DNA of 64,000 nucleotides, taken from an uncultured Winogradskyella sp. (GTDB taxonomy: Bacteria; Bacteroidota; Bacteroidia; Flavobacteriales; Flavobacteriaceae). Under the pieces are notes generated by a model. It worked only from the letters and a program-made list of their open reading frames with translations. It was not told the DNA's origin and made no database searches. The stretch is taken from the NCBI RefSeq assembly GCF_947498345.1, contig NZ_CANMJY010000006.1:1-64000 (forward strand), given 5' to 3'. Below, one piece after another: positions 1 through 64,000 of this stretch. The stretch's first letter is position 1; every line of letters begins with the position of its first letter. Both the position numbers and the translations under genes were made by a program.

Positions 1-10
1 TTAGCGGGCG

Positions 11-40
11 CAAATATATAATACCTTTTTATTATCGCAA
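11..40 (-). promoter_or_regulatory. Bacteroidota-type promoter firing out of the window
   Basis: On the minus strand TATATTTG (11-18) matches the TAnnTTTG -7 element of Bacteroidota, and a TTG (38-40) lies 19 bases upstream, the usual -33 spacing. Transcription would start near position 4 and leave the window to the left, so an unseen gene or RNA should begin just outside. Confidence 0.6.
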
Positions 41-121
41 TACCTTTTTGCATTTTATTTGTACTTTATTTTTATTTCACTATATATTAAGGAGTTAAAG
101 ACTTAGCTCTATTGACTAACA

Positions 122-290
122 CTTGCGTTAGGGATAGTAACGACATCCTTTTTTGTACTAACATAAATTATTCTGCTGTTATGAATATTTTGATTTAATT
201 AAAAAAAAGAATGATAAATGGCTTGGAACAAAAAAGATATAGTGTATGGCCCGACGTTTTTGCTATATAAAAGCAAAAGCGGAACGCTCA
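122..290. ncRNA. Structured RNA-like intergenic element, strand unresolved
   Basis: No reading frame is convincing here, but complementary arms nest across the stretch: GCGTT (125-129) with AACGC (283-287), GGG (131-133) with CCC (250-252), a 9-bp pairing of 148-156 with 228-236, and an inner hairpin of 258-263 with 273-278. This gives a closed two-armed fold. The sequence resembles an intergenic block I associate with other flavobacterial genomes, but I cannot name an RNA family. No clear promoter decides the strand. It lies directly after the porin stop codon, so a 3' UTR element is an alternative. Confidence 0.35.
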
Positions 291-297
291 AATAATC

Positions 298-2265
298 TTA
301 TAAAAAGAAATCCCAAACTAAACCGAAACGGATGGTGAAATCTCTGTAAGGATGGTTGGGTGCTGAAAAATAATCATACCCAGTAAAGGACGAATTAAAG
401 TGTTCTGCTTTAAGGAATATACGAGTTTGCCTAACCTTGGCGTTGATGAAGAAGTCTAATCTTGGAAAACCACCTAATTCGGTTTCATTTTGAGTATAAA
501 ATTCTGCCAGTAAGGGATCATAACCATTCATGTTATATTTAGTAAAATAATTGAAGGTTACCCCTGTTTGTAATGTCATCGCTTTTTTAAAAATCTGATT
601 GGAATAATAAAGTGTATTGCGAGTTATAATAGTTGGTACATTTAAAACATCTTCGTCACTAATTACGTTTTGATACATTATTGTATTGTCTAATGCAAAA
701 TGTCCTACACGAAATTCTTTTTGGGCTTTTACCCTTAGGTATTGTAAAGAATTGCTATACTGTAATGGCTTAACTATATTATCTCTAGTTGCATCTGAGC
801 TTATACCAAAGTAGGTGTAATTTTCTATATTGGATATGTCTAATGATGCATCAAAAAATTTATCTGACGAAACATTAAATCTTATCTGTTGTGTATTAAC
901 GTTTCTAAAATCTTCAAAATTATACCAGTTATAGTCTATATAATCACTTTGATATAAGAGAAAATTATAATTAGGTAGTCTAGAACTTATAAAAAGCCCT
1001 CCATCTATATGTATATCATCATTTAGTTTAAAACCAAGGTTAGTATCTATATAGCTACCAACGAACTCATCGGAAAGATTTAAACTGGCTTTACCATTTA
1101 TATTTATAGAGTTTATGGTTTTACTATACGAAGCCTGGGCTCCAAAAAAACTTGTTTTAATTCTGTTTGGGATTATTTCTGTAGGAAATAGTACAACACT
1201 ATTATAGCCATAGTTAATGTTGGTATAATCAATTCCGAATTTTAAATTACCTAAGACATTATTACTATACGCTAAACTGAAGCTAGATCTAAAATCCTCT
1301 AACGTAACTTTATCATTTATACTACTAGTGAAAGCGTTACCAAAATAATCAACTGAAGGAGAGTTTTGTCGGTATTGATAGTATTTATCTTCGAAAATAG
1401 TTTCATTTATAATCGTAAGACTGTTTTTATTTAATGAATCTTTTTTCTTTATAATATCATAAGAATGATTGATAAAAAATCGTTTGCCTACGAGAATGTT
1501 TTCTGCATTTTGAAAATTCATATCAAAAACAGATCTATCAATAAACTCCTCATTACCCGATGTGAAATTTTCAATATCTTCATCCAACAACCCTCCATTC
1601 TCTTCATTGAGTAAGTCTTGCATTACAATATGCCCTCTAACTTTATATCTATTGTTTTTGGTTTTATAATTTGATGTAAATCTAAAATTCCCTGTACTTG
1701 TTAAACTATTTTGATACTTACCTAATGATCTCAATCCCTTATATGCTATCGAAAAATTAAATTGCCTAGATAAGTTTACTGTAAAAAAGGCATCTAACAT
1801 TTGACCTTGTTCAAATGCTGTCTTATATGTCAATCTTGTCCAAGGAGTAGGTACTTCATAGTATAGTGTATTATTCTTCTCAATATAATTAAAATGTCTT
1901 GCTCTAGAACCAAAGACTGGATTTGTCTCATTATTAGCGGTATTAAAACTAAGCGTATTATAGGTTTGTCCTATATTAGAAAAAGGCATTAACCCAAAAT
2001 TATCATCTTGAAGGTAATTAAATTTATAGTCTTTTTTAATAGATAATGTGGTATCAACAACTGTAGTATCTGCCTCGGTATTAAACAGGAGATACATATC
2101 AATTGATGCTTCTTTTTTAACTTCCTTAGTACGTTTAATGGATAAGGAGTCTCTACTAGGTGATTTACCATTATTAGGTTTTGCTACTTTTCTAGGGTTT
2201 ACTTGTGAAGTAAGCTCCGAGGAAAATAAACAGAAGATAATTATGATAAAAAACTTAAACCGCAT
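298..2265 (-). CDS. Putative outer-membrane porin, Porin_10-like
   Basis: A 655-residue exported protein. An N-terminal signal sequence (hydrophobic stretch about residues 4-16, ending near LTSQ) is followed by a Ser/Lys-rich linker and a long region of alternating polar and aromatic residues typical of an outer-membrane beta-barrel, ending with an aromatic/Leu C-terminus (VWDFFL). Overall pattern and length fit the Bacteroidota putative porin family (Pfam Porin_10), whose substrates are unknown. The frame opens eight codons earlier with MLYFIISQ, but the Met at 2265 directly precedes the positively charged n-region of the signal and is preferred. A degenerate promoter-like element (TTACTTTG, 2287-2294 on the minus strand) would also exclude the earlier start. 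It is probably monocistronic, since a terminator separates it from the protease gene upstream. Confidence 0.75.
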   Translation of the reverse strand: MRFKFFIIIIFCLFSSELTSQVNPRKVAKPNNGKSPSRDSLSIKRTKEVKKEASIDMYLLFNTEADTTVVDTTLSIKKDYKFNYLQDDNFGLMPFSNIGQTYNTLSFNTANNETNPVFGSRARHFNYIEKNNTLYYEVPTPWTRLTYKTAFEQGQMLDAFFTVNLSRQFNFSIAYKGLRSLGKYQNSLTSTGNFRFTSNYKTKNNRYKVRGHIVMQDLLNEENGGLLDEDIENFTSGNEEFIDRSVFDMNFQNAENILVGKRFFINHSYDIIKKKDSLNKNSLTIINETIFEDKYYQYRQNSPSVDYFGNAFTSSINDKVTLEDFRSSFSLAYSNNVLGNLKFGIDYTNINYGYNSVVLFPTEIIPNRIKTSFFGAQASYSKTINSININGKASLNLSDEFVGSYIDTNLGFKLNDDIHIDGGLFISSRLPNYNFLLYQSDYIDYNWYNFEDFRNVNTQQIRFNVSSDKFFDASLDISNIENYTYFGISSDATRDNIVKPLQYSNSLQYLRVKAQKEFRVGHFALDNTIMYQNVISDEDVLNVPTIITRNTLYYSNQIFKKAMTLQTGVTFNYFTKYNMNGYDPLLAEFYTQNETELGGFPRLDFFINAKVRQTRIFLKAEHFNSSFTGYDYFSAPNHPYRDFTIRFGLVWDFFL

Positions 2266-2341
2266 TTGACTAATAATAAAGTACAACAAAGTAAACTATA
2301 AATTATTGTTTTTAAGTGAAGAATTACAAATTACTTAACAT

Positions 2342-2374
2342 AAAAAAGACCAACAAAAAATGTTGGTCTTTTTT
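2342..2374 (-). terminator. Intrinsic terminator after the subtilase gene
   Basis: GACCAACA (2348-2355) and TGTTGGTC (2361-2368) form a perfect 8-bp stem with a 5-nt loop, flanked by A and T runs on both sides. It sits just beyond the stop codon of the leftward protease gene and could work in either direction. Confidence 0.85.
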
Positions 2375-2391
2375 AATATATTAATTAAATC

Positions 2392-4365
2392 TTACTTAAT
2401 AATAAGTTTATGAGTTGTTGTTCTATTTCCTTCTGAAATATTAACCATGTATATACCTGGCTTTGCATTATTAAGAGCAATTGTCTCTTTAAATACTGAA
2501 GACGAATTTGTAAAGGTGTTATCATAAACTAATCTACCTTGCACATCATAGACATCTACTTTAACATTATTATTGTTACTATTTAAATTAGATTGAAAGC
2601 TAATTGTAAATTCTCCGTTAGAAGGATTAGGATATACTGATAGATTTCGTGCTAAATCATTTTCATCAACACTAAGTACAAGGTTGTTACCAGTAACAAT
2701 TAATGAAAAATCCTGACTTTGTGGGTCAAAAGGACCACCTACATTACCTTGCAAAGTTCCCTTATGGGTAACCGTTAGCGTATACATACCAGATGTAGGA
2801 ACTTCTATATCTATTCGCTCTACATTATCTACACTATTATCACCTTTGGAGTTAGAAAATCCACTAGCTCCAGAGAAATCTAACTTCCATGGTAAATATG
2901 TAGTAGTGCCATCAGAAATTCTAAGATCTAAATCGTTTACCAATTTTGGTGTAGGATCATTGGTCGTGCTAGATACTGAACCTGGCATGTCTGTCCAGCA
3001 TAATGTAGCTGACAATTTCTCACCAGCTTGTGCAGTAAACGTAAAGGTATAAGTTCCGTTGTTATCTAAGGTTAATTCATCGACTAAGGCATCACCACTA
3101 AGCGCACCTGCGATTGTTTGAACTGATGCTCTAGCATTTAAAAACCCCCAACCAAATACAGGATCTGGACCAGCGTTATTATCGTCAATTGCTGTGTGGC
3201 AAACCAAACCTTTCAAAGTTGATGAGTTCATGAAATCACCATTTAGCTGATTATAGTATTGCTGTAACAAGACAAGTGTACCTGCAGTGTTAGGTGAGGA
3301 CATAGATGTACCAGAGAAAGTGGAATATGTACCATTTGGTGTAGGAGAAAATAGATTAGTGCCGTCTGCAGCTATGTCTGGTTTTATTCTTAGGTCATCT
3401 GTAGGCCCTTGACTACTCCCCTGGTTAATTACTAAGTTAGTAAGTTCAAAATTACCGCTAAAAATAGGTTGTTCTGCAACAGTTGGATTAGCATTAGCAA
3501 TTACCAAACTATTTTTAGCATTCTTATCAGTAGTTAACTTATCAAAACCAGGGTATTTCCCCCCTGGATAGCTTGTAATACCGCTATTCCCTGCTGAAGC
3601 AACTAAAAGATATTTTGGATTGTTTCTCGCTATATTATCTACATCTCTGGCATCTTGTGTATAAGTACCTATAAATGCTGCATCTAATTGAGTACCTCCA
3701 TTTTGATTAATTGGGATACCGTACGAATGGTTAGAAACTATAATTGGATTGGTTACAGCATTAATTGCACTTACTATTTCAGCCTCATCATTACTCCAAT
3801 TATAAGATTTAACATTTACATTAATGGCCATACCTCGTGCACTAGAATTAGCACCTCTTGCAGATATCGTTCCTGTTACATGAGTACCATGAGAACTAAA
3901 ACCTACATCACCATCGACAACTGTATTATCAATTATTTGTACACGCGATTCTGTTCCTGCAGCATTTTCAAACTCAACATGGCTACTAAATGCTGGCCCT
4001 CCATCCCATACTCCAATTGTCATACCTGCACCATCTAAATCTAATCCTAAGCTACCCCCAGTCCATAGTTCTGCTGTTTTTGTCGCCTGTGCAGCTAATC
4101 TGTTATCTGTAGATTTATATACTGGTTTACCATCAAATATGTCATAAATATGAGTGATACTAGCTCCTTCTTTTATCGTGGCTTTAAAATTAGGGTTTTG
4201 GTTCAAAAAGTTTTGAACTCTAGATAATCTTTCTTGTTCTTGTACTCTAAGTTCTTCTAATAATTCCTTATTTGCATCAGATAGTTTAATACCATCAGAA
4301 TTCTGAGAATATGAAGAATAGCTAAATGTTAGTAGTACTACTAATACGAGTAAATAATTTTTCAT
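2392..4365 (-). CDS. Secreted subtilisin-like (S8) serine protease with T9SS sorting domain
   Basis: A 657-residue protease. Residues 1-20 are a Sec signal peptide. The S8 catalytic triad is visible: Asp121 in the VWDGG motif, His159 in SSHGTHV, and Ser354 in GTSMSSP, with the oxyanion Asn260 in SAGNSG. A jelly-roll-like domain (about 420-565) follows. The last ~80 residues have the YPNPSNGEF start and a KLIIK end of a type A type IX secretion sorting domain, so the protein should cross the outer membrane by T9SS and be released or surface-anchored. It likely degrades extracellular protein or peptides. It has its own terminator and lies downstream of, but separate from, the SusCD operon, which may import products of such digestion (inference). 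Confidence 0.93.
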   Translation of the reverse strand: MKNYLLVLVVLLTFSYSSYSQNSDGIKLSDANKELLEELRVQEQERLSRVQNFLNQNPNFKATIKEGASITHIYDIFDGKPVYKSTDNRLAAQATKTAELWTGGSLGLDLDGAGMTIGVWDGGPAFSSHVEFENAAGTESRVQIIDNTVVDGDVGFSSHGTHVTGTISARGANSSARGMAINVNVKSYNWSNDEAEIVSAINAVTNPIIVSNHSYGIPINQNGGTQLDAAFIGTYTQDARDVDNIARNNPKYLLVASAGNSGITSYPGGKYPGFDKLTTDKNAKNSLVIANANPTVAEQPIFSGNFELTNLVINQGSSQGPTDDLRIKPDIAADGTNLFSPTPNGTYSTFSGTSMSSPNTAGTLVLLQQYYNQLNGDFMNSSTLKGLVCHTAIDDNNAGPDPVFGWGFLNARASVQTIAGALSGDALVDELTLDNNGTYTFTFTAQAGEKLSATLCWTDMPGSVSSTTNDPTPKLVNDLDLRISDGTTTYLPWKLDFSGASGFSNSKGDNSVDNVERIDIEVPTSGMYTLTVTHKGTLQGNVGGPFDPQSQDFSLIVTGNNLVLSVDENDLARNLSVYPNPSNGEFTISFQSNLNSNNNNVKVDVYDVQGRLVYDNTFTNSSSVFKETIALNNAKPGIYMVNISEGNRTTTHKLIIK

Positions 4366-4678
4366 TTTTCTTTCTATTTTTATTTTTTATGCAATATACT
4401 GATATTTTAAACGAATTCATAAACTATAACGTAAAGTGCGCTCAATTTAGAAACGACTGTATAATAACCTAACTTCATCTTAATCTATATAATATCACCA
4501 TTTTGCATCTATTGAATATTATCTTTCAATAAGATGATTAGGTATAACTACATTGCGAATATAATAATATCTGCTGTAAATTTTAAAAATTATATTAATC
4601 TAAATAATATATAAGCTAAGGTACTTACTACAGTATATTGTAATTCATCATTAAAAGGAAACGAAAAATCTATCTCAT
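4366..4678. other. Intergenic region, no gene seen
   Basis: About 310 bases of very AT-rich DNA upstream of the protease gene. I see no convincing open reading frame, tRNA or repeat. The protease promoter must lie here, but no exact TAnnTTTG element is present on the minus strand. Confidence 0.5.
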
Positions 4679-4713
4679 AAAAAAACGCTACAAACTAAGT
4701 TTGTAGCGTTCTT
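4679..4713 (-). terminator. Intrinsic terminator after the SusCD operon
   Basis: AACGCTACAAAC (4684-4695) pairs perfectly with GTTTGTAGCGTT (4699-4710) around a 3-nt loop. On the minus strand a run of T follows. It lies about 30 bases beyond the stop of the leftward lipoprotein gene. Confidence 0.88.
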
Positions 4714-4741
4714 AAAACTTTAAAAGTAAATATATATAAGC

Positions 4742-5500
4742 TTAAGGTGTAAAGAGCGTAACCTCATTGGCACCAAAGGAACCACCTTCCTTAATAACTT
4801 CACCGTTAAGTGTTAAAGTATAACTTCCCTGTCCGTAAGCACAGCATATACCATCGGAATATACATCATAGATAACAAATCCATAATCACCATCCTCTAA
4901 ACATATACGTTCCTGAATTGATCCACCATCTAAATCATCGTAACCATCACCAGATGCTATAAGAACTGTCCCACTGGTTAGGTCATAAAGCTCCCAACTG
5001 GTCTCCTCTGCAAAGTTATCAAAGTTGATATCCAGAATCAGCTCGTTCACAGGGCACACAATTACAATGTTCAAATTCATTGGGTGTGGGCTCTCAGCTG
5101 TTGTATCATTAGAAAATGCGATAGCCAATCGTTGACCACTTGCTACACCATTGTCTGTAATAGTTACATCAAATTGAGCTGATCGCTCATTTGCTGGAAT
5201 AGTTACAGAAGCTGGCACACTATAGGCATCTGCACTTATGTCTGTGCCGTAATCATCACTGAAACCTGCAGGTAAAACCTGTAAATTATAAGTTCTCGCT
5301 GATGATGATCTTCTTGAATTATAGACTGTAATAGTCTGAGTCGAAGAACCATCCTGGTTCAATTCGAAAACCACATTGTCGTCCTCAAAACTTATAAAGT
5401 TATAATCCGATACGCTTGGAACGTCTGCCTCAATATCACTATCACAAGATGTGAATATAGCCATTGAAAGAACTAAGGCACCTAATAAAATTTTTTTCAT
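4742..5500 (-). CDS. Surface lipoprotein, third gene of the SusCD operon
   Basis: A 252-residue lipoprotein. The signal peptide ends in the lipobox FTSC with Cys19 followed by Asp/Ser, a context that in Bacteroidota often accompanies surface export. Residues about 35-145 look like a beta-sandwich of the DUF4843/Calx-beta kind. Residues about 152-252 form a second beta-rich module with the SWELYD and DGICCAYGQGSY signature, a module I associate with secreted flavobacterial proteases and adhesins. It follows susD by 14 bases and ends in a terminator, so it is co-transcribed with the uptake pair and may help capture the same substrate at the cell surface. The substrate cannot be told from sequence. 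Confidence 0.75.
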   Translation of the reverse strand: MKKILLGALVLSMAIFTSCDSDIEADVPSVSDYNFISFEDDNVVFELNQDGSSTQTITVYNSRRSSSARTYNLQVLPAGFSDDYGTDISADAYSVPASVTIPANERSAQFDVTITDNGVASGQRLAIAFSNDTTAESPHPMNLNIVIVCPVNELILDINFDNFAEETSWELYDLTSGTVLIASGDGYDDLDGGSIQERICLEDGDYGFVIYDVYSDGICCAYGQGSYTLTLNGEVIKEGGSFGANEVTLFTP

Positions 5501-5514
5501 AATATTCTTTTTTT

Positions 5515-6963
5515 TTAAATGTTATCAAATCCTGTATAGTTCTCATTTAAGTCAATCTCATCTTCTGGAATCTTTAAGAAGAAAAGGTTACTATTCGCAG
5601 GTATATCAATAGAAATTCTATGGATATCGTTTCTATTTATAGGAAGGTTATAACGTTTTGCATCAAACCATTGTGGTCCAAACTCGCCGTAAAATTCCTT
5701 CTTTCTCTCCAATAAGATCTCGTTCAATAATGCCTGACCAGAATTATTACTCATTGTAGCATTAGGATCTCTTGACGATTGTAGTGCAAACAAAAGGTTT
5801 CTCGCTGCTGGCAAATTACCCAAGTGGTACTGTGCTTCTGCATCGAATAATACCATCTCTGATTTTCTTATTAGCGGAATATCAGAACTGAATGTAAACG
5901 CATATTTAGTAGACACGTATTCTCTCCATGGAGTCGTTGCCGAAACACCGTATACATCTATAAATGTATTTCTAGAGTCCGTAGCAGAAAATTCGTCCAC
6001 AAAATCAGGATCGAAATAAGTAGCATTATAACTTAAAGTTAAATGGTCCATCATTGGTGCTGCATGACCCCAGAAAAAGTTGGTCTCATCTGATCCATTT
6101 TGGAACAAGCCCCATAACCATTCCTGATCTTGCATGTCACCAAAGCCATTGCCCCAGTTAGTAGACTGTACGGCTTGTGATGCATTACCACCATAGGCTG
6201 CACTTGCCAAATCAGATACTCGCTGCCAGTTATTTTGCGTAACTGCATATACTCGGGTTAATACCGCCTGAGCTACTGCTTTGTTTAAAAAGCTCTTCCC
6301 TATTCTAGAATCTGGTAAATCTGCTACAGCATCTTCCAAATCCTGAATAACCTGTGCATATACCTCACTCATTGCTACTGGTGGGTTACCACCAACCGTT
6401 TCTAATGATGTCGGTGAAGTATAAATCGGTATACGTTCTAAACTTGGGTCATTGTTAAGGTTAGGTCCAAATTCTAAGGCTAACTCAAACAAGTGTAAAC
6501 CTCTAAAAAACTTACCCTTGGCAACAAACTCTCGCTTTTCATCAGAAGTCAATCCGCTACTATTGTTAACACCAGCAATTAAAGTGTTTGCAAAATTGAC
6601 GTTCTCATAGTTGAAATCCCAAGTGAAATTGGTTCTTCTAAAGTTAGGCTCTCTGTTCTCATGACCGTAATCAAAGGTATACCAACTAAAATCCTGGATA
6701 ATATCATTACCCTTTACCGCTCTTGCAAAATACATAGCATAAATTCCACCTACATCTACTGTTCTATACTGCCCCTTATAATTTGCCAATATACCATTGA
6801 CAAAGGTTTGGGCATTAGCTCTAGTTGAAAATATCAACTGATCCGTTACACCTGTAGTATCTACAGGCTCTTCAACAAAATCCTCGTTACAGGACACAAC
6901 CATACATAGCGCAAAGAAAAACGCTAAAGGTCGAATTAATTTAAATCTATTTTTCATATCCAT
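5515..6963 (-). CDS. SusD/RagB family nutrient-binding lipoprotein
   Basis: A 482-residue outer-membrane lipoprotein with lipobox VVSC early in the protein, followed by Asn-Glu-Asp. The helical TPR-like body and the C-terminal RKKEFYGEFGPQWFDAKRY stretch are typical of RagB/SusD proteins, which act as a lid on the SusC channel and bind the substrate (glycan or peptide). Start: the frame opens earlier with MNFKIK, overlapping the susC stop codon; MDMKNRF at 6963, seven bases after susC, gives a proper signal peptide and is preferred. The Met two codons later is an alternative. The neighbouring susC and the absence of carbohydrate-active enzymes leave the substrate open, with peptides a reasonable guess given the protease gene nearby. 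Confidence 0.9.
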   Translation of the reverse strand: MDMKNRFKLIRPLAFFFALCMVVSCNEDFVEEPVDTTGVTDQLIFSTRANAQTFVNGILANYKGQYRTVDVGGIYAMYFARAVKGNDIIQDFSWYTFDYGHENREPNFRRTNFTWDFNYENVNFANTLIAGVNNSSGLTSDEKREFVAKGKFFRGLHLFELALEFGPNLNNDPSLERIPIYTSPTSLETVGGNPPVAMSEVYAQVIQDLEDAVADLPDSRIGKSFLNKAVAQAVLTRVYAVTQNNWQRVSDLASAAYGGNASQAVQSTNWGNGFGDMQDQEWLWGLFQNGSDETNFFWGHAAPMMDHLTLSYNATYFDPDFVDEFSATDSRNTFIDVYGVSATTPWREYVSTKYAFTFSSDIPLIRKSEMVLFDAEAQYHLGNLPAARNLLFALQSSRDPNATMSNNSGQALLNEILLERKKEFYGEFGPQWFDAKRYNLPINRNDIHRISIDIPANSNLFFLKIPEDEIDLNENYTGFDNI

Positions 6964-6970
6964 TTTTATT

Positions 6971-9900
6971 TTAAAATTCAATCAATGTTCCAAAAGTGAA
7001 GGTTCTCTGTAACGGAGATCTGTTAGCCGTAAGTCCGTTAAAAGCTTGCTCTGGGTCGATACCACCGTGCGATTGCCAAGTGATTAAGTTATCCCCCTGG
7101 AAATAAAATCTTACCGAACTCAATCCTATGTCTTTTAATGCATCTTGAGAAAGGTTATAACCTAGTGTTAAACTTCTAAGACGTACATAGTCGTTTTTAA
7201 ACAACCATCTTGTAGATCTTGAATTGAAATTGTTATTCGCATTTGTCAATCTAGGGAAATCAGTAATATCCCCTGGTTGTGACCATGCCTTAAAGTTATC
7301 TGGGTGTGCAGATGCTCCAATTGCATCAAAGTTATTCACCAACCCTGAGTAGTCTGTATCTAATAGATACGCTCCTAAACTAAAGTTGAACAAAGCACTT
7401 AAATCAAATTGCTTATATCTGATATTAGTGTTAAATCCACCTTGGATATCTGGTAAAGATTCTTTTCCAGTCTCAACACGTGTCGCATCATCATACTGGT
7501 TAGTCACCGTTCTTACGATTTGTGCATTAGGGTTATCAGATCTATATTGAGACAAACTAGTTATGTTAGTGTCGCCTGTATTAAAGACACCGTCACCATT
7601 TGCATCATCAAAATATTGGTACCACATGGCATCACCATTGGCTGGGTTAACACCGGCCCACTCTCTAAGGTAAAACTCAAATAATGAATTTCCTGGTGCC
7701 CAGTATTTAGTACCCGCAACTTGATTATCTGAAAATGGAGATACACGGATAATCTCGTTTTTCAATATTGAGAAATTACCACCTACACTCCAGCTAAAAT
7801 CATTTTTGTTGATAATGTTACTGTTTAAAGTAACTTCCCATCCTGAGTTCTCTATAGTACCCGCATTAGCTCTTACTGTTGGTACACCTGGTGATGGTGT
7901 TGCTGTAATATCTTGTATTAAATCTTCACTTCGTCTTTTAAAATACTCAACAGTTCCCGAAAGTGCACCATTAAATATTGTAAAGTCCATACCAAAGTTC
8001 AAGGTTGTAGAAGTCTCCCACTGTAATGCTGGATCTGGTAATGTACCTGCTGGTAAATTAGTTGGCTGACCCTCTACTGGTGATATTACAACACCACCGA
8101 AATTGGCACCTCCGAACAAGAAACTCACTGGGAAGAATCCACCTGGAATACTGATATTACCCAATTCACCATAAGAACCTCTTAACTTAAGATTGTTAAG
8201 CCAATCGATATCTTCCATAAAGCTCTCATTGGTAACATTCCAGGCTCCACCAACTGAGAAGAACTCACCCGTATTGAAATCTTCACCAAACTGAGAAGAC
8301 TTATCCTGTCTGAAAGAACCCTCTACAAAGTATCTGTTGTCATAGTTATATGCCAATCGACCCAGGTAACTTACAATTCTTCGCTCAGTTCTAAATCCTC
8401 CAAAAGATTCTGCTACGGTACCGTTACCCAATTCTTCCTGTCCAGGTAAAAATCCTGTCGCTGAAGCTCTAAAGGTATCTGATGTCGATGTATTAGCCTC
8501 GTAGATCGCATCTACAGAGACATTGTGCACATCTGCTATAGTTGTCTTATAATTAAGTGCTTGGATGGCATTAAGACCTGTTGTTACATTTCTTGCCTTA
8601 CTTACCCTTCCTTGAACATTAGAGGCAGCACCGATCTCATCATCATCAAAACTATGACTGTCAAAAACAAAGTTTTCGTAGTTAAAAGTCGTTCTAAATG
8701 TAAAGTTCTTTAAGAATTTTGCCTCTGCATATACAGAACCTAAGAAATTGGTTCGTATACGTTGCTCTGTTCCAAGTAAAATCGAAGCCAAAATATTCTC
8801 ACCTTGATTTGTTGGTCTGTTAAAGTTGACTGGCTGACCAGTTGGTCTTCCGTTACCATTACCAAGATCGTAGATCCTGTTTCCTGTATCATCCAATATT
8901 AACTCTCCATTGGCATCTCTTACAAATATTGGGTATATACCGTTAACGTTATATATCCATGAAATGGCCTGAGTTGTACTTCCTGAAGTCTGGTCAGGAT
9001 TGTTTGAGTATGATCTTGAATATCCACTGGTGATTCCTAACTTTAACCAATCGTTAACCTGAGAGTCCAATCCAACTCTTGAAGCGATCCTTTCGAAATC
9101 TGACTTTATTACTGGTCCATCTTCACTAAGGTAATCTACAGAGAAGAAATAATTGGTATTATCTGTTCCACCAGAGATATTGACATTATGGTTAATCCTT
9201 GGTACGTTTTCTCTTAGTACTGCATCTTCCCAATCTGTATCCCACTGTAAACTAGCACCTTGAACTAGGTTACCATCTGTACCGATAGGGTTGGTTACAC
9301 CGTAAGGGTTATAACCTAAGGTAGGTATTAATGCGTTTGAGGCATTGGCTGAAGCCGTTGCCGCATCCTGACCATTATTGTAGATGTTATCGTTTCTAAG
9401 CGATCTCCACATAAGTCTCAGGTAATCTTCAGAACCCACAATGTCATGGATACCTACAGCTGGATTTGAAACACCGTACTGTGATCTAAGTCTTACACTG
9501 GTCTTTGTATTTCGCTTACCTCTCTTGGTAGTTATCAATACAACACCATTTGCAGCTCGCGAACCATAAAGTGATGCAGAAGCCGCATCCTTTAATACAG
9601 AGATAGACTCGATTTGATCCTGACTTATCGTATTAAGGTTACCATTAAATGGTGCTCCATCGATAACTATAAGCGGGCTGTTAGCACCGTTAAAACTACC
9701 GAAACCTCTAATAACAAAATTTGGATTGTTACCTGGTTGACCACCTGAAGTGATTAAGTTGATACCTGCAACAGTACCCTGTAAAGCTCTTAATGGTGAG
9801 GTTACTTGTTGGTTCTCGATAATTTCGGAGCTTACAACTGCAACCGAACCTACTATGGCCTCCTTTTTCTGTGTACCATAAGCGACTACAACCACTTCCT

Positions 9901-10207
9901 CGAGGGCGTTGTCTGATTCTAAGGCCACATCATAAGTATTACTAGCGCCTACTGTAACTTCGGCAGTCTTCATACCTACATAGGAAATCTGTAAAACATC
10001 TCCTGTATTGACACTGATAGAATATTTTCCATCAAAATCTGTTTGTTGACCTCTAGCGGTCCCTTTTACAATTACACTAGCACCAGGAAGGGGCAACCCA
10101 TCCTCTGCAGTTGTAATTGTACCTGTGACTGTTTTCTCTTGTGCAAAAGAAAATTGCATCACGAACGCCATAAATAGCGTTAATAACCATGTTAACTTTA
10201 ATTTCAT
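6971..10207 (-). CDS. SusC/RagA family TonB-dependent outer-membrane transporter
   Basis: A 1078-residue TonB-linked transporter. After the signal peptide (residues 1-22, cleavage near FAQ) comes a carboxypeptidase-regulatory-like beta domain (about 26-100), the TonB-box region VVVVAYGTQKK near residue 106, the plug domain with its PLIVIDGAPF and SVLKDAASASLYGSRAANG motifs, and a long beta-barrel ending in a C-terminal Phe (TFGTLIEF). It imports oligomeric nutrients across the outer membrane using energy from TonB-ExbBD and forms a complex with the SusD protein encoded next. It is the first gene of the operon. The 214-base divergent gap to rnhB must hold its promoter, but no exact TAnnTTTG is seen on the minus strand. 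Confidence 0.95.
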   Translation of the reverse strand: MKLKLTWLLTLFMAFVMQFSFAQEKTVTGTITTAEDGLPLPGASVIVKGTARGQQTDFDGKYSISVNTGDVLQISYVGMKTAEVTVGASNTYDVALESDNALEEVVVVAYGTQKKEAIVGSVAVVSSEIIENQQVTSPLRALQGTVAGINLITSGGQPGNNPNFVIRGFGSFNGANSPLIVIDGAPFNGNLNTISQDQIESISVLKDAASASLYGSRAANGVVLITTKRGKRNTKTSVRLRSQYGVSNPAVGIHDIVGSEDYLRLMWRSLRNDNIYNNGQDAATASANASNALIPTLGYNPYGVTNPIGTDGNLVQGASLQWDTDWEDAVLRENVPRINHNVNISGGTDNTNYFFSVDYLSEDGPVIKSDFERIASRVGLDSQVNDWLKLGITSGYSRSYSNNPDQTSGSTTQAISWIYNVNGIYPIFVRDANGELILDDTGNRIYDLGNGNGRPTGQPVNFNRPTNQGENILASILLGTEQRIRTNFLGSVYAEAKFLKNFTFRTTFNYENFVFDSHSFDDDEIGAASNVQGRVSKARNVTTGLNAIQALNYKTTIADVHNVSVDAIYEANTSTSDTFRASATGFLPGQEELGNGTVAESFGGFRTERRIVSYLGRLAYNYDNRYFVEGSFRQDKSSQFGEDFNTGEFFSVGGAWNVTNESFMEDIDWLNNLKLRGSYGELGNISIPGGFFPVSFLFGGANFGGVVISPVEGQPTNLPAGTLPDPALQWETSTTLNFGMDFTIFNGALSGTVEYFKRRSEDLIQDITATPSPGVPTVRANAGTIENSGWEVTLNSNIINKNDFSWSVGGNFSILKNEIIRVSPFSDNQVAGTKYWAPGNSLFEFYLREWAGVNPANGDAMWYQYFDDANGDGVFNTGDTNITSLSQYRSDNPNAQIVRTVTNQYDDATRVETGKESLPDIQGGFNTNIRYKQFDLSALFNFSLGAYLLDTDYSGLVNNFDAIGASAHPDNFKAWSQPGDITDFPRLTNANNNFNSRSTRWLFKNDYVRLRSLTLGYNLSQDALKDIGLSSVRFYFQGDNLITWQSHGGIDPEQAFNGLTANRSPLQRTFTFGTLIEF

Positions 10208-10397
10208 AAAACAATTATTTGAGTTAGTCTAGTTGCAAACATCTTAATTAAATATTAAATAAGCAAGTGTTTTTGCCAAAAAAATGTTAATGTAATTGCG
10301 AATTTGTCAATTAAGTCTGTATAACAAATTCTTAATGTTTTCAACATATAACTCATCATTATGATGTAAAAACTGTAAAAGGGTTGCGTTAAAATTT

Positions 10398-10405
10398 TAA
10401 CTTTG
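10398..10405 (+). promoter_or_regulatory. -7 promoter element upstream of rnhB
   Basis: TAACTTTG matches TAnnTTTG exactly and lies 16 bases before the proposed TTG start of rnhB. No well-spaced -33 TTG is evident, so the assignment rests on the -7 element only. Confidence 0.45.
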
Positions 10406-10421
10406 TTCAAATTTTAACATT

Positions 10422-11024
10422 TTGACTCTTAAAAATCAGTATTCATCTTTTGATTTTGAATGTGGCACAGACGAAGCTGGTCGGGGTTGTCTGGCAGGTC
10501 CGGTTACTGCAGCTGCTGTTATTTTACCATCTAATTTTAATAATATCATATTAAAGGATTCTAAACAGCTCTCTGAAAAGAAAAGGATGTTTTTAAAACC
10601 AATTATAGAAACTGAAGCTCTAACTTTTTCTGTACAACATATTTTTGAAACTGAAATTGACAGTATCAATATTCTCAATGCCTCAATTAAAGCTATGCAT
10701 GCTTCAATTGCCCAATTGAAAGTTTCTCCAAATTACATTGTAGTTGATGGTAATCAATTTAAACCTTATAAATCCATACCTTATAAGACAATTATTAAAG
10801 GAGATGGTAAATTTTTAAATATAGCTGCCGCTTCAATCTTAGCAAAAACTTACCGGGATATCTATATGGAAAAAATCCATGAAGAATTTCCAATGTATAA
10901 CTGGAAACAAAATAAAGGCTACCCTACAAAAGAGCACAGAGCTGCCATTAAAGAATATGGAATCACTAAATACCATAGAAAATCGTTTAGATTATTGCCT
11001 GAGCAATACCGTTTGGATTTATAA
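10422..11024 (+). CDS. rnhB: Ribonuclease HII
   Basis: A 200-residue RNase HII, which removes RNA from RNA-DNA hybrids, including misincorporated ribonucleotides. The family motifs are all present: [13 protein letters not shown] with catalytic Asp17-Glu18, [14 protein letters not shown] with Asp109, and KGDGK with Asp128 followed by [12 protein letters not shown]. The start codon is TTG; no in-frame ATG lies close upstream, and the N-terminus MTLKNQYSS is of normal length for the family. A -7 promoter element precedes it. The next gene follows after 34 bases but has its own promoter-like element. Confidence 0.95.
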
Positions 11025-11029
11025 CTTTT

Positions 11030-11037
11030 TATATTTG
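11030..11037 (+). promoter_or_regulatory. -7 promoter element before the propeller-like lipoprotein gene
   Basis: TATATTTG, an exact TAnnTTTG match, ends 21 bases before the ATG at 11059 in the short gap after rnhB. A TTG at 11013-11015 is the nearest -33 candidate, with shorter spacing than usual (14 bases). Confidence 0.5.
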
Positions 11038-11058
11038 CAATAATCTATTATCATTTTA

Positions 11059-13422
11059 ATGAAACGACTTGGTTTTTTACTCATTTTATTATCTACTATA
11101 TATACCTGCCAAAAGGATTACAATAAAATTAAGTCACCTTTTAGATTTATTCCGAATGAAACCACCTCTGTAATAAAAGTTAATGCAATAAATGAGTTTA
11201 TCAATAGCACCAAAAATCACGATATACTTTTTGGCATATATAATAAGGAGATAAAAAGCACCTTAGGTATCCTAGAACATCTCAATACAACAAAACCAAT
11301 TTATATTGCTTTTAATGATGAAAACCAGCCAGACTTCCTCATTCTTGCAGAAAAGGACTCCACACTTTTTGTTGTAGACTCTATACCTAACCATATGTCT
11401 GAAACTTTGAATAAATTTAACATTGATAAGACACTAATAGATTCAACTGCACTTTTTCACAAAACATTGGGTAAAGTATTTGCTGCATCAAATTCACTTG
11501 ACATTATACAAAATCTAAATCGTAAAGACACAAATACAGAACTTATAAGACTTCTAGAAACTACGGATAATAATGCTATGGCATCTATATCTTTTAAGAC
11601 AGTTGTGCCAAACTATTCAAAATTATTATTCTCTAATGTGGGGAAAAATATTAATGGTTACACAGTACTTGATTTAAATTTTTCAAAAAAAAATCTTCAA
11701 TATAATGGTATTACTACCACAAATGACTCAACATTAAATAAAATAGATTGTTTTAAACATACAGTGCCTCAAACCATAAATAGTTTAGCAATTGCTCCGT
11801 ACAACACAAACTCACTCTTAAGTATAACATATAATGATTTTTCAACTTTCAACAAAAACCTCAATCATCTAAATAACACAGTAGTTGATAGTACTCAAAC
11901 ATTTTTGAATTTTATTAATGAAATTGCCCAAATTGATAATGCCTTAATACTTCATTCTTTAGATGTGGATTTGGTTTTAGAAACCATTGATGATAAATCT
12001 AATATTGAAACCTACAGGGATATTGATATATATGAGCGCAATGACTTAAATTTTTTTAAATCGCGGTTAAAACCTTTTATTGAATTCGAAAATGCCAGAT
12101 ATCTTTCTGTATATAAAGATTTCGTTATTTTTTCAAACTCAACTGAAACTTTAAAATCCATATTATCTAACGCACTCAATAACAATACAATAGCCAACTC
12201 AGAAGCATTCAAAAGCATTAGTGATAATTTAAGTGATGAAGCCTCTTTATTTATTTTTAAAAATTCTAAAAGTTTATCAAACATTTTAGAAAAAAACACA
12301 AAGGGTTATAATGCTAATGTGGTACAATACATCTATGAAGATAATTATGCACATATCAATGGTATCATTCAAAAATTTAAAAAGAGAGCAGCATCTAACA
12401 CAATTACTGAAGCCTTCAGCACAACACTTGATGCAGAGATAATCAAAGCACCGCAAACAGTTAAAAACCACATCACAAATACATACGATATTACAACACA
12501 AGATGTCAACAATGTATTATATCTTATTTCAAATTCTGGGAGTATCCTATGGAAAAAACAATTGCAAGGAAAAATACTTGGTAAGATAGAACAAATAGAT
12601 ATGTACAAGAATGGTAGATTACAGCTTGCATTTGTAACACCAAATCGATTATATGTATTAGATAGAAATGGTAATGACGTTTCTCCTTTTCCTCGAAAAT
12701 TTAGCGATAAAATCACACAACCACTTTCTGTTTTTGATTATGACAAAAAAAAGAACTACAGGCTATTAGTGACGCAAGGAAAAAACCTCTTAATATATGA
12801 TGCCAAAGGCAAATCTGTTAATGGATTTAATTATAAAAACAGTGTTTCAGATATTATAACTCAACCAAAACATTTTAGAATATCAGGCAAAGACTACATT
12901 GCTTTTGCTACAGCTGATAACCAATTAAAAATCCTAAACCGTCAAGGTAATGTGAGAATTAAAATAACAGATAAGATTCGTTTTTCTGAAAATGAATTGT
13001 ACCTCTATAAAAATAAATTCACTACAACCAACAAATTAGGGCAATTGATTCAGGTAGATACAAAAGGACAATTACATACAAAAAATCTTAACCTCACAGA
13101 TAAACATAAAATTGAAACTACAAGTAAAACATTAGTTTCAATGACTGATAACAAACTAAATATAAAATCTAGAAGTATTGATTTAGATTATGGTGAATAT
13201 ACCAAACCTAGAATCTTCTACATCAATGACAAAATTTACGTTACAAGTACAGATACACAAACTAAAAAGGTGTACCTATTTGACAGTCAAGCAAAATCTA
13301 TTCCTAATTTTCCGGTTTTTGGAGCTTCGTCAGCAGAACTTCAAAAGCTTGATAAAGACAAAAGCTTAGAACTTATTACCCAGGCAGACGATAAAACTAT
13401 TGTTGTATACAAACTACATTGA
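11059..13422 (+). CDS. Putative lipoprotein with C-terminal propeller-like repeats
   Basis: A 787-residue exported protein of unknown function. Residues 1-17 are a hydrophobic signal ending in YTC, a weak lipobox, so lipid attachment at Cys17 is likely but not certain. Residues about 25-440 are a mixed region I do not recognise. From about 480 to the end, short repeated units of the form LYVLDRNGN, LLIYDAKGK, LKILNRQGN and VYLFDSQ recur roughly every 45 residues, as in WD40- or PQQ-type beta-propellers. It lies between rnhB and an OmpA-like gene on the same strand. Binding of cell-wall or protein ligands in the periplasm is possible but only inferred from the fold. Confidence 0.6.
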   Translation: MKRLGFLLILLSTIYTCQKDYNKIKSPFRFIPNETTSVIKVNAINEFINSTKNHDILFGIYNKEIKSTLGILEHLNTTKPIYIAFNDENQPDFLILAEKDSTLFVVDSIPNHMSETLNKFNIDKTLIDSTALFHKTLGKVFAASNSLDIIQNLNRKDTNTELIRLLETTDNNAMASISFKTVVPNYSKLLFSNVGKNINGYTVLDLNFSKKNLQYNGITTTNDSTLNKIDCFKHTVPQTINSLAIAPYNTNSLLSITYNDFSTFNKNLNHLNNTVVDSTQTFLNFINEIAQIDNALILHSLDVDLVLETIDDKSNIETYRDIDIYERNDLNFFKSRLKPFIEFENARYLSVYKDFVIFSNSTETLKSILSNALNNNTIANSEAFKSISDNLSDEASLFIFKNSKSLSNILEKNTKGYNANVVQYIYEDNYAHINGIIQKFKKRAASNTITEAFSTTLDAEIIKAPQTVKNHITNTYDITTQDVNNVLYLISNSGSILWKKQLQGKILGKIEQIDMYKNGRLQLAFVTPNRLYVLDRNGNDVSPFPRKFSDKITQPLSVFDYDKKKNYRLLVTQGKNLLIYDAKGKSVNGFNYKNSVSDIITQPKHFRISGKDYIAFATADNQLKILNRQGNVRIKITDKIRFSENELYLYKNKFTTTNKLGQLIQVDTKGQLHTKNLNLTDKHKIETTSKTLVSMTDNKLNIKSRSIDLDYGEYTKPRIFYINDKIYVTSTDTQTKKVYLFDSQAKSIPNFPVFGASSAELQKLDKDKSLELITQADDKTIVVYKLH

Positions 13423-13503
13423 TTATATAACCAATTATACATTTCATTTTTTTGTATCAATAGTTATTCTTAACTTTAGACAGCTATTAATCAACGATTT
13501 AAA

Positions 13504-15060
13504 ATGAAATATTCAACAATTTCGAAACAAATTCTAATTACATTTTGCCTGATACTTTTTGCTACCCCTAAACTAGAGGCGCAAACTAAAAAAATAAAAC
13601 GCCCAAAAAGTCGGGTCGGAGTTACCAGTGTTGATAATTTTGTAAGGGAGTCTTTTGATTTGTACGATAAGGTCTATAAATATGATGGCTACGCAGCATC
13701 AGGAACTCCACTTGAAGATGAAGATATTGATGTACTCGAAGAAGCTCTTGATGAAATGTCAGCTCTAAGTGAAAGTGCTCCAGATATTTTAAATGATTTA
13801 GATGGAGTTGGTATGTTAAAACAAGGTAAGGCTACACTACAAATGAACAAGGCAAAAAAAGCCTTAAAATATAGTATTAAAACAGCCAAAGAATTGTTAC
13901 TCGGGCAAAGAGAACGAGAATCTAAAGAAGAGGAAGGCAATACCGAACCTGAGGATAAAAGTGATGAAAAATCAGAATCTGATTCTAAGGATGGTAACAA
14001 TTCAAATAATGATAAAGTCGAAGAAGAAGCTTCTAATGTTTCTGATAACTTAGAAGTTTACAGCAAGTTTGATTTTGTACCAGGAGATAAACAAATTTAT
14101 TTTGATGATTTTTCTCAAGACTTTATTGGAGATTTCCCAAGCAAATGGAATACTAATGGTACAGGTGAAGTAGTCAAAGTTAACAATGTAGAAGGTAAAT
14201 GGTTTGAGCTAAAAGGTGGATACGGAATAAAGTTTATACCGCTATTGCCTAATGTTTTACCTGAAGAATATACTATTGAGTTTGATATACTAGCTGTGGT
14301 TGACAAAAAAACATCATCAACTGCTAGATTAAATATCACTCTAGACGACAATAATGAATTTAAAGATGGTGCCAATAGAGCAACTGCTGAAATTCCTTTA
14401 GGGCAGTATGGCGCTTTTGACATTCGTATTTCCAACAGAATTAATAATGCAACTAAAATTAACTCAGCCTTAAATACTGATTTAAGAAGTGCAATATTAA
14501 ATAAACCACATATCTCAATAGCCGTAAATAAACGACGATATAGATTATGGATTAATCAAAAGAAATATGTAGATATTCCTCAGTTTGTTGCTCCAAATAA
14601 AGTACTGAGTACTATTAAGTTTAATCTATTGGGTATGAGGGATGGAGAAGATCGTTTGTTTATTTCTAATCTAAAAGTTGCTGAAGGTGGCGTTGATTTA
14701 AGGCGTAAATTAATGGCAGAAGGTAGAATCTCTACTAATGGTATTTTATTCGATTCTGGCTCAGCTAATATTCAACCGCAATCTCTAGGAATTGTAAGGC
14801 AGATATCGCAAGTTTTAATGCAAGATGATAGCATTAAGTTAAATATTATAGGCCATACGGATTCTGATGGTTCAGATGATGCTAATTTAAAGTTATCTAA
14901 AGATAGAGCGATGGCTGTAAAAAACGCATTAGTAAACATTTATAAAATCTCTGAAGATCGATTAACTACCGATGGTAAAGGTGAAACACAACCTATAGAT
15001 GATAATAGCACATCTGATGGAAAAGCACAGAACAGACGCGTCGAGTTTGTAAAAATATAA
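13504..15060 (+). CDS. OmpA-family peptidoglycan-associated outer-membrane protein
   Basis: A 518-residue protein. A signal peptide (residues 1-27) is followed by a helical segment and a strongly acidic, low-complexity linker rich in Glu, Asp and Ser (about 138-182). A concanavalin-like beta region (about 195-395) comes next. The C-terminal OmpA domain (about 405-518) shows GILFDSGSANI, IIGHTDSDGSDDANLKLS and the QNRRVEF end, which bind peptidoglycan non-covalently. It probably links the outer membrane to the wall. Upstream, TTTG (13451-13454) and TAACTTTA (13471-13478) form a degenerate promoter. A strong terminator follows. Confidence 0.85.
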   Translation: MKYSTISKQILITFCLILFATPKLEAQTKKIKRPKSRVGVTSVDNFVRESFDLYDKVYKYDGYAASGTPLEDEDIDVLEEALDEMSALSESAPDILNDLDGVGMLKQGKATLQMNKAKKALKYSIKTAKELLLGQRERESKEEEGNTEPEDKSDEKSESDSKDGNNSNNDKVEEEASNVSDNLEVYSKFDFVPGDKQIYFDDFSQDFIGDFPSKWNTNGTGEVVKVNNVEGKWFELKGGYGIKFIPLLPNVLPEEYTIEFDILAVVDKKTSSTARLNITLDDNNEFKDGANRATAEIPLGQYGAFDIRISNRINNATKINSALNTDLRSAILNKPHISIAVNKRRYRLWINQKKYVDIPQFVAPNKVLSTIKFNLLGMRDGEDRLFISNLKVAEGGVDLRRKLMAEGRISTNGILFDSGSANIQPQSLGIVRQISQVLMQDDSIKLNIIGHTDSDGSDDANLKLSKDRAMAVKNALVNIYKISEDRLTTDGKGETQPIDDNSTSDGKAQNRRVEFVKI

Positions 15061-15090
15061 CGGTAACCAAATCTCAAAGTCCCTGAGTCT

Positions 15091-15120
15091 GAAAACGCCA
15101 AATTTATTTTGGCGTTTTCT
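15091..15120 (+). terminator. Intrinsic terminator after the OmpA-like gene
   Basis: GAAAACGCCAAA (15091-15102) and TTTGGCGTTTTC (15108-15119) form a 12-bp stem with a 5-nt loop, followed by T-rich sequence. It separates the OmpA-like gene from the nucleoid-protein gene. Confidence 0.85.
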
Positions 15121-15180
15121 TTAGTTTTAAGCCTTTCGTTTTGTAGTATTGCACACTCTAAATATCTCATCTATTTCGTA

Positions 15181-16230
15181 ATGATAAAACGACAAAAAGC
15201 TTCAATAAAAAGTTGTATTATTCACAAGGTTGGTAATAAATTTAACGACACTAAAAATGCATTTTCTGATGCTAGTGTAGATTTTGATGAAGCTACTTAT
15301 AACTTAATGCTTCCTTACCTATTAAAACCATTTGTAAATATAGCTGAAAGCTATCGTTTTCATCATCATAGCGACGTTGGTTTAAACGAAATTAACACTT
15401 ATAGCGAGCAACTTTTTAAAGATGAAGCTGACTTTGTAGATGTTTCAAAACACATGGTTACGCATCTATTTGAACAAAGCAATTCTGCTCAAATAAAAAC
15501 GGGTGATGTGCTCATTTGCCATTTTGAAAATGTGCAATACGAGGATTACTTTACTGATGCGATTGGTATCTATAAAATTGAAAATAAAACTGAGTTCTTT
15601 CAAACGTATTTAGAATCTGGAAACTATGATATTTTAGTTCAAAAAGGGATCCAAGCAAAGAAAGTGGATAAAGGCTGTTTGGTATTAAACACATCTGATA
15701 TGGAAGGCAAAATTGTATTTAGTGTGGACAACAACACATATGATACTCAGTACTGGATTAAAAGCTTTCTTAACATTAAATATCCAGACGACAGTAATCA
15801 ACACACCAAAAACTGCATTGAGCTTTGCAGAGAGTTCTCAAAAGAGGTTTTACAGCCTAATTTTGGAGGGCAAGAACAAAGTAATTTTTTAGCCAAAACA
15901 GTTGATTTTTTTAAAGAAAATGAGATTGTAAATATCGAAACTTTTAAAGAAGAGGTCTTTGATGAAGAAGACCAAATTCAGCTTTTTGAGGATTATAAAA
16001 AAAGTTACGAAACAGAACACAAAGTCCTCATTAGAAACCAATTTGATGTTTCTGAACGTGTTCTAAAAAAGCAAAAACAAAAAATTAAAACCGAGATAAA
16101 ATTAGATACCAATATTCAAATTAAACTCGATGTGGACGCACCTGATGCTTCAGCTGAATATTTGGAACGCGGTTATGACGAGGATAAAAAAATGCATTTC
16201 TACAAAGTATTTTTTAATGCAGAAGCATAA
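15181..16230 (+). CDS. Nucleoid-associated protein, YejK/NdpA-like
   Basis: A 349-residue cytoplasmic protein. The N-terminus (IKSCIIHKVGNKFND) and body, including KTGDVLICHFE and YWIKSFLNIKYPDD, match the YejK/NdpA 37-kDa nucleoid-associated protein family. The open frame begins 24 codons further upstream, but that part overlaps the preceding terminator; the ATG at 15181 starts exactly where family members begin. The precise role of the family is poorly defined (nucleoid binding in proteobacteria). It is followed after 40 bases by the potassium-channel gene on the same strand. Confidence 0.82.
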   Translation: MIKRQKASIKSCIIHKVGNKFNDTKNAFSDASVDFDEATYNLMLPYLLKPFVNIAESYRFHHHSDVGLNEINTYSEQLFKDEADFVDVSKHMVTHLFEQSNSAQIKTGDVLICHFENVQYEDYFTDAIGIYKIENKTEFFQTYLESGNYDILVQKGIQAKKVDKGCLVLNTSDMEGKIVFSVDNNTYDTQYWIKSFLNIKYPDDSNQHTKNCIELCREFSKEVLQPNFGGQEQSNFLAKTVDFFKENEIVNIETFKEEVFDEEDQIQLFEDYKKSYETEHKVLIRNQFDVSERVLKKQKQKIKTEIKLDTNIQIKLDVDAPDASAEYLERGYDEDKKMHFYKVFFNAEA

Positions 16231-16270
16231 CCAAAAAAACCTCATCTTTTTTGCTTAATTTAGAGCCTTA

Positions 16271-17209
16271 ATGGCAAAGCAACAGAAAGAAAAATATAGT
16301 GATTTTGGTTTAGGAGATAAACCCGTATCAGAAGGCTACAGAGCTTTAAACAAAGACGGCTCTTTCAATATTAAAAAAATTAATATTCCTTTTTTTGAGG
16401 GCTTGAATTTCTTCCACTCATTGGTGACAATGAAATGGTCGCATTTTTTTGGATTTATACTAATCGGTTATTTTATTGCCAATTTATTCTTTGCAACAAT
16501 TTACAGTATAATTGGTGTAGAAAACCTCACAGGTACGGAAGGCATGAATCCTTTTGAACAGTTTATGGAAGCTTTTTTCTTTAGTGCCCAAACTATTACA
16601 ACTTTAGGATACGGACGTGTAGCACCTATAGGTTTACCAGCTAATATTGTAGCAGCCACAGAGTCGCTGTTAGGCTTGTTAAGTTTTGCTTTAGCTACAG
16701 GTTTGTTATATGGTCGTTTTTCTAAACCTAATGCAAGGATTAGGTATAGTGATAAAGCTGTTATAGCACCTTATCAAGGTATTAATGGTTTTATGTTCAG
16801 AGTTGTGAACCCGCAAAAAAATCAGCTTTTAGAGGTAGAAGTTAGTGTAAGCCTCTCTATGAAACGTGAAAACTCTGAACTCAGAAATTTCTACAGCTTG
16901 GATCTAGAACGTTCTAAAGTAGTGTTTTTTCCATCCTTATGGACCGTAGTTCATCCAATTGACACTTCTAGTCCAATGTATAATTTAGCGAATGAAGACT
17001 TATCTAAAAAAGATGTAGAATTTATTGCTATGCTAAAAGCTTTTGATGAATCCTCTGGGCAGATGATGTATTCGCGTTCATCTTACAAAGCTTCAGAAAT
17101 TGTTTGGGGCGAAAAGTTTGTTTATATCGCCAAACCTGAAAATGGAAAGCTCACCATAGATGTTAGCCGAATTAATGAAAGTGAAAAAGCGGCTTTAAAT
17201 AACCAATGA
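16271..17209 (+). CDS. Inward-rectifier-type potassium channel (KirBac-like)
   Basis: A 312-residue membrane protein. Two transmembrane helices (about 58-80 and 122-148) flank a pore helix and the selectivity filter TTLGYGR (residues 110-116), which carries the GYG signature of K+ channels. The C-terminal half is an all-beta cytoplasmic domain of the inward-rectifier type (RVVNPQKNQLLEVEVSVSL and following strands), which gates the pore in KirBac channels. It should conduct K+ across the inner membrane. The stop codon overlaps the start of a small membrane-protein gene by four bases (ATGA), so the two are translationally coupled. Confidence 0.92.
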   Translation: MAKQQKEKYSDFGLGDKPVSEGYRALNKDGSFNIKKINIPFFEGLNFFHSLVTMKWSHFFGFILIGYFIANLFFATIYSIIGVENLTGTEGMNPFEQFMEAFFFSAQTITTLGYGRVAPIGLPANIVAATESLLGLLSFALATGLLYGRFSKPNARIRYSDKAVIAPYQGINGFMFRVVNPQKNQLLEVEVSVSLSMKRENSELRNFYSLDLERSKVVFFPSLWTVVHPIDTSSPMYNLANEDLSKKDVEFIAMLKAFDESSGQMMYSRSSYKASEIVWGEKFVYIAKPENGKLTIDVSRINESEKAALNNQ

Positions 17210-17484
17210 AACTTTTCTTAAAAATATTTGTGCTCATATTCTTAGTAGACATTATTCTTGGTTTTTCTATGTCTTATTTTACAGAGAACTCAGAACCTAA
17301 TTTTCTATTTAAAATAATTGACGAAATTATTTCTTTCCCAGTAAGTTTATGGAATAGATTGGTACCAGATCAAGGCATTTATGCAGCTACTACAAATGTG
17401 TTTTGGCTTGTTGTTTTTTTCAATGCTTTTGTGCAAGCCTTAGTTATATACGGAGTTATGAGATTTGTTAAGAAAAAAATCTAA
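17206..17484 (+). CDS. Small two-helix membrane protein coupled to the Kir channel
   Basis: A 92-residue protein of unknown function. Two hydrophobic segments (about 4-24 and 66-86) bracket a polar loop containing SLWNRLVPDQG, and the C-terminus is basic (RFVKKKI). Its ATG overlaps the channel stop codon (17206-17209), which strongly suggests a joint role, perhaps as an accessory subunit; that is inference from position. At the 3' end its TAA shares bases with the TAG of the convergent lipB gene, leaving no room for a terminator between them. Confidence 0.7.
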   Translation: MKLFLKIFVLIFLVDIILGFSMSYFTENSEPNFLFKIIDEIISFPVSLWNRLVPDQGIYAATTNVFWLVVFFNAFVQALVIYGVMRFVKKKI

Positions 17485-18179
17485 AAAAATTCAGCTTCAA
17501 ACAACACTTCAAAATGCTTTAAAAGTTTCTTTTTAACTTCTAACTCATCAACTTTATCAACACCTAATTCATTGTTTAAAGAGGTTACAGCTTTACCTCT
17601 AATGCCGCAAGGAATAATATTGTCAAAATACCCTAAATCTGCATTCACATTTAATGCAAAACCATGCATAGTAACCCAACGACTAGCACGTACTCCCATA
17701 GCACAGATTTTACGAGCAAATGGAGTACCCACATCTAACCAAACTCCTGTTTCTCCAGGACTACGTTCCGTTTTTAATCCGTATTCTTCAAGTGTAAGGA
17801 TAATGATTTCCTCTAATAACCGAAGATATTTGTGGATATCTGTAAAGAAATTATCTAAATCAAGAATTGGATAGCCCACAATTTGTCCTGGACCATGATA
17901 GGTAATATCTCCTCCTCTATTGATTTTATAAAACGCCGCTCCTTTTTCAGCTAATTGAGACTCAGAAAGTAAAAGATTAGACAAATCACCACTCTTACCC
18001 AAAGTATATACGTGTGGGTGCTCCACAAACAGAAAATGGTTATCAGTTTCTAAACCAGCATCTTCCCTCCTATTCTTAATTTTTGTATCTAAAATAGCTT
18101 TAAAAAGCGTTTCTTGATAATCCCAAGTTGCTTTAAAGTCTTTTACTCCTAAATCTTCAAACTTTACCGTTTTATTCAA
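17481..18179 (-). CDS. lipB: Lipoyl(octanoyl) transferase
   Basis: A 232-residue LipB, which transfers octanoate from acyl carrier protein to lipoyl domains of 2-oxoacid dehydrogenases and the glycine-cleavage H protein, the first step of lipoate synthesis. The motifs EHPHVYTLGKSG, RGGDITYHGPGQ, KICAMGVRAS (conserved Lys157) and IPCGI (catalytic Cys191) are intact. It follows a lipoprotein gene by only four bases in the same orientation and ends head-on against the small membrane-protein gene. Confidence 0.96.
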   Translation of the reverse strand: MNKTVKFEDLGVKDFKATWDYQETLFKAILDTKIKNRREDAGLETDNHFLFVEHPHVYTLGKSGDLSNLLLSESQLAEKGAAFYKINRGGDITYHGPGQIVGYPILDLDNFFTDIHKYLRLLEEIIILTLEEYGLKTERSPGETGVWLDVGTPFARKICAMGVRASRWVTMHGFALNVNADLGYFDNIIPCGIRGKAVTSLNNELGVDKVDELEVKKKLLKHFEVLFEAEFF

Positions 18180-18183
18180 AACC

Positions 18184-18972
18184 TTAATCTTCTAAAACAA
18201 CATCTAAATTCATAATAGATGCATCACGATTTATAGCATCCCATGACACTTTATAGGTTACCGTTTTACCATCTTTGGATACCATTGCACCTGCATTAGA
18301 GACAGACTTTATCTTTTTAGGAAATTTGTATCTCAATGTGTAAAATGAATTTGAGAAAATCTCATCAAACTGCATCATAAACTCATCATCTTCTCCTTCT
18401 ATGGACTCCTCGTCGTTTTCAAGGCCGCCTTCCATTTTTATAGTTGATGGCTGAAATCTTGAAAACGTATTGTCTTTAAAAGCATAAGAAATCTCTTCTG
18501 TTGTTGATAATTCGTCCATTTGTTGTTGTGGAGCCTGACCATTCTTATTACCAATGTCCTTTACATAATTCATAGCTTCATCGGTCTCCTCATAAATCGT
18601 TTTGAGTTCGTCAAATTCCTTAAACTTCTTAGACATATTAAATTTAAAGATGTTCTTTTCTTCATCCATTTCTACGTCTAAAGTCATCCCTCTTAATTTT
18701 TCTAAATCCGCACGTTGCTCAGCAGAAAGTGAGGCAATACTATCTTTATGCGTTTTAAAAAGATCGTTAAATACAATGGTTGTATCCATTTTCTCTGTCT
18801 CTGGCCCTTCTTGAGATGGTGGTCTGTTAGTAGCAGCGTACTCAAGCATTGGAGCTAAATCAAAATCTGTTACATATTCTCCACCCATATTGTTATCAAA
18901 AACAATCGATTCTGTAACATTACAGCTTGTTAAAAAACAAGCTAAAACAAATAAAAGGGCTAAATTTTTCAT
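18184..18972 (-). CDS. Hypothetical lipoprotein upstream of lipB
   Basis: A 262-residue lipoprotein of unknown function. The signal peptide ends in the lipobox LTSC (Cys17). The mature part is acidic and Glu/Asp/Lys-rich in the middle, with predicted mixed alpha/beta structure toward the end (SFYTLRYKFPKKIKSV and following). The start is the ATG at 18972, which begins a proper signal peptide (MKNLALLF); the frame opens ten codons earlier, but a promoter -7 element at 19000-19007 would place the transcript start between the two. It is probably co-transcribed with lipB, four bases downstream. Confidence 0.75.
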   Translation of the reverse strand: MKNLALLFVLACFLTSCNVTESIVFDNNMGGEYVTDFDLAPMLEYAATNRPPSQEGPETEKMDTTIVFNDLFKTHKDSIASLSAEQRADLEKLRGMTLDVEMDEEKNIFKFNMSKKFKEFDELKTIYEETDEAMNYVKDIGNKNGQAPQQQMDELSTTEEISYAFKDNTFSRFQPSTIKMEGGLENDEESIEGEDDEFMMQFDEIFSNSFYTLRYKFPKKIKSVSNAGAMVSKDGKTVTYKVSWDAINRDASIMNLDVVLED

Positions 18973-18999
18973 GTGTACTTTGTTGATTTTTGTAAAGTA

Positions 19000-19007
19000 C
19001 AAAGATA
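19000..19007 (-). promoter_or_regulatory. -7 promoter element for the lipoprotein-lipB operon
   Basis: On the minus strand TATCTTTG matches TAnnTTTG. It lies 28 bases upstream of the lipoprotein ATG, just past the yqaE stop codon. It supports the shorter start at 18972. Confidence 0.5.
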
Positions 19008-19012
19008 AGGAT

Positions 19013-19171
19013 TTATCGTTCAGGATTATTTAGAATTACCAATGCTGCAATTACGCCTGGAACCCAACCGCAAATCCACAGCATAAAGGTGATAAGAACA
19101 GAACCACAACCTTTATCTAAAACAGCTAAAGGTGGAAAAATAATGGACAATATTACACGCCATATACTCAT
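19013..19171 (-). CDS. YqaE/Pmp3 family small membrane protein
   Basis: A 52-residue protein encoded on the minus strand and easily missed because of its size. It reads MSIWRVILSIIFPPLAV, then LDKGCGS, then a second hydrophobic segment with the motif WICGWVPGVIAALVIL, and ends NNPER. The IFPPLAV and GWVPGVIHA-like motifs are diagnostic of the YqaE/Pmp3 (UPF0057) family, two-helix membrane proteins linked to membrane potential and salt or cold stress in yeast and plants; the bacterial role is unclear. It lies between the lipoprotein-lipB operon and a divergent luxR-type gene. Confidence 0.92.
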   Translation of the reverse strand: MSIWRVILSIIFPPLAVLDKGCGSVLITFMLWICGWVPGVIAALVILNNPER

Positions 19172-19279
19172 AATTTCGTTTTTGATTTGATGTATTTATA
19201 GGACGTATTTTTGTTAAAATTGTTACACAATTTGAGTCTAAGCCGTTTAAAATATTCTAAAATTATGTAGTTTCGTCTT

Positions 19280-20338
19280 ATGCGTTTAAAAATTCTTTTG
19301 ATCTTTTTAACAGCTTCATATGTTTGCCAAGCTCAATATTCTTTTTCAGGCTTTACAAATCCTGATGAATGGCAGAATACGGTATATCTATCTATTGTTG
19401 AAGATTACAGAAAAATGTCTGGTGTCTATTCAGAACAAATTATTGCCAAAACCACTGCAGACCAAACAGGTTTCTTTGAGTTTAAAGGTAATATGCTAGA
19501 CAGTGAAAATCGTATATATCGTATCCATGTTGATAAATGTTTAGAAAACCAACAAGATATTAACCACTTTAATGGTCATTGTAGTGATAGTGAAGAATTA
19601 TTATTTATCGCAAAAAACACGGACACAATTAAACTCCCTTTTTCGTTTGGTAATCAGGTGTTTTGTAAAATTGAATCGAGCAATTCAAAAGCGAATGCCT
19701 TTTTAAAAATTGATTCATTAAAAAACGATATGCGATTTGCATATGGTGAAGTACGAAGCGAAGCAAACCGTAAATTGAATAACAAAAAATGGTTTAAAGC
19801 CCTACAAGCATACGGAGAAGCATTAAACGAACCTATTGCAGAACTTTCAATCTATGCTTACCTATCGGATAGAAGTAGTGATTTGCATAGCTACTACGTA
19901 GAAGATTTACAAAATAGCTCTTACTATGACAATTTAAAGACCAGGCTCGAAAATAATTACCCTAATGCACCATACACTGTACAATATAGAAATGAATTGG
20001 CAGCAGATCGCTATATGTTGGCCTCGTCATCTAATGATACAACTCGTACTAATTGGAATACTTACCTCTATTTCATTTTAGTATTTTCTTTTTTGTTGAA
20101 CGGTATTTTGCTCTATCGTAACTGGAAACAAAAACAATCTAAAACCAAAGATTTGAAAGCCAGATTATCAAAACAAGAACAAGTCGTTTTAGAATATATC
20201 CTTCAAAATAAAACTAATAAAGATATTGCAGAAGCACTTTTTCTAAGTGTAAGCACGGTAAAATCACACACTAACAACATTTACAAAAAATTGAATGTGC
20301 AATCCAGAGACGACGCAAAATCTCTGTTTACCAAATAG
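19280..20338 (+). CDS. Membrane-anchored LuxR-type regulator
   Basis: A 352-residue protein with an unusual order: a Sec signal peptide (residues 1-18, ending CQAQ), a periplasmic region of about 230 residues with many Tyr and Glu, one transmembrane helix (about 260-278), and a cytoplasmic C-terminal LuxR/GerE helix-turn-helix (about 290-350; LSVSTVKSHTNNIYKKL is the recognition part). It should sense something outside the inner membrane and control transcription directly. This layout is known in Bacteroidota, but the ligand and targets cannot be told here. A TAGTTTCG at 19268-19275 is a degenerate -7 element only a few bases from the ATG. Confidence 0.85.
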   Translation: MRLKILLIFLTASYVCQAQYSFSGFTNPDEWQNTVYLSIVEDYRKMSGVYSEQIIAKTTADQTGFFEFKGNMLDSENRIYRIHVDKCLENQQDINHFNGHCSDSEELLFIAKNTDTIKLPFSFGNQVFCKIESSNSKANAFLKIDSLKNDMRFAYGEVRSEANRKLNNKKWFKALQAYGEALNEPIAELSIYAYLSDRSSDLHSYYVEDLQNSSYYDNLKTRLENNYPNAPYTVQYRNELAADRYMLASSSNDTTRTNWNTYLYFILVFSFLLNGILLYRNWKQKQSKTKDLKARLSKQEQVVLEYILQNKTNKDIAEALFLSVSTVKSHTNNIYKKLNVQSRDDAKSLFTK

Positions 20339-20447
20339 TTAGAAAATTCAAACTAGGTTCTAGTACCGATTTCCAACCCGTTTTTCGCAAATTTTACATC
20401 CCTAATAGTGATGTTTGTTTCATTATTAATCATAAAATATTTATATC

Positions 20448-20855
20448 ATGAAACGAACATTAAACACATTAGTTATTCTGGTTTTAGCTATTGGCTTTTT
20501 CAATGCAACATCTACTGAATTTAATAAGTATGAGACAAAAGTTGCTATTATAAAATTTAAAACCGAAGTCATTGACTATGGAACTGTAGAACAAAACTCT
20601 GACGGCACAAGAATCTTTGCTTTTACCAATACAGGTAATGCACCCCTCTTAATAACTAAAGTAAAAACAAGTTGTGGCTGCACAGTACCTAGCTACTCTA
20701 AAGCACCTATTTTACCAGGAGAATCTGGAGAATTAGAAATTAAATATAATACTAAAAAATTAGGTGCTTTTACTAAAACGGTCACTGTTACATCTAATGC
20801 AGAAGGTGGTAACAAAATCCTAAAGATCAAAGGGAATATTGTAGCTTCAAAATAA
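20448..20855 (+). CDS. DUF1573 domain protein
   Basis: A 135-residue exported protein. A signal sequence (about 1-22) precedes a single immunoglobulin-like DUF1573 domain: IDYGTVEQNSDGTRIFAF, SCGCTVPSYSKAPILPGESG and the strands KTVTVTSN and ILKIKGNI. The paired cysteines in SCGC are a family hallmark. Function is unknown; in Bacteroidota these proteins are common periplasmic or secreted proteins. A hairpin terminator follows, separating it from the thioredoxin-like gene. Confidence 0.9.
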   Translation: MKRTLNTLVILVLAIGFFNATSTEFNKYETKVAIIKFKTEVIDYGTVEQNSDGTRIFAFTNTGNAPLLITKVKTSCGCTVPSYSKAPILPGESGELEIKYNTKKLGAFTKTVTVTSNAEGGNKILKIKGNIVASK

Positions 20856-20871
20856 ATCAATCTAGTAATAT

Positions 20872-20907
20872 AAGCCTAGCAGAAGTAAAATGCTAGGCTT
20901 TACTTTT
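20872..20907 (+). terminator. Intrinsic terminator after the DUF1573 gene
   Basis: AAGCCTAGCA (20872-20881) pairs with TGCTAGGCTT (20891-20900), a perfect 10-bp stem with a 9-nt loop. The T-tract that follows is interrupted (TACTTTT), so termination may be partial. Confidence 0.7.
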
Positions 20908-20920
20908 AACACCACCAATC

Positions 20921-21811
20921 ATGAAAACGAACATTTATTCAATCATAATAGTATTTATAATTTCTTTTCAGTTAGATGCGCAAAATCTTAATTTAGAAAT
21001 AACCGAAAACACCAAATCACCATATCTGCTCGGTAAAATTGACAAAAGCGGTTTAGAAGGTGATAATTACAAATCCTGGTTTACAAAGAACTATAAGGAT
21101 TACCAACCTAATTCAGAAATAATTTCGGCTATTACATTAACACTTAAAAATTATGACATAAAGCTTTTTATGGGTACGTGGTGTGGAGATAGTAAAAAAG
21201 AAGTACCTAGACTGTATAAAGTTTTAGAAGCTTGTAATTTCCCAATGGATCAGTTAACAGTTGTCGCAGTGAGCAGGCAACCAAACATGTACAAACAAAG
21301 CCCTCAGCATGAAGAAGTTGGATTAAATATCCACCGTGTCCCAACAATCATTTTCTATAAAAACGGTAAAGAAGTCAACCGAATTGTAGAACATCCCATT
21401 AAAACTTTCGAAGAGGATATTCAAAATATTATTACTGAAAACAGTTATAAATCTAATTATCAAATTGTTACTGCAATTGATAAGATTTTGAAGAAAAAAG
21501 GAATAAAAGGCTTAAAAAGAAAACGCAAAAAACTTTTAAAAGCATACAAAGAGCAAGTTACAAGTATGTATGAGTTGAATACCTATGGACGCATCTTGTA
21601 TGGAACAAACCGTATTGATGAAGCTATTGCTGTCTTTAAGTTTAATACCAAACTATTTCCAGACCAACCAAGAGCATATATGAGCTTGGCCAATACTCTA
21701 GGGGTTTCTGGTCAAAAAGAAAAAGCCATTAAAGTATTAGAAAATGCCATAAAACTACATACTGATAATGAAGACCTTAAACAAAATTTAGAAGTTATAA
21801 AATCTAATTAA
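20921..21811 (+). CDS. Exported thioredoxin-fold protein with WCGDS motif and TPR-like tail
   Basis: A 296-residue protein with a signal peptide (1-20, ending LDAQ). Residues about 65-175 have a thioredoxin fold: strand IKLFMGTWCGD, then a cis-Pro element VPTIIFYKNGKEV. The usual CxxC is replaced by CGDS, so Cys88 stands alone and disulfide exchange of the ordinary kind is unlikely. Residues about 200-296 form TPR-like helices (ILYGTNRIDEAIAVFKFN). It may act in a periplasmic reductase or chaperone role using one cysteine, but this is inference. The lysS promoter element lies just downstream. Confidence 0.75.
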   Translation: MKTNIYSIIIVFIISFQLDAQNLNLEITENTKSPYLLGKIDKSGLEGDNYKSWFTKNYKDYQPNSEIISAITLTLKNYDIKLFMGTWCGDSKKEVPRLYKVLEACNFPMDQLTVVAVSRQPNMYKQSPQHEEVGLNIHRVPTIIFYKNGKEVNRIVEHPIKTFEEDIQNIITENSYKSNYQIVTAIDKILKKKGIKGLKRKRKKLLKAYKEQVTSMYELNTYGRILYGTNRIDEAIAVFKFNTKLFPDQPRAYMSLANTLGVSGQKEKAIKVLENAIKLHTDNEDLKQNLEVIKSN

Positions 21812-21842
21812 AAAAGCAGTTCTTCAATTCTTGTAAATAATG

Positions 21843-21850
21843 TAATTTTG
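21843..21850 (+). promoter_or_regulatory. -7 promoter element of lysS
   Basis: TAATTTTG matches TAnnTTTG and lies 19 bases before the lysS ATG. No TTG with normal spacing is seen upstream. Confidence 0.5.
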
Positions 21851-21869
21851 CATCTCTAAAATAACAAGA

Positions 21870-23561
21870 ATGCAACTTTCAGAACAAGAATTAGTACGAC
21901 GCGAAAAGTTAGATAAATTACGTGCTTTAGGAATTAATCCTTACCCAGCAGATTTATTTCCAGTCAATCACACCTCTAAACAGATTAAGGAGAATTACGA
22001 GGATGGCAAAAAGGTGATTATCGCTGGTCGTCTGATGGCTATTAATGTTCAAGGAAAGGCATCATTTGCACAATTACAAGATAGTGAAGGTCGCATTCAG
22101 GTGTATTTTAACAGGGATGAAATCTGCCCTGAAGATGACAAATCATTATATAACGATGTCTTTAAAAAGCTTATTGACTTAGGAGACTTTGTTGGTATTG
22201 AAGGTGAATTATTCACAACGAAAGTTGGTGAAAAAACAGTAATGGTTAAACAATTTCAACTGCTCAGTAAAGCACTTAAACCATTGCCAATACCTAAACA
22301 GAAAGACGGAGTAACATATGATGCTTTTACAGACCCAGAGCAACGTTACAGACAACGTTATGCAGACTTAGCGGTAAATCCACATGTAAAAGATGTTTTT
22401 GTAAAGCGTACGAAGCTATTTAATGCCATGCGGCATTTTTTTAATGATGCTGGTTACTTTGAAGTAGAAACACCAATACTACAACCTATAGCTGGCGGAG
22501 CAGCTGCTCGTCCTTTTGTAACACATCATAACAGTTTAGACATTCCTCTATACATGCGAATTGCCAATGAGCTTTATCTAAAGCGTTTGATTGTTGGCGG
22601 TTTTGATGGTGTTTATGAGTTCTCAAAAAATTTCCGTAACGAAGGTATGGACAGAACTCACAATCCTGAGTTTACTGCCATGGAAATTTATGTAGCCTAC
22701 AAGGATTACAATTGGATGATGGATTTCTGTGAAAAACTTTTAGAGCATTGCGCTATTGCTGTTAACGGAACTACAGAAGCTACTTTTGGTGAGTACAAAG
22801 TAGATTTTAAAGCTCCCTACAAACGTATCTCTATGCGCGATTCTATTTTAGAATTCACAGGATTTGATATTTACAACAAATCTGAAGACGAGATCAGAGC
22901 TGCAGCCAAAAGCATGAATATCGAAGTAGACAACACTATGGGCAAAGGTAAGTTGATCGATGAAATTTTTGGTGAAAAGTGTGAAGGCAATTATATACAA
23001 CCCACATTCATTACAGACTACCCTAAGGAAATGAGTCCTTTGTGTAAGGAGCATCGTGAAAACCCAGAACTGACTGAACGTTTTGAACTCATGGTTTGTG
23101 GTAAAGAAATTGCTAATGCCTATTCTGAGCTTAATGACCCAATAGATCAACGCGAACGTTTTGAGCATCAATTAGAACTCGCAAAGAAAGGTGATGATGA
23201 AGCTACAGGTACTATAGATTATGACTTTTTAAGAGCTTTAGAGTATGGTATGCCACCTACTTCTGGTATGGGAATTGGTATGGATCGTTTAATTATGTTC
23301 TTAACCAACAATCAAAGCATACAAGAGGTATTGTTCTTCCCTCAAATGAAACCTGAACAAAAGCAAGTTGCAATAAGTGATGAGGCCAAGTCTATTTTTA
23401 AAATTGTAAAAGATTATAATAAAGTTGAATTGAACTGGTTAAAAACACAAGTTGGGTTAAGTAATAAAAAATGGGACAAAAGCATTAAAGAGCTCACTAA
23501 GAATGCTTTAGTTGGTGTTCAAAAACTTCCTGACGGTACATTAGAAGTGTGGCTAGAATAA
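21870..23561 (+). CDS. lysS: Lysine--tRNA ligase, class II, with element-supplied C-terminal extension
   Basis: A 563-residue class II LysRS, which charges tRNA-Lys. It has the OB-fold anticodon-binding domain (about 50-160), motif 2 (FRNEGMDRTHNPEFTAMEIY) and motif 3 (GMGIGMDRLIM). The catalytic core ends at FFPQM near residue 493, about where E. coli LysS stops; a further ~70-residue extension follows. The 15-bp sequence encoding FPQM and flanking bases (23334-23348) recurs at 36707-36721, where it is followed by a second, roughly half-identical version of the same extension. The present 3' end from about 23349 onward therefore came with the integrated element and restores the frame. The protein is thus a natural chimera. 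A terminator at 23608 follows. Confidence 0.96.
   Translation: MQLSEQELVRREKLDKLRALGINPYPADLFPVNHTSKQIKENYEDGKKVIIAGRLMAINVQGKASFAQLQDSEGRIQVYFNRDEICPEDDKSLYNDVFKKLIDLGDFVGIEGELFTTKVGEKTVMVKQFQLLSKALKPLPIPKQKDGVTYDAFTDPEQRYRQRYADLAVNPHVKDVFVKRTKLFNAMRHFFNDAGYFEVETPILQPIAGGAAARPFVTHHNSLDIPLYMRIANELYLKRLIVGGFDGVYEFSKNFRNEGMDRTHNPEFTAMEIYVAYKDYNWMMDFCEKLLEHCAIAVNGTTEATFGEYKVDFKAPYKRISMRDSILEFTGFDIYNKSEDEIRAAAKSMNIEVDNTMGKGKLIDEIFGEKCEGNYIQPTFITDYPKEMSPLCKEHRENPELTERFELMVCGKEIANAYSELNDPIDQRERFEHQLELAKKGDDEATGTIDYDFLRALEYGMPPTSGMGIGMDRLIMFLTNNQSIQEVLFFPQMKPEQKQVAISDEAKSIFKIVKDYNKVELNWLKTQVGLSNKKWDKSIKELTKNALVGVQKLPDGTLEVWLE
23334..23348 (+). repeat. Left recombination core (attL) inside lysS
   Basis: TTCTTCCCTCAAATG, identical to 36707-36721 in direct orientation. 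It lies at the junction between the LysRS catalytic core and its C-terminal extension and marks the left edge of the integrated element. Crossover took place somewhere within these 15 bases. Confidence 0.85.
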
Positions 23562-23607
23562 TATACTTTGTTGTAAATACTATAGGGTTATTATAAATAA
23601 GTACTTT

Positions 23608-23637
23608 AAATAGGTTGCTTTTTAGCAACCTATTTTT
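23608..23637 (+). terminator. Terminator after the chimeric lysS
   Basis: AAATAGGTTGCT (23608-23619) and AGCAACCTATTT (23624-23635) form a perfect 12-bp stem with a TTTT loop and a T-tract. By the boundary argument it belongs to the element, which thus provides both a new lysS end and its terminator. Confidence 0.9.
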
Positions 23638-23644
23638 GTTGTAG

Positions 23645-23710
23645 ATAATAGCAGATTACATCAAAATACTTGTCACTTTATTGTCACTTGAAGATTTCAA
23701 TACTTCAGAA
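23645..23710 (+). repeat. Left subterminal repeat, putative integrase arm sites
   Basis: Begins ATAATAGCAGAT (23645-23656), then two TTGTCACTT copies (23670-23678 and 23681-23689) offset by 11 bases, then CTTCAGAA (23703-23710). The same three blocks recur in the same order and almost identical spacing at 36603-36669 near the other end of the element, which fits arm-type binding sites of a tyrosine integrase or its accessory factors. Confidence 0.6.
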
Positions 23711-23727
23711 TCTTTGGGATTTTTTCG

Positions 23728-23735
23728 TACCTTTG
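23728..23735 (+). promoter_or_regulatory. -7 promoter element at the start of the element
   Basis: TACCTTTG matches TAnnTTTG. The ATG of the small membrane protein begins only four bases later, so the transcript would be leaderless or nearly so, unless translation starts at the internal ATG at 23785. Confidence 0.5.
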
Positions 23736-23739
23736 ACTT

Positions 23740-23943
23740 ATGAGTCAAAAAGTACTACATATAGCATTATTAATCATTATAACAATGTTCATTTCATTGT
23801 ATTTAATATTTGGCCCATTCTCAAAAGCAATTGATGATTTCATATCTTCAGTGAATAATATATCTTCTATATTATCTTTATTAGTTACCTCAATTTTAGT
23901 TATACAATTGGAATTAAAAAAAAAAGAGTACGCTGTCATCTAG
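23740..23943 (+). CDS. Small membrane protein of the element
   Basis: A 67-residue protein with two hydrophobic segments (about 6-26 and 42-58) and a basic C-terminus containing KKKEY. I do not recognise a family. It is preceded by an exact -7 promoter element whose predicted start site falls at or next to the ATG. An internal ATG at codon 16 is an alternative start. It is the first gene after the replacement lysS end and is separated from the winged-helix gene by the TGTAC-repeat region. Confidence 0.45.
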   Translation: MSQKVLHIALLIIITMFISLYLIFGPFSKAIDDFISSVNNISSILSLLVTSILVIQLELKKKEYAVI

Positions 23944-23970
23944 CCTCTTTAGTTAATTGAACTTTTTTTA

Positions 23971-24084
23971 GTACATATGTACAAATAAAGGTAATGTACG
24001 GATGTACAATAAAACTCTAAATAATTATGTATTTTTGTCCTTGTACATTGTCTATTTATACAATGCACAAGGACTGAAGTACAT
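23971..24084 (+). promoter_or_regulatory. Operator-like repeat region with promoter and hairpin before the winged-helix gene
   Basis: GTAC-centred motifs are packed here: the palindrome GTACATATGTAC (23971-23982), TGTAC at 23995-23999, 24003-24007 and 24042-24046, and GTACAT at 24079-24084. A -7 element TATTTTTG lies at 24030-24037. Immediately after it, 24037-24051 and 24060-24074 form a 15-bp inverted repeat with one mismatch and an 8-nt loop, which would be the 5' leader of the transcript. This looks like a repressor-controlled promoter for the element's control gene, probably autoregulated; the binding protein is not proven. Confidence 0.6.
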
Positions 24085-24111
24085 ATTTTTAATTTAAAAA
24101 CATACAATAAA

Positions 24112-24633
24112 ATGATAAAAGATTTATTATCAACCAACTCGCTAATGCTTCAACAATATAACTTTCCTTTTATCGAATTAGAGACTGTCATTTTTTTTGA
24201 ATGGTTGATTGTAAAAAAATATTCTTTTAGAAAGAAAAAAATTGACAATTATGACTTCTTTTATTCATCTAAAAGAGCAACGAATGAAACTGGTATAAAA
24301 AGAAGAAAGTTGGAAAAGGTTATATCAATTTTAAGAGAAGATTTTGAAATAATACAAACTAAGATAGATGGGAATCCTAAAGTAACTCACTTTGCTTTAA
24401 ATTTTGAAAACATTGTTAGTCGAGAATTTATCAAATACCTATATAAGGAACAATATCGAATATCTGCCTTTAAGGAATGGCAAAATTTTAAAAGACTTAT
24501 TGAATTGAATGACAGTCATAAACCAGGTATTAATCACTCTCTACCGAATACCGAATCATTTGATGAATTTATGGATAATTTTCAAGATGGCGAAGATTAT
24601 AGGCCTAATAATGATATTGGCACTCCATTTTGA
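24112..24633 (+). CDS. Winged-helix-like DNA-binding protein of the element
   Basis: A 173-residue protein. Residues about 20-105 have the pattern of a winged helix-turn-helix as found at the N-terminus of plasmid and phage replication or control proteins: helix ETVIFFEWLIVKKYSF, then FYSSKRATNETGIKRRKLEKV as turn and recognition helix, then a beta wing ending VTHFALNFE. The C-terminal part is acidic and polar. It follows the TGTAC-repeat promoter and precedes the integrase, so it may be the element's regulator or a replication-associated factor. No specific family is claimed. Confidence 0.6.
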   Translation: MIKDLLSTNSLMLQQYNFPFIELETVIFFEWLIVKKYSFRKKKIDNYDFFYSSKRATNETGIKRRKLEKVISILREDFEIIQTKIDGNPKVTHFALNFENIVSREFIKYLYKEQYRISAFKEWQNFKRLIELNDSHKPGINHSLPNTESFDEFMDNFQDGEDYRPNNDIGTPF

Positions 24634-24639
24634 TTTTAA

Positions 24640-24660
24640 AACTAAGTACCAACTAAGTAC
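24640..24660 (+). repeat. Paired 10-bp direct repeat upstream of the integrase gene
   Basis: AACTAAGTAC occurs at 24640-24649 and again at 24651-24660, an 11-base offset, followed by TAACT. The AGTAC ends resemble the GTAC motifs of the operator region 0.6 kb upstream, suggesting the same regulator may bind before the integrase gene. Confidence 0.5.
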
Positions 24661-24801
24661 TAACTCTCTACATATCTAAGGTTTTTAATCATCAACCTAC
24701 TTTTGTTGCTAATAATAGTAAATAATACTCAAAATAGTGCATTCAATATAAGACTAAAGTCGAAATTGTCCATTAAATTTAATACACTAAACCATTTAGA
24801 T

Positions 24802-25872
24802 ATGTCTGTCAATTTAAGAACAAAATATTTGGGTACCATTAAGCTATCTCAAAAGAACAGACCTTATAAATATCAACTTGATTATTCACTTAATGGTAAA
24901 AGAGTAAGAGAAACGATTAAAGATGTCATTTTTTATCCCTCTGACACTAAAGAAGAAAAAAAACAAAAACTAAGAATCGTTAATAGAATTAAATCTCAAT
25001 TAGAAATTGAATTAGGTAATTCTAAAAATGGATTAATTTCGAGACAATTACAAAAAGCTAACTTTATAACCTACTTTGAGTTATTAGGAAAAAATAAAGA
25101 GGATAAAACACGTACTGCATGGAATAATACTTTAAAACATCTAATTGATTTTCAAGGTAAAAGAATAAAATTTGAAGATGTTTCAGCTACGTGGCTTGAA
25201 AAATTTATTGAATATCTTAAAAGTGAAAATCTGGCTGCAAATTCAATAGTTACATATTTCAATAAGGTTAATGCAGCTTTAAATAAGGCCGTGAAAGAAA
25301 GAATAATTATTGAAAATCCTTCTAAGTTTATAGAAAGGCCCAAAAAAGTAGAAACAGAAATAATCTTCTTAACAAAAGAAGAAATTCAACAAATAGTTCA
25401 AACTGATTTTTGGGACAATGAATCTAAAAATGCTTTTTTATTTAGTTGTTATACTGGACTAAGAGTTTCGGACATTAGAAACCTAAAATGGTCAAACATT
25501 AAGGATAACAAAATTCAATTAATACAGAATAAAACAAAAAAAGTAGTATATATACCATTGAATAACAATGCAAAAAACATATTAGAAAAACAAAAACATA
25601 ATGAAGGTTTAGTCTTTAAACTTTCTGAACATATTAGCTCAATAAACAGAACAGTTAAAAAGCTTATCAAATTAGCTGGTATAAATAAGAAAGTACATTT
25701 CCATTGTGCTAGGCATACTTTTGCAACTCTATTAGTAACATCAGGTGTAAACGTTTTTACAATTTCCAAATTGATGGGGCATAAGGATATTAAAAGCACT
25801 CTCGTCTATGCAAAAGTAATCGATGAAGAAAAACAAAAGGCAGTAGATAGTATGGTAAACTTAGAATTTTAA
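24802..25872 (+). CDS. Tyrosine recombinase (integrase) of the lysS element
   Basis: A 356-residue phage-type integrase. An N-terminal arm-binding-like region and a SAM-like core-binding domain (about 85-180) precede the catalytic domain with Arg221 (TGLRVSD), His301 and Arg304 (HCARH), His327 (MGHKD) and nucleophile Tyr336 (STLVYAKV), all intact. It should catalyse integration at and excision from the 15-bp core in lysS. The frame is open 33 codons further upstream, but MSVNLRTKYLGTIKL at 24802 is the natural N-terminus for Bacteroidota integrases. The next gene starts three bases after its stop, indicating one operon. Confidence 0.93.
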   Translation: MSVNLRTKYLGTIKLSQKNRPYKYQLDYSLNGKRVRETIKDVIFYPSDTKEEKKQKLRIVNRIKSQLEIELGNSKNGLISRQLQKANFITYFELLGKNKEDKTRTAWNNTLKHLIDFQGKRIKFEDVSATWLEKFIEYLKSENLAANSIVTYFNKVNAALNKAVKERIIIENPSKFIERPKKVETEIIFLTKEEIQQIVQTDFWDNESKNAFLFSCYTGLRVSDIRNLKWSNIKDNKIQLIQNKTKKVVYIPLNNNAKNILEKQKHNEGLVFKLSEHISSINRTVKKLIKLAGINKKVHFHCARHTFATLLVTSGVNVFTISKLMGHKDIKSTLVYAKVIDEEKQKAVDSMVNLEF

Positions 25873-25875
25873 ATT

Positions 25876-26583
25876 ATGGAATTAAAAGAGGTAAAAGCAT
25901 TAGTAGAGTACTTTGAAGATAGAATAATTAAAAACTTTGAAACCCACTTTAGCTATTTAGTTTTAGAAGACTTTTATGAAGGTGGTTATGACGATAGAAT
26001 AGAAGATGAATTTTATTACGACGAATACTACTCAAAGTATGAAAGTAATATTATAAACTTACTTTTAGAGATTGAGGACAATATGAGTAGTGAGTATATT
26101 AATCTGAAATTAAGATTAATTAAACTTAAACGAATAATTGATACTAGACTATCAAAAATTGAATCCAATATTAATCCCCCAATCAGGTCTAAAAAACGGA
26201 ACGTTCAGTTCATTTTAAATCCTAAAATAGAAAAAGAATTATTTATAAAAACACTACATATATTACTACTTGACTTTAAACTAATAAGTAGCAATTTCGA
26301 TAATTTTAAATCGCATTTCGATAATAATTGGCATGATAAAATTCAATGGTATGGTACTGAATTACAAATCACAAATTTCATAACTTTATTAATAGAAAAA
26401 GGACTACTTGATATTGAAACTCAAAATTTTAAAAACAAACTTATTACAGCTCACTTCACAAACAAAAAAGGCAATAATTATAAAGAGAAACAACTTAGCT
26501 CTGTTTTAGCTGATAAAAAAGCCTTAGTCCCTAATGATGATGTTATATTGAAAATAATTCAAGAATTGAGTACTAACTTTTAA
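25876..26583 (+). CDS. RteC-like protein of the element
   Basis: A 235-residue, charged and largely helical protein. The N-terminal two thirds have no motif I recognise. The C-terminal part, IQWYGTELQITNFITLLIEKG followed by a helical segment ending near LADKKALV, resembles the C-terminal domain of RteC, a regulator of excision in Bacteroides conjugative transposons. The match is to the pattern of that domain only. It starts three bases after the integrase stop codon, so it probably helps control excision or integrase activity. Confidence 0.5.
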   Translation: MELKEVKALVEYFEDRIIKNFETHFSYLVLEDFYEGGYDDRIEDEFYYDEYYSKYESNIINLLLEIEDNMSSEYINLKLRLIKLKRIIDTRLSKIESNINPPIRSKKRNVQFILNPKIEKELFIKTLHILLLDFKLISSNFDNFKSHFDNNWHDKIQWYGTELQITNFITLLIEKGLLDIETQNFKNKLITAHFTNKKGNNYKEKQLSSVLADKKALVPNDDVILKIIQELSTNF

Positions 26584-26649
26584 CTCATCTTTTACTTACT
26601 AAATAAACCTTTATAAATCAAGAGATTTACGTCATTATAAAATTTTATT

Positions 26650-26955
26650 ATGACAAAAATATCTCAACTCATTCTTGAAGTAAAACTTCTTAAAAAAGAA
26701 ATAAAGAAAAGTCATCTTTTCAGGAAAAGAATCTACACTATTAAAGAAGCTGCATTTGTAACTGGTGTTAGTATATCACAAATTCAAAAACTAATTGCTT
26801 CACGTAAAATACCTCATTCCAAACCCAATGGAAAGTTAATTTTTATTAGACGTAAAGACTTAGAATCATTTTTGATGAAGAACTATATCAAATCTAACGA
26901 TGAAATTGAAATGATAGTTACAAACACCATCCTTTCTAATAATAAGTTGAACTAA
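26650..26955 (+). CDS. Excisionase-like helix-turn-helix protein
   Basis: A 101-residue protein. Residues about 28-78 form a MerR/excisionase-type helix-turn-helix (HTH_17): YTIKEAAFVTGVSISQIQKL, then a wing with KPNGKLIFIRRKDLESFL. A basic helical N-terminus precedes it. Such proteins in Bacteroidota mobile elements act as recombination directionality factors or regulators. It lies 19 bases before the replication-protein gene and after the RteC-like gene. Confidence 0.8.
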   Translation: MTKISQLILEVKLLKKEIKKSHLFRKRIYTIKEAAFVTGVSISQIQKLIASRKIPHSKPNGKLIFIRRKDLESFLMKNYIKSNDEIEMIVTNTILSNNKLN

Positions 26956-26974
26956 TTTCCATAATAAGGAAACA

Positions 26975-27919
26975 ATGATAGACACAATTAAAGGCTATAT
27001 TGATTTAAATAGTAATACAGAAGTAAAGCATCTTATCGTTTTAGCCAAAAAATCAGAAAGTGAATATGGATTTAACGCCACATTCAATATAGAAAATATA
27101 AAACTAACTCTGAGACTAAATAGAGAAGGTAAACCTTTAAAACTTTACTTTAATGGTTCATTGCCTAAATTCTATTTTGGAAATAATGTTTCATATCTAA
27201 ATAAAGCAGATACCAAGAGTGCTATAACCAAGTTATCAGATTGTTTACGTATTAATATGTCAAAATCTATTTTAACAAGAGTGGATTGCGGTTTCAATAT
27301 TAATTTAAAGCATCCAGTACATGAATATATTGATTGTCTAGCCTATTACCCTCGTTTGGATTATATGCGTTACAAAGACTCTGTTACTTTTTTTAAGAAA
27401 CATGCTAGAATGAAACTATTGTTTTATGACAAAAAAAACGAGATTAGAAACAACTCTAAGGAACTTTTACACATTCATCCTGACCTATACCTCAACAAAA
27501 ACATATTACGCTATGAAATAAGCTTATATCGTCGTTTGAATACTTTTTTCAAAGTAGATAAATTCACATTAAACCTACTAATGAAACAAAGTATTGAAGA
27601 TAGACTATTAAGAACTTGGTCAAGTAGTTATTTTCGTGTAAAAAAAATTCAACTAGGAATAGACCCAAAAGAACTACTACATAATCATAACGGCCTATTT
27701 AAGTATTTGGCATATCATGGTATAGATAGGTTAGGATTTAATAAAACTATTAATACAATTTCACATCTTAATTTTAATGTAAAAAACCCAAGAAGTAAGC
27801 GTAGCAAGATGAAGAAAACAATTAAGGTTTTATTTGATGATGTTAATAAAAATACACTAGACAATAACTTAATAACAGAATTAGACTATAAAGTTTCCCA
27901 AATCAAAGATTATATATAG
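26975..27919 (+). CDS. Phage/plasmid-type replication initiation protein
   Basis: A 314-residue protein beginning MIDTIKGYIDL, the usual opening of phage/plasmid replication proteins of the gene II/X (rolling-circle) group. Further similar features are the strand pattern LRLNREGKPLKLYFNGSLPKF, TRVDCGFNI, and KNILRYEISLYRRLN, a conserved acidic/Tyr segment near residue 185. It probably nicks or opens an origin on the excised circle and starts its replication. Family assignment is by overall pattern, and I have not identified the catalytic tyrosines with certainty. The non-coding stretch after it is a candidate origin. Confidence 0.65.
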   Translation: MIDTIKGYIDLNSNTEVKHLIVLAKKSESEYGFNATFNIENIKLTLRLNREGKPLKLYFNGSLPKFYFGNNVSYLNKADTKSAITKLSDCLRINMSKSILTRVDCGFNINLKHPVHEYIDCLAYYPRLDYMRYKDSVTFFKKHARMKLLFYDKKNEIRNNSKELLHIHPDLYLNKNILRYEISLYRRLNTFFKVDKFTLNLLMKQSIEDRLLRTWSSSYFRVKKIQLGIDPKELLHNHNGLFKYLAYHGIDRLGFNKTINTISHLNFNVKNPRSKRSKMKKTIKVLFDDVNKNTLDNNLITELDYKVSQIKDYI

Positions 27920-28055
27920 TTCCTAAAACTTGTCCCCCAGAATTCTGTAAGTTCTGCTATTTTTATTAATACAAAGCGCCTTTATAAATACTACGAATTT
28001 TTACGCGCGCGATAAAGACAATTTATTTAACTTGTTGCAGAAAAAATTGCTGAAA
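27920..28055 (+). other. Intergenic junction between replication and cargo genes
   Basis: The stretch holds the palindrome CAGAATTCTG followed by TAAGTTCTGCT, a second partial copy, and the unusually GC-rich alternating ACGCGCGCGA in otherwise AT-rich DNA. No exact TAnnTTTG precedes the NACHT gene. It could be a replication origin next to its initiator gene, or simply the cargo promoter. Confidence 0.3.
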
Positions 28056-31000
28056 ATGACTGGAAAAGGGGATAATTTAGAAAATCAAGTTAAAATATTA
28101 TTTGAAAACTTATTGAAAGAATGTGGGTATACTGTCATTAAAAATCGCAAACAGAAAAGTGGTACACAAGATGGTTTTGATAATGAAATAATAATTGTTG
28201 ATGAGTTCAATAGAAGGTACAAAATTCATTTAGAATGTAAAGATTATTCTACAAAACTCAATTTCTCTGAGGCTATTGTAAAAATTCCTCAAATAGTCAC
28301 ATCGTATAAACCCGATATTCTAATTTTCTTGTCACCAAAAGTTCAATTTAGTAATCCATATAATGACACTCGATTGGTAGAATTTTATGAAAGATTTGAT
28401 GTGCCTATTGAATTTTTAACACCCGACAACTCAGTAGAAGAATTAATTGCTTTAGATGAAAGTATATATAAAAGTATTTATGGAGAAGTGCCCAAGTTTA
28501 AAGTTGACAGAAACGAAAAAATCGAATGGTTTAAAAAATTCATTTTTTCATCAAAGCCTTTAAAAAAAATAGTTTTAAATGAAAGCGATAGAATATCCTA
28601 CATAACAAATATTACTCTAATAGAAAATTATATTGAAAGGACTATTTGCAAAGCTTCTGACAGTAGAGAAGTCAGGTATTTTTATAATAGTAAACATGAC
28701 AATTCACTAATTAACCTTTGTAATTCATTTCTCAATTCAAAAAATCAAGATAGCGAAGGAATAGTAATACTTGGCAATCCTGGATTAGGTAAATCCATCG
28801 AATTAAAGAATTTAGCCATACATTTTTGGGAGAATTACAATTCAATAAAATGGGTGCCTTTTTACAGAGAAATTAGAACATTCACTTCATCTGACAAGAT
28901 AAGTGATTATTTACCCAGCAACTGGAACGAGATACCTCAACTATTAATCATTTTAGATGGGTTGGATGAGGTTTCCTATAGTCAAGATTTCTGTGCGAAA
29001 TTAGAGAAGTTTATAATCGATAATACTGAAAATAAAAATTCAATTCAATTTGTTCTAAGCTGTAGAACAAACATTTATGAAAACGTCATCAAGGATATAT
29101 CTAAGTTTGAAACTTATGTATTGAATAACATTTATTATTCAGATGCAATTAATTTCTTAAAAATTAATTACAACCTATTACAAAAAGATTCTAATAGACT
29201 ATCATTTTCTTATAATCAAAAAGAATTTTTAGAGAATCCATATTATTTAAGAATATTTGGAGAATATTACAAACAATATAGAAAACTTCCTTCAAACAAG
29301 AGTGATTTACTAAACAAATTTGTAGCCAAAAGACTTGAAGATGACAGAAAAAAATTTAAAAATAAAAACTTTGACAAATCAGATATAGAAAATAGCTGTA
29401 AAAAAATTGCTCTTTCTATGGAAGCCATGCAAATAAATGAAATTAAGGATTCGAAGCTTAGAATTATTCTTGGAGAAAAAAAAGATAATTTCACAGACTC
29501 TTCATTCTCAGAAAGAGTATTTGGAAAGGATAATTGGAAATTTGAGCACAGAAATCTGCAAGAGTATTTTGTTGCAAAATCTTTAAAAAACCTATCATTT
29601 CATGAAATAATAAATTTTATAAGATTAGATGAAAAAACCAACAAAACACATCCTTCTTGGCTAAATTCAATTTCATATCTTATTAGTGTATTAAATAAAA
29701 AATCAAATGAATACAAGGAATTAATTAATTGGTTAATAGAAAATGAACCTGAAGTGTTGTTCAAATCTGATTCTGATAGAATAAATCCACAAACTAGGTT
29801 TAAAATATTTAAAGATTATTTCAATAAAAGGTGTAAGATTGATACTTTATGGATAAGAAGTTATGATTCAGGAGTTATGGAATTAGCGAAATTTGCTGAT
29901 TGCGAAGATTCAGTAATCTTTTTGATTGATGAAATTAGAGATGAATCTAACCATAGAAGGGCAAGAATATCTGCAATTGATCTTCTTTCAAATATGGATT
30001 TGACTTTTAAAGCAAATCAAATTCAAGAATTAATACTATTTTTATTAGAGGCACCTGTAGACAAAGTAGATTTTCGATTCAAAGCAAATATTATTTATCA
30101 ATTTAAAAAACTTAATTATCATCTTGATTTAAGATTTTTAAACAAAATAATAAGTGTATTAAAAGATATTGATTTTCATGAAATCACAAGTGCCGTTTTG
30201 GGTTTAATAGAAGAAGTCGAAGTCGACTATTATTTCACTTACATCAAGAACTTAGCTCCTAAAATAACTGGGGATATCGAACGCAAATACAAGAAAACTG
30301 ATAACCTTTCAACCAATGAAGAAGGTAAACTAGAAAACATTCTAGTTAGTTTTAAAAATCCTAATCATTTATTATTCTCTATTGAATTTCTTTTGAGTAA
30401 TTCTAGCTCTTTTTCAACCAGAGAAAAGAAAGAAAATTTACAAAAAATAATAAATAAATTAAGCGAATTACACTTCAAAGATGACAATGTTTATAAAAAA
30501 CTGTTAGACTTTGTGGATAGTGATTTTTATGAAAAAACTTTTAGCTATGAATATGAAAAAATCATTTTCTCATATTTTGAAAAAACGAATACAACTGATA
30601 GAGCTTTTAATGATTTATATAAATCAAAATCAAATTTTGACTCCAAAAGAAAATTTCTGGTTTTATCTGCAAATAAAGAAAACATACAACAAATAATTAA
30701 AGACTATAAAAATAATATACTTGATAAAACTGAGGTTATTTATTTCACTAATAACTTATCTCATTATAATCATGATTTAGCATTATCCTTTCAGTCGTCT
30801 GTAGAGACTGAAACGGATATCCAATATAAGAAAAAATTGGTATCGGTTGATGAAAGAAACCGGTGGAACAATTTTCATAAGAACAAGCATCAATTAGGTT
30901 TCGATTTGTTATTTAAGAAAAATCAACTCCTGAAATTGGCTCAAGAATATTTCGATTATTCAAAAGAAGAAATAATTACTTGGGAAAACAATAGTGAATA

Positions 31001-32276
31001 CAAAAAGGAATTTTATGATAGTCTAGATTTACAATTAAAGTTTCCGCAAACTTTCATGGGGATCATATATGACAGTCTAAGAAATAATAATGGAAAAGTT
31101 AAAGTAGAAGATGTGAAAAAATTAATTAGAAATGAAATATTTCTATTCTATAAAATAAAAGATGAGATCACATCATCTCACAGTGGTTATTTTGAAATAA
31201 CATTAAAACAGGTAGAAGTAATAAAAAAATGGTGCAATAAAAACTTAGAAAAAGCTGATTTTAAAAATCACAATCAAAACACAAAGAAGTACAATCGCAA
31301 TAGATGTCATTTATTATGGTTTTTTAGACATCATTTTGATTTTCACTATGAAAAAGAGTATTTATTAGATATGTTATTTATAGATGGACGAATAAAACTG
31401 AATGAAAAAGAAATTGGTTATAAATATATTATAGACAAAGTTGATAAAAAGCTAATCGATGAACGGGTACTATTTAATTTACAGAATGTAGAATTAAATC
31501 AAATGATTTATGATAATCATATTAGTTATTGTATAGAAAATGAATTGAAAGAAGCATATCAAATAATCGAAGAATATCTAAAGAGTTATACTGATAGGAC
31601 CTATTTCATGAGCACTTTACTTTATTCCTATTTTGAAAAAACTAAAAGAATTGGACTATTAAAAAGTTTGGTTAAACCTCATCCAAATGATGAGCAAAAA
31701 GATGGTTTAACTTGGGATGCAATAAAACTACTTATTGCTAGTGAAGAATATGAATATGTAACAAAAAAACTATTAGAGTTTAGGAATTTAAAGCCAGAGA
31801 ATGAGGATTTACTAATAGTGATAAAATTTCTAATCAGATTAAATCATCATGAAGGATTTAAATTCTTAAATAAATGGTTCTCTAATGCGAAAAACAGAAA
31901 AAAGCAATTGAGAAATGTTCTAAGTACAGATGATTATTACGTTCATACCAATAAAAAGTCTATTCCTCATTTGGTTAAGCTTTTCAAAATATCCCATAAG
32001 TCTGATTGGGACTTTGATGAAATGCATCATCCTCGTCGTATATCACATGAAACTTTAGAGGTAATATGTCGCGAAAACGGACAAGAAGAATGCCTATTAG
32101 TTTTAAAACTCTTGGCTAAAACTAAAAATGAATTAAAATCCACTGGATTAGATTTATTCTACATTAATATTTTAATCAACGACATTACTCAACAACTTAA
32201 TAATCATAAGTCCAAATCGATGAGTTTTGAAGACCTTGTCAATAAAATTGAGCAATTGAAATACCTAATAATTTAA
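28056..32276 (+). CDS. Mrr-like nuclease-NACHT STAND protein, probable anti-phage defence
   Basis: A 1406-residue protein with three parts. Residues about 1-125 look like an Mrr-type PD-(D/E)xK nuclease: an Asp in TQDGFDNEI (39 or 42) and Glu60-x-Lys62 in HLECKDY. Residues about 230-510 are a NACHT NTPase: Walker A GNPGLGKS (240-247), Walker B LLIILDGLDE (296-305), sensor SCRTN (335-339), and the FEHRNLQEYF motif (496-505) typical of the domain's end. The remaining ~890 residues are helical and probably form a solenoid that recognises a trigger. Such nuclease-STAND proteins act as bacterial NLR-like phage sensors; here that role is inferred. Start: a TTG eight codons earlier is possible, but the ATG at 28056 is preferred. 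Confidence 0.85.
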   Translation: MTGKGDNLENQVKILFENLLKECGYTVIKNRKQKSGTQDGFDNEIIIVDEFNRRYKIHLECKDYSTKLNFSEAIVKIPQIVTSYKPDILIFLSPKVQFSNPYNDTRLVEFYERFDVPIEFLTPDNSVEELIALDESIYKSIYGEVPKFKVDRNEKIEWFKKFIFSSKPLKKIVLNESDRISYITNITLIENYIERTICKASDSREVRYFYNSKHDNSLINLCNSFLNSKNQDSEGIVILGNPGLGKSIELKNLAIHFWENYNSIKWVPFYREIRTFTSSDKISDYLPSNWNEIPQLLIILDGLDEVSYSQDFCAKLEKFIIDNTENKNSIQFVLSCRTNIYENVIKDISKFETYVLNNIYYSDAINFLKINYNLLQKDSNRLSFSYNQKEFLENPYYLRIFGEYYKQYRKLPSNKSDLLNKFVAKRLEDDRKKFKNKNFDKSDIENSCKKIALSMEAMQINEIKDSKLRIILGEKKDNFTDSSFSERVFGKDNWKFEHRNLQEYFVAKSLKNLSFHEIINFIRLDEKTNKTHPSWLNSISYLISVLNKKSNEYKELINWLIENEPEVLFKSDSDRINPQTRFKIFKDYFNKRCKIDTLWIRSYDSGVMELAKFADCEDSVIFLIDEIRDESNHRRARISAIDLLSNMDLTFKANQIQELILFLLEAPVDKVDFRFKANIIYQFKKLNYHLDLRFLNKIISVLKDIDFHEITSAVLGLIEEVEVDYYFTYIKNLAPKITGDIERKYKKTDNLSTNEEGKLENILVSFKNPNHLLFSIEFLLSNSSSFSTREKKENLQKIINKLSELHFKDDNVYKKLLDFVDSDFYEKTFSYEYEKIIFSYFEKTNTTDRAFNDLYKSKSNFDSKRKFLVLSANKENIQQIIKDYKNNILDKTEVIYFTNNLSHYNHDLALSFQSSVETETDIQYKKKLVSVDERNRWNNFHKNKHQLGFDLLFKKNQLLKLAQEYFDYSKEEIITWENNSEYKKEFYDSLDLQLKFPQTFMGIIYDSLRNNNGKVKVEDVKKLIRNEIFLFYKIKDEITSSHSGYFEITLKQVEVIKKWCNKNLEKADFKNHNQNTKKYNRNRCHLLWFFRHHFDFHYEKEYLLDMLFIDGRIKLNEKEIGYKYIIDKVDKKLIDERVLFNLQNVELNQMIYDNHISYCIENELKEAYQIIEEYLKSYTDRTYFMSTLLYSYFEKTKRIGLLKSLVKPHPNDEQKDGLTWDAIKLLIASEEYEYVTKKLLEFRNLKPENEDLLIVIKFLIRLNHHEGFKFLNKWFSNAKNRKKQLRNVLSTDDYYVHTNKKSIPHLVKLFKISHKSDWDFDEMHHPRRISHETLEVICRENGQEECLLVLKLLAKTKNELKSTGLDLFYINILINDITQQLNNHKSKSMSFEDLVNKIEQLKYLII

Positions 32277-32283
32277 TATCAAT

Positions 32284-32291
32284 TATATTTG
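32284..32291 (+). promoter_or_regulatory. -7 promoter element after the NACHT gene
   Basis: TATATTTG, an exact TAnnTTTG match, begins eight bases after the NACHT stop codon. A transcript from here would start near 32297 and run through the long hairpin toward the small exported-protein gene. It would begin with a four-codon frame (ATGAAAGTTTTTTAA). Confidence 0.55.
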
Positions 32292-32361
32292 CATGAAAGT
32301 TTTTTAAAGAAACTAAGTTCTTTACATACGAAATATACGATAGGCATTAGTCATCTAATAA

Positions 32362-32483
32362 CTTGGACGAAAACTGGTAATTTTCAATCAATCAAGTAGA
32401 AAAAGATGAACTGATGCCCATGTCTCTAATGGGCATGGGCTTAGTTCGCTTTACTTGATAGGTATACCAGTGCCTCGTCCAAG
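32362..32483 (+). ncRNA. Long nested hairpin, candidate structured RNA or DNA element
   Basis: Five co-linear complementary blocks nest into one 122-nt hairpin: 32362-32370 with 32475-32483 (9 bp), 32373-32379 with 32465-32471 (7 bp), 32391-32398 with 32452-32459 (8 bp), 32408-32412 with 32443-32447 (5 bp), and at the tip 32414-32421 with 32429-32436 (8 bp, 7-nt loop) or 32416-32422 with 32434-32440 (7 bp). A -7 promoter element lies 70 bases upstream. No protein reads through it. It is too long for a plain terminator; it could be a regulatory RNA, a single-strand origin, or a leader for the next gene. The strand is assumed from the promoter. Confidence 0.55.
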
Positions 32484-32564
32484 GAGTGGGCTTTAGTACC
32501 ATGCCTTATTCTTTTCAATAATTTTTTAATCTAGGTACTGGGTTTTCATAGAATAGAAACCAAT

Positions 32565-33035
32565 ATGAAACGATCTAATTTCCTTACCCCTGCTGGTTTG
32601 GTAGTTATTTTACTAACTACAAACCTTTGCAAAGAATCTACTCAATTAAACGAGACATATGAAGAAAAAAAGGATACCATAAGAGAAGAAAACAAATATG
32701 ACTATTTATTTATTGATTTAGGTGATTATGAAAATGTACCATCACAAGAAGAGTTTGAATATTCAGAATTTTGGAGAAAAGAGGCATTCAAAGCGTCATC
32801 AAAATTTATTGAGAATGAAATTAATAAAAAACCTAACTGCACATTAATAAAACAGGGCCATTATCAACCTTATCTAATTAGATACCTAGGTGGATTTGGT
32901 TTTTTAACAAAGCACTACTGCGAATTTGATTGCAAACAAGGGTATAATAACCCATCTAATTTTTGGGTTGAAGTATATTATAGGGGTTACAACAATTGGT
33001 CTGCTCAAATCATAAAACAAAAGTTTGTCGATTAA
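32565..33035 (+). CDS. Small exported protein of the element cargo
   Basis: A 156-residue protein. The N-terminus (MKRSNFL, then a hydrophobic stretch to residue 22) is a signal peptide; the residues before Cys22 (TNLC) are only a weak lipobox, so lipid attachment is uncertain. The mature part is acidic at first, then has aromatic and Cys-containing strands (KHYCEFDCKQGY, VEVYYRGYNNWS). I do not recognise the family. It lies between the hairpin and the 1153-aa gene in the same orientation, with 96 bases to the latter. Confidence 0.65.
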   Translation: MKRSNFLTPAGLVVILLTTNLCKESTQLNETYEEKKDTIREENKYDYLFIDLGDYENVPSQEEFEYSEFWRKEAFKASSKFIENEINKKPNCTLIKQGHYQPYLIRYLGGFGFLTKHYCEFDCKQGYNNPSNFWVEVYYRGYNNWSAQIIKQKFVD

Positions 33036-33131
33036 ATCGTTTTTAATAAATATCTTTTAATGCTCATATTAAAATTGATGTAATAATAAATGTTAACTTT
33101 AGAACAAGCTTAATTTTAGTTCTAAAAAAGT

Positions 33132-36100
33132 ATGCCATTAAACAGACGTGAATTCATAGGGAAAGCAGGGTATAGTTTATTATTCTTAAATATACTTTAC
33201 TCCCTTCCTTATTCAAGAAATTTAATATCACTTTACTCACAAGAAAAAATAAAACCAAGTTCACTTTTTTTAAATGAATTAATTTATCTATCAAAAAATG
33301 AAGACGAAAAAAATAACATTAACACATCTTTATTTAGATTGATCGGCGCTAAAAATAATATAGACCCCGCATTTGACTTAGATAATTATTTAAAAGGACA
33401 AGGATCGTATCGCGGACCATTTAGAAATGATGTTTATCTATCATACGACGAAATAGACATGCTCGTTAAATCATATAATCCTTATACAGAATCTTGGTGG
33501 GTAACTGGTGAAGATGTAGCAGGTGTTTTAGGGCTTGTAACAGGCATCCCTGGGATATTTTACAAGCCATTAGGAATTGCTAGCCTAGCTCTTGGTGCTG
33601 GAGCAATGTATTGTGGAAATGAAGAAGATCAAAATTATCAACGGCATTTAATACATCAAAATCTACAGCGCAAAGCATACCATCTTTATAATAATGACTT
33701 GTTAATTAAAAATTATTTAGTAGAAGAATCTAATGATCTTAAATTCGAATGGACAGAGGATGAAAAAGATAATTTCATTAACAACTATCTTCTAGAAAAT
33801 TTTGAGTCTGATTTCTCTAAAAAGGTTAAAAAGTATTTTGGTGAGAGGTTAATTATTCAAGAAAACTCTATAAGAGAGTTTATTAAAGATCAAAACAAAT
33901 CAATAGAAGATGCGAAGAAAAAAGTTAAAGAAATAAGAGAAGAAAATTATAAAAACAAATACCAATCTGAACAAGAATTTATTAATTCAAAGAAAATTTT
34001 AAATAAATTATTACTTGAAGAACAAAGAAAAAATGCTGAAAAGCAGATGTTTTTTAATTCAATAAATAATTTTCTCTCATTCACAATTGAACAGACTAAT
34101 GGAAGTAATGATACAAAAGTATTACTTTCGGGGATAAGTCAATTGGCAATGCACTACGCAGTTTATGGTAAGCTTGGACCAGGAGCAGTTTCGACAATTA
34201 TGATGTCAACGTTTATAGGTCTTAATTCAAATGATAATAATGATGGTTTCCAGAAAGCAATCGAACAAATATTTAAGTACTTCGATCAAATTTTAGAAAT
34301 GCTTGAAGATATCAATACTCAGCTTACTCAAATAGAAAAAAATCAATATAGAGTACTTAACGCTGTACTAAGTAATCAAAAACTGATTAAGCAAAGTATG
34401 TCACTAACTCAAAATCAATTTTTACAACTAAAAAGCGACATAGCAAATTCATTTGAAGGTATTCGCTTAGAGAATGCAGAGTTAAACAACGATCTTTTTG
34501 AAGGAAAATACAAGGAACTGATCGAAAAAAACATAACAGATAATATTGTTTTGACAGAAAAGTTTAACGAATTCATTGACCTTTGTGAGATAAAACTAAA
34601 CAACATTCAATTTACTGGTAGACAAGATAAATTATTATCAGGAAGAAATTTTTCTGACGTATTTAACTTTTCACATTTAAAGAATGAATTTGATGAAATT
34701 AAATTCAAAAACGGAATCACATTTAAAAGACCTATTTGGTTTGACATTTATTCTAGAATTGGCTTATTACCTCAAACTCAAAAGTGGTTAAATAAAAATG
34801 TAACTGAATTAAATTCAATTAGCAATCCGAGATTAGTTAATAAACATCTTGCACCTCTTTTAAGTTTAATTTTTAAATCACATATTCTAAAAAAAACAGA
34901 CAAAAAGTCGTTATATGAAAGAATAAAATCTTGGGCTAGAAGTGAAAATGAAAAAATAAAAGCATTGGCAGATTGTGACTCCTTGTATAAAATAACTAAT
35001 CTCTATATAGATAATTGGAAGTCTCTGTTGATTAGACTAAATAACAGCCTAGATGGACTAATGAATGAAGAGCTTAAGAATGCGATAAATAGTCATGGAA
35101 TATCTATAAAATTTAGTGACACAAAGGAATCCGAAAAATTTAATAATAGTGATTACGGTGGTCGTCTAAGATATTTACATTCGGAATTGACAAAACATAA
35201 AATAATTAATTCCGCATATATTAAATCTAATAAAATTCCTAAAGTTTATGTAGAAAATAATTCGATTACTGAAAAACAACCAAAACCAATCAAATACTTT
35301 TTTGAAAATGAATTTGATATTATTTCTCTCGCCAAGAGCTTAGGTATAGTACAAGAAATGAGGGCAGAAGCGATCCAAAAAAGTCCGAAATTCTTCTATC
35401 TTCAAAATGCCCCATATGCCCATTTGCATGGCATGAATAATCAATACTTATATCTAATAAACAATAAAAGATCTGTACGTGATGCCCAATTAGCCGCTCA
35501 GAATGCAAAAAAATCAATTGGAACTGCTCAAGATGTTAAATTAATAAGTTATCGTCTAACTAGACCTAATGGTAAAAGTTTCAATTTTTATATTAGAACA
35601 GGAAAAATGGTAAGGCATGCCGAGCATAGATTTATACCAGTTGCTACAGGAAATCATCTTTACGCCGTACCAATAATGTCTTGGCAAAATTTTATTTGCA
35701 TCGGTACCAAAATTAAGTCTACTGATCCATGGAATAATAATTCTAATGTTACAAAGTCTTGGAAAAGTAATTTTGCTAACTCGGATGATTTTCTTTCTGA
35801 TATAAATTCTAATATTCTGACAAGTATTGAGAGTAAAAAAAAGAAAAACACGAAACAAGATGAATATGACAACATCACTTTTTTTGAATATTTAACAATT
35901 CTTTGTTTAGTTAAGTTAAATAAAGAAATTACAAACAACTATGTAAGTTCCTACTTCACTCTCTACAGGAGTGATTTTAAAGATATTTCGAATATTACCT
36001 ATTCTGAGTTTGGGTCAAATGATTATACGAAACTCTTGGATAAAGTATTAGGAATATCAACAAGTCTTTGCATCATCAAATCTGTAAATCGTAAGCTGTC

Positions 36101-36593
36101 TAAACCAAATTATTTTTATATCCCTATAGAAAATTCAACACTAAAAGAAATTAATCCCATTGGGTTGCCTCTTGAAGATTATCCCTTGGATCAAGTAAAT
36201 TCAATATATTCACATGAAGACTTGATTAAGTATTTATATCCTCTTTTAATCCAATTATTAAATGCGAATTCCAATTCAATTGTGGAAACTTTAAAAAATT
36301 TAGAATCATTCGAAAATTATCCAGAGTTTAAAATTATTACAGAAAAAGATTTTATGATAAGGAAATTATTTGATATGATCGAAAATAATTCTAGGTTCAT
36401 TCTTGAAAATAGTTCTCCCTTGGATGACAAAACTATTTACGACTATCATTACGCTGAAATTTTAAACAGCATTGAATTTCTTTCCAATAATAAATCTAAG
36501 AAAAACAGTACATTAAGTACAGTACTTTTAGCTGGTAGTGCCATCGGTTTAGGATATTACGGATATAAAAGATTTATAAAAAGGAAGAATTAA
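33132..36593 (+). CDS. Large protein with Tat-like signal, coiled coils and C-terminal anchor
   Basis: A 1153-residue protein of unknown family. The N-terminus MPLNRREFIGKAGYSLLF has twin arginines at 5-6 followed by Phe and a hydrophobic stretch, as in Tat signals. A Gly-rich hydrophobic segment follows at about 129-163. Charged coiled-coil stretches lie at about 256-313 and 377-466, separated by another hydrophobic segment near 335-360. A mixed alpha/beta region without recognised motifs fills about 470-1120. The end (about 1127-1146) is one hydrophobic helix followed by KRFIKRKN, a tail anchor with basic cytoplasmic end. Hence it is probably a large envelope protein. It is the last gene before the right boundary. 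Confidence 0.7.
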   Translation: MPLNRREFIGKAGYSLLFLNILYSLPYSRNLISLYSQEKIKPSSLFLNELIYLSKNEDEKNNINTSLFRLIGAKNNIDPAFDLDNYLKGQGSYRGPFRNDVYLSYDEIDMLVKSYNPYTESWWVTGEDVAGVLGLVTGIPGIFYKPLGIASLALGAGAMYCGNEEDQNYQRHLIHQNLQRKAYHLYNNDLLIKNYLVEESNDLKFEWTEDEKDNFINNYLLENFESDFSKKVKKYFGERLIIQENSIREFIKDQNKSIEDAKKKVKEIREENYKNKYQSEQEFINSKKILNKLLLEEQRKNAEKQMFFNSINNFLSFTIEQTNGSNDTKVLLSGISQLAMHYAVYGKLGPGAVSTIMMSTFIGLNSNDNNDGFQKAIEQIFKYFDQILEMLEDINTQLTQIEKNQYRVLNAVLSNQKLIKQSMSLTQNQFLQLKSDIANSFEGIRLENAELNNDLFEGKYKELIEKNITDNIVLTEKFNEFIDLCEIKLNNIQFTGRQDKLLSGRNFSDVFNFSHLKNEFDEIKFKNGITFKRPIWFDIYSRIGLLPQTQKWLNKNVTELNSISNPRLVNKHLAPLLSLIFKSHILKKTDKKSLYERIKSWARSENEKIKALADCDSLYKITNLYIDNWKSLLIRLNNSLDGLMNEELKNAINSHGISIKFSDTKESEKFNNSDYGGRLRYLHSELTKHKIINSAYIKSNKIPKVYVENNSITEKQPKPIKYFFENEFDIISLAKSLGIVQEMRAEAIQKSPKFFYLQNAPYAHLHGMNNQYLYLINNKRSVRDAQLAAQNAKKSIGTAQDVKLISYRLTRPNGKSFNFYIRTGKMVRHAEHRFIPVATGNHLYAVPIMSWQNFICIGTKIKSTDPWNNNSNVTKSWKSNFANSDDFLSDINSNILTSIESKKKKNTKQDEYDNITFFEYLTILCLVKLNKEITNNYVSSYFTLYRSDFKDISNITYSEFGSNDYTKLLDKVLGISTSLCIIKSVNRKLSKPNYFYIPIENSTLKEINPIGLPLEDYPLDQVNSIYSHEDLIKYLYPLLIQLLNANSNSIVETLKNLESFENYPEFKIITEKDFMIRKLFDMIENNSRFILENSSPLDDKTIYDYHYAEILNSIEFLSNNKSKKNSTLSTVLLAGSAIGLGYYGYKRFIKRKN

Positions 36594-36602
36594 CAATCGC
36601 AA

Positions 36603-36669
36603 ATAATAGCAGATAAATCATTGATTTCTGTCACAAAATTGTCAGACTCGATAAGACAACGCTTCAGAA
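36603..36669 (+). repeat. Right subterminal repeat, putative integrase arm sites
   Basis: ATAATAGCAGAT (36603-36614), then TGTCAC and TGTCAG at 36629-36634 and 36640-36645 (11-base offset), then CTTCAGAA (36662-36669). Order and spacing copy the left block at 23645-23710: 26 bases from the first block to the first TGTCAC in both, and 58 versus 59 to CTTCAGAA. It lies about 40 bases inside the right core. Confidence 0.6.
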
Positions 36670-36706
36670 AACCAGTATCAATAAAGGTTTTAATATATTA
36701 GTTTCA

Positions 36707-36721
36707 TTCTTCCCTCAAATG
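36707..36721 (+). repeat. Right recombination core (attR)
   Basis: TTCTTCCCTCAAATG, identical to 23334-23348. From here the lysS frame continues without interruption to a stop at 36931, so this is the chromosomal side of the original target site. Confidence 0.85.
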
Positions 36722-36931
36722 CGACCAGAGAAAAAGCAAGTGGCTTTGAGTGATAATGAAAAAGCCATTTTTGAGATTTTAAAATCTCAAAAACGTATGG
36801 TCTTAAATGACTTAAAGTCACAGTCTGGGCTTAGTAATAAAGGCTGGGACAAAGGTATTAAAGGACTTGGCAAACATGGCTTAACCAAGGTTGAAAAAAC
36901 TGAAGAAGGTTTGTTTGTTGAGTTAATATAA
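36707..36931 (+). pseudogene. lysS: Displaced original 3' end of lysS
   Basis: Starting in the core repeat, the frame reads on from FPQM into MRPEKKQVALSDNEKAIF and ends GLFVELI. It aligns over its length with the C-terminal extension of the intact LysRS at 21870-23561, with about half the residues identical, including GLSNKxWDKxIK. It lacks the catalytic domains and is a 3' remnant cut off by integration. The core repeat ends in ATG, in frame, so a 70-residue peptide could in principle still be made, but no promoter is evident directly upstream. Confidence 0.9.
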
Positions 36932-36947
36932 ACAATAATGAATTTAT

Positions 36948-36994
36948 AATACTCAAAAAAGCATATTTTAAGACGATATGATTTTTTGAGTATT
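36948..36994. terminator. Bidirectional terminator, original lysS end
   Basis: AATACTCAAAAAA (36948-36960) pairs with TTTTTTGAGTATT (36982-36994), with an inner CATAT/ATATG pairing. It serves the displaced lysS end on one strand and the convergent zinc-ribbon protein gene on the other. Confidence 0.75.
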
Positions 36995-36999
36995 TAAGC

Positions 37000-38400
37000 C
37001 TAATTCCAATCCTGAATATCTGTTGGTATTTTTTCCTTAAGGTACATTTCTAAAAAGCTAACTAAATCGGTTGCAACAAATTGACTAGGTTTACCATCTT
37101 GTCCAAGCTGAATAATCTGCCCGACATGCCCATTTTCATCTGGTAACATATCCATAGCATATCTATAAGTGTAATCTTCGTAAAAAAGCAACCATCTTGG
37201 AGAAACTTTTACAGGTAACACTCTCTTAGATTTATCGTTATATTTTGGATTTTTAAGACTTACAACAGGTATTCTGTAAAAGCGATTACTCATCTCTTCT
37301 AAACGCACTTCTAACTTCCCTAATTGTATAAATGGGCCATTAAGGTTTTGATATTTAAAGAAAAATCTTAAATCTTCTGGTAGTATACTCTCTGAAGATT
37401 TTAAGAATATCTTTTGAGGTAATGATGTTATCTTAGTTTTGTATTTAAACTTAAATTTTGCATTGATTTTTTCCCAAACATCAATAAGTTTTGTAGTATC
37501 TAATTCAACCTTTTTGGTCGTGATATTTTCGTGTCTGTAAAGAAATTTATCATGCTCTAATCGTGTTATTAGATTATATGTTGATACACTATCATTTTCA
37601 TAATAATGCTTTAATGGGTAATCGTAATAAGAAGTATTATTCATAAAATCATACTCAGCCATATTGCTGTTAGTAGAAGATACAGACAACCGCATATCAC
37701 TATTAATTCCAATAAAAACGTTATAGCCCTTTTTATATGATTTATTGATATTATCCCTAACATCCTTTAAAAAGAGATAATGATCCGCTTCTTCTTTTGC
37801 ATAGAAATCTTCGATTTGAAATAATGTTAAGATCATGTTGTTCTTAGCTACAGAATAGAACTTAATGTCATCTCTATTCATATTACAAGCACTAAAATCA
37901 ACTTTTGTATATAATAAATGAGATATAGAATCTTTTTCTAATGAAGGTATACTCACACACTTAGTAAAGTCTGTATTCAATTGATTGAGATGAAGCTGCT
38001 TTTGGTTATCTAGTTTTTCAGTTTCAGCATTTCTTTTACTTTCCTGGATCATAGAATCAATCTCAAAATAGATAAAAGTAAATGCAAGCATAACTATCTG
38101 ATATGCTAAAAAAGCCAAAAAAAGGAAGTGCCACCAAGGACGTCTCAGAGGTTCTTCTTTGTATTTAGATAAAATATCTTTGGGAGCTGTTTCTTTAAAA
38201 TGGTGTTGCCCGCATTTTCTACATTTAAATTCAATTGTTTTTCCTAATGGGATTATAGGAATCCAAAACAAATAAAAGTAACCCGCAGTTCCTTTTACAT
38301 CAAAAGACGATACGCTACTACATTTAGTACAAATGGTATTTCCCTTAAGTGCTTTATTTTTTAATTTAGAATCTCTAAAACCGAATATTATGAAAAACAT
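37000..38400 (-). CDS. Zinc-ribbon membrane protein with SMI1/KNR4 (SUKH)-like C-terminus
   Basis: A 466-residue protein. Near the N-terminus two CxxC pairs (CTKC near residue 23, CRKC near 60) form a probable zinc ribbon. One transmembrane helix lies at about 88-112 (WWHFLFLAFLAYQIVMLAF). A helical and mixed middle follows. The C-terminal ~150 residues resemble a SMI1/KNR4 domain: SILPEDLRFFFKYQNLNGPF, a WLLFYEDYTYRY strand, then GQIIQLGQDGKP and a final amphipathic helix ending near FLEMYLKE. SUKH proteins are often immunity factors, but free-standing membrane-linked ones also occur, so the role is open. It abuts the right boundary of the element and belongs to the chromosome. Confidence 0.6.
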   Translation of the reverse strand: MFFIIFGFRDSKLKNKALKGNTICTKCSSVSSFDVKGTAGYFYLFWIPIIPLGKTIEFKCRKCGQHHFKETAPKDILSKYKEEPLRRPWWHFLFLAFLAYQIVMLAFTFIYFEIDSMIQESKRNAETEKLDNQKQLHLNQLNTDFTKCVSIPSLEKDSISHLLYTKVDFSACNMNRDDIKFYSVAKNNMILTLFQIEDFYAKEEADHYLFLKDVRDNINKSYKKGYNVFIGINSDMRLSVSSTNSNMAEYDFMNNTSYYDYPLKHYYENDSVSTYNLITRLEHDKFLYRHENITTKKVELDTTKLIDVWEKINAKFKFKYKTKITSLPQKIFLKSSESILPEDLRFFFKYQNLNGPFIQLGKLEVRLEEMSNRFYRIPVVSLKNPKYNDKSKRVLPVKVSPRWLLFYEDYTYRYAMDMLPDENGHVGQIIQLGQDGKPSQFVATDLVSFLEMYLKEKIPTDIQDWN

Positions 38401-38592
38401 AAATCACAACTATTTTTTTGAATCTTGCTAAGCTAAAAAAATATTAAGACTCAAGTATCATTTTGTGAATTTATAAAACAACACATGTAACTTCACATAA
38501 GAAATAACACATCTTAAAAATCGGCAAGAACTTGTTATTTCGCTCATTTTTACTATTTTCACATCGCTTAAAAGAAAAATTAACTACTCAAA

Positions 38593-39843
38593 ATGAAAAA
38601 ATTAATAGCCCTTTTTCTAATTATTACAACGTTTTCTTGTAACAATGATGATGATAATACCGTAGATGCTTGTGTTGAAGCAACCAATATTCAGGCAAAT
38701 AATATTACAATCAATTCAGCAACAATAACTTGGGATGATTCAAATACTGCGAATTCTTATATTTTAGAATATGGTGTTTCAGGTTTTGCATTAGGTACAG
38801 GATCTATTATGACCGAAACGACAACATCTACTGATTTATCGAATTTAGAACCTGCAACAACTTATGATGTTTATGTGCAAGTAGTTTGTTCTTCAAACAA
38901 TTCGAGCATGTATTCAAATGTCTATAGTTTTACAACAGAGACACCTCCTGTAGTTGCAGAGTTTAGACCAAATCTATCAGAGTTAAATTTATTTTCTGGT
39001 GATTTAAGTGGTTTAAATATTTCATCAAAAGCTTTTGAATATCAATTAAATTCAGAACTTTTCACAGATTATGCTCATAAACAACGCTTAATAGCACTTC
39101 CTGATGGTACAAGTATGGAATATGATGGTGATGGGCTACCTGTTTTTCCTGACAATACTGTAATCGCTAAGACTTTCTATTACAATGCTGATGAGCGTGA
39201 TTTATCCTTAGGAAGAACTATAATTGAAACACGAGTTCTCATCAAACTTGAAGGTGAGTGGGAAACTGGAGATTATAAATGGAATGCAGAACAAACAGAA
39301 GCTGTATTAGATCTAGATGGAAGCATCTTACCAATATTTTGGATAAATGCTGCAGGTGAGACTAATTCTGTAGATTATGAAATACCATCTAACTCAGATT
39401 GTTTTACATGTCATAAAACTTATGAGCAAAAGACTCCTATTGGACCTAAATTACGCTCAATGAATTTTGATATAGATGGTTCTAATCAATTAGATCAATT
39501 GATTAATAATAATCAACTTGTAGGTCTTGCTTCCAGCTCGTCTGTAGCAAGTTTACCAAATTGGGAGGATACATCTTTATCATTAGAACTAAGAACTAGA
39601 GCATATTTAGATATAAACTGTGCACACTGCCACATACCTGGTGGTCATTGCGAGGATGCTTCCATATTAAACTTAGATTTTAGAACAAGTCTAGAAGATA
39701 GTAATATTGAAAGTCGTAGCGCTAGTATAGACTTTAGAATCACGTCAAATACCGAAGGAGAAGGTATGCCTCTCATAGGGACAACTATTCTACATACTGA
39801 AGGAGTACAACTCATACAAGATTACTTAAATACCCTAGATTAA
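38593..39843 (+). CDS. SO2930-type di-heme c cytochrome lipoprotein with FN3 domain
   Basis: A 416-residue lipoprotein. The lipobox TFSC gives Cys16, followed by Asn-Asn-Asp-Asp. Residues about 27-115 are a fibronectin type III domain (ATITWDDSNTANSYILEYG). The rest matches the SO2930-type di-heme protein family: a beta-rich region (YNADERDLSLGRTIIETRVL) and two heme-binding motifs CFTCH (270-274) and CAHCH (343-347). It is an exported redox protein; its partner is unknown. It is followed by the metalloprotease gene after 92 bases on the same strand without a visible terminator. Confidence 0.82.
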   Translation: MKKLIALFLIITTFSCNNDDDNTVDACVEATNIQANNITINSATITWDDSNTANSYILEYGVSGFALGTGSIMTETTTSTDLSNLEPATTYDVYVQVVCSSNNSSMYSNVYSFTTETPPVVAEFRPNLSELNLFSGDLSGLNISSKAFEYQLNSELFTDYAHKQRLIALPDGTSMEYDGDGLPVFPDNTVIAKTFYYNADERDLSLGRTIIETRVLIKLEGEWETGDYKWNAEQTEAVLDLDGSILPIFWINAAGETNSVDYEIPSNSDCFTCHKTYEQKTPIGPKLRSMNFDIDGSNQLDQLINNNQLVGLASSSSVASLPNWEDTSLSLELRTRAYLDINCAHCHIPGGHCEDASILNLDFRTSLEDSNIESRSASIDFRITSNTEGEGMPLIGTTILHTEGVQLIQDYLNTLD

Positions 39844-39935
39844 GGGCGTTAAATAAATACTAAATTCGGTTTAGCGACACTTAGGTTCTTAATAGAATCC
39901 GTACTTTCATCCAAATTTTTTAAAACCGACAAAAA

Positions 39936-42440
39936 GTGAAGCAACTATCAATTAAACTACTCTTTGCAGTTTTGGCTTTTGTGGCATTCTCATGTTCTAC
40001 AACCAAAAAAGCCAGTAAATCAAAAAAAACTGATGCCACAGCAATGGCCAAACCACCTGGAAAAAAACCTGGTAAAAATGACCCTAAACCGTATAATAAA
40101 GTCATCACCAAAGATGCTAAAAGTGACAAAGGTCTTTTTACGGTCCATAGCTTAGACGATAAATTTTACTATGAAATACCAGATTCTTTATTCAATAGAG
40201 AAATGCTAATGGTAACACGTATTTCTAAAACTGCAAGCGGATTAGGTTTTGGAGGAGGAAAGCAAAACGAACAAGTATTACGTTGGGAGAAAAAAGGAAA
40301 AAAGGTAATATTACGTGTAGTATCTTACAATGTTACTGCTGCAGATTCCCTTCCTGTAAATGAAGCTGTTAAAAATTCTAATTTCGAACCTGTACTTTAT
40401 ACATTCCCAATTAAGGCTTATAGTAAGGATTCTACAAGCACTGTAATTGATGCCACACCTTTGTTTGAAAAAGATGTAAAGTCTTTAGGACTTCCTCAAT
40501 TTAGAAGAACACCATACAGAGTAACACGTTTAGAAAGCAACAAATCTTTTATCGAAAATATAAAAAGTTACCCTAGAAACATTGAAGCACGCCATGTAAA
40601 AACCTATGCTGCTGGTCGTCCACCTTCTAATTGGAGTACAGGAAGTATTTCTATAGAAATTAATAACTCTATGATTTTACTTCCAGACAATCCAATGAAG
40701 CGACGTTATTTTGATGAGCGTGTAGGTTGGTTTACCAGCAATACAACAGATTATGGTTTAGAAGATCAAAAAAGTAAATCGCTAACATACTTAGACCGTT
40801 GGAGATTAGAAGTAAAAGATGAAGATCTTGAAAAGTTTAAACGTGGTGAGCTGGTAGTACCTAAAAAACAAATTGTTTATTACATTGATAGAGCTACACC
40901 AAAGAAATGGAGAAAATATATTAAGCAAGGGATAGAAGATTGGCAAGTGGCTTTTGAAGCTGCAGGTTTTAAAGATGCTATTATTGCAAAAGATCCTCCT
41001 ACACCCGAAGAAGACCCAGAATGGACACCAGAAGACGTTCGCTATTCTGTAGTGCGCTACTTAGCATCTCCAATTCCTAATGCTAACGGTCCTCACGTAA
41101 GTGACCCAAGAACTGGAGAGATTTTAGAAAGTGATATTAACTGGTATCATAATGTAATGTCTTTATTACGTGGATGGTTCTTTGTGCAAACTGCAGCTAT
41201 TAATCCAGATGCACAAAGCCCTCAGTTTAAGGACGAAGTTATGGGACGTTTAATTCGTTTTGTATCTGCACACGAGGTTGGACACACACTTGGTTTACCT
41301 CACAATATGGGAAGTAGTGTTGCATATCCAGTTGAAAGTTTGCGTGATGCTGAGTTTACTCAAAAATACGGAACAGCACCATCAATTATGGATTATGCAC
41401 GCTTTAACTATGTAGCTCAACCAGGTGACGAAGGAGTAGCTTTAATGCCTAATATTGGTATTTATGACAAGTATGCTATTGCTTGGGGTTATAGACCTAT
41501 TTTAGACAAAACAGCAGAAGAAGAAAAAGCGACTCTTAACGAATGGATTATGAAACATGCTGGTAATCCAATGTACCGTTTTGGTCACCAACAAGTAGGT
41601 GATGTACACGATCCAAGTTCGCAAACCGAAGATTTAGGCGACAATGCGATGTTAGCGAGTGAATATGGTATTAAAAATTTAAAACGTATTGTACCAAATC
41701 TCATTAAATGGACTACAGAAGCTGGTGAAGACTATGATGATTTGCAAGAAATGTACGGTCATGTAATCTCGCAATTTAATCGTTATATGGGGCACGTTTC
41801 TAATAACATTGGTGGAGTTTATGAGCATTACAAAACTGCAGATCAAAATGGTGCGGTTTATACTTCTGTTGCAAAAGCACATCAAAAAGAAGCGATGCAA
41901 TTTATTCAAAACAACTTGTTTGACACACCAGATTGGTTGATTGACAAAACCATTTTTGACCGTATAGAGTACTCTGGTTCTGTGGAACGTGTACGTGCAT
42001 TACAATCTAGAACATTGAATAATATTTTACGTTTAGGAAGAATGCAACGTTTAATTGAAGCACATACTTACGATAGCAATTCCTATGCTTTAACAGAAAT
42101 GATGCGCGATTTACGCCAAGGTGTTTGGAGCGAATTGCGTAATGGTAAGAGAATTGATACTTATAGACGTAATCTTCAGCGTGCACATATTGATAGATTA
42201 GCGTATTTAATGACAGCTGAAAATCAAAGTGGTAGATCCCCAAGTCCTTATTTAAAAAGAACTGCTGTAAATACAAGTCAGTCGGATATTAGAGCTATTG
42301 TTAGAGCTGAATTAAAAACCTTGCGATCGCAATTAAGAAGTGCTCGTGGTGGAGACTCTATGAGTAGAATACATATAGCCGATGCTATTGAACGTATTAA
42401 TGATATTTTAGACCCAAAAGTTATAATAACTAAAGAATAG
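39936..42440 (+). CDS. Zinc metalloprotease lipoprotein, DUF5117/DUF5118
   Basis: An 834-residue exported protein with lipobox AFSC (Cys20). A Lys/Pro-rich linker precedes a DUF5118-like region (about 45-95), a DUF5117 region (about 100-310), and a metzincin-like domain with the zinc motif HEVGHTLGLPH at 446-456, where His446, His450 and His456 bind zinc and Glu447 is catalytic. The C-terminal ~330 residues are helical. It is presumably an outer-membrane or periplasmic peptidase. The start codon is GTG (39936); it gives a complete signal peptide. A strong bidirectional terminator follows. Confidence 0.9.
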   Translation: MKQLSIKLLFAVLAFVAFSCSTTKKASKSKKTDATAMAKPPGKKPGKNDPKPYNKVITKDAKSDKGLFTVHSLDDKFYYEIPDSLFNREMLMVTRISKTASGLGFGGGKQNEQVLRWEKKGKKVILRVVSYNVTAADSLPVNEAVKNSNFEPVLYTFPIKAYSKDSTSTVIDATPLFEKDVKSLGLPQFRRTPYRVTRLESNKSFIENIKSYPRNIEARHVKTYAAGRPPSNWSTGSISIEINNSMILLPDNPMKRRYFDERVGWFTSNTTDYGLEDQKSKSLTYLDRWRLEVKDEDLEKFKRGELVVPKKQIVYYIDRATPKKWRKYIKQGIEDWQVAFEAAGFKDAIIAKDPPTPEEDPEWTPEDVRYSVVRYLASPIPNANGPHVSDPRTGEILESDINWYHNVMSLLRGWFFVQTAAINPDAQSPQFKDEVMGRLIRFVSAHEVGHTLGLPHNMGSSVAYPVESLRDAEFTQKYGTAPSIMDYARFNYVAQPGDEGVALMPNIGIYDKYAIAWGYRPILDKTAEEEKATLNEWIMKHAGNPMYRFGHQQVGDVHDPSSQTEDLGDNAMLASEYGIKNLKRIVPNLIKWTTEAGEDYDDLQEMYGHVISQFNRYMGHVSNNIGGVYEHYKTADQNGAVYTSVAKAHQKEAMQFIQNNLFDTPDWLIDKTIFDRIEYSGSVERVRALQSRTLNNILRLGRMQRLIEAHTYDSNSYALTEMMRDLRQGVWSELRNGKRIDTYRRNLQRAHIDRLAYLMTAENQSGRSPSPYLKRTAVNTSQSDIRAIVRAELKTLRSQLRSARGGDSMSRIHIADAIERINDILDPKVIITKE

Positions 42441-42461
42441 CACTAAAACAGATTTATGTCT

Positions 42462-42501
42462 AAAGGCTTCATCTCATTACTTTTTGAGATGAAGCCTTTT
42501 T
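42462..42501. terminator. Bidirectional terminator between metalloprotease and hydrolase genes
   Basis: AAAGGCTTCATCTCA (42462-42476) and TGAGATGAAGCCTTT (42485-42499) form a perfect 15-bp stem with an 8-nt loop, flanked by T and A runs. It serves two convergent genes; the leftward hydrolase stop codon touches its edge. Confidence 0.92.
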
Positions 42502-43321
42502 ATTTCAATATACTTTCTATGGTGTTATGATAAGCATCAAACTCAATAAGGTTGTTATGATCCCCATTCTCAATTGTAATAAAATTTAATTTTTCGATAT
42601 TCAATTCTGACAGTTTTTTACCAGATGAATAGGGTACTACATTATCATCAGTGCCATGTAATATTGTAATGGGGCAATTTGTTTTAGGCAAGTATTGATG
42701 TGTTGGAAAACGGTATTTCAACAATGGTTTTACAGGAAACATTGGAAACCTATGTTTAGCTACATCCAGGATACTGTAATAAGGTGTTTCTAAAATGAGT
42801 TGTTTAGGATTATTGTTTGACGCTAAATAAGATGCTATTCCAGTTCCTAAAGATCTTCCATATAAGGTAATTTCTTTTTCAGAATAGTGCTTTAAAAGAT
42901 AATCATAACAATATTTTGCATCATTATAAATGGCTGCTTCACTTAGTCTCCCTGTACTTTTTCCATAAGTTCTATAGTCTATAACCAGTATATCATAGTT
43001 TTTATCTACAAAGTATTCTGTAATTTTCCCCCAACGACTCAAATCTCCTGCATTACCGTGGAAATAGAGAATTACACCTTTAGGATTATCAACTTTAAAA
43101 TGAAGTGCATTTATAATAGCATCCTTTTCGGTTTTTAGAAATAATTCTTCAAAAGGATAATCAAAACTATACTGATAATTTTGTTCTAAAGTGGTTGGCA
43201 AAAACAAAATTTTTTCCTGAAAAAAATAAAGTAAAGATCCTATCATAACATATAAACCCAAAAGGGTAATAATAATTCTTCTAAGCCTTTTTCTTAGCTT
43301 TTTTTGATGAGTGAATGACAT
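42500..43321 (-). CDS. Membrane-anchored alpha/beta hydrolase (second of two paralogs)
   Basis: A 273-residue hydrolase of the YfhR/BEM46-like type. A basic N-terminus and one transmembrane helix (about 16-32) anchor a catalytic domain with the oxyanion motif YFHGNAGDLSRWG, the nucleophile elbow YGRSLGTG, acid loop HGTDDNVVPY, and a His in NGDHNN. Its substrate is unknown; serine esterase, lipase or peptidase activity is possible. Its start overlaps the end of the upstream paralog by 41 bases in another frame, so the two are co-transcribed. A later Met at residue 26 lies in the membrane helix and is less likely. Confidence 0.85.
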   Translation of the reverse strand: MSFTHQKKLRKRLRRIIITLLGLYVMIGSLLYFFQEKILFLPTTLEQNYQYSFDYPFEELFLKTEKDAIINALHFKVDNPKGVILYFHGNAGDLSRWGKITEYFVDKNYDILVIDYRTYGKSTGRLSEAAIYNDAKYCYDYLLKHYSEKEITLYGRSLGTGIASYLASNNNPKQLILETPYYSILDVAKHRFPMFPVKPLLKYRFPTHQYLPKTNCPITILHGTDDNVVPYSSGKKLSELNIEKLNFITIENGDHNNLIEFDAYHNTIESILK

Positions 43322-44168
43322 TAATACTTGTGGTTTCTAAATCAATGGTTTTGGGTTGGCTATTAAGAATTTCATCTAACATATTATGGTAGGATTCAAA
43401 ATTATTTAAATCCTTATGTCCACCACCTATAACGGAATGTAACTTAGTTAATTTAGGCTGTATTTGTGCCAATTTCACACTAGTTTTATAAGGAATCAGC
43501 TTATCGTGTGTACCATGGATAATATGTATTGGGCATTTCACATACTTCAACCATTTATAGGTAGGCAATGGATATTTTATTAATAAGGACAAAGGCATAA
43601 AAGGCGCATAGCGTGCTGTAACTTTAGTTAAGCTGTAATATGGTGCATCTAGAATAAGCATTTTCGGATCATTCAAAGATGCAAGTTTTGCTGCAAAACC
43701 AGAGCCTAATGAGCGACCATAGAGGATAATTCGATCTTCTGTGGTTTGTTCCTTAATTTTATTGTAAACCAATTGTAAATCGCGTTTAATGGCTTTTTGA
43801 GAACGTTTTCCTGTACTTTTTCCAAAGCCACGATAATCTACCATCAACACATTGTAACCATGTCTTGTAAAGTCCACAGCAAATTTACCCCAACCTTTAA
43901 TACTTTTTGAATTTCCTTTGAGGTATAATACAACACCTTTACTTTTCCCTTTAGGAAAAAACCGTAAACCATTAATTATAGCTCCATCTCTAGTTTCTAA
44001 ATTGTATTCTTTGGTTTCTTGGTTTTCGTAATCAAATAGAAAATCCTTGGGTAACTTTTCTGGCTTGAATAGCATATAATCTTGTAGATAGTATAGTGCT
44101 ATACTTATAGCGCTATAAATCGCTATGATTAGTATAATAGTCGAGACCCAATAAGGCATAAATTGCAT
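43281..44168 (-). CDS. Membrane-anchored alpha/beta hydrolase (first of two paralogs)
   Basis: A 295-residue paralog of the following gene: one N-terminal transmembrane helix (about 9-28), oxyanion region YLKGNSKSIKGWG, nucleophile elbow YGRSLGSG, acid loop HGTHDKLIPY, and GGHKD for the catalytic His. In the oxyanion motif the usual HGN is KGN, a small departure from the neighbour. The C-terminal tail is basic (SSKKAKKKA) and is encoded in the overlap with the second hydrolase. The pair looks like a tandem duplication. Confidence 0.85.
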   Translation of the reverse strand: MQFMPYWVSTIILIIAIYSAISIALYYLQDYMLFKPEKLPKDFLFDYENQETKEYNLETRDGAIINGLRFFPKGKSKGVVLYLKGNSKSIKGWGKFAVDFTRHGYNVLMVDYRGFGKSTGKRSQKAIKRDLQLVYNKIKEQTTEDRIILYGRSLGSGFAAKLASLNDPKMLILDAPYYSLTKVTARYAPFMPLSLLIKYPLPTYKWLKYVKCPIHIIHGTHDKLIPYKTSVKLAQIQPKLTKLHSVIGGGHKDLNNFESYHNMLDEILNSQPKTIDLETTSINVIHSSKKAKKKA

Positions 44169-44273
44169 ATTACTTTCTACAAGATACCGAATTTTAATGA
44201 CTAACTCAAAATAACTACAATGAATAAAAGTTGTACTAAATTAAAGCATAGCATCAATTTTTAATTATAAAGC

Positions 44274-45215
44274 TTAACTGCTCAGCAAAGCGTCAAAATA
44301 TTTAATAGTATGACCTAATCCTTCACGTAATTGAATTTTTGGCTCCCAACCATCTAGCTCTTTTTTAGCAAGACTTATATCTGGTTGACGTTGCATCGGG
44401 TCATCTTTAGGTAATGGCAGGTAGGTTATTTTAGATTTAGAGTTCGTTAAATCTATAACCTCTTTTGCTAATTGCAGCATGGTAAACTCAATAGGGTTGC
44501 CAATATTAACTGGCCCTGTAAAACCCTCACGAGAGTTCATCATACGATGTGTACCTTCAATTAAATCATCTACATACTGAAAGCTTCTGGTTTGCGTTCC
44601 TTGACCAAATATGGTGATATCATCACTTTTTAATGCTTGTACTATAAAATTAGATACTACCCTTCCATCTTGTGGATGCATTCGAGGTCCATAGGTGTTA
44701 AATATTCTAATGATTTTAATCTTTACATTATTTTCTTTATGGTAATCCATAAACAAAGTTTCTGCACAACGTTTTCCTTCATCATAGCAAGACCTCTGAC
44801 CAATTGGGTTAACATTTCCCCAGTAACTTTCTGGTTGAGGATGTACGGTTGGATCGCCGTAGACCTCACTTGTGGAAGCTTGCAAAATTTTAGCTTTAAC
44901 ACGTTTGGCAAGACCTAACATGTTAATGGCTCCCATTACAGAAGTTTTTACCGTTTTAATAGGATTATATTGATAATGTACTGGTGAAGCTGGGCAAGCC
45001 AAATTATAAATTTCATCAACCTCAACCATGTACGGATTAGTAATATCATGACGTACCAATTCAAAATAATGATGATCCATTAAGTGCTCAATATTGCGTT
45101 TTGAGCCAGTAAAATAATTATCTAAACAAATAACCTCATTACCTTCCTTAAGTAATCGCTCACACAAATGAGACCCTACAAATCCTGCGCCACCTGTTAC
45201 CAATATTTTTTTCAT
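44274..45215 (-). CDS. UDP-glucuronic acid decarboxylase (UDP-xylose synthase)
   Basis: A 313-residue extended short-chain dehydrogenase. The NAD-binding GGAGFVG (8-14), [21 protein letters not shown] and the catalytic pair Tyr144-x-x-x-Lys148 in YDEGK match UDP-xylose synthase, which converts UDP-glucuronate to UDP-xylose through an NAD+-dependent oxidation, decarboxylation and reduction. The [10 protein letters not shown] context distinguishes it from the GalE and dTDP-glucose dehydratase groups. The sugar nucleotide feeds surface polysaccharide synthesis. No other polysaccharide genes surround it here. Confidence 0.92.
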
Positions 45216-45266
45216 GTGTATCTTTATAAATAAGTGCTTAAAAATAAGACTTTATTTTTAAGCTAT

Positions 45267-46094
45267 TTAATAGCCAGCAAAATTAAAATTAAGCATCTGT
45301 TTCATATGTGCGTATAGCTTCGGGAATTGAGATTTAAATGCTTTTGGTGTCTCAATAAAGTTTTCTAAAATTACAGCAAAAAACTCATAATGATTGGTGT
45401 AGGCGTATTCTCTAAAGTATTTTGAAGCAATCAGGTCTTCCCTAACCATTTTATGATGTTGTAAAAAATTGATTAAATCCTCAAAGCCTTGTCTAAAAAT
45501 CTTGCTACTAATATCATTATTGACAAAGGCATTTAAATGAATGGCATGCCCAAACTCATGAATTCCTAAATTTAAATTATCATCTCCGATATGATAACCT
45601 TGTTCAAAATCTTCCCACGAAAATACAATTGACTTTAATTTTGGGTTGGTCTCACCTTTATGATTGGTCTCATTAATTTGCGAATAATACGCTTTGGGAT
45701 AAATAATAACTTTATCAATTAAGTCTATAAGGTAATTTCTAAACCCAAATGTCAGCATCACAGCTGTTGCTGAGATGAGTGTTTTCATTTCTTCTGTTGG
45801 CTCTATACCTTCTCTACCTATAAATACTTTATTCGCAATAAATCTGGCTAACCTATGTCTAAATATCTTTTGTTCCTTTACATTGAGTATTTTATAAAAA
45901 TTAAATTCTCTCTCTAGAATTATGATCTGCTTTTCTGTTAGTGAACGCTTTGATATAGAAATATTAAGAAAAAAGGGTTTTTTATACTTAAAGGCATAAA
46001 CTTGTTCAAAATAGATATATAATCTGCTAAGTACAACTGAAGCAATAGTTACCAATAAAACAATAATAAAAATAAGTTTTAATATTGGGTTCAT
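45267..46094 (-). CDS. MtfA-like zinc peptidase
   Basis: A 275-residue protein. A single N-terminal membrane helix (about 5-25) precedes a domain like MtfA (DgsA anti-repressor), with zinc motif HEFGHAIH (His179, Glu180, His183) and a downstream Glu in YEFFAV as probable third ligand. In E. coli MtfA is a soluble peptidase that binds the repressor Mlc; flavobacterial members often carry a membrane helix, and their targets are unknown. The frame opens 13 codons earlier, but MNPILKLIF at 46094 directly starts the membrane helix and is preferred. It lies about 50 bases before the UXS gene on the same strand. Confidence 0.82.
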   Translation of the reverse strand: MNPILKLIFIIVLLVTIASVVLSRLYIYFEQVYAFKYKKPFFLNISISKRSLTEKQIIILEREFNFYKILNVKEQKIFRHRLARFIANKVFIGREGIEPTEEMKTLISATAVMLTFGFRNYLIDLIDKVIIYPKAYYSQINETNHKGETNPKLKSIVFSWEDFEQGYHIGDDNLNLGIHEFGHAIHLNAFVNNDISSKIFRQGFEDLINFLQHHKMVREDLIASKYFREYAYTNHYEFFAVILENFIETPKAFKSQFPKLYAHMKQMLNFNFAGY

Positions 46095-46133
46095 CGAAGG
46101 TGATTGGGTCTCCTGTAGGTAGAATAAGATCAT

Positions 46134-46389
46134 TGTTCAATATAGGAAAGATATTTTGAAGTTTTTAACACAAGTCTAAAAAAGCTTGCTCATAAAATTT
46201 GGGTAAACTTGTAATATAAAGCTAATGATTCGAATTATACAAAGCGGATTATAAAGGGTTACTGTCGCTTCCTTTGTGATCCGCTTTTAAAGTGTTTATT
46301 AGTGACCCAAAAAGGGAAAAGTTTAAACCAAAAGAGTGAATTCCATTTTCGCAGCAATCCCTTTGATATCAAACGAACTATCTAAAATG
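46134..46389. other. Intergenic region with a GC-rich hairpin
   Basis: AAAGCGGAT (46241-46249) pairs with ATCCGCTTT (46279-46287), with an inner AAAGG/CCTTT pairing. There is no good T-tract on the minus strand and only CTTTTAAAG on the plus strand, so its role as a terminator is doubtful. No gene is seen in the rest. Confidence 0.5.
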
Positions 46390-46390
46390 A

Positions 46391-46426
46391 AAAACGGAGA
46401 AGCTATCAATCTAGATAAATTCTCCG
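46391..46426 (-). terminator. Terminator after tRNA-Arg
   Basis: On the minus strand CGGAGAA (from 46426) and TTCTCCG (to 46395) form a 7-bp stem, followed directly by TTTT. It begins seven bases after the tRNA 3' end. Confidence 0.65.
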
Positions 46427-46432
46427 CTGGAG

Positions 46433-46506
46433 TGACCACGGCAGGATTCAAACCTGCGACCGCTGGAGCCGAAATCCAGTGCTCTATTCAGCTGAGCTAC
46501 GTGGCC
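46433..46506 (-). tRNA. tRNA-Arg (anticodon UCG)
   Basis: Read on the minus strand, the 74 nt fold into a standard cloverleaf: acceptor GGCCACG with CGTGGTC (one G-U pair), D arm GCTCAGCTGAATAGAGC, anticodon stem CTGGA/TCCAG with loop TTTCGGC and anticodon TCG, and T arm GCAGG-TTTGAAT-CCTGC. The discriminator is A; CCA is not encoded. It follows the YqeY-like gene by 12 bases and may be co-transcribed with it. Confidence 0.97.
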
Positions 46507-46518
46507 AAAATTGATAAA

Positions 46519-46971
46519 TTAAGACAATAGTTTAGCTTTTACAATGGTGGAAATTGTTTTTCCATCTGCTTGACCAGCAAGTTCTTTTGAAACGATTCCC
46601 ATAACCTTACCCATGTCTTTCATACCATCGGCGCCAATCTCATCGATAGTCATTACTACGACTTTTTCAATTTCTTCTTCGCTCAAAGCTTCTGGTAAAA
46701 ACTGACTAATGACTTCCGCTTGATCAATCTCAGGTAAAGCCAAATCCTTTCGGTTCTGCTCCAAAAATATAGCAGCGCTATCTTTTCGCTGTTTTACCAT
46801 TTTAGACAAGATTTTAATTTCTTGTTCCTCAGTTAGCTCTTCTGTAGAACCTGATGCAGTTTTTGCTAATAATATTTCAGCTTTTACTGCTCTTAATGCT
46901 GCTAAAGCGGTTTGATCTTTCTCTTTCATCGCTGTTTTCATTGCAGCCATGATATCATTTTGTAAGCTCAT
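46519..46971 (-). CDS. YqeY/GatB-domain protein
   Basis: A 150-residue protein of the YqeY family, which resembles the tail domain of GatB, the amidotransferase subunit that binds tRNA. It shows DIMAAMKTAMKEKDQTAL, ALRAVKAEI and the C-terminal GMKDMGKVMGIVSKEL. Its function is not settled, though tRNA-linked roles are suspected. The following tRNA-Arg lies 12 bases away. On the minus strand, TATCTTCG (46995-47002) is a degenerate -7 element for it; a terminator separates it from ftsZ upstream. Confidence 0.9.
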   Translation of the reverse strand: MSLQNDIMAAMKTAMKEKDQTALAALRAVKAEILLAKTASGSTEELTEEQEIKILSKMVKQRKDSAAIFLEQNRKDLALPEIDQAEVISQFLPEALSEEEIEKVVVMTIDEIGADGMKDMGKVMGIVSKELAGQADGKTISTIVKAKLLS

Positions 46972-47049
46972 TTTGTCTTAATTTAATTGATTTGCGAAGA
47001 TACTAAAAAAGTTGTGGTGAACTTTATATAAAATCTCGTACCTAGTAAA

Positions 47050-47086
47050 AATAAAAAGCCTAAAAAGTTGAGGGAACTTTTTAGGC
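47050..47086 (-). terminator. Terminator of the dcw cluster after ftsZ
   Basis: GCCTAAAAAGTT (47058-47069) pairs perfectly with AACTTTTTAGGC (47075-47086) around GAGGG, and on the minus strand a T-rich tail follows. It ends the long leftward division and cell-wall transcript. Confidence 0.88.
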
Positions 47087-47123
47087 CTGACAATGGTGTA
47101 AAACACTTAACTTAAACTTGCTA

Positions 47124-49052
47124 TTAATCTACGTTATCGTGTAAAAATGAATTGTTACTTCTCAATTGAATATCGTCGTTATCATCTGTACCGACAGACA
47201 TCCTGGAAGCGTTGGTTTCTGAAGAATGCTGAGCATCCTCTAGATTAACACCCTGTCTCTTATAAGCAGGCTCTTTTTCTATTTCGTCAATCTTTGCAGT
47301 ATTGAACTTATAGTTAAAATCTTTCATATGCTTTCTACGCTCATCTGCACGTGCTTTAATGAGTTCAGAAATAGGGCTGTTCATTGGATCGATTTCGTCT
47401 TCGATGACTTCTTCATTGTCTTCTACAGGAAGTATTTTCTTTTCAAAAACGATTTCTTCTTTTACTTCAACTTCTTTTGTATTTGTATTAATAGAAGACT
47501 CAAAAGTTTCAAAATCATCTAATGCGTAGCGTTTCTCACCCTCTTCATTTACTTCGGTAACCGAAATAATTTCAACAGGTTCATTGACATCGATATCTTT
47601 TACATCTTCATCTAAGCTGAAAAACATTTTTTCTTCACCAGATTCTGGCTCTTCAACTTTTTCAGGCTCATTGTTTGAAAGTGGTAAATCGAACGTTAAG
47701 GTAATTTGTTCTTCTTCTGACTCTTCTTCAATGGTTTCTGCCTTATTTTCTATTGGAGTAATAATGAATTCTTCAGGGGCAACTTCAACCTCAGATTTAG
47801 TATCTAATACTTCATCATAGACCACATTCATATTCCTCAGCAAATCTGTAGTAGGAATAATATCCATACCGTTATTTGTTTCAGGCTCTACTTCATCCTC
47901 ATCAATCAATACATGCTTTACGATCGGCTCTTCTTTTTTGTCTTCTAAAACAATATCTGGTGTGATAATCGCTGGTTCTTTTTCTTGCGTACTAACCTCT
48001 TCTACAACGTCTTCTTCTAAAGCATGAATTACTTTTTTAGTTTCGGTATTTGAAATTTCATTTTGCTGATCTAGATCAAACCCTGTAGCTATAATAGTTA
48101 CAGCAATTGATTCTTGTAAAGATTCATCTTCACCAACACCCATAATAATGTTAGCTCCATGACCTGCCTCATTTTGAATATGATCATTAATTTCACCTAT
48201 CTCATCAATAGTAATTTCTTGAGAACCAGAAACGATAAGCAACAATACATTTTTGGCTCCAGTAATTTTATTATCGTTTAGTAATGGCGAGTCTAAAGCT
48301 TTCATAATGGCTTCTTGAGCTCTGGTTTGCCCAGAAGCTGTAGCCGATCCCATAATAGCTGTTCCACTGTTACTTAGTACTGTTTTTGCATCACGTAAAT
48401 CGATATTTTGTGTGTAGTGATGTGTGATAACTTCCGCAATTCCTCTTGATGCTGTAGATAAAACCTCATCTGCTTTTGAGAATCCTGCTTTAAACCCAAG
48501 ATTACCATATACTTCGCGAAGCTTGTTGTTATTTATAACGACTAGTGAGTCTACATGTGCGCGTAGGTTTTCTATGCCACGTTGCGCTTGTTCATTACGC
48601 ATCTTACCTTCAAATTGAAATGGCATCGTCACAATACCTACAGTAAGAATATCTAATTCTTTCGCCATTTTTGCGATGATTGGCGCAGCACCTGTACCTG
48701 TACCGCCTCCCATACCTGCAGTAATAAATACCATTTTAGTATTGGTATCTAACATTCTACGGATATCTTCTAAACTTTCTACAGCGGCCTGCTCACCAAC
48801 ATCAGGATTGGCTCCAGCTCCTAATCCTTCGGTTAAGTTTACACCAAGTTGAATTTTGTTTGGAACACCACTATTTTGAAGTGCCTGTGCATCGGTATTA
48901 CAAATCACAAAATCAACACCTTTGATACCTTGTTGAAACATGTGATTTATGGCATTACTACCTCCACCACCTACACCAATCACTTTAATGACGTTAGATT
49001 GATGTTTAGGCAAATCAAATGAAATGTTTCCAAATTCGTTGCTATTACTCAT
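47124..49052 (-). CDS. ftsZ: Cell division protein FtsZ
   Basis: A 642-residue tubulin-like GTPase that forms the division ring. The GTP-binding GGGTGTG is at 115-121, with GVGGGGSNA near 27-34 and the catalytic-loop region around NIDLRDAKTVL. The conserved domain ends near residue 335. A very long acidic tail of about 300 residues follows, rich in Glu, Asp and Val, ending with basic and polar sequence (ERRKHMKDFNYKFNTAK, then SFLHDNVD). Most FtsZ proteins are about 380-400 residues; long tails of this kind occur in Bacteroidota. It is the last gene of the cluster before the terminator and is separated from ftsA by a 158-base gap with inverted repeats. Confidence 0.97.
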   Translation of the reverse strand: MSNSNEFGNISFDLPKHQSNVIKVIGVGGGGSNAINHMFQQGIKGVDFVICNTDAQALQNSGVPNKIQLGVNLTEGLGAGANPDVGEQAAVESLEDIRRMLDTNTKMVFITAGMGGGTGTGAAPIIAKMAKELDILTVGIVTMPFQFEGKMRNEQAQRGIENLRAHVDSLVVINNNKLREVYGNLGFKAGFSKADEVLSTASRGIAEVITHHYTQNIDLRDAKTVLSNSGTAIMGSATASGQTRAQEAIMKALDSPLLNDNKITGAKNVLLLIVSGSQEITIDEIGEINDHIQNEAGHGANIIMGVGEDESLQESIAVTIIATGFDLDQQNEISNTETKKVIHALEEDVVEEVSTQEKEPAIITPDIVLEDKKEEPIVKHVLIDEDEVEPETNNGMDIIPTTDLLRNMNVVYDEVLDTKSEVEVAPEEFIITPIENKAETIEEESEEEQITLTFDLPLSNNEPEKVEEPESGEEKMFFSLDEDVKDIDVNEPVEIISVTEVNEEGEKRYALDDFETFESSINTNTKEVEVKEEIVFEKKILPVEDNEEVIEDEIDPMNSPISELIKARADERRKHMKDFNYKFNTAKIDEIEKEPAYKRQGVNLEDAQHSSETNASRMSVGTDDNDDIQLRSNNSFLHDNVD

Positions 49053-49130
49053 ACTTTTTGAGATTATGGGATTTTATATCTTTTAAACTTTATTTTATTT
49101 TTTAATACATGATGATTGTCAATCCATCAT

Positions 49131-49196
49131 ATTTTATTGTTCAATTGCCCTCGCCTTAGCGCTGGCTTTTCGTTAAAATTGTCCACTGGACAATTT
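49131..49196. repeat. REP-like inverted repeats between ftsA and ftsZ
   Basis: Two palindromic units lie together: AAATTGTCC-ACT-GGACAATTT (49176-49196) and GCC-TTAGCGCT-GGC (about 49153-49166). They look like an intergenic repeat of the REP kind. On the minus strand the first is followed by TTTTAAC, so it could attenuate ftsA read-through into ftsZ. Confidence 0.45.
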
Positions 49197-49210
49197 CCAT
49201 ACAATCTGTC

Positions 49211-50542
49211 CTATTCTGCGTTGTCTAAAAACTCTTTAACACGTTCTGTTAACTTGTCTAAAAATGAACGGCGTTCCTTAATTGGTTCTTCAACTTCGAT
49301 CTCTGATTCTGTTTCAGAATTTTGTTCTACTTCTGCCACATTTTGCATTTCATCATCTACAGCTTCGGCCCTTTTACGATCCTGGCGTTTTAACCCATCC
49401 ATAACCAAACCAACTGCTGTTGCAAATAACGGACTTGCAATATCCTCATCACTATCACCTGCCAAATGCTCATTAGGATATCCTATTCTGGTATCCATCC
49501 CTGTGATATATTCTACTAATTGCTTTAAATGTTTTAATTGGCTTCCTCCACCCGTTAATACTATACCAGCAATAAGCTTTTTCTTTTGCTCTTCGTGACC
49601 ATAGTTTTTTATTTCTACATAAACTTGCTCAATAATTTCTACAACTCTGGCATGAATTATTTTAGATAAGTTTTTTAATGTAATCTCCTTTGGTTCTCTA
49701 CCTCTAAGCCCTGGAATAGAAACAATTTCGTTGTCTTTATTTTCACCTGGCCATGCAGAGCCAAACTTCATTTTTAAAAGCTCTGCTTGTTTTTCTATAA
49801 TTGAGCATCCTTCTTTTATATCCTCAGTAATCACATTACCACCAAAAGGAATAACTGCTGTGTGACGGATGATACCATCTTTAAAAACTGCTAAATCTGT
49901 TGTTCCACCTCCTATGTCAATCAAAGCTACACCAGCTTCTTTTTCTTCTTGGCTTAAAACTGCATTAGCTGATGCTAAAGGCTCTAAAGTGATACCTTCT
50001 AATTCTAATCCGGCACTTTTAACACAACGCCCAATATTTCTTATAGATGATACCTGACCAACAACAACATGAAAATTAGCCTCTAATCGTCCACCATACA
50101 TACCTATTGGTTCTTTGATTTCGGCTTGACCATCTACTTTAAACTCTTGTGGTAACACATGTATAATTTCTTCACCTGGAAGCATTACCAGTTTATGAAC
50201 CTGATTGATTAAGCGATCGATATCAGTTTCATCAATTACCAATTCGGAATTTGCTCTTGTGATATAATCACTATGCTGTAAACTACGTATATGCTGACCT
50301 GCGATGCCTACGGTTACCTCTTCAATCTTTTCTGAAGCCGCAGCTTCAGCTTCTTGCACAGCCTGCTGAATCGATTGAATTGTCTGCGTAATATTATTTA
50401 CAACACCACGATGCACACCCATGCTTTTGGATTTACCCACACCTAGAATCTCTACTTTACCATACTCATTTTTGCGACCAATCATGGCCACAATTTTTGT
50501 GGTTCCTATATCTAAACCTACTGATATGTTATGACTGTCCAT
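49211..50542 (-). CDS. ftsA: Cell division protein FtsA
   Basis: A 443-residue actin-like ATPase that tethers FtsZ to the membrane. It shows the phosphate-binding GLDIGTTKIVAMIG near the start, the SHS2/1C region around VGIAGQHIRSL, the second phosphate loop IDIGGGTTDLAVF, and adenosine motif VLTGGGSQL. The C-terminal end after a charged linker (RSFLDKLTERVKEFLD) is the expected amphipathic membrane-targeting helix. It starts three bases after ftsQ. Confidence 0.97.
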   Translation of the reverse strand: MDSHNISVGLDIGTTKIVAMIGRKNEYGKVEILGVGKSKSMGVHRGVVNNITQTIQSIQQAVQEAEAAASEKIEEVTVGIAGQHIRSLQHSDYITRANSELVIDETDIDRLINQVHKLVMLPGEEIIHVLPQEFKVDGQAEIKEPIGMYGGRLEANFHVVVGQVSSIRNIGRCVKSAGLELEGITLEPLASANAVLSQEEKEAGVALIDIGGGTTDLAVFKDGIIRHTAVIPFGGNVITEDIKEGCSIIEKQAELLKMKFGSAWPGENKDNEIVSIPGLRGREPKEITLKNLSKIIHARVVEIIEQVYVEIKNYGHEEQKKKLIAGIVLTGGGSQLKHLKQLVEYITGMDTRIGYPNEHLAGDSDEDIASPLFATAVGLVMDGLKRQDRKRAEAVDDEMQNVAEVEQNSETESEIEVEEPIKERRSFLDKLTERVKEFLDNAE

Positions 50543-50545
50543 AGC

Positions 50546-51265
50546 TTATATTTTGGTGCAAATCACTTGTTTATCAAATTTGAGATTCACAAGCTTGTAA
50601 TTATTTAATATTCTGTCTTTTAGTGCTTTTTGATAAAAAGCTTTAAAATTATTTATTTTCTTTTCGAGTTTTTCTAAAGTTCCTAAATGAACTATAAAAT
50701 CACTTTTTCGAATTTTAAAATCAATGGTTTTATCGTCATTCTGACGAATTTCAATGACATATTTTTTTAAGAATGCATCTTCATCAACAGCTTTGGCAAA
50801 TTGAAAAACTGTTTCAAGGTCATTTTTCTTAATATTACCAATAACTAATGGTACTCTTGCAGCATAATTAGACGACAAAGGCATATATGATCCCTGATCA
50901 TCGATATAATATGATGCATTAGTATTGACTCTTGCTATAGGTCGTTTTTGTTCAATTTCTGCGGAAAGCTCACCATTTACGGATATAAACACTTCTGCTT
51001 TCTTTATCATTGGGTTAGAATTTAGGGCAGTTTCTAACTCGTTCAAATCTATAATTTCTTTAGGCTGTTCTGTAACAGGTCGCTGATTTTGTATTAACAA
51101 TTTACTAACAGTGGCTTCTGTGATAAACAATTTGTTTTCGCCAACAAATTCTATATTAGGTTTAGAAACTTTCCTGTTATCATTTCTATGTTTAGAAAAC
51201 GCAAACAAGAAGCCTATTAAAAGTAACAAACCAATGATTTTTATGTAGTTATAATTAATTCGCAA
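50546..51265 (-). CDS. ftsQ: Cell division protein FtsQ
   Basis: A 239-residue bitopic membrane protein: a short cytoplasmic N-terminus, one membrane helix (about 8-24) and a periplasmic part with a POTRA-like region (about 35-110; LNELETALNSNPMIKKAEV, then EIEQKRPIARVN) and a beta domain, as in FtsQ/DivIB. It scaffolds late division proteins. Its start overlaps the murC stop by 11 bases, and ftsA follows after three bases, so translation is probably coupled. The sequence is divergent from proteobacterial FtsQ, as is normal in Bacteroidota. Confidence 0.9.
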   Translation of the reverse strand: MRINYNYIKIIGLLLLIGFLFAFSKHRNDNRKVSKPNIEFVGENKLFITEATVSKLLIQNQRPVTEQPKEIIDLNELETALNSNPMIKKAEVFISVNGELSAEIEQKRPIARVNTNASYYIDDQGSYMPLSSNYAARVPLVIGNIKKNDLETVFQFAKAVDEDAFLKKYVIEIRQNDDKTIDFKIRKSDFIVHLGTLEKLEKKINNFKAFYQKALKDRILNNYKLVNLKFDKQVICTKI

Positions 51266-52607
51266 TACTAAGTGCTTCTTTAATATGTTTAACTTCTTCT
51301 CCTATATCACCTGCTCCAATAGTCAAAATAACCTGAACATCTGATTTTTTGATTTCATCTATCAACTCTGATTTAGAAATCAGCTGTTTATTTGGGTTTT
51401 TAATCTTCTCTAATAACCACTTTGAAGTCACTCCTTCAATTGGTAATTCTCGCGCTGGATAAATATCTAAAAGCAATATTTCGTCAAATTTTGAGAGGCT
51501 CTCAGCAAATCCATCTATAAAATCACGTGTTCTTGTATAAAGATGGGGTTGAAAAATCGCTAAAACCCTCCTATCGGGATACATTTCTTTAACCGCTTGA
51601 TGGACTGCATTAATTTCTTCGGGATGATGTGCATAATCATCAATAAACACAAAGTCATTCGTTTTAATTTGATATGTAAATCTTCGCTTAACTCCTTTGT
51701 AAGATGCTAAACCCTTGGCGAGCTGGTTGTAAGGGCAACCAAAATCAACAGCCATCGCCAAGGCGATTATTGCATTCGACAAATTATGTCTACCAGGTAG
51801 GTTAAATTGAAAATCTTTATATAATTCGTTAGGTGTCTTCATATCAAACACATAACTTCCATTCTCTATTCTTACATTTTTGGCGCTATAGTCAGAATTG
51901 TCTTCTACACCATAAGTAATACCATCTAATGGCAATCCATTTCTAATAAATAGCTTGCCATTTGGCTTAATACATTTAGTAAAATCCTTAAATGACCTTA
52001 CTAGTTCTAAAGCATCACCATAAATATCCAAATGATCAGCATCCATTGATGTAATGCATGCCAGATTTGGTGATAAGGTTAAAAAGGAACGATCAAATTC
52101 ATCCGCTTCAACAACAGTAACGTCTGTTCCATTTGAAATTAAATTTGAATTATAATTCTCACTTATACCACCTAAAAAAGCAGTCACTGGAACATTACAT
52201 TCGTTCAGCAAATGTCCTAATATACTTGTTGTCGTTGTTTTACCATGTGTACCCGCAACTGCAAGACATTTGGTTTGTCTTGTAATTTCCCCTAAAACTT
52301 CAGAACGTTTTAAAACCTTAAAGCCATTTGAATTAAAGTAATTTAATTCGGAATGATTTTTAGGAATCGCTGGTGTATAAACCACCAAAGTGTCTTCCTT
52401 ATTTAAATACTTAGGGTTAATTTCAATAATATTATCATTAAAATGAATGTAAATATTTAAGTCTTGTAATGCTCTGGTAATATCAGATGCGGTTTTATCA
52501 TAACCAGCAACCTGTTTTCCATTAGCCACAAAGTAACGCGCTATTGCACTCATACCAATACCACCTATACCGATAAAATAGACATTATTTATAGCTTTTA
52601 AATTCAT
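51255..52607 (-). CDS. murC: UDP-N-acetylmuramate--L-alanine ligase
   Basis: A 450-residue Mur ligase that adds L-Ala to UDP-MurNAc using ATP. It has the N-terminal nucleotide-sugar motif GIGGIGMS (13-20), the ATP loop GTHGKTT (119-125), the central ADEFDRSF, and the YAHHPEE motif typical of MurC in the C-terminal domain. Four bases of its start overlap the murG stop (ATGA), and its end overlaps ftsQ by 11 bases. Confidence 0.97.
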
Positions 52608-53701
52608 TCTTTTATTAATAGTTTTTCAACCTCATCCACAATATCATTAGTAGCATTTACTAATGCCATAGCTTCAATATTTTCGCCTAATTCATTTCTT
52701 TTTTCTTTATTAGAAATTAGCACTGAAAAATGATTCTGAAATTCTGAATCCAGATCTTTCTCTCTTATTAAAATTGCTGCATTTTTGTCTGCAATTGCCT
52801 TTGCATTTTTTGTTTGATGGTCTTCTGCAACATTAGGTGATGGAATAAAGATTGTAGGTTTACCGGCAATACACAACTCAGAAACTGATATGGCACCAGC
52901 TCTCGAAATAATCACATCTGCTGCTGCATATGCCATATCCATATTGTTTAAAAATGCATGAACCTGAACGTACTTTAATTTATTGTACTGTTTATATGCA
53001 TCATAATACAACTTTCCACATTGCCAAATTAACTGCACATTCATTTCCTCGAAAAAAACAAGGTTAGCTTCAATTAATTCATTGATACGTCTAGCCCCTA
53101 AACTTCCTCCCAATACTAATAATGTATGTTTACTATGAATAAGCCCAAAACTGTCTTTCCCTTCAATATGTTTTCCACGTACTTCGAGTAAATCTTTTCT
53201 AATTGGATTGCCTGTAAGTTTTAATTTTTCCTTTGGAAAAAACTTTTCGAGTCCTCCATAGGCTACACAAATTGTATTTACCTTTTTACCAAGCAATTTG
53301 TTTGTTATACCTGGATATGAATTCTGTTCTTGAATAAGACATGGAATGTTTTTATTAGTAGCCATTTGTAATAATGGACCACTTGCAAAACCTCCTGTAC
53401 CTATAACCACATGAGGTTTAAATGTTTTTATAATTTTTCTGGATCTTAAAAGACTAATTAACAGCTTAAATGGAAACATTAAATTCTTTAAAGTCAATTT
53501 TCTTTGAATTCCAGAAATCCACAACCCTTCAATTTTGTAACCCGCTTGTGGTACCTTATCCATTTCCATACGATCAGAAGCTCCAACGAATAAAAACTCG
53601 GCATTAGGGTAACGCGACTTTAACTCGTCTGCAATAGCAACCGCAGGATAAATATGACCTCCTGTTCCGCCTCCTGATAATATGAATCTATAGCTACTCA
53701 T
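52604..53701 (-). CDS. murG: UDP-GlcNAc--lipid I N-acetylglucosaminyltransferase
   Basis: A 365-residue GT-B glycosyltransferase that converts lipid I to lipid II on the inner face of the membrane. The N-terminal [16 protein letters not shown] and the C-terminal donor-binding [20 protein letters not shown] are intact. Its start overlaps the ftsW stop by a single base, and its stop overlaps the murC start by four. Confidence 0.97.
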
Positions 53702-54900
53702 TAAATTGCTTCACTTAATATGTCTAAAGGATTATCTCCTTCTAAAGTTTCACTTTCTTTTATTTCTTGACGCTTAGCACTTACGCTGAGTATAATTCCT
53801 ATAGCAAGACAGGTCATCCAAATAGAAGTTCCTCCACTACTAATCAATGGTAAGGTTTGTCCGGTTACAGGAAATAATTCTACAGCAACAGCCATATTTA
53901 TCAATGCCTGAAATACAATTGGTAGTCCAACTCCTAACACTAATAATTTTCCAAAAATGGTATCCGATTTCTGAGAGACTATAACAATTCTAAACAAAAA
54001 CCATGAGTACATAATGAGTAAGAACAATCCTCCTACTAATCCATACTCTTCTATTATAATAGCAAATATGAAATCTGAAGATGATTGTGGCAAAATGTAT
54101 TTAGTTGGGCTCTTACCTGGCCCAAGCCCAAAAACACCACCAGATGCAATTGCAGTTTTAGAGCGTTCTATTTGATAATCGGCTTCTGTATCTTCATCAT
54201 TTGAAAAATTTTCGATTCTGCTCATCCAGGTATCAACTCTATTTGGCATTGCTTCAGGGAAGGCTTTCGCTATTAAAACAAATAGTACTAAAGACATTAT
54301 GCCTGTCCCTATAATCACTAATAAATATTTAATAGGATAACCCCCAATAAATGTCAACATCATTACCATGGTAAAAATGATAGCTGTAGTTGAAAAATTT
54401 GCAGGAAGAATTAATATTAAAATAAAGAAAACAGGAACCCAAAGTGGTAAAACAGTTTCTTTGAAAGAAATTGATTTATCTCTTATTTTGGATAAATAAC
54501 GTGCTACATAAACCATTAAAACCACAGCTGCCAACGTCGATGTTTGAAACGACATATTCACCACAGGAATATTAATCCATCTGCTAGTATTTGTGCCTGA
54601 AGAGTTAGTAGATCCTTGTAAAATTGTAATTAACAATAAGACTAAAACCACAGGAATAAGTATCATTGATAACCCTTTAAAGTATTTATAAGGAATTTTG
54701 TGTACTGCAAACATTATTGCAAACCCAAGTGACAGATGCATAAAGTGCTTTACAAAGAATGAAATAGTACTACCACTCTCACCATAATCTGCTAAATTAC
54801 TAGCAGCACTATATACTGGTAAAAAGGAAAAAATAGCCAATAGAGTAGCTATAGCCCAAATAGCCCTATCTCCTTTGATTTGTGAAAATATATTTTGCAT
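53701..54900 (-). CDS. ftsW: SEDS peptidoglycan polymerase FtsW
   Basis: A 399-residue protein with about ten membrane helices, of the SEDS family (shape, elongation, division, sporulation). It shows FGLGPGKSP in the large loop and [10 protein letters not shown] near the end, both family hallmarks. Its place between murD and murG in the dcw cluster identifies it as FtsW rather than RodA. It polymerises glycan at the septum with the transpeptidase encoded upstream. Confidence 0.95.
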
Positions 54901-54911
54901 TCCTTTTTTTA

Positions 54912-54976
54912 TTTCTGCCGAAACAGAAACCTAATTATTCTTCTCTTTTATTATGGATTCCAGCTTTAGCAGGAAT
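54912..54976. repeat. Degenerate REP-like palindromes between murD and ftsW
   Basis: TTTCTG (54912-54917) pairs with CAGAAA (54924-54929), and ATTCC-AGCTTTAGC-AGGAAT (54957-54976) is an imperfect palindrome of the type ATTCCTGC..GCAGGAAT. These fill the only sizeable gap within the murein part of the cluster. Confidence 0.35.
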
Positions 54977-54985
54977 AGCATTATA

Positions 54986-56317
54986 TTATAAATTACGTAC
55001 AGCATTTTTAAATTGACGCCCTCTATCTTCATAATTTTCGAATAAGTCGAAACTTGCGCAAGCAGGAGACAGTAACACATTATCACCAGCATCTGCTACT
55101 TTATATGCAATTTTCACTGCTTCACTCATATACTGTGTCTCTACAATAACATCTACCATATTACCAAAAGCTTCAAATAGTTTTTCGTTATTAACACCCA
55201 GGCAGATAATGGCTTTTACTTTCTCATTTATAAAAGGGAACAATTCTTTATAATCATTTCCTTTATCTACTCCACCAACTATCCAAACTGTAGGTGCGTC
55301 CATACTTTCTAAAGCAAAATAGGTTGCATTTACATTAGTTGCTTTAGAGTCATTTATATACTGAACCTTATTGATTTTTAATACATGCTCTAACCGATGT
55401 TCTACACCTTGAAAATTCTCTAAACTTTCTCGTATAGTCTGTTTTCTAATTTTAAGCAAATGTGCCACAGTAGAGGCAGCCATTGCATTCTTAATGTTAT
55501 GTTTACCTTCTAATGTTATGTTTTCTGTTGGCATAATGATTTGATTGTTATCTATTGTTATTATTATCTTATTATTTTCTATATAGGCCCCTTCTTCAAT
55601 AACTTTAGTTAATGAAAAAGGCAATTTTTTAGATTGAATCTGATGGTTTTGAAGCCATTCTAAAATCACTTCATCATCAGCGTCATATATGAAATAATCA
55701 TCTTCGTTTTGATTTTCTACAATTCTAAATTTTGAAGCGATATAATTTTCAAACTTGTAATCATAGCGATCTAAATGATCTGGTGTGATATTAGTTAAAA
55801 TGGCAACTTTTGGCTTAAAAGCCATAATGTCATCTAACTGAAAACTACTTACTTCTAAAACATAGTTGTTATGATTTTTATCAAGAATTTGCTTTGCAAA
55901 ACTGTCTCCTATATTTCCGGCTAAACCAACATCTAACTCTTGCTTAAGCAAATGATGAGTTAATGTCGCAGTTGTTGTTTTACCATTGCTTCCCGTTATA
56001 GCAACTAATGTTGCATCTGTATAACTCGAAGCGAATTCAATCTCTGAAACCACTTTAATTTTAGTCTCTCTAATCTGTTTCACTAAAGCCACTTTATCTG
56101 GTATACCAGGGCTTTTCATGATGATATCTGCATTTAGAATTTTTGATTCTGTATGCTGTTCATCTTCAAATTCAATCTCATTATTTAAAAGAACGTTTTT
56201 ATACTTTTCCTTAATCCTTCCTTTATCAGATACAAATACTTCGTAGCCTTTTTTCTTTCCTAAAAGTGCAGTTCCTACTCCACTTTCACCTCCGCCAAGT
56301 ATTACCAGCCTTTTCAT
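54986..56317 (-). CDS. murD: UDP-N-acetylmuramoylalanine--D-glutamate ligase
   Basis: A 443-residue Mur ligase adding D-Glu to UDP-MurNAc-L-Ala. The N-terminal Rossmann part has LGGGESGVGTALLG, the ATP loop is GSNGKTT (109-115), and the C-terminal domain has HRLEHV, NDSKATN and SPACASFD, typical of MurD. Its start codon overlaps the mraY stop by one base. Confidence 0.97.
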   Translation of the reverse strand: MKRLVILGGGESGVGTALLGKKKGYEVFVSDKGRIKEKYKNVLLNNEIEFEDEQHTESKILNADIIMKSPGIPDKVALVKQIRETKIKVVSEIEFASSYTDATLVAITGSNGKTTTATLTHHLLKQELDVGLAGNIGDSFAKQILDKNHNNYVLEVSSFQLDDIMAFKPKVAILTNITPDHLDRYDYKFENYIASKFRIVENQNEDDYFIYDADDEVILEWLQNHQIQSKKLPFSLTKVIEEGAYIENNKIIITIDNNQIIMPTENITLEGKHNIKNAMAASTVAHLLKIRKQTIRESLENFQGVEHRLEHVLKINKVQYINDSKATNVNATYFALESMDAPTVWIVGGVDKGNDYKELFPFINEKVKAIICLGVNNEKLFEAFGNMVDVIVETQYMSEAVKIAYKVADAGDNVLLSPACASFDLFENYEDRGRQFKNAVRNL

Positions 56318-57558
56318 TATCTAATCTTCAGTGTCACAATAGAAATAATAGCGAGTAAGATGCCAACAATCCAAAATCGTGTTACAATTTTACTTTCGTG
56401 ATATCCTGATTTCTGATAATGATGATGCAAAGGCGACATCTTAAAAATCCGTCTACCCTCACCATATTTCTTCCTCGTATATTTGAAATAACTTACTTGC
56501 ATCATAACCGATAAATTTTCTGCAAGGAAAATTCCACATAGAATTGGTATTAACCACTCTTTTCTAACAGCAATAGCAATTACTGCTATAATTCCTCCAA
56601 TTGTTAAGCTCCCAGTATCTCCCATGAAAACTTGCGCCGGATAAGCGTTATACCATAAAAATCCCACCAATGCACCTACAAAGGCTGCTATATAAATCGT
56701 AATCTCCTCTACTTGAGGGATGTACATTATATTTAGGTATTTTGAAAAAATTATATTACCCGAAACCCAGGCAAAAATTCCTAGAGTTAATACTACAATT
56801 GCTGAAGTGCCTGCTGCTAGACCATCAATACCATCGGTAAGGTTTGCTCCATTAGAAACAGCAGTAACAATGATTATGGTTATTAATACGAAAATAATCC
56901 AAGCATACCTTTCTAAATCAGGGCTAATCCATGTAATCAGATCTGAATAATCAAACTCATTATTCTTTAAAAACGGTATTGTTGTTTTGGTAGATTTTTC
57001 TGCAGCATCAAACAACTGAGCTTCTGTTAAATTTGGATTTTCAGCAAGCAATACGCGTTGTTCCTGAAGTGGTAATTCCTCCTTTATAGTAACATCTTCA
57101 TGGAAATAAAGTGTTAGCCCAACTATAAGCCCCAAGCCTACTTGACCTAGTACTTTAAACCGACCTTTTAAACCTTCTTTATCATTTTTAAATTTCTTAA
57201 TATAATCATCAATAAAACCAATTGTACCCATCCAAAGTGTCGTAACGATGAGGAGAATGATGTAAATGTTTTCGAGTTTTGCTAATAACAATACAGGAAT
57301 TAATGTCGCCAAAATGATTATAATTCCTCCCATTGTTGGCGTACCAGCTTTTTCAACCTGACCTTCCAAGCCTAAATCCCTTATGGTTTCGCCAACTTGC
57401 TGCTTTTGCAAAAAACGAATAATACGCTTCCCAAAAATGGTAGAGATTAACAATGACAAAATAATAGCAACCGCAGCCCTAAAAGTTAAGAACCCAAAGA
57501 GTGATGCTCCAGGAAACTGAAATTGTTGTTCTAAATATTCAAATAAATAATACAGCAT
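56317..57558 (-). CDS. mraY: Phospho-MurNAc-pentapeptide transferase
   Basis: A 413-residue membrane enzyme that makes lipid I from UDP-MurNAc-pentapeptide and undecaprenyl phosphate. Catalytic Asp117-Asp118 lie in FIDDYIKK, the [13 protein letters not shown] motif and [11 protein letters not shown] are present. A hydrophilic insertion of roughly 40 residues (about 155-195), absent from the ~360-residue proteobacterial enzyme, lies in a loop after the fourth or fifth helix; I believe this is common in Bacteroidota. Confidence 0.97.
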
Positions 57559-59022
57559 CTATTTTTGTAATTGTTTTAAAAGTTCTTGTACGGTTTTATA
57601 ATCATCAAAATCAAAGCGTTTTCCTTTAATTTCCTGATACGTTTCGTGCCCCTTTCCTGCAATAAGAATAATATCTTTTGCATCAGCCATTTGACAAGCC
57701 GTTTTAATGGCTTGCTTTCTGTCAGTAATCGATAAAGTTTTTTTGAAATTTTGAGGTTCTACACCTTTTTCCATATCTTCAATAATGGCTTCAGGCACTT
57801 CACTTCGAGGATTATCACTTGTAAAAATGACCTTGGTACTCAAAGCAGATGCGATATGCGCCATTTTTGGACGTTTGGTTTTATCTCTATCTCCACCACA
57901 ACCAACAACTGTAATTAGTGCTTCATTTTTGGTTCGAATACTATTAATTGTTTCTAAAACATTCTTTAGGGCATCTGGTGTGTGTGCATAGTCAACAATA
58001 GCTGTTATTTTCTCATCCGAAATGAAATACTGAAAACGTCCAGAAACATTATCAAGCTCACTAATTAATCTCAAAATTTCATTTTTTTCTAAGCCTAATA
58101 ATTCCGCTGTTCCATAGATGGCTAGAATATTATAAGCATTAAAACTTCCTATTAAGCGTGTCCACAATTCACTGTCATTAACTTTTAACAATAAACCGCT
58201 AAACTCATTCTCCAAGATTTGTGCCCTGTAATCTGCGTAGTTCTTTAAAGCATAGGTGTACTTTTTAGCCACCATATTTTGAAGCATTACCAAACCATTC
58301 TTATCATCCATATTAGATAAAGCAAAGGCATCCTTAGGCAGACCATCAAAAAAAGTTTTTTTTACATCTCTATACTCCGCAAAAGTGTCGTGGTAATCTA
58401 GATGATCATGCGAAAGGTTAGTAAAAATCCCTCCTGTAAACTTCAGCCCTTCAGTTCTACTTTGATGTATTCCATGAGAACTCGCCTCCATAAAACAGAA
58501 CTCTACACCTTCCTCGTTCATCAACTTCAGGTACTTATTAATAGCTAAAGAATCTGGTGTTGTATGTGTTGCTTTATATGTAGCATTATCCACCATAATC
58601 TTCACAGTAGATAACAAACCAACCTTATAACCCGCTTTTTTAAATAACTGATATAACAGACTCGTAACAGTTGTTTTGCCATTAGTTCCTGTAACACCCA
58701 CAAGTTTTAAGTTTTCTGATGGATGCTCATAGAAATTAGCTGCCATGTAAGCTAAAGCCTGATTTGAATTAGCTACCTCTATGTAAGTGATACCATCTTT
58801 AAGAGTTTCTGGGAGCACTTCGCAAACAATTGCCAATGCACCAGATTTTATAACATCGTCAATGTACTTATGCCCATCAGTTACTGTCCCTGTAATTGCT
58901 ACAAAAACATCATCTGTTTTTATTTGACGCGAATCGAATTCTATTTTATTAACAGCAATACTTGTACTACCAACCACAGCATTAATAGTAACCTTATACA
59001 ATATATCTTTGAGTATCATCAT
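57559..59022 (-). CDS. murE: UDP-MurNAc-L-Ala-D-Glu--meso-diaminopimelate ligase
   Basis: A 487-residue Mur ligase adding the third amino acid of the stem peptide. The ATP loop is GTNGKTT (112-118). The DNPR motif (in TSDNPRSEVP), diagnostic of meso-diaminopimelate selection, indicates mDAP-type peptidoglycan. Its start overlaps the stop of the penicillin-binding protein gene by four bases and it ends immediately before the mraY start. Confidence 0.96.
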   Translation of the reverse strand: MMILKDILYKVTINAVVGSTSIAVNKIEFDSRQIKTDDVFVAITGTVTDGHKYIDDVIKSGALAIVCEVLPETLKDGITYIEVANSNQALAYMAANFYEHPSENLKLVGVTGTNGKTTVTSLLYQLFKKAGYKVGLLSTVKIMVDNATYKATHTTPDSLAINKYLKLMNEEGVEFCFMEASSHGIHQSRTEGLKFTGGIFTNLSHDHLDYHDTFAEYRDVKKTFFDGLPKDAFALSNMDDKNGLVMLQNMVAKKYTYALKNYADYRAQILENEFSGLLLKVNDSELWTRLIGSFNAYNILAIYGTAELLGLEKNEILRLISELDNVSGRFQYFISDEKITAIVDYAHTPDALKNVLETINSIRTKNEALITVVGCGGDRDKTKRPKMAHIASALSTKVIFTSDNPRSEVPEAIIEDMEKGVEPQNFKKTLSITDRKQAIKTACQMADAKDIILIAGKGHETYQEIKGKRFDFDDYKTVQELLKQLQK

Positions 59023-61034
59023 GATGCTTCCAAGATTATTGTTTGGTTAGGTTTTAACTTCTTATGTCTCTCTACAGATTGCTTTTTTATTGTACCACTA
59101 CCATTTAATTTAACTTTGACTTTGACCTGAAGGTTTTCCAGTAAAGCAATAGCATCCATAGCAGGCATACCAACCACGCCTGGCATTAATTGTTTATACT
59201 TACGTGCATTTTCGTAATAGTTTTCAAAATCCTGATTTACTATACCATTATTAAACTCTAAAGTTTTAAGCTCTTCAATAATTGGTGTATCTGTATAGAT
59301 TTTTTGAGCAATACGTTTAAAAACCGGACCTGTTACATCAGCCCCATAGTACCCAACCTTGGTGCTTGGCTTGTGAATAATTACTATACAAGAATATTTA
59401 GGATTATCTGCTGGAAAATAACCTGCAAATGAAGAAATGTACTTTTTATCTTTTCTCCATTCTTCATAATTGGCATAATCTGTACGTGCAGTACCCGTTT
59501 TCCCTGCCATAGAGAAGGTTTCAGAATACATACGTTTTCCAGTACCACGAATTACAATGTTCTTAAGAATGTCTCTAATTTCAGATAAGGTTTTGTCAGA
59601 ACAAATTTTATCTACTAAAACTTCCTTTTCAAAAACCTCAATTTCCTTATCAAAAGATTTCACAGACTTGATAAAACGTGGTTTTATCATTTCACCGTTG
59701 TTAGCTATAGCATTATAGAATGCTAGAGTTTGTAGAGGAGTAATAGTTAAGTTATAACCATAAGCCATAGATGGCAACGCGTTTTTACTCCAGTTAGATT
59801 TACCAGGTTCAGGAATGTTTGGAATGCCCTCACCTAAAATTGGAATATCTAATGAATCGTTGAGCTTCCAAGTCTTAATATGGTTAATAAACTTGTTTGG
59901 ATTTTTGGAATAATGATCATCTATGATTGTTGCTAAGCCGATATTTGATGAAACTTCTAATGTACGTGCAGCAGATATTTTCCCATAACCTCCATGATGC
60001 GAATCACTTATAGTGCGCCCATAAAAATATTTTTTTCCATTTTTAGTATCTATAACAGTAGATGTATCAATAACCTTATCTTCTAAGGCCGCCATCATTG
60101 CCATTACTTTAAAAGTTGAACCTGGCTCATGAGATTCATAAACTGCATAATTACGTTTTTCGTAATAGGTTCCTTTTGATGTTTTGGCGAGGTTAGCAAT
60201 GGCTTTAATCTCACCTGTTTTCACATCCATAACCACAACACAACCATGTTCTGCTTCATATTTCTCTAATTGACCCAATAACGAATGATGCGCTATATCT
60301 TGAATATTAACATCTATAGTTGTATAAACATCAAAACCATCTTGAGGCTCTACTTGGTCATAATCCGCAATAGGTTTCCACTGTCCATTGCCTATTTTTT
60401 GTTTTAAACGTTTACCCTTTACTCCTCTTAAATATTTTTCACCAAAGGCACCATCAATACCAGCTCTTGTAACATTGCTATCCTTGTCGAATCGCTCATA
60501 ACCTATTGATCTAGCTGCTATTTCACCCATAGGATGCTCTCTCCTGGTCGTTTGCTCTACAATTAGACCTCCCTTTATAGCTCCAAGATTTAACAATGGG
60601 AAATTTCGCATTCTGATATAATCTGAATAGCTAATATTTCTAGCTAAAAGGAAATATCTGTTTTTATTATTACGTGCTTTTCGAATTACATTTTTGTAGT
60701 ACGAAGCTGATTTGCCTTTATAAACCGAAAGTGAATCTGCCAACACACTAATATGTTCATTAAACACAGCGTCTTTTGCCTGGATTGCGTCTATTCTTAT
60801 ATCGTATTTTGGAATTGAAGTAGCCAACAAACTCCCATCTGCAGAATACACATTACCACGATTGGGCTCTATATCAAAATCCTGAACTGTACGCTTTTCA
60901 GCAAGTGCTCTATACGCATCACCTTGAATAAACTGAATACTACACAATTTAAAAACCACAGCCAATGCAAAGACAAACATGCAGCCTGCTACAAAGTACA
61001 ATCTGTTTAATATGTTGGTTTCTGTTGTTGCCAA
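59019..61034 (-). CDS. ftsI: Division-specific penicillin-binding protein (FtsI/PBP3-like) with PASTA domain
   Basis: A 671-residue class B penicillin-binding protein: cytoplasmic N-terminus, one membrane helix (about 11-32), a dimerisation domain, and a transpeptidase domain with Ser306-x-x-Lys309 (STFK), Ser362-Ser-Asn364 and Lys512-Thr-Gly514. The C-terminus (about 605-671; MPGVVGMPAMDAIALLENL) is a PASTA domain, more usual in Gram-positive PBP2x or Spo-type proteins but frequent in Bacteroidota FtsI. It cross-links septal peptidoglycan. It follows ftsL by three bases. Confidence 0.95.
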   Translation of the reverse strand: MATTETNILNRLYFVAGCMFVFALAVVFKLCSIQFIQGDAYRALAEKRTVQDFDIEPNRGNVYSADGSLLATSIPKYDIRIDAIQAKDAVFNEHISVLADSLSVYKGKSASYYKNVIRKARNNKNRYFLLARNISYSDYIRMRNFPLLNLGAIKGGLIVEQTTRREHPMGEIAARSIGYERFDKDSNVTRAGIDGAFGEKYLRGVKGKRLKQKIGNGQWKPIADYDQVEPQDGFDVYTTIDVNIQDIAHHSLLGQLEKYEAEHGCVVVMDVKTGEIKAIANLAKTSKGTYYEKRNYAVYESHEPGSTFKVMAMMAALEDKVIDTSTVIDTKNGKKYFYGRTISDSHHGGYGKISAARTLEVSSNIGLATIIDDHYSKNPNKFINHIKTWKLNDSLDIPILGEGIPNIPEPGKSNWSKNALPSMAYGYNLTITPLQTLAFYNAIANNGEMIKPRFIKSVKSFDKEIEVFEKEVLVDKICSDKTLSEIRDILKNIVIRGTGKRMYSETFSMAGKTGTARTDYANYEEWRKDKKYISSFAGYFPADNPKYSCIVIIHKPSTKVGYYGADVTGPVFKRIAQKIYTDTPIIEELKTLEFNNGIVNQDFENYYENARKYKQLMPGVVGMPAMDAIALLENLQVKVKVKLNGSGTIKKQSVERHKKLKPNQTIILEAS

Positions 61035-61037
61035 AGC

Positions 61038-61361
61038 TTACTTTTGAACTGATGATTTAACTCTAATTTTTGTTGGTGGAATTTCAGAAATCTGAATTCC
61101 TTTTTCTGCTACTTTATTTATAATGGATGACTCCATTTTTAACCGCATTAATTTTGATCGACCATCCACAAAAGCAGACCTCAATTCTTTTACCTCATTA
61201 GTAAGTTTTGCAATCTCATGAACTTTTTTATCTGCACTATGAGAGCTCGCTATCATTATAATTGCCAGGAATGAAATAAAAATGATGATGCGCCAATTTT
61301 TAAACGAATCATCACTGATTAGAAATTTTCCACGTAATATGCTGTAGATACTTTTCTTCAT
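61038..61361 (-). CDS. ftsL: FtsL-like division protein
   Basis: A 107-residue bitopic protein: basic cytoplasmic N-terminus, one membrane helix (about 26-42), then a coiled-coil-like periplasmic stretch (ADKKVHEIAKLTNEVKELRS). Size, layout and position between rsmH and the penicillin-binding protein gene fit FtsL, here of the Bacteroidota FtsL-like type. It forms a complex with FtsQ and other divisome proteins. Its start overlaps the rsmH stop by four bases. Confidence 0.88.
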   Translation of the reverse strand: MKKSIYSILRGKFLISDDSFKNWRIIIFISFLAIIMIASSHSADKKVHEIAKLTNEVKELRSAFVDGRSKLMRLKMESSIINKVAEKGIQISEIPPTKIRVKSSVQK

Positions 61362-62254
61362 ATTTTTTCAGCAATTCGAAGTTTTGCACTTCTTGCTCTA
61401 TTATTCACTTTTATTTCGTCTTGAGACGGAACAATGAGACCCCCAACTTTTTTTAGTGGGACTTCAAAATTTCCAAAGACATCACGCTCTGGCTCCCCTT
61501 CAAACAATCCGTTTCTTATAAATCGTTTCACTAACCTATCTTCTAAAGAATGGTATGAGATAAAGCTTAATCTCCCTCCAACTTTTAAAATTTCTGGCAT
61601 CTGCATTAACAATTCTTTTAATACTTGAATCTCTTGATTCACTTCTATTCTAATCGCCTGATAGATTTGCGCTAATACTTTATTCTCCCTTCTATGATTT
61701 AAAAATTGTTTTAAAATCACTTTTAGCTGTTCGCTAGTTTCAATAGGCGCTGTTTTTCGTTCTGAAACTATAACTCTCGCCATAGCTGGTGCCTGTCTTA
61801 ACTCTCCATATTGAAAGAAAACTTCCCGAAGCTGCTCTTCATCATATTCATTTATCACCTCAAAAGCAGACAACTTGTTATCTTGATTCATTCTCATATC
61901 GAGCTTTGCCTCAAAACGCGTTGAAAAACCACGTTCAGCAACATCAAACTGATGTGACGACACACCGAAATCAGCTAATACCCCATCAACTTCCCTAACC
62001 CCATAAAACCTTAAGAACCTTTTTATATATCTAAAGTTCTCATTAATGAGAACAAATCGATCATCTTCAATAGTATTTGCCAAAGCATCTTTATCCTGAT
62101 CGAACGCATATAATTTTCCGCTGGATCCAAGACGAGATAAAATTTCCCTACTATGACCCCCTCCTCCAAAAGTGACATCTACATAAACACCATCTGGTTT
62201 TACATCTAAACCATCAACAGTTTCCTTAAGTAATACAGCGTTATGATATTCCAT
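61358..62254 (-). CDS. rsmH: 16S rRNA (cytosine(1402)-N4)-methyltransferase
   Basis: A 298-residue SAM-dependent methyltransferase modifying C1402 in the ribosomal P site. It has the opening EYHNAVLLKETVDGL, the SAM loop VDVTFGGGGHSREIL, and FADFGVSSHQFD-like and SYHSLEDRLVKRF motifs. The open frame offers three start Mets in a row (62263, 62257, 62254); all overlap the mraZ end. The last gives the family-typical MEYHN start and is used here. Confidence 0.96.
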   Translation of the reverse strand: MEYHNAVLLKETVDGLDVKPDGVYVDVTFGGGGHSREILSRLGSSGKLYAFDQDKDALANTIEDDRFVLINENFRYIKRFLRFYGVREVDGVLADFGVSSHQFDVAERGFSTRFEAKLDMRMNQDNKLSAFEVINEYDEEQLREVFFQYGELRQAPAMARVIVSERKTAPIETSEQLKVILKQFLNHRRENKVLAQIYQAIRIEVNQEIQVLKELLMQMPEILKVGGRLSFISYHSLEDRLVKRFIRNGLFEGEPERDVFGNFEVPLKKVGGLIVPSQDEIKVNNRARSAKLRIAEKI

Positions 62255-62711
62255 CATCACCATCCTCTTGTCCCATTACCTCTTCAGCCAAATCCGCAAA
62301 ATCAGAAGCTGCATCATCAATAGCTTTTTCGTACTTGGTCTTATCCCATATTTCAATAATATTTACAGCAGAAGCCAAAACCACACCTTTCGTAATACCA
62401 GAAAATGCCATCAAATCTTTAGGGATTAACAAACGACCAGCATTATCAACCTCAACTACTTTTACCCCAGCCGTAAAGCGTCTTATAAAATCATTATTCT
62501 TCTTCTTAAAACGATTAAGCTTATTCACTTTAGCCATTAAGATGTTCCATTCTGCCATAGGATAGAGTTCCAAACATGGCTGAAACACAGCACGCTTAAG
62601 CACAAATCCATCTTGTAGAACAGCAGACAACTGTTTCTTTAAAACAGCTGGAATCATCAACCTGCCTTTGGCATCTGCTTTACACTCGTATGTTCCTATA
62701 AACGATTTCAA
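62241..62711 (-). CDS. mraZ: Transcriptional regulator MraZ
   Basis: A 156-residue MraZ, first gene of the division and cell-wall cluster, a DNA-binding ring protein that represses its own operon. Two AbrB-like repeats are seen, IGTYECKADAKGRLMIP near the start and VEVDNAGRLLIPKDL in the second half. The frame is open to a GTG at 62768, but that codon lies within the operator and upstream of the -7 promoter element at 62745-62752, so it cannot be in the transcript. The TTG at 62711 places the conserved IGTYECK five residues from the start, as in other MraZ proteins, and is the best choice. Confidence 0.93.
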   Translation of the reverse strand: MKSFIGTYECKADAKGRLMIPAVLKKQLSAVLQDGFVLKRAVFQPCLELYPMAEWNILMAKVNKLNRFKKKNNDFIRRFTAGVKVVEVDNAGRLLIPKDLMAFSGITKGVVLASAVNIIEIWDKTKYEKAIDDAASDFADLAEEVMGQEDGDDGIS

Positions 62712-62744
62712 GATGTTCTGTTTCTCACTTAAACGATTAAGATT

Positions 62745-62752
62745 CAAATATA
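62745..62752 (-). promoter_or_regulatory. -7 element of the mraZ (dcw) promoter
   Basis: On the minus strand TATATTTG matches TAnnTTTG. Transcription would start near 62738, giving a leader of roughly 27 bases before the TTG start of mraZ. The -33 region lies in the repeats bound by MraZ. Confidence 0.65.
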
Positions 62753-62758
62753 TTGAAA

Positions 62759-62788
62759 ATTTTACCACATTTTACCACATACTCCCAC
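62759..62788 (-). promoter_or_regulatory. MraZ operator: three 10-bp repeats
   Basis: Read on the minus strand: GTGGGAGTAT, GTGGTAAAAT, GTGGTAAAAT, three consecutive repeats with exact 10-bp period. MraZ is known to bind arrays of short GTGG/TGGG-type repeats spaced by one helical turn upstream of its own gene. The array overlaps the -33 region, so binding would block RNA polymerase. Confidence 0.8.
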
Positions 62789-62936
62789 TTTTGTTAATAA
62801 GTTTTATGTAACTATTTTTTTAATTGATAAGCAACCCAATAAAATCAATATATGTAGCCTATCCTTAAAGTGGTAATTATTAACACTTAACTTGTAATAG
62901 TTCTAAATCAAAAAAGTCGAAAAACATTAATTCTAT

Positions 62937-62965
62937 TTGTTTTACAAAGGATTTAGTTATATTTG
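62937..62965 (+). promoter_or_regulatory. Promoter of the alpha/beta hydrolase gene
   Basis: TTG (62937-62939) and TATATTTG (62958-62965) are separated by 18 bases, a good Bacteroidota -33/-7 pair. The start codon lies 28 bases after it. The remaining gap (62789-62936) toward mraZ holds no gene. Confidence 0.65.
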
Positions 62966-62993
62966 TTTTTAACACAAAGCACTAACTTTATAG

Positions 62994-63758
62994 ATGGCAC
63001 ACCTTTTAAAAAAAGAAAAGGATTATAGTTATATTGAAGTAGGAGAAGGCACACCAATTATTGTGCTCCATGGACTGATGGGCGGATTAAGTAATTTTGA
63101 TGCTGTTACTGACTTTTTTAGCTCTAATGGTTATAAAGTGGTTATCCCCGAATTACCTATTTACACCATGTCACTTTTAAAAACTAACGTTAAAAATTTC
63201 GCTAATTACCTTAAAGATTTTATTGAATTTAAAGGTTTTGACGAAGTTATCTTATTAGGTAATTCCTTAGGTGGACATATAGGTTTGTATCACACAAAAT
63301 TATATCCTGATAAAGTAAAGGGATTAGTTATTACTGGAAGCTCAGGACTATACGAAAGTGCCATGGGAGGTGGTTACACAAAGCGTAGTGATTATGAAGT
63401 CATAAAAAAGAAAGCACAAGATGTGTTCTACGACCCTGCTGTAGCCACAAAAGAAATTGTTGATGAAGTATACGAAACCGTAAACGACAGAAATAAACTG
63501 ATAAAAACTTTAGCCATAGCAAAAAGTGCCATTAGACACAATATGGCAAAAGACTTACCTAAGATGCTCACTCCTACCTGCATTATATGGGGAAAGAATG
63601 ATAATGTGACTCCTCCGGAAGTTGCTGAAGAATTTCATGAATTATTACCTGATTCTGATTTGTTTTGGATTGATAAATGTGGGCATGCAGCAATGATGGA
63701 ACATCCTGAAGAGTTTAATAGAATTTTAAACTCCTGGCTTGACAAAAGAGGTTTTTAA
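62994..63758 (+). CDS. Alpha/beta hydrolase
   Basis: A 254-residue soluble hydrolase. It has the oxyanion motif LHGLMGG, nucleophile elbow GNSLGGH (Ser91), Asp203 in WGKNDNVTPP and His231 in CGHAAMMEHPEEF, a complete triad. Its substrate is unknown; the fold covers esterases, C-C hydrolases and haloperoxidase-like enzymes. It is transcribed away from the mraZ promoter and is followed by engB after about 65 bases. Confidence 0.88.
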   Translation: MAHLLKKEKDYSYIEVGEGTPIIVLHGLMGGLSNFDAVTDFFSSNGYKVVIPELPIYTMSLLKTNVKNFANYLKDFIEFKGFDEVILLGNSLGGHIGLYHTKLYPDKVKGLVITGSSGLYESAMGGGYTKRSDYEVIKKKAQDVFYDPAVATKEIVDEVYETVNDRNKLIKTLAIAKSAIRHNMAKDLPKMLTPTCIIWGKNDNVTPPEVAEEFHELLPDSDLFWIDKCGHAAMMEHPEEFNRILNSWLDKRGF

Positions 63759-63823
63759 AATTTCAAAACCCAAACATCTATTAGTTTAATTTAATGAGAT
63801 TTCCACTTTTGTGGAAAATGAAT

Positions 63824-64000
63824 ATGAAAGTAAAATCTGCTGAGTTTGTAATGAGTAATTCTGATGTGGCAAAATGCCCTAAGAATCCTATTCCAGAATA
63901 CGCATTTATTGGTAGAAGTAATGTTGGTAAGTCTTCATTAATCAATATGCTTACTGATAGAAAAAGCTTAGCTAAAACTTCGGGTAGACCAGGAAAAACG
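63824..64000 (+). CDS. engB: Ribosome-biogenesis GTPase EngB (YihA), 5' part only
   Basis: The first 59 codons of a gene cut by the window edge. It begins [12 protein letters not shown] and contains the P-loop [14 protein letters not shown] followed by TSGRPGKT, the G1 and switch I region of EngB, a GTPase needed for large ribosomal subunit assembly. An in-frame ATG two codons earlier (63818) is possible. A small perfect hairpin, TTCCAC-TTTT-GTGGAA (63801-63816), ends a few bases before the start codon and could affect initiation. Confidence 0.93.

Follow-up and report, generated by a model that had tools for sequence, protein, structure and literature searches.

Genomic islands and prophages that insert into protein-coding genes usually restore a short piece of their target, as with elements that insert at the 3′ end of icd in E. 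coli, where the gene is kept. Insertion at the 3′ end with retention of the gene is also described for SGI1 in trmE (PMC8409611) and for islands in guaA (PMC4701971). The island that we describe here resembles those in icd, trmE and guaA in its 3′-end insertion and differs from them in target gene and phylum.

The closest described systems use lysS itself. In Streptococcus, the lysS 3′ end serves as the att site of ICEs that, like the island here, have a tyrosine integrase and direct repeats in the 3′ part of lysS; one element has repeats made up of the final 17 bp of the gene, and the others have 13-bp repeats lying slightly further inside it (PMC4701971). The authors state there that the LysRS end is changed very little, and both phylum and cargo differ from those of the island here. 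A further report places vanG-family ICEs of S. suis in lysS as well (PMC7168690). In Enterococcus, vanD islands and an ICE (Tn6711-Tn6713, ICEVREfm_vanD) lie in the lysS 3′ end and are flanked by 13-bp repeats such as TTCCCAACAATGA (PMC8301612, PMC10765050). By our own reading, with the frame read by eye, this repeat encodes F-P-T-M, fitting the 17 bp left to the end of the gene.

The Enterococcus repeat matches TTCCCTCAAATGA at our locus at 10 of 13 bases, and in both systems the core falls on the lysS codons for FPxM. The two systems differ in size (112-143 kb in Enterococcus, 13.4 kb here) and in consequence: 17 bp from the lysS end little protein change is possible, whereas here a whole 70-aa extension is replaced. 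Conjugation genes are reported there as absent from the three Tn elements and incomplete in ICEVREfm_vanD; we found no relaxase, coupling protein or T4SS/conjugation gene in the eight island ORFs with Pfam and NCBIfam. The original prediction had called an aminoacyl-tRNA synthetase gene unusual as an att site, a point to be softened: lysS is already published as such for Streptococcus and Enterococcus. What sets this island apart is the swap of a whole extension at an internal site.

Structure of the lysS locus

In the window, the whole 64-kb stretch of DNA that was analysed, lysS (21870-23561, 563 aa) is intact and in frame, with the NCBIfam lysine--tRNA ligase model TIGR00499 spanning LysRS residues 3-496. 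The sequence TTCTTCCCTCAAATG occurs exactly twice in the window, both times on the plus strand, with the copies 13,373 bp apart (Table 1). Each copy is followed by a complete LysRS extension, the right one being 69 aa long and identical to the left one at 37 of 69 residues. Both observations agree with the original prediction, which had also placed the copies in the same frame; the right copy is indeed in frame with its own tail, but not with any upstream gene.

Taken by itself, a 15-bp repeat inside homologous codons is modest evidence. Three points rule out a fortuitous repeat: no clear lysS similarity precedes the right copy, other genomes show the same structure, and the window has the motif GTCACN6GTCA at just two places, 23672 and 36630, each next to an island end. 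The G+C content of the island is 27.4%, versus 33% in the 10 kb on either side. A tRNA-gene att site is ruled out, the sole tRNA found in the window lying at 46432-46506.

Table 1. Features of the lysS locus and its island, in window coordinates
Feature	Position	Strand	Basis
Host lysS body, canonical LysRS up to FFPQM	21870..23348	+	Pfam tRNA-synt_2; NCBIfam TIGR00499
Left core repeat (attL core), codes FFPQM	23334..23348	+	Exact repeat; same boundary in related islands
Island-borne lysS 3′ end, 70-aa extension fused to lysS	23349..23561	+	Unlike own-genus tails, 29/29 relatives
Intrinsic terminator after new lysS end, island part	23608..23635	+	Very similar hairpin in G069 island
Left arm-type site module; GTCAC at 23672 and 23683	23644..23694	+	Sequence motif
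173-aa ORF	24112..24633	+	Without match in three related loci searched (L063, L064, L065)
Tyrosine integrase (Phage_integrase, SAM_5)	24802..25872	+	Pfam; 68% identical to G069 integrase
235-aa protein (p235), no family found	25876..26583	+	Pfam, NCBIfam, PHROGs; 66% identical in G069 island
Excisionase-like HTH_17 protein (Xis)	26650..26955	+	Pfam, NCBIfam, PHROGs; 64% identical in G069 island
Replication protein, G2P N-terminal domain (Phage_CRI) (Rep)	26975..27919	+	Pfam; 45% identical in G069 island
Cargo: 1414-aa NACHT/nSTAND3 NTPase, possible defence protein	28032..32276	+	Pfam
156-aa ORF, lipoprotein-like by eye	32565..33035	+	C-terminal part 57% identical in G069 island
Cargo: 1153-aa ORF, no relative found	33132..36593	+	Pfam, PADLOC, NCBIfam, PHROGs
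Right arm-type site module; GTCAC at 36630	36601..36660	+	Sequence motif
Right core repeat (attR core)	36707..36721	+	Exact repeat; same boundary in related islands
Orphan, host's own displaced lysS 3′ end	36722..36931	+	Matches own-genus tails
Host gene directly after lysS in two relatives (L005, L013)	37000..38400	-	Neighbourhood comparison

The empty site in relatives of the same genus

The original prediction held that the element brings its own lysS 3′ end and displaces the original, and that element-free lysS genes should run from FFPQM directly into the extension now found beyond the right core. Tails were compared one by one for 29 of the 67 further genus members. All 29 end in the orphan-type extension (53-65 of 69 residues identical to the orphan), and none has the extension now fused to lysS, so that both parts of the prediction are supported. 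Joining the left and right flanks yields a LysRS of 562 aa, the same length as in all 29 relatives and the better match in every one of them. At the DNA level, the joined flanks align with the empty site of L005 over 4,190 bp, in a single alignment unbroken across the junction, and the gene beyond the orphan is the one that follows lysS in L005 and L013. The orphan is therefore native and the present tail foreign, which rules out a tail duplication within lysS.

These comparisons support a reading in which a 13.4-kb island in lysS replaced the last 70 aa of LysRS with its own version, leaving the native end beyond its right boundary. Since the insertion site is internal to lysS, the island has to carry a complete 70-aa extension, here one of a foreign lineage. 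The closest match to this extension among 397 family genomes is the tail of G157 (76%). In a comparison of LysRS bodies and tails between pairs of genomes, pairs that are not independent, 20 of the genomes had been picked for the closeness of their tails to the present one; pairs with G157 and G359, whose available bodies were too short for the main comparison, were compared apart. A profile of the tail gave a best E-value of 0.017 against solved structures, and a literature search for a C-terminal extension of LysRS in Bacteroidetes brought up one unrelated entry; a Paracoccus paper mentions 'lysyl' solely among its references.

An integrase of the island type is present in one of the 68 genus genomes (724 bits; next 244), and the other 67 have no second tail among the matches listed (to E ~2e-6); accordingly, we saw no strain-level polymorphism.

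Related islands at lysS in other genera

Homologous islands at the lysS site, likewise anticipated, exist in other Flavobacteriaceae genomes. Flavicella sediminum (G069) has an equal arrangement at the same lysS codons, with an island of 9.4 kb; the same codons hold a relic island in Gaetbulibacter saemankumensis (G222) and the left half of a related island in G228, and right ends of related islands are found in L088 and G378, one of these genomes being a MAG. The window and G069 islands have integrase, p235, Xis and Rep in common, while in G228 and G222 integrase parts alone are visible, both integrases being broken. The two tails of G069 are 89% alike, and genus relatives do not clearly separate them; the downstream gene stands beside lysS in three of the four other genomes of that genus with a readable locus (G303, G454, G464).

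In the window island as in that of G069, each end has its arm module at a fixed distance, and GTCAC starts exactly 91 bp ahead of the last core base in all five right ends. A hairpin very similar to the terminator stands at the equivalent place in the G069 island. The left end of the G222 relic lacks the arm module, and a search of viral contigs with the end pattern gave no matches.

At least two tails occur in 7 of the 397 family genomes. Four of these were examined (the window's own, G069, G222 and G271); G260, G344 and G392, with listed contamination of 4-6%, were left out.

Gene content of the island

The tyrosine integrase named in the original prediction is confirmed (PF00589, E 2.7e-27) and lies near one island end. 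By eye we spotted R, H-x-x-R, H and Y, which we take to be the tyrosine-recombinase catalytic set. ATG 24802 is a better start for the integrase than the listed TTG 24703, because the homolog at the lysS site of G228, 58% identical over the part present, starts there. Among the integrases listed, all four that have at least 54% identity lie beside lysS, and identity then drops to 39% or below. Of these lower-identity integrases, 9 were inspected with wider flanks and 27 with ~1.5-kb flanks, four of them in both sets, and lysS adjoined none. Integrase searches elsewhere gave 34 pattern matches in genome contigs, none confirmed, and 19 loci in viral contigs at 21-39% identity; 1207 phage records and the best 5000 plasmid records were all below 60%. 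The 235-aa protein was found in 2 of 359 family genomes, its own and G069.

Cargo varies, with the NACHT protein here and a UG13 reverse transcriptase in related islands elsewhere. The NTPase part of the NACHT protein has a weak local match to antiphage EruA (36 bits, versus a cut-off of 1000), PADLOC gave no match for the protein, and a comparison with solved structures found none; a defence role is possible. Its N-terminus looks nuclease-like by eye. The 1153-aa ORF occurs in one of 169 family genomes, its own, and had no plasmid match. PHROGs, run on seven island ORFs (the NACHT gene left out), gave matches to integration/excision and replication families, a lone head-closure match at E 0.007, and no virion genes such as capsid or packaging, which rules out a prophage and speaks against a phage satellite.

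Proposed mechanism and alternative explanations

The locus is very probably an IME-like genomic island with a tyrosine integrase that recognises the conserved lysS codons for FFPQM, LysRS being resealed with the island's own extension. In a circular form, attP would comprise the right arm sites, the 15-bp core, a complete lysS 3′ end, the terminator and the left arm sites. The integrase would recombine the attP core with the matching codons of chromosomal lysS, so that LysRS is resealed in frame but ends in the 70-aa extension of the island, the host end being left as an orphan beyond attR; the resulting hybrid LysRS would presumably work. The excisionase-like protein may direct the reverse reaction, and the island may be capable of transfer.

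Site-specific insertion could also have happened long ago, with the island now a fixed, dead relic in this strain. Relics at the lysS site in other genera (G222, G271) lend this some weight, and we consider it an unlikely but serious alternative, as the integrase, Xis-like and Rep frames are open, both arms and both cores are present, and the orphan tail shows no decay (relative to L004, 22 codons differ synonymously and 4 alter the amino acid).

Homologous recombination could instead have placed foreign lysS-end DNA, or later exchanged the tail. Tail exchange without an island does seem to occur: within another genus, g91, lysS tails differ (67%) beside 90 identical residues, and the g91 stretches examined contained no integrase relative and no arm motif. 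Gene conversion could likewise explain the similarity of the G069 tails. At our locus, however, an integrase adjoins the site, the arm modules keep their distances at both ends in two islands, and the boundary falls at identical codons in several genera, making this account very improbable. That the right tail is the foreign one, the island lying directly downstream of a lysS left untouched and carrying a decoy lysS end at its right, would give the same two-tail picture. This is hardly credible, given that the orphan, not the lysS-fused tail, fits the genus in all 29 relatives and that the downstream gene follows the orphan as it follows lysS in L005 and L013, unless every one of these relatives had itself undergone a swap.

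Significance

The site-specific island in lysS is a clean case of a mobile element exchanging a 70-residue extension of an essential synthetase on insertion, documented by empty sites, one related intact island, one relic and ends that are conserved. The lysS islands of Flavobacteriaceae emerge from it as a small group that varies in cargo, partly of defence type, and has a predictable att structure, which could help in finding further islands or serve as an integration site. The same lysS codons are used by elements of two phyla, and island-borne exchange of a synthetase end becomes a testable idea. More speculatively, and with considerable doubt, the FPxM codons of lysS may be an att site across phyla, and Bacteroidota islands, where LysRS continues past these codons, might spread alternative C-terminal domains. 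The lysS 3′ end would then evolve horizontally, a swap could outlast its island, and the exchange may even matter to the host, for example through an altered LysRS surface used by phages or toxins.

Results

The 15-bp core TTCTTCCCTCAAATG, which codes for FFPQM inside lysS, occurs exactly twice in the window and bounds an island of 13,373 bp. The left copy lies in an intact 563-aa frame, lysS, which ends in an island-borne 70-aa extension (the present tail). The right copy is followed by a second complete extension of 69 aa (the orphan tail), with no clear lysS similarity 5′ of this copy. The repeat within lysS, and the complete extension behind each copy, are as originally described. The two tails are identical at 37 of 69 protein positions. 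A tail profile (23349-23558, 36722-36928) gave weak, non-significant matches to PscE (7ueb, E 0.017) and an LrpA regulator (E 0.6), and by eye the tail looks like a small winged-helix domain.

Both tails were compared with those of 29 other genomes with readable loci, out of 68 genus genomes searched (own included). The orphan tail is closer to the relatives' lysS tail in 29/29 (53-65/69 identical, against 31-36/69 for the present tail). Joining the flanks at the repeat by script gives a lysyl-tRNA synthetase (LysRS) of 562 aa, the length found in all 29 relatives, none of which has 563 aa; the joined protein is also the better match in every one. At the DNA level, the joined flanks align with two empty-site relatives of the same genus at 77% identity, over one unbroken 4,190-bp alignment spanning the junction in L005 and a single 3,225-bp stretch in L013, and the gene beyond the orphan tail directly follows lysS in both. 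The original prediction that lysS of element-free relatives runs into the orphan extension is borne out by these tails and alignments, and none of the 29 has the present tail on its lysS, the result named beforehand as a refutation. Sequence comparison establishes the boundaries of the island, its empty site, the direction of exchange and the open frames.

The window lysS body is 93-96% alike to its own genus versus 74-90% to G157, G069, G222 and G228, and among family genomes the present tail best matches that of G157 (76%), a different genus. Body and tail similarity were plotted against each other for empty-site genomes. In comparison with five own-genus members, the present tail is 3.0-3.7 s.d. 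lower than expected; the orphan tail, at +0.4 to +2.3 s.d., is not. Between G222 and G228, both with islands at lysS, 184/207 tail bases are identical versus 1193/1479 in the lysS bodies (Fisher p 0.004); by eye, their integrases are closely alike. On this comparative evidence, the lysS tail moves together with the island. Counting against this reading, the left and right tails of G069 are 89% alike at the protein level and comparison with relatives fails to tell them apart, so that in this genome the donor may have been close or one tail may have been converted later.

In G157 (L072/L073) and G359 (L124/L144), of one genus, the last 90 lysS-body residues are identical and the tails only 67% alike. 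DNA similarity ends ~42 bp into the tail and returns at the terminator; a 778-aa ORF between tail divergence and terminator is present in G359 only. Neither an arm motif nor any relative of the window integrase lies in the stretches compared. We read this pair as a probable lysS tail exchange, in either direction, without a visible island.

Among the matches listed from an integrase search of 397 family genomes (own included), the closest were in G069 (Flavicella sediminum ALS 84, 68%), G228 (58%, C-terminus missing) and G222 (Gaetbulibacter saemankumensis DSM 17032, 54%, a fragment), all three on the same stretch as lysS and, in G228, separated from it by 4.2 kb. The next integrases among these matches reach at most 39% identity, and lysS was beside none of those inspected: 0/9 with wider flanks (L067-L071, L113-L116; for L113 the contig ends 0.7 kb away) and 0/27 with ~1.5-kb flanks (L036-L062), four integrases being common to both sets. 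The genome that contains the window encodes a further integrase of this broad family (38%; L071), away from lysS, and 23/67 other genus genomes have integrases like it at E 1e-60 or better.

The 9.4-kb G069 island runs from lysS through tail, terminator, arm sites, integrase, a 235-aa protein, an excisionase-like protein (Xis) and a replication protein to its own cargo; its right part holds arm sites, core and orphan tail, preceded by a relative of the window's 156-aa ORF. In three of four other members of its genus with a readable locus (G303, G454, G464), the AsmA-like downstream gene adjoins lysS without an island. What G222 retains is a relic of 4.3 kb, in which part of an integrase precedes the right end and the left end lacks the arm module; the G228 island is incomplete, ending at a contig end. 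Homologous islands at this site, as had been anticipated, recur as an island, a relic and a left part. A pattern from the right ends, run on the genome collection, matched three places, with G069 and G222 present by construction; the third, new, is in a Flavobacteriaceae MAG (L088), again with an orphan lysS tail behind the right end. In G378 the right end resembles these but differs slightly in its core; that of G271 is decayed. By eye, an MNT/HepT toxin-antitoxin-like pair adjoins the orphan tail in the MAG.

Eight ends were aligned, five right (window, G069, G222, L088, G378) and three left (window, G069, G228). They have a conserved module, which resembles GCAGATAATAGCAGAT followed by GTCAC repeats 11 bp apart, with some base changes. 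The first GTCAC starts 91 bp ahead of the last core base in 5/5 right ends (the L088 search pattern allowed ± three bases) and 334-351 bp past the beginning of the core in the left ends. With both strands of the window searched, GTCACN6GTCA occurs only at one site near each end. Downstream of the new lysS end, the window and G069 have terminators that are very much alike. By analogy with known tyrosine recombinases, these modules look like arm-type integrase sites.

G+C content is 27.4% in the island versus 33% in the 10 kb on each side. The island encodes a 1414-aa NACHT/nSTAND3 protein with no PADLOC match; the match of its NTPase part to antiphage EruA is weak and far under the cut-off. It also encodes a 1153-aa protein for which Pfam, NCBIfam, PHROGs, PADLOC, plasmids and 168 other family genomes gave no match; by eye, this protein has a Tat-like start and a membrane-like C-terminal stretch. 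In G228 the cargo is a UG13a reverse transcriptase belonging to the DRT defence set (E 1e-219), with two uncharacterised ORFs next to it. G069 contributes an NA37-domain protein with no strong PADLOC match, and the G222 stretch an AraC/TPR-type regulator gene and one unassigned ORF. lysS islands are plausible carriers of defence genes, best supported in G228.

Positions of features in the window and in other sequences
Feature	Sequence	Positions
lysS	window	21870-23561
Left core	window	starts 23334
Present tail	window	23349-23561
GTCACN6GTCA, left	window	23672
Integrase	window	24802-25872
1153-aa ORF	window	33132-36593
GTCACN6GTCA, right	window	36630
Right core	window	starts 36707
Orphan tail	window	36722-36931
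Gene beyond orphan tail	window	37000-38400
Second integrase (L071)	G000:C5	239757-240815
UG13a reverse transcriptase	L064 (G228)	9276-11096
MNT/HepT-like pair	L088	584-1211

Discussion

The solved bacterial LysRS structures 3a74 (Geobacillus) and 1e1o (E. coli LysU) have their C-termini at most a few residues from those that the core encodes. The ~70-aa tail is an extra piece, found in 376/397 family genomes and in 19/128 genomes drawn from the phylum.

Streptococcus ICEs use the lysS 3′ end, with repeats of its last 17 bp or of 13 bp slightly more internal (PMC4701971). In Enterococcus vanD islands the repeats are 13 bp long, for example TTCCCAACAATGA, and lie 17 bp before the lysS end (PMC8301612, PMC10765050). 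By eye, this vanD repeat reads F-P-T-M, the codons of the window core, with 10/13 bases shared. In the Streptococcus and Enterococcus hosts, lysS ends soon after the repeat and is hardly altered, whereas in the window the whole extension is exchanged. Among the papers listed from an open-access library, none treated lysS (lysyl-tRNA synthetase) as an integration site in Bacteroidota, which does not prove absence.

Comparison of genomes further shows that the island type recurs and that its ends are conserved. The integrase and Xis are presumably active, the island would form a circle and transfer, and the hybrid LysRS would be functional. Among known elements, the nearest are islands that restore the 3′ end of the gene they target. 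The window island uses the same lysS codons as the Enterococcus elements but differs in that these codons lie inside the gene and the full extension is exchanged.
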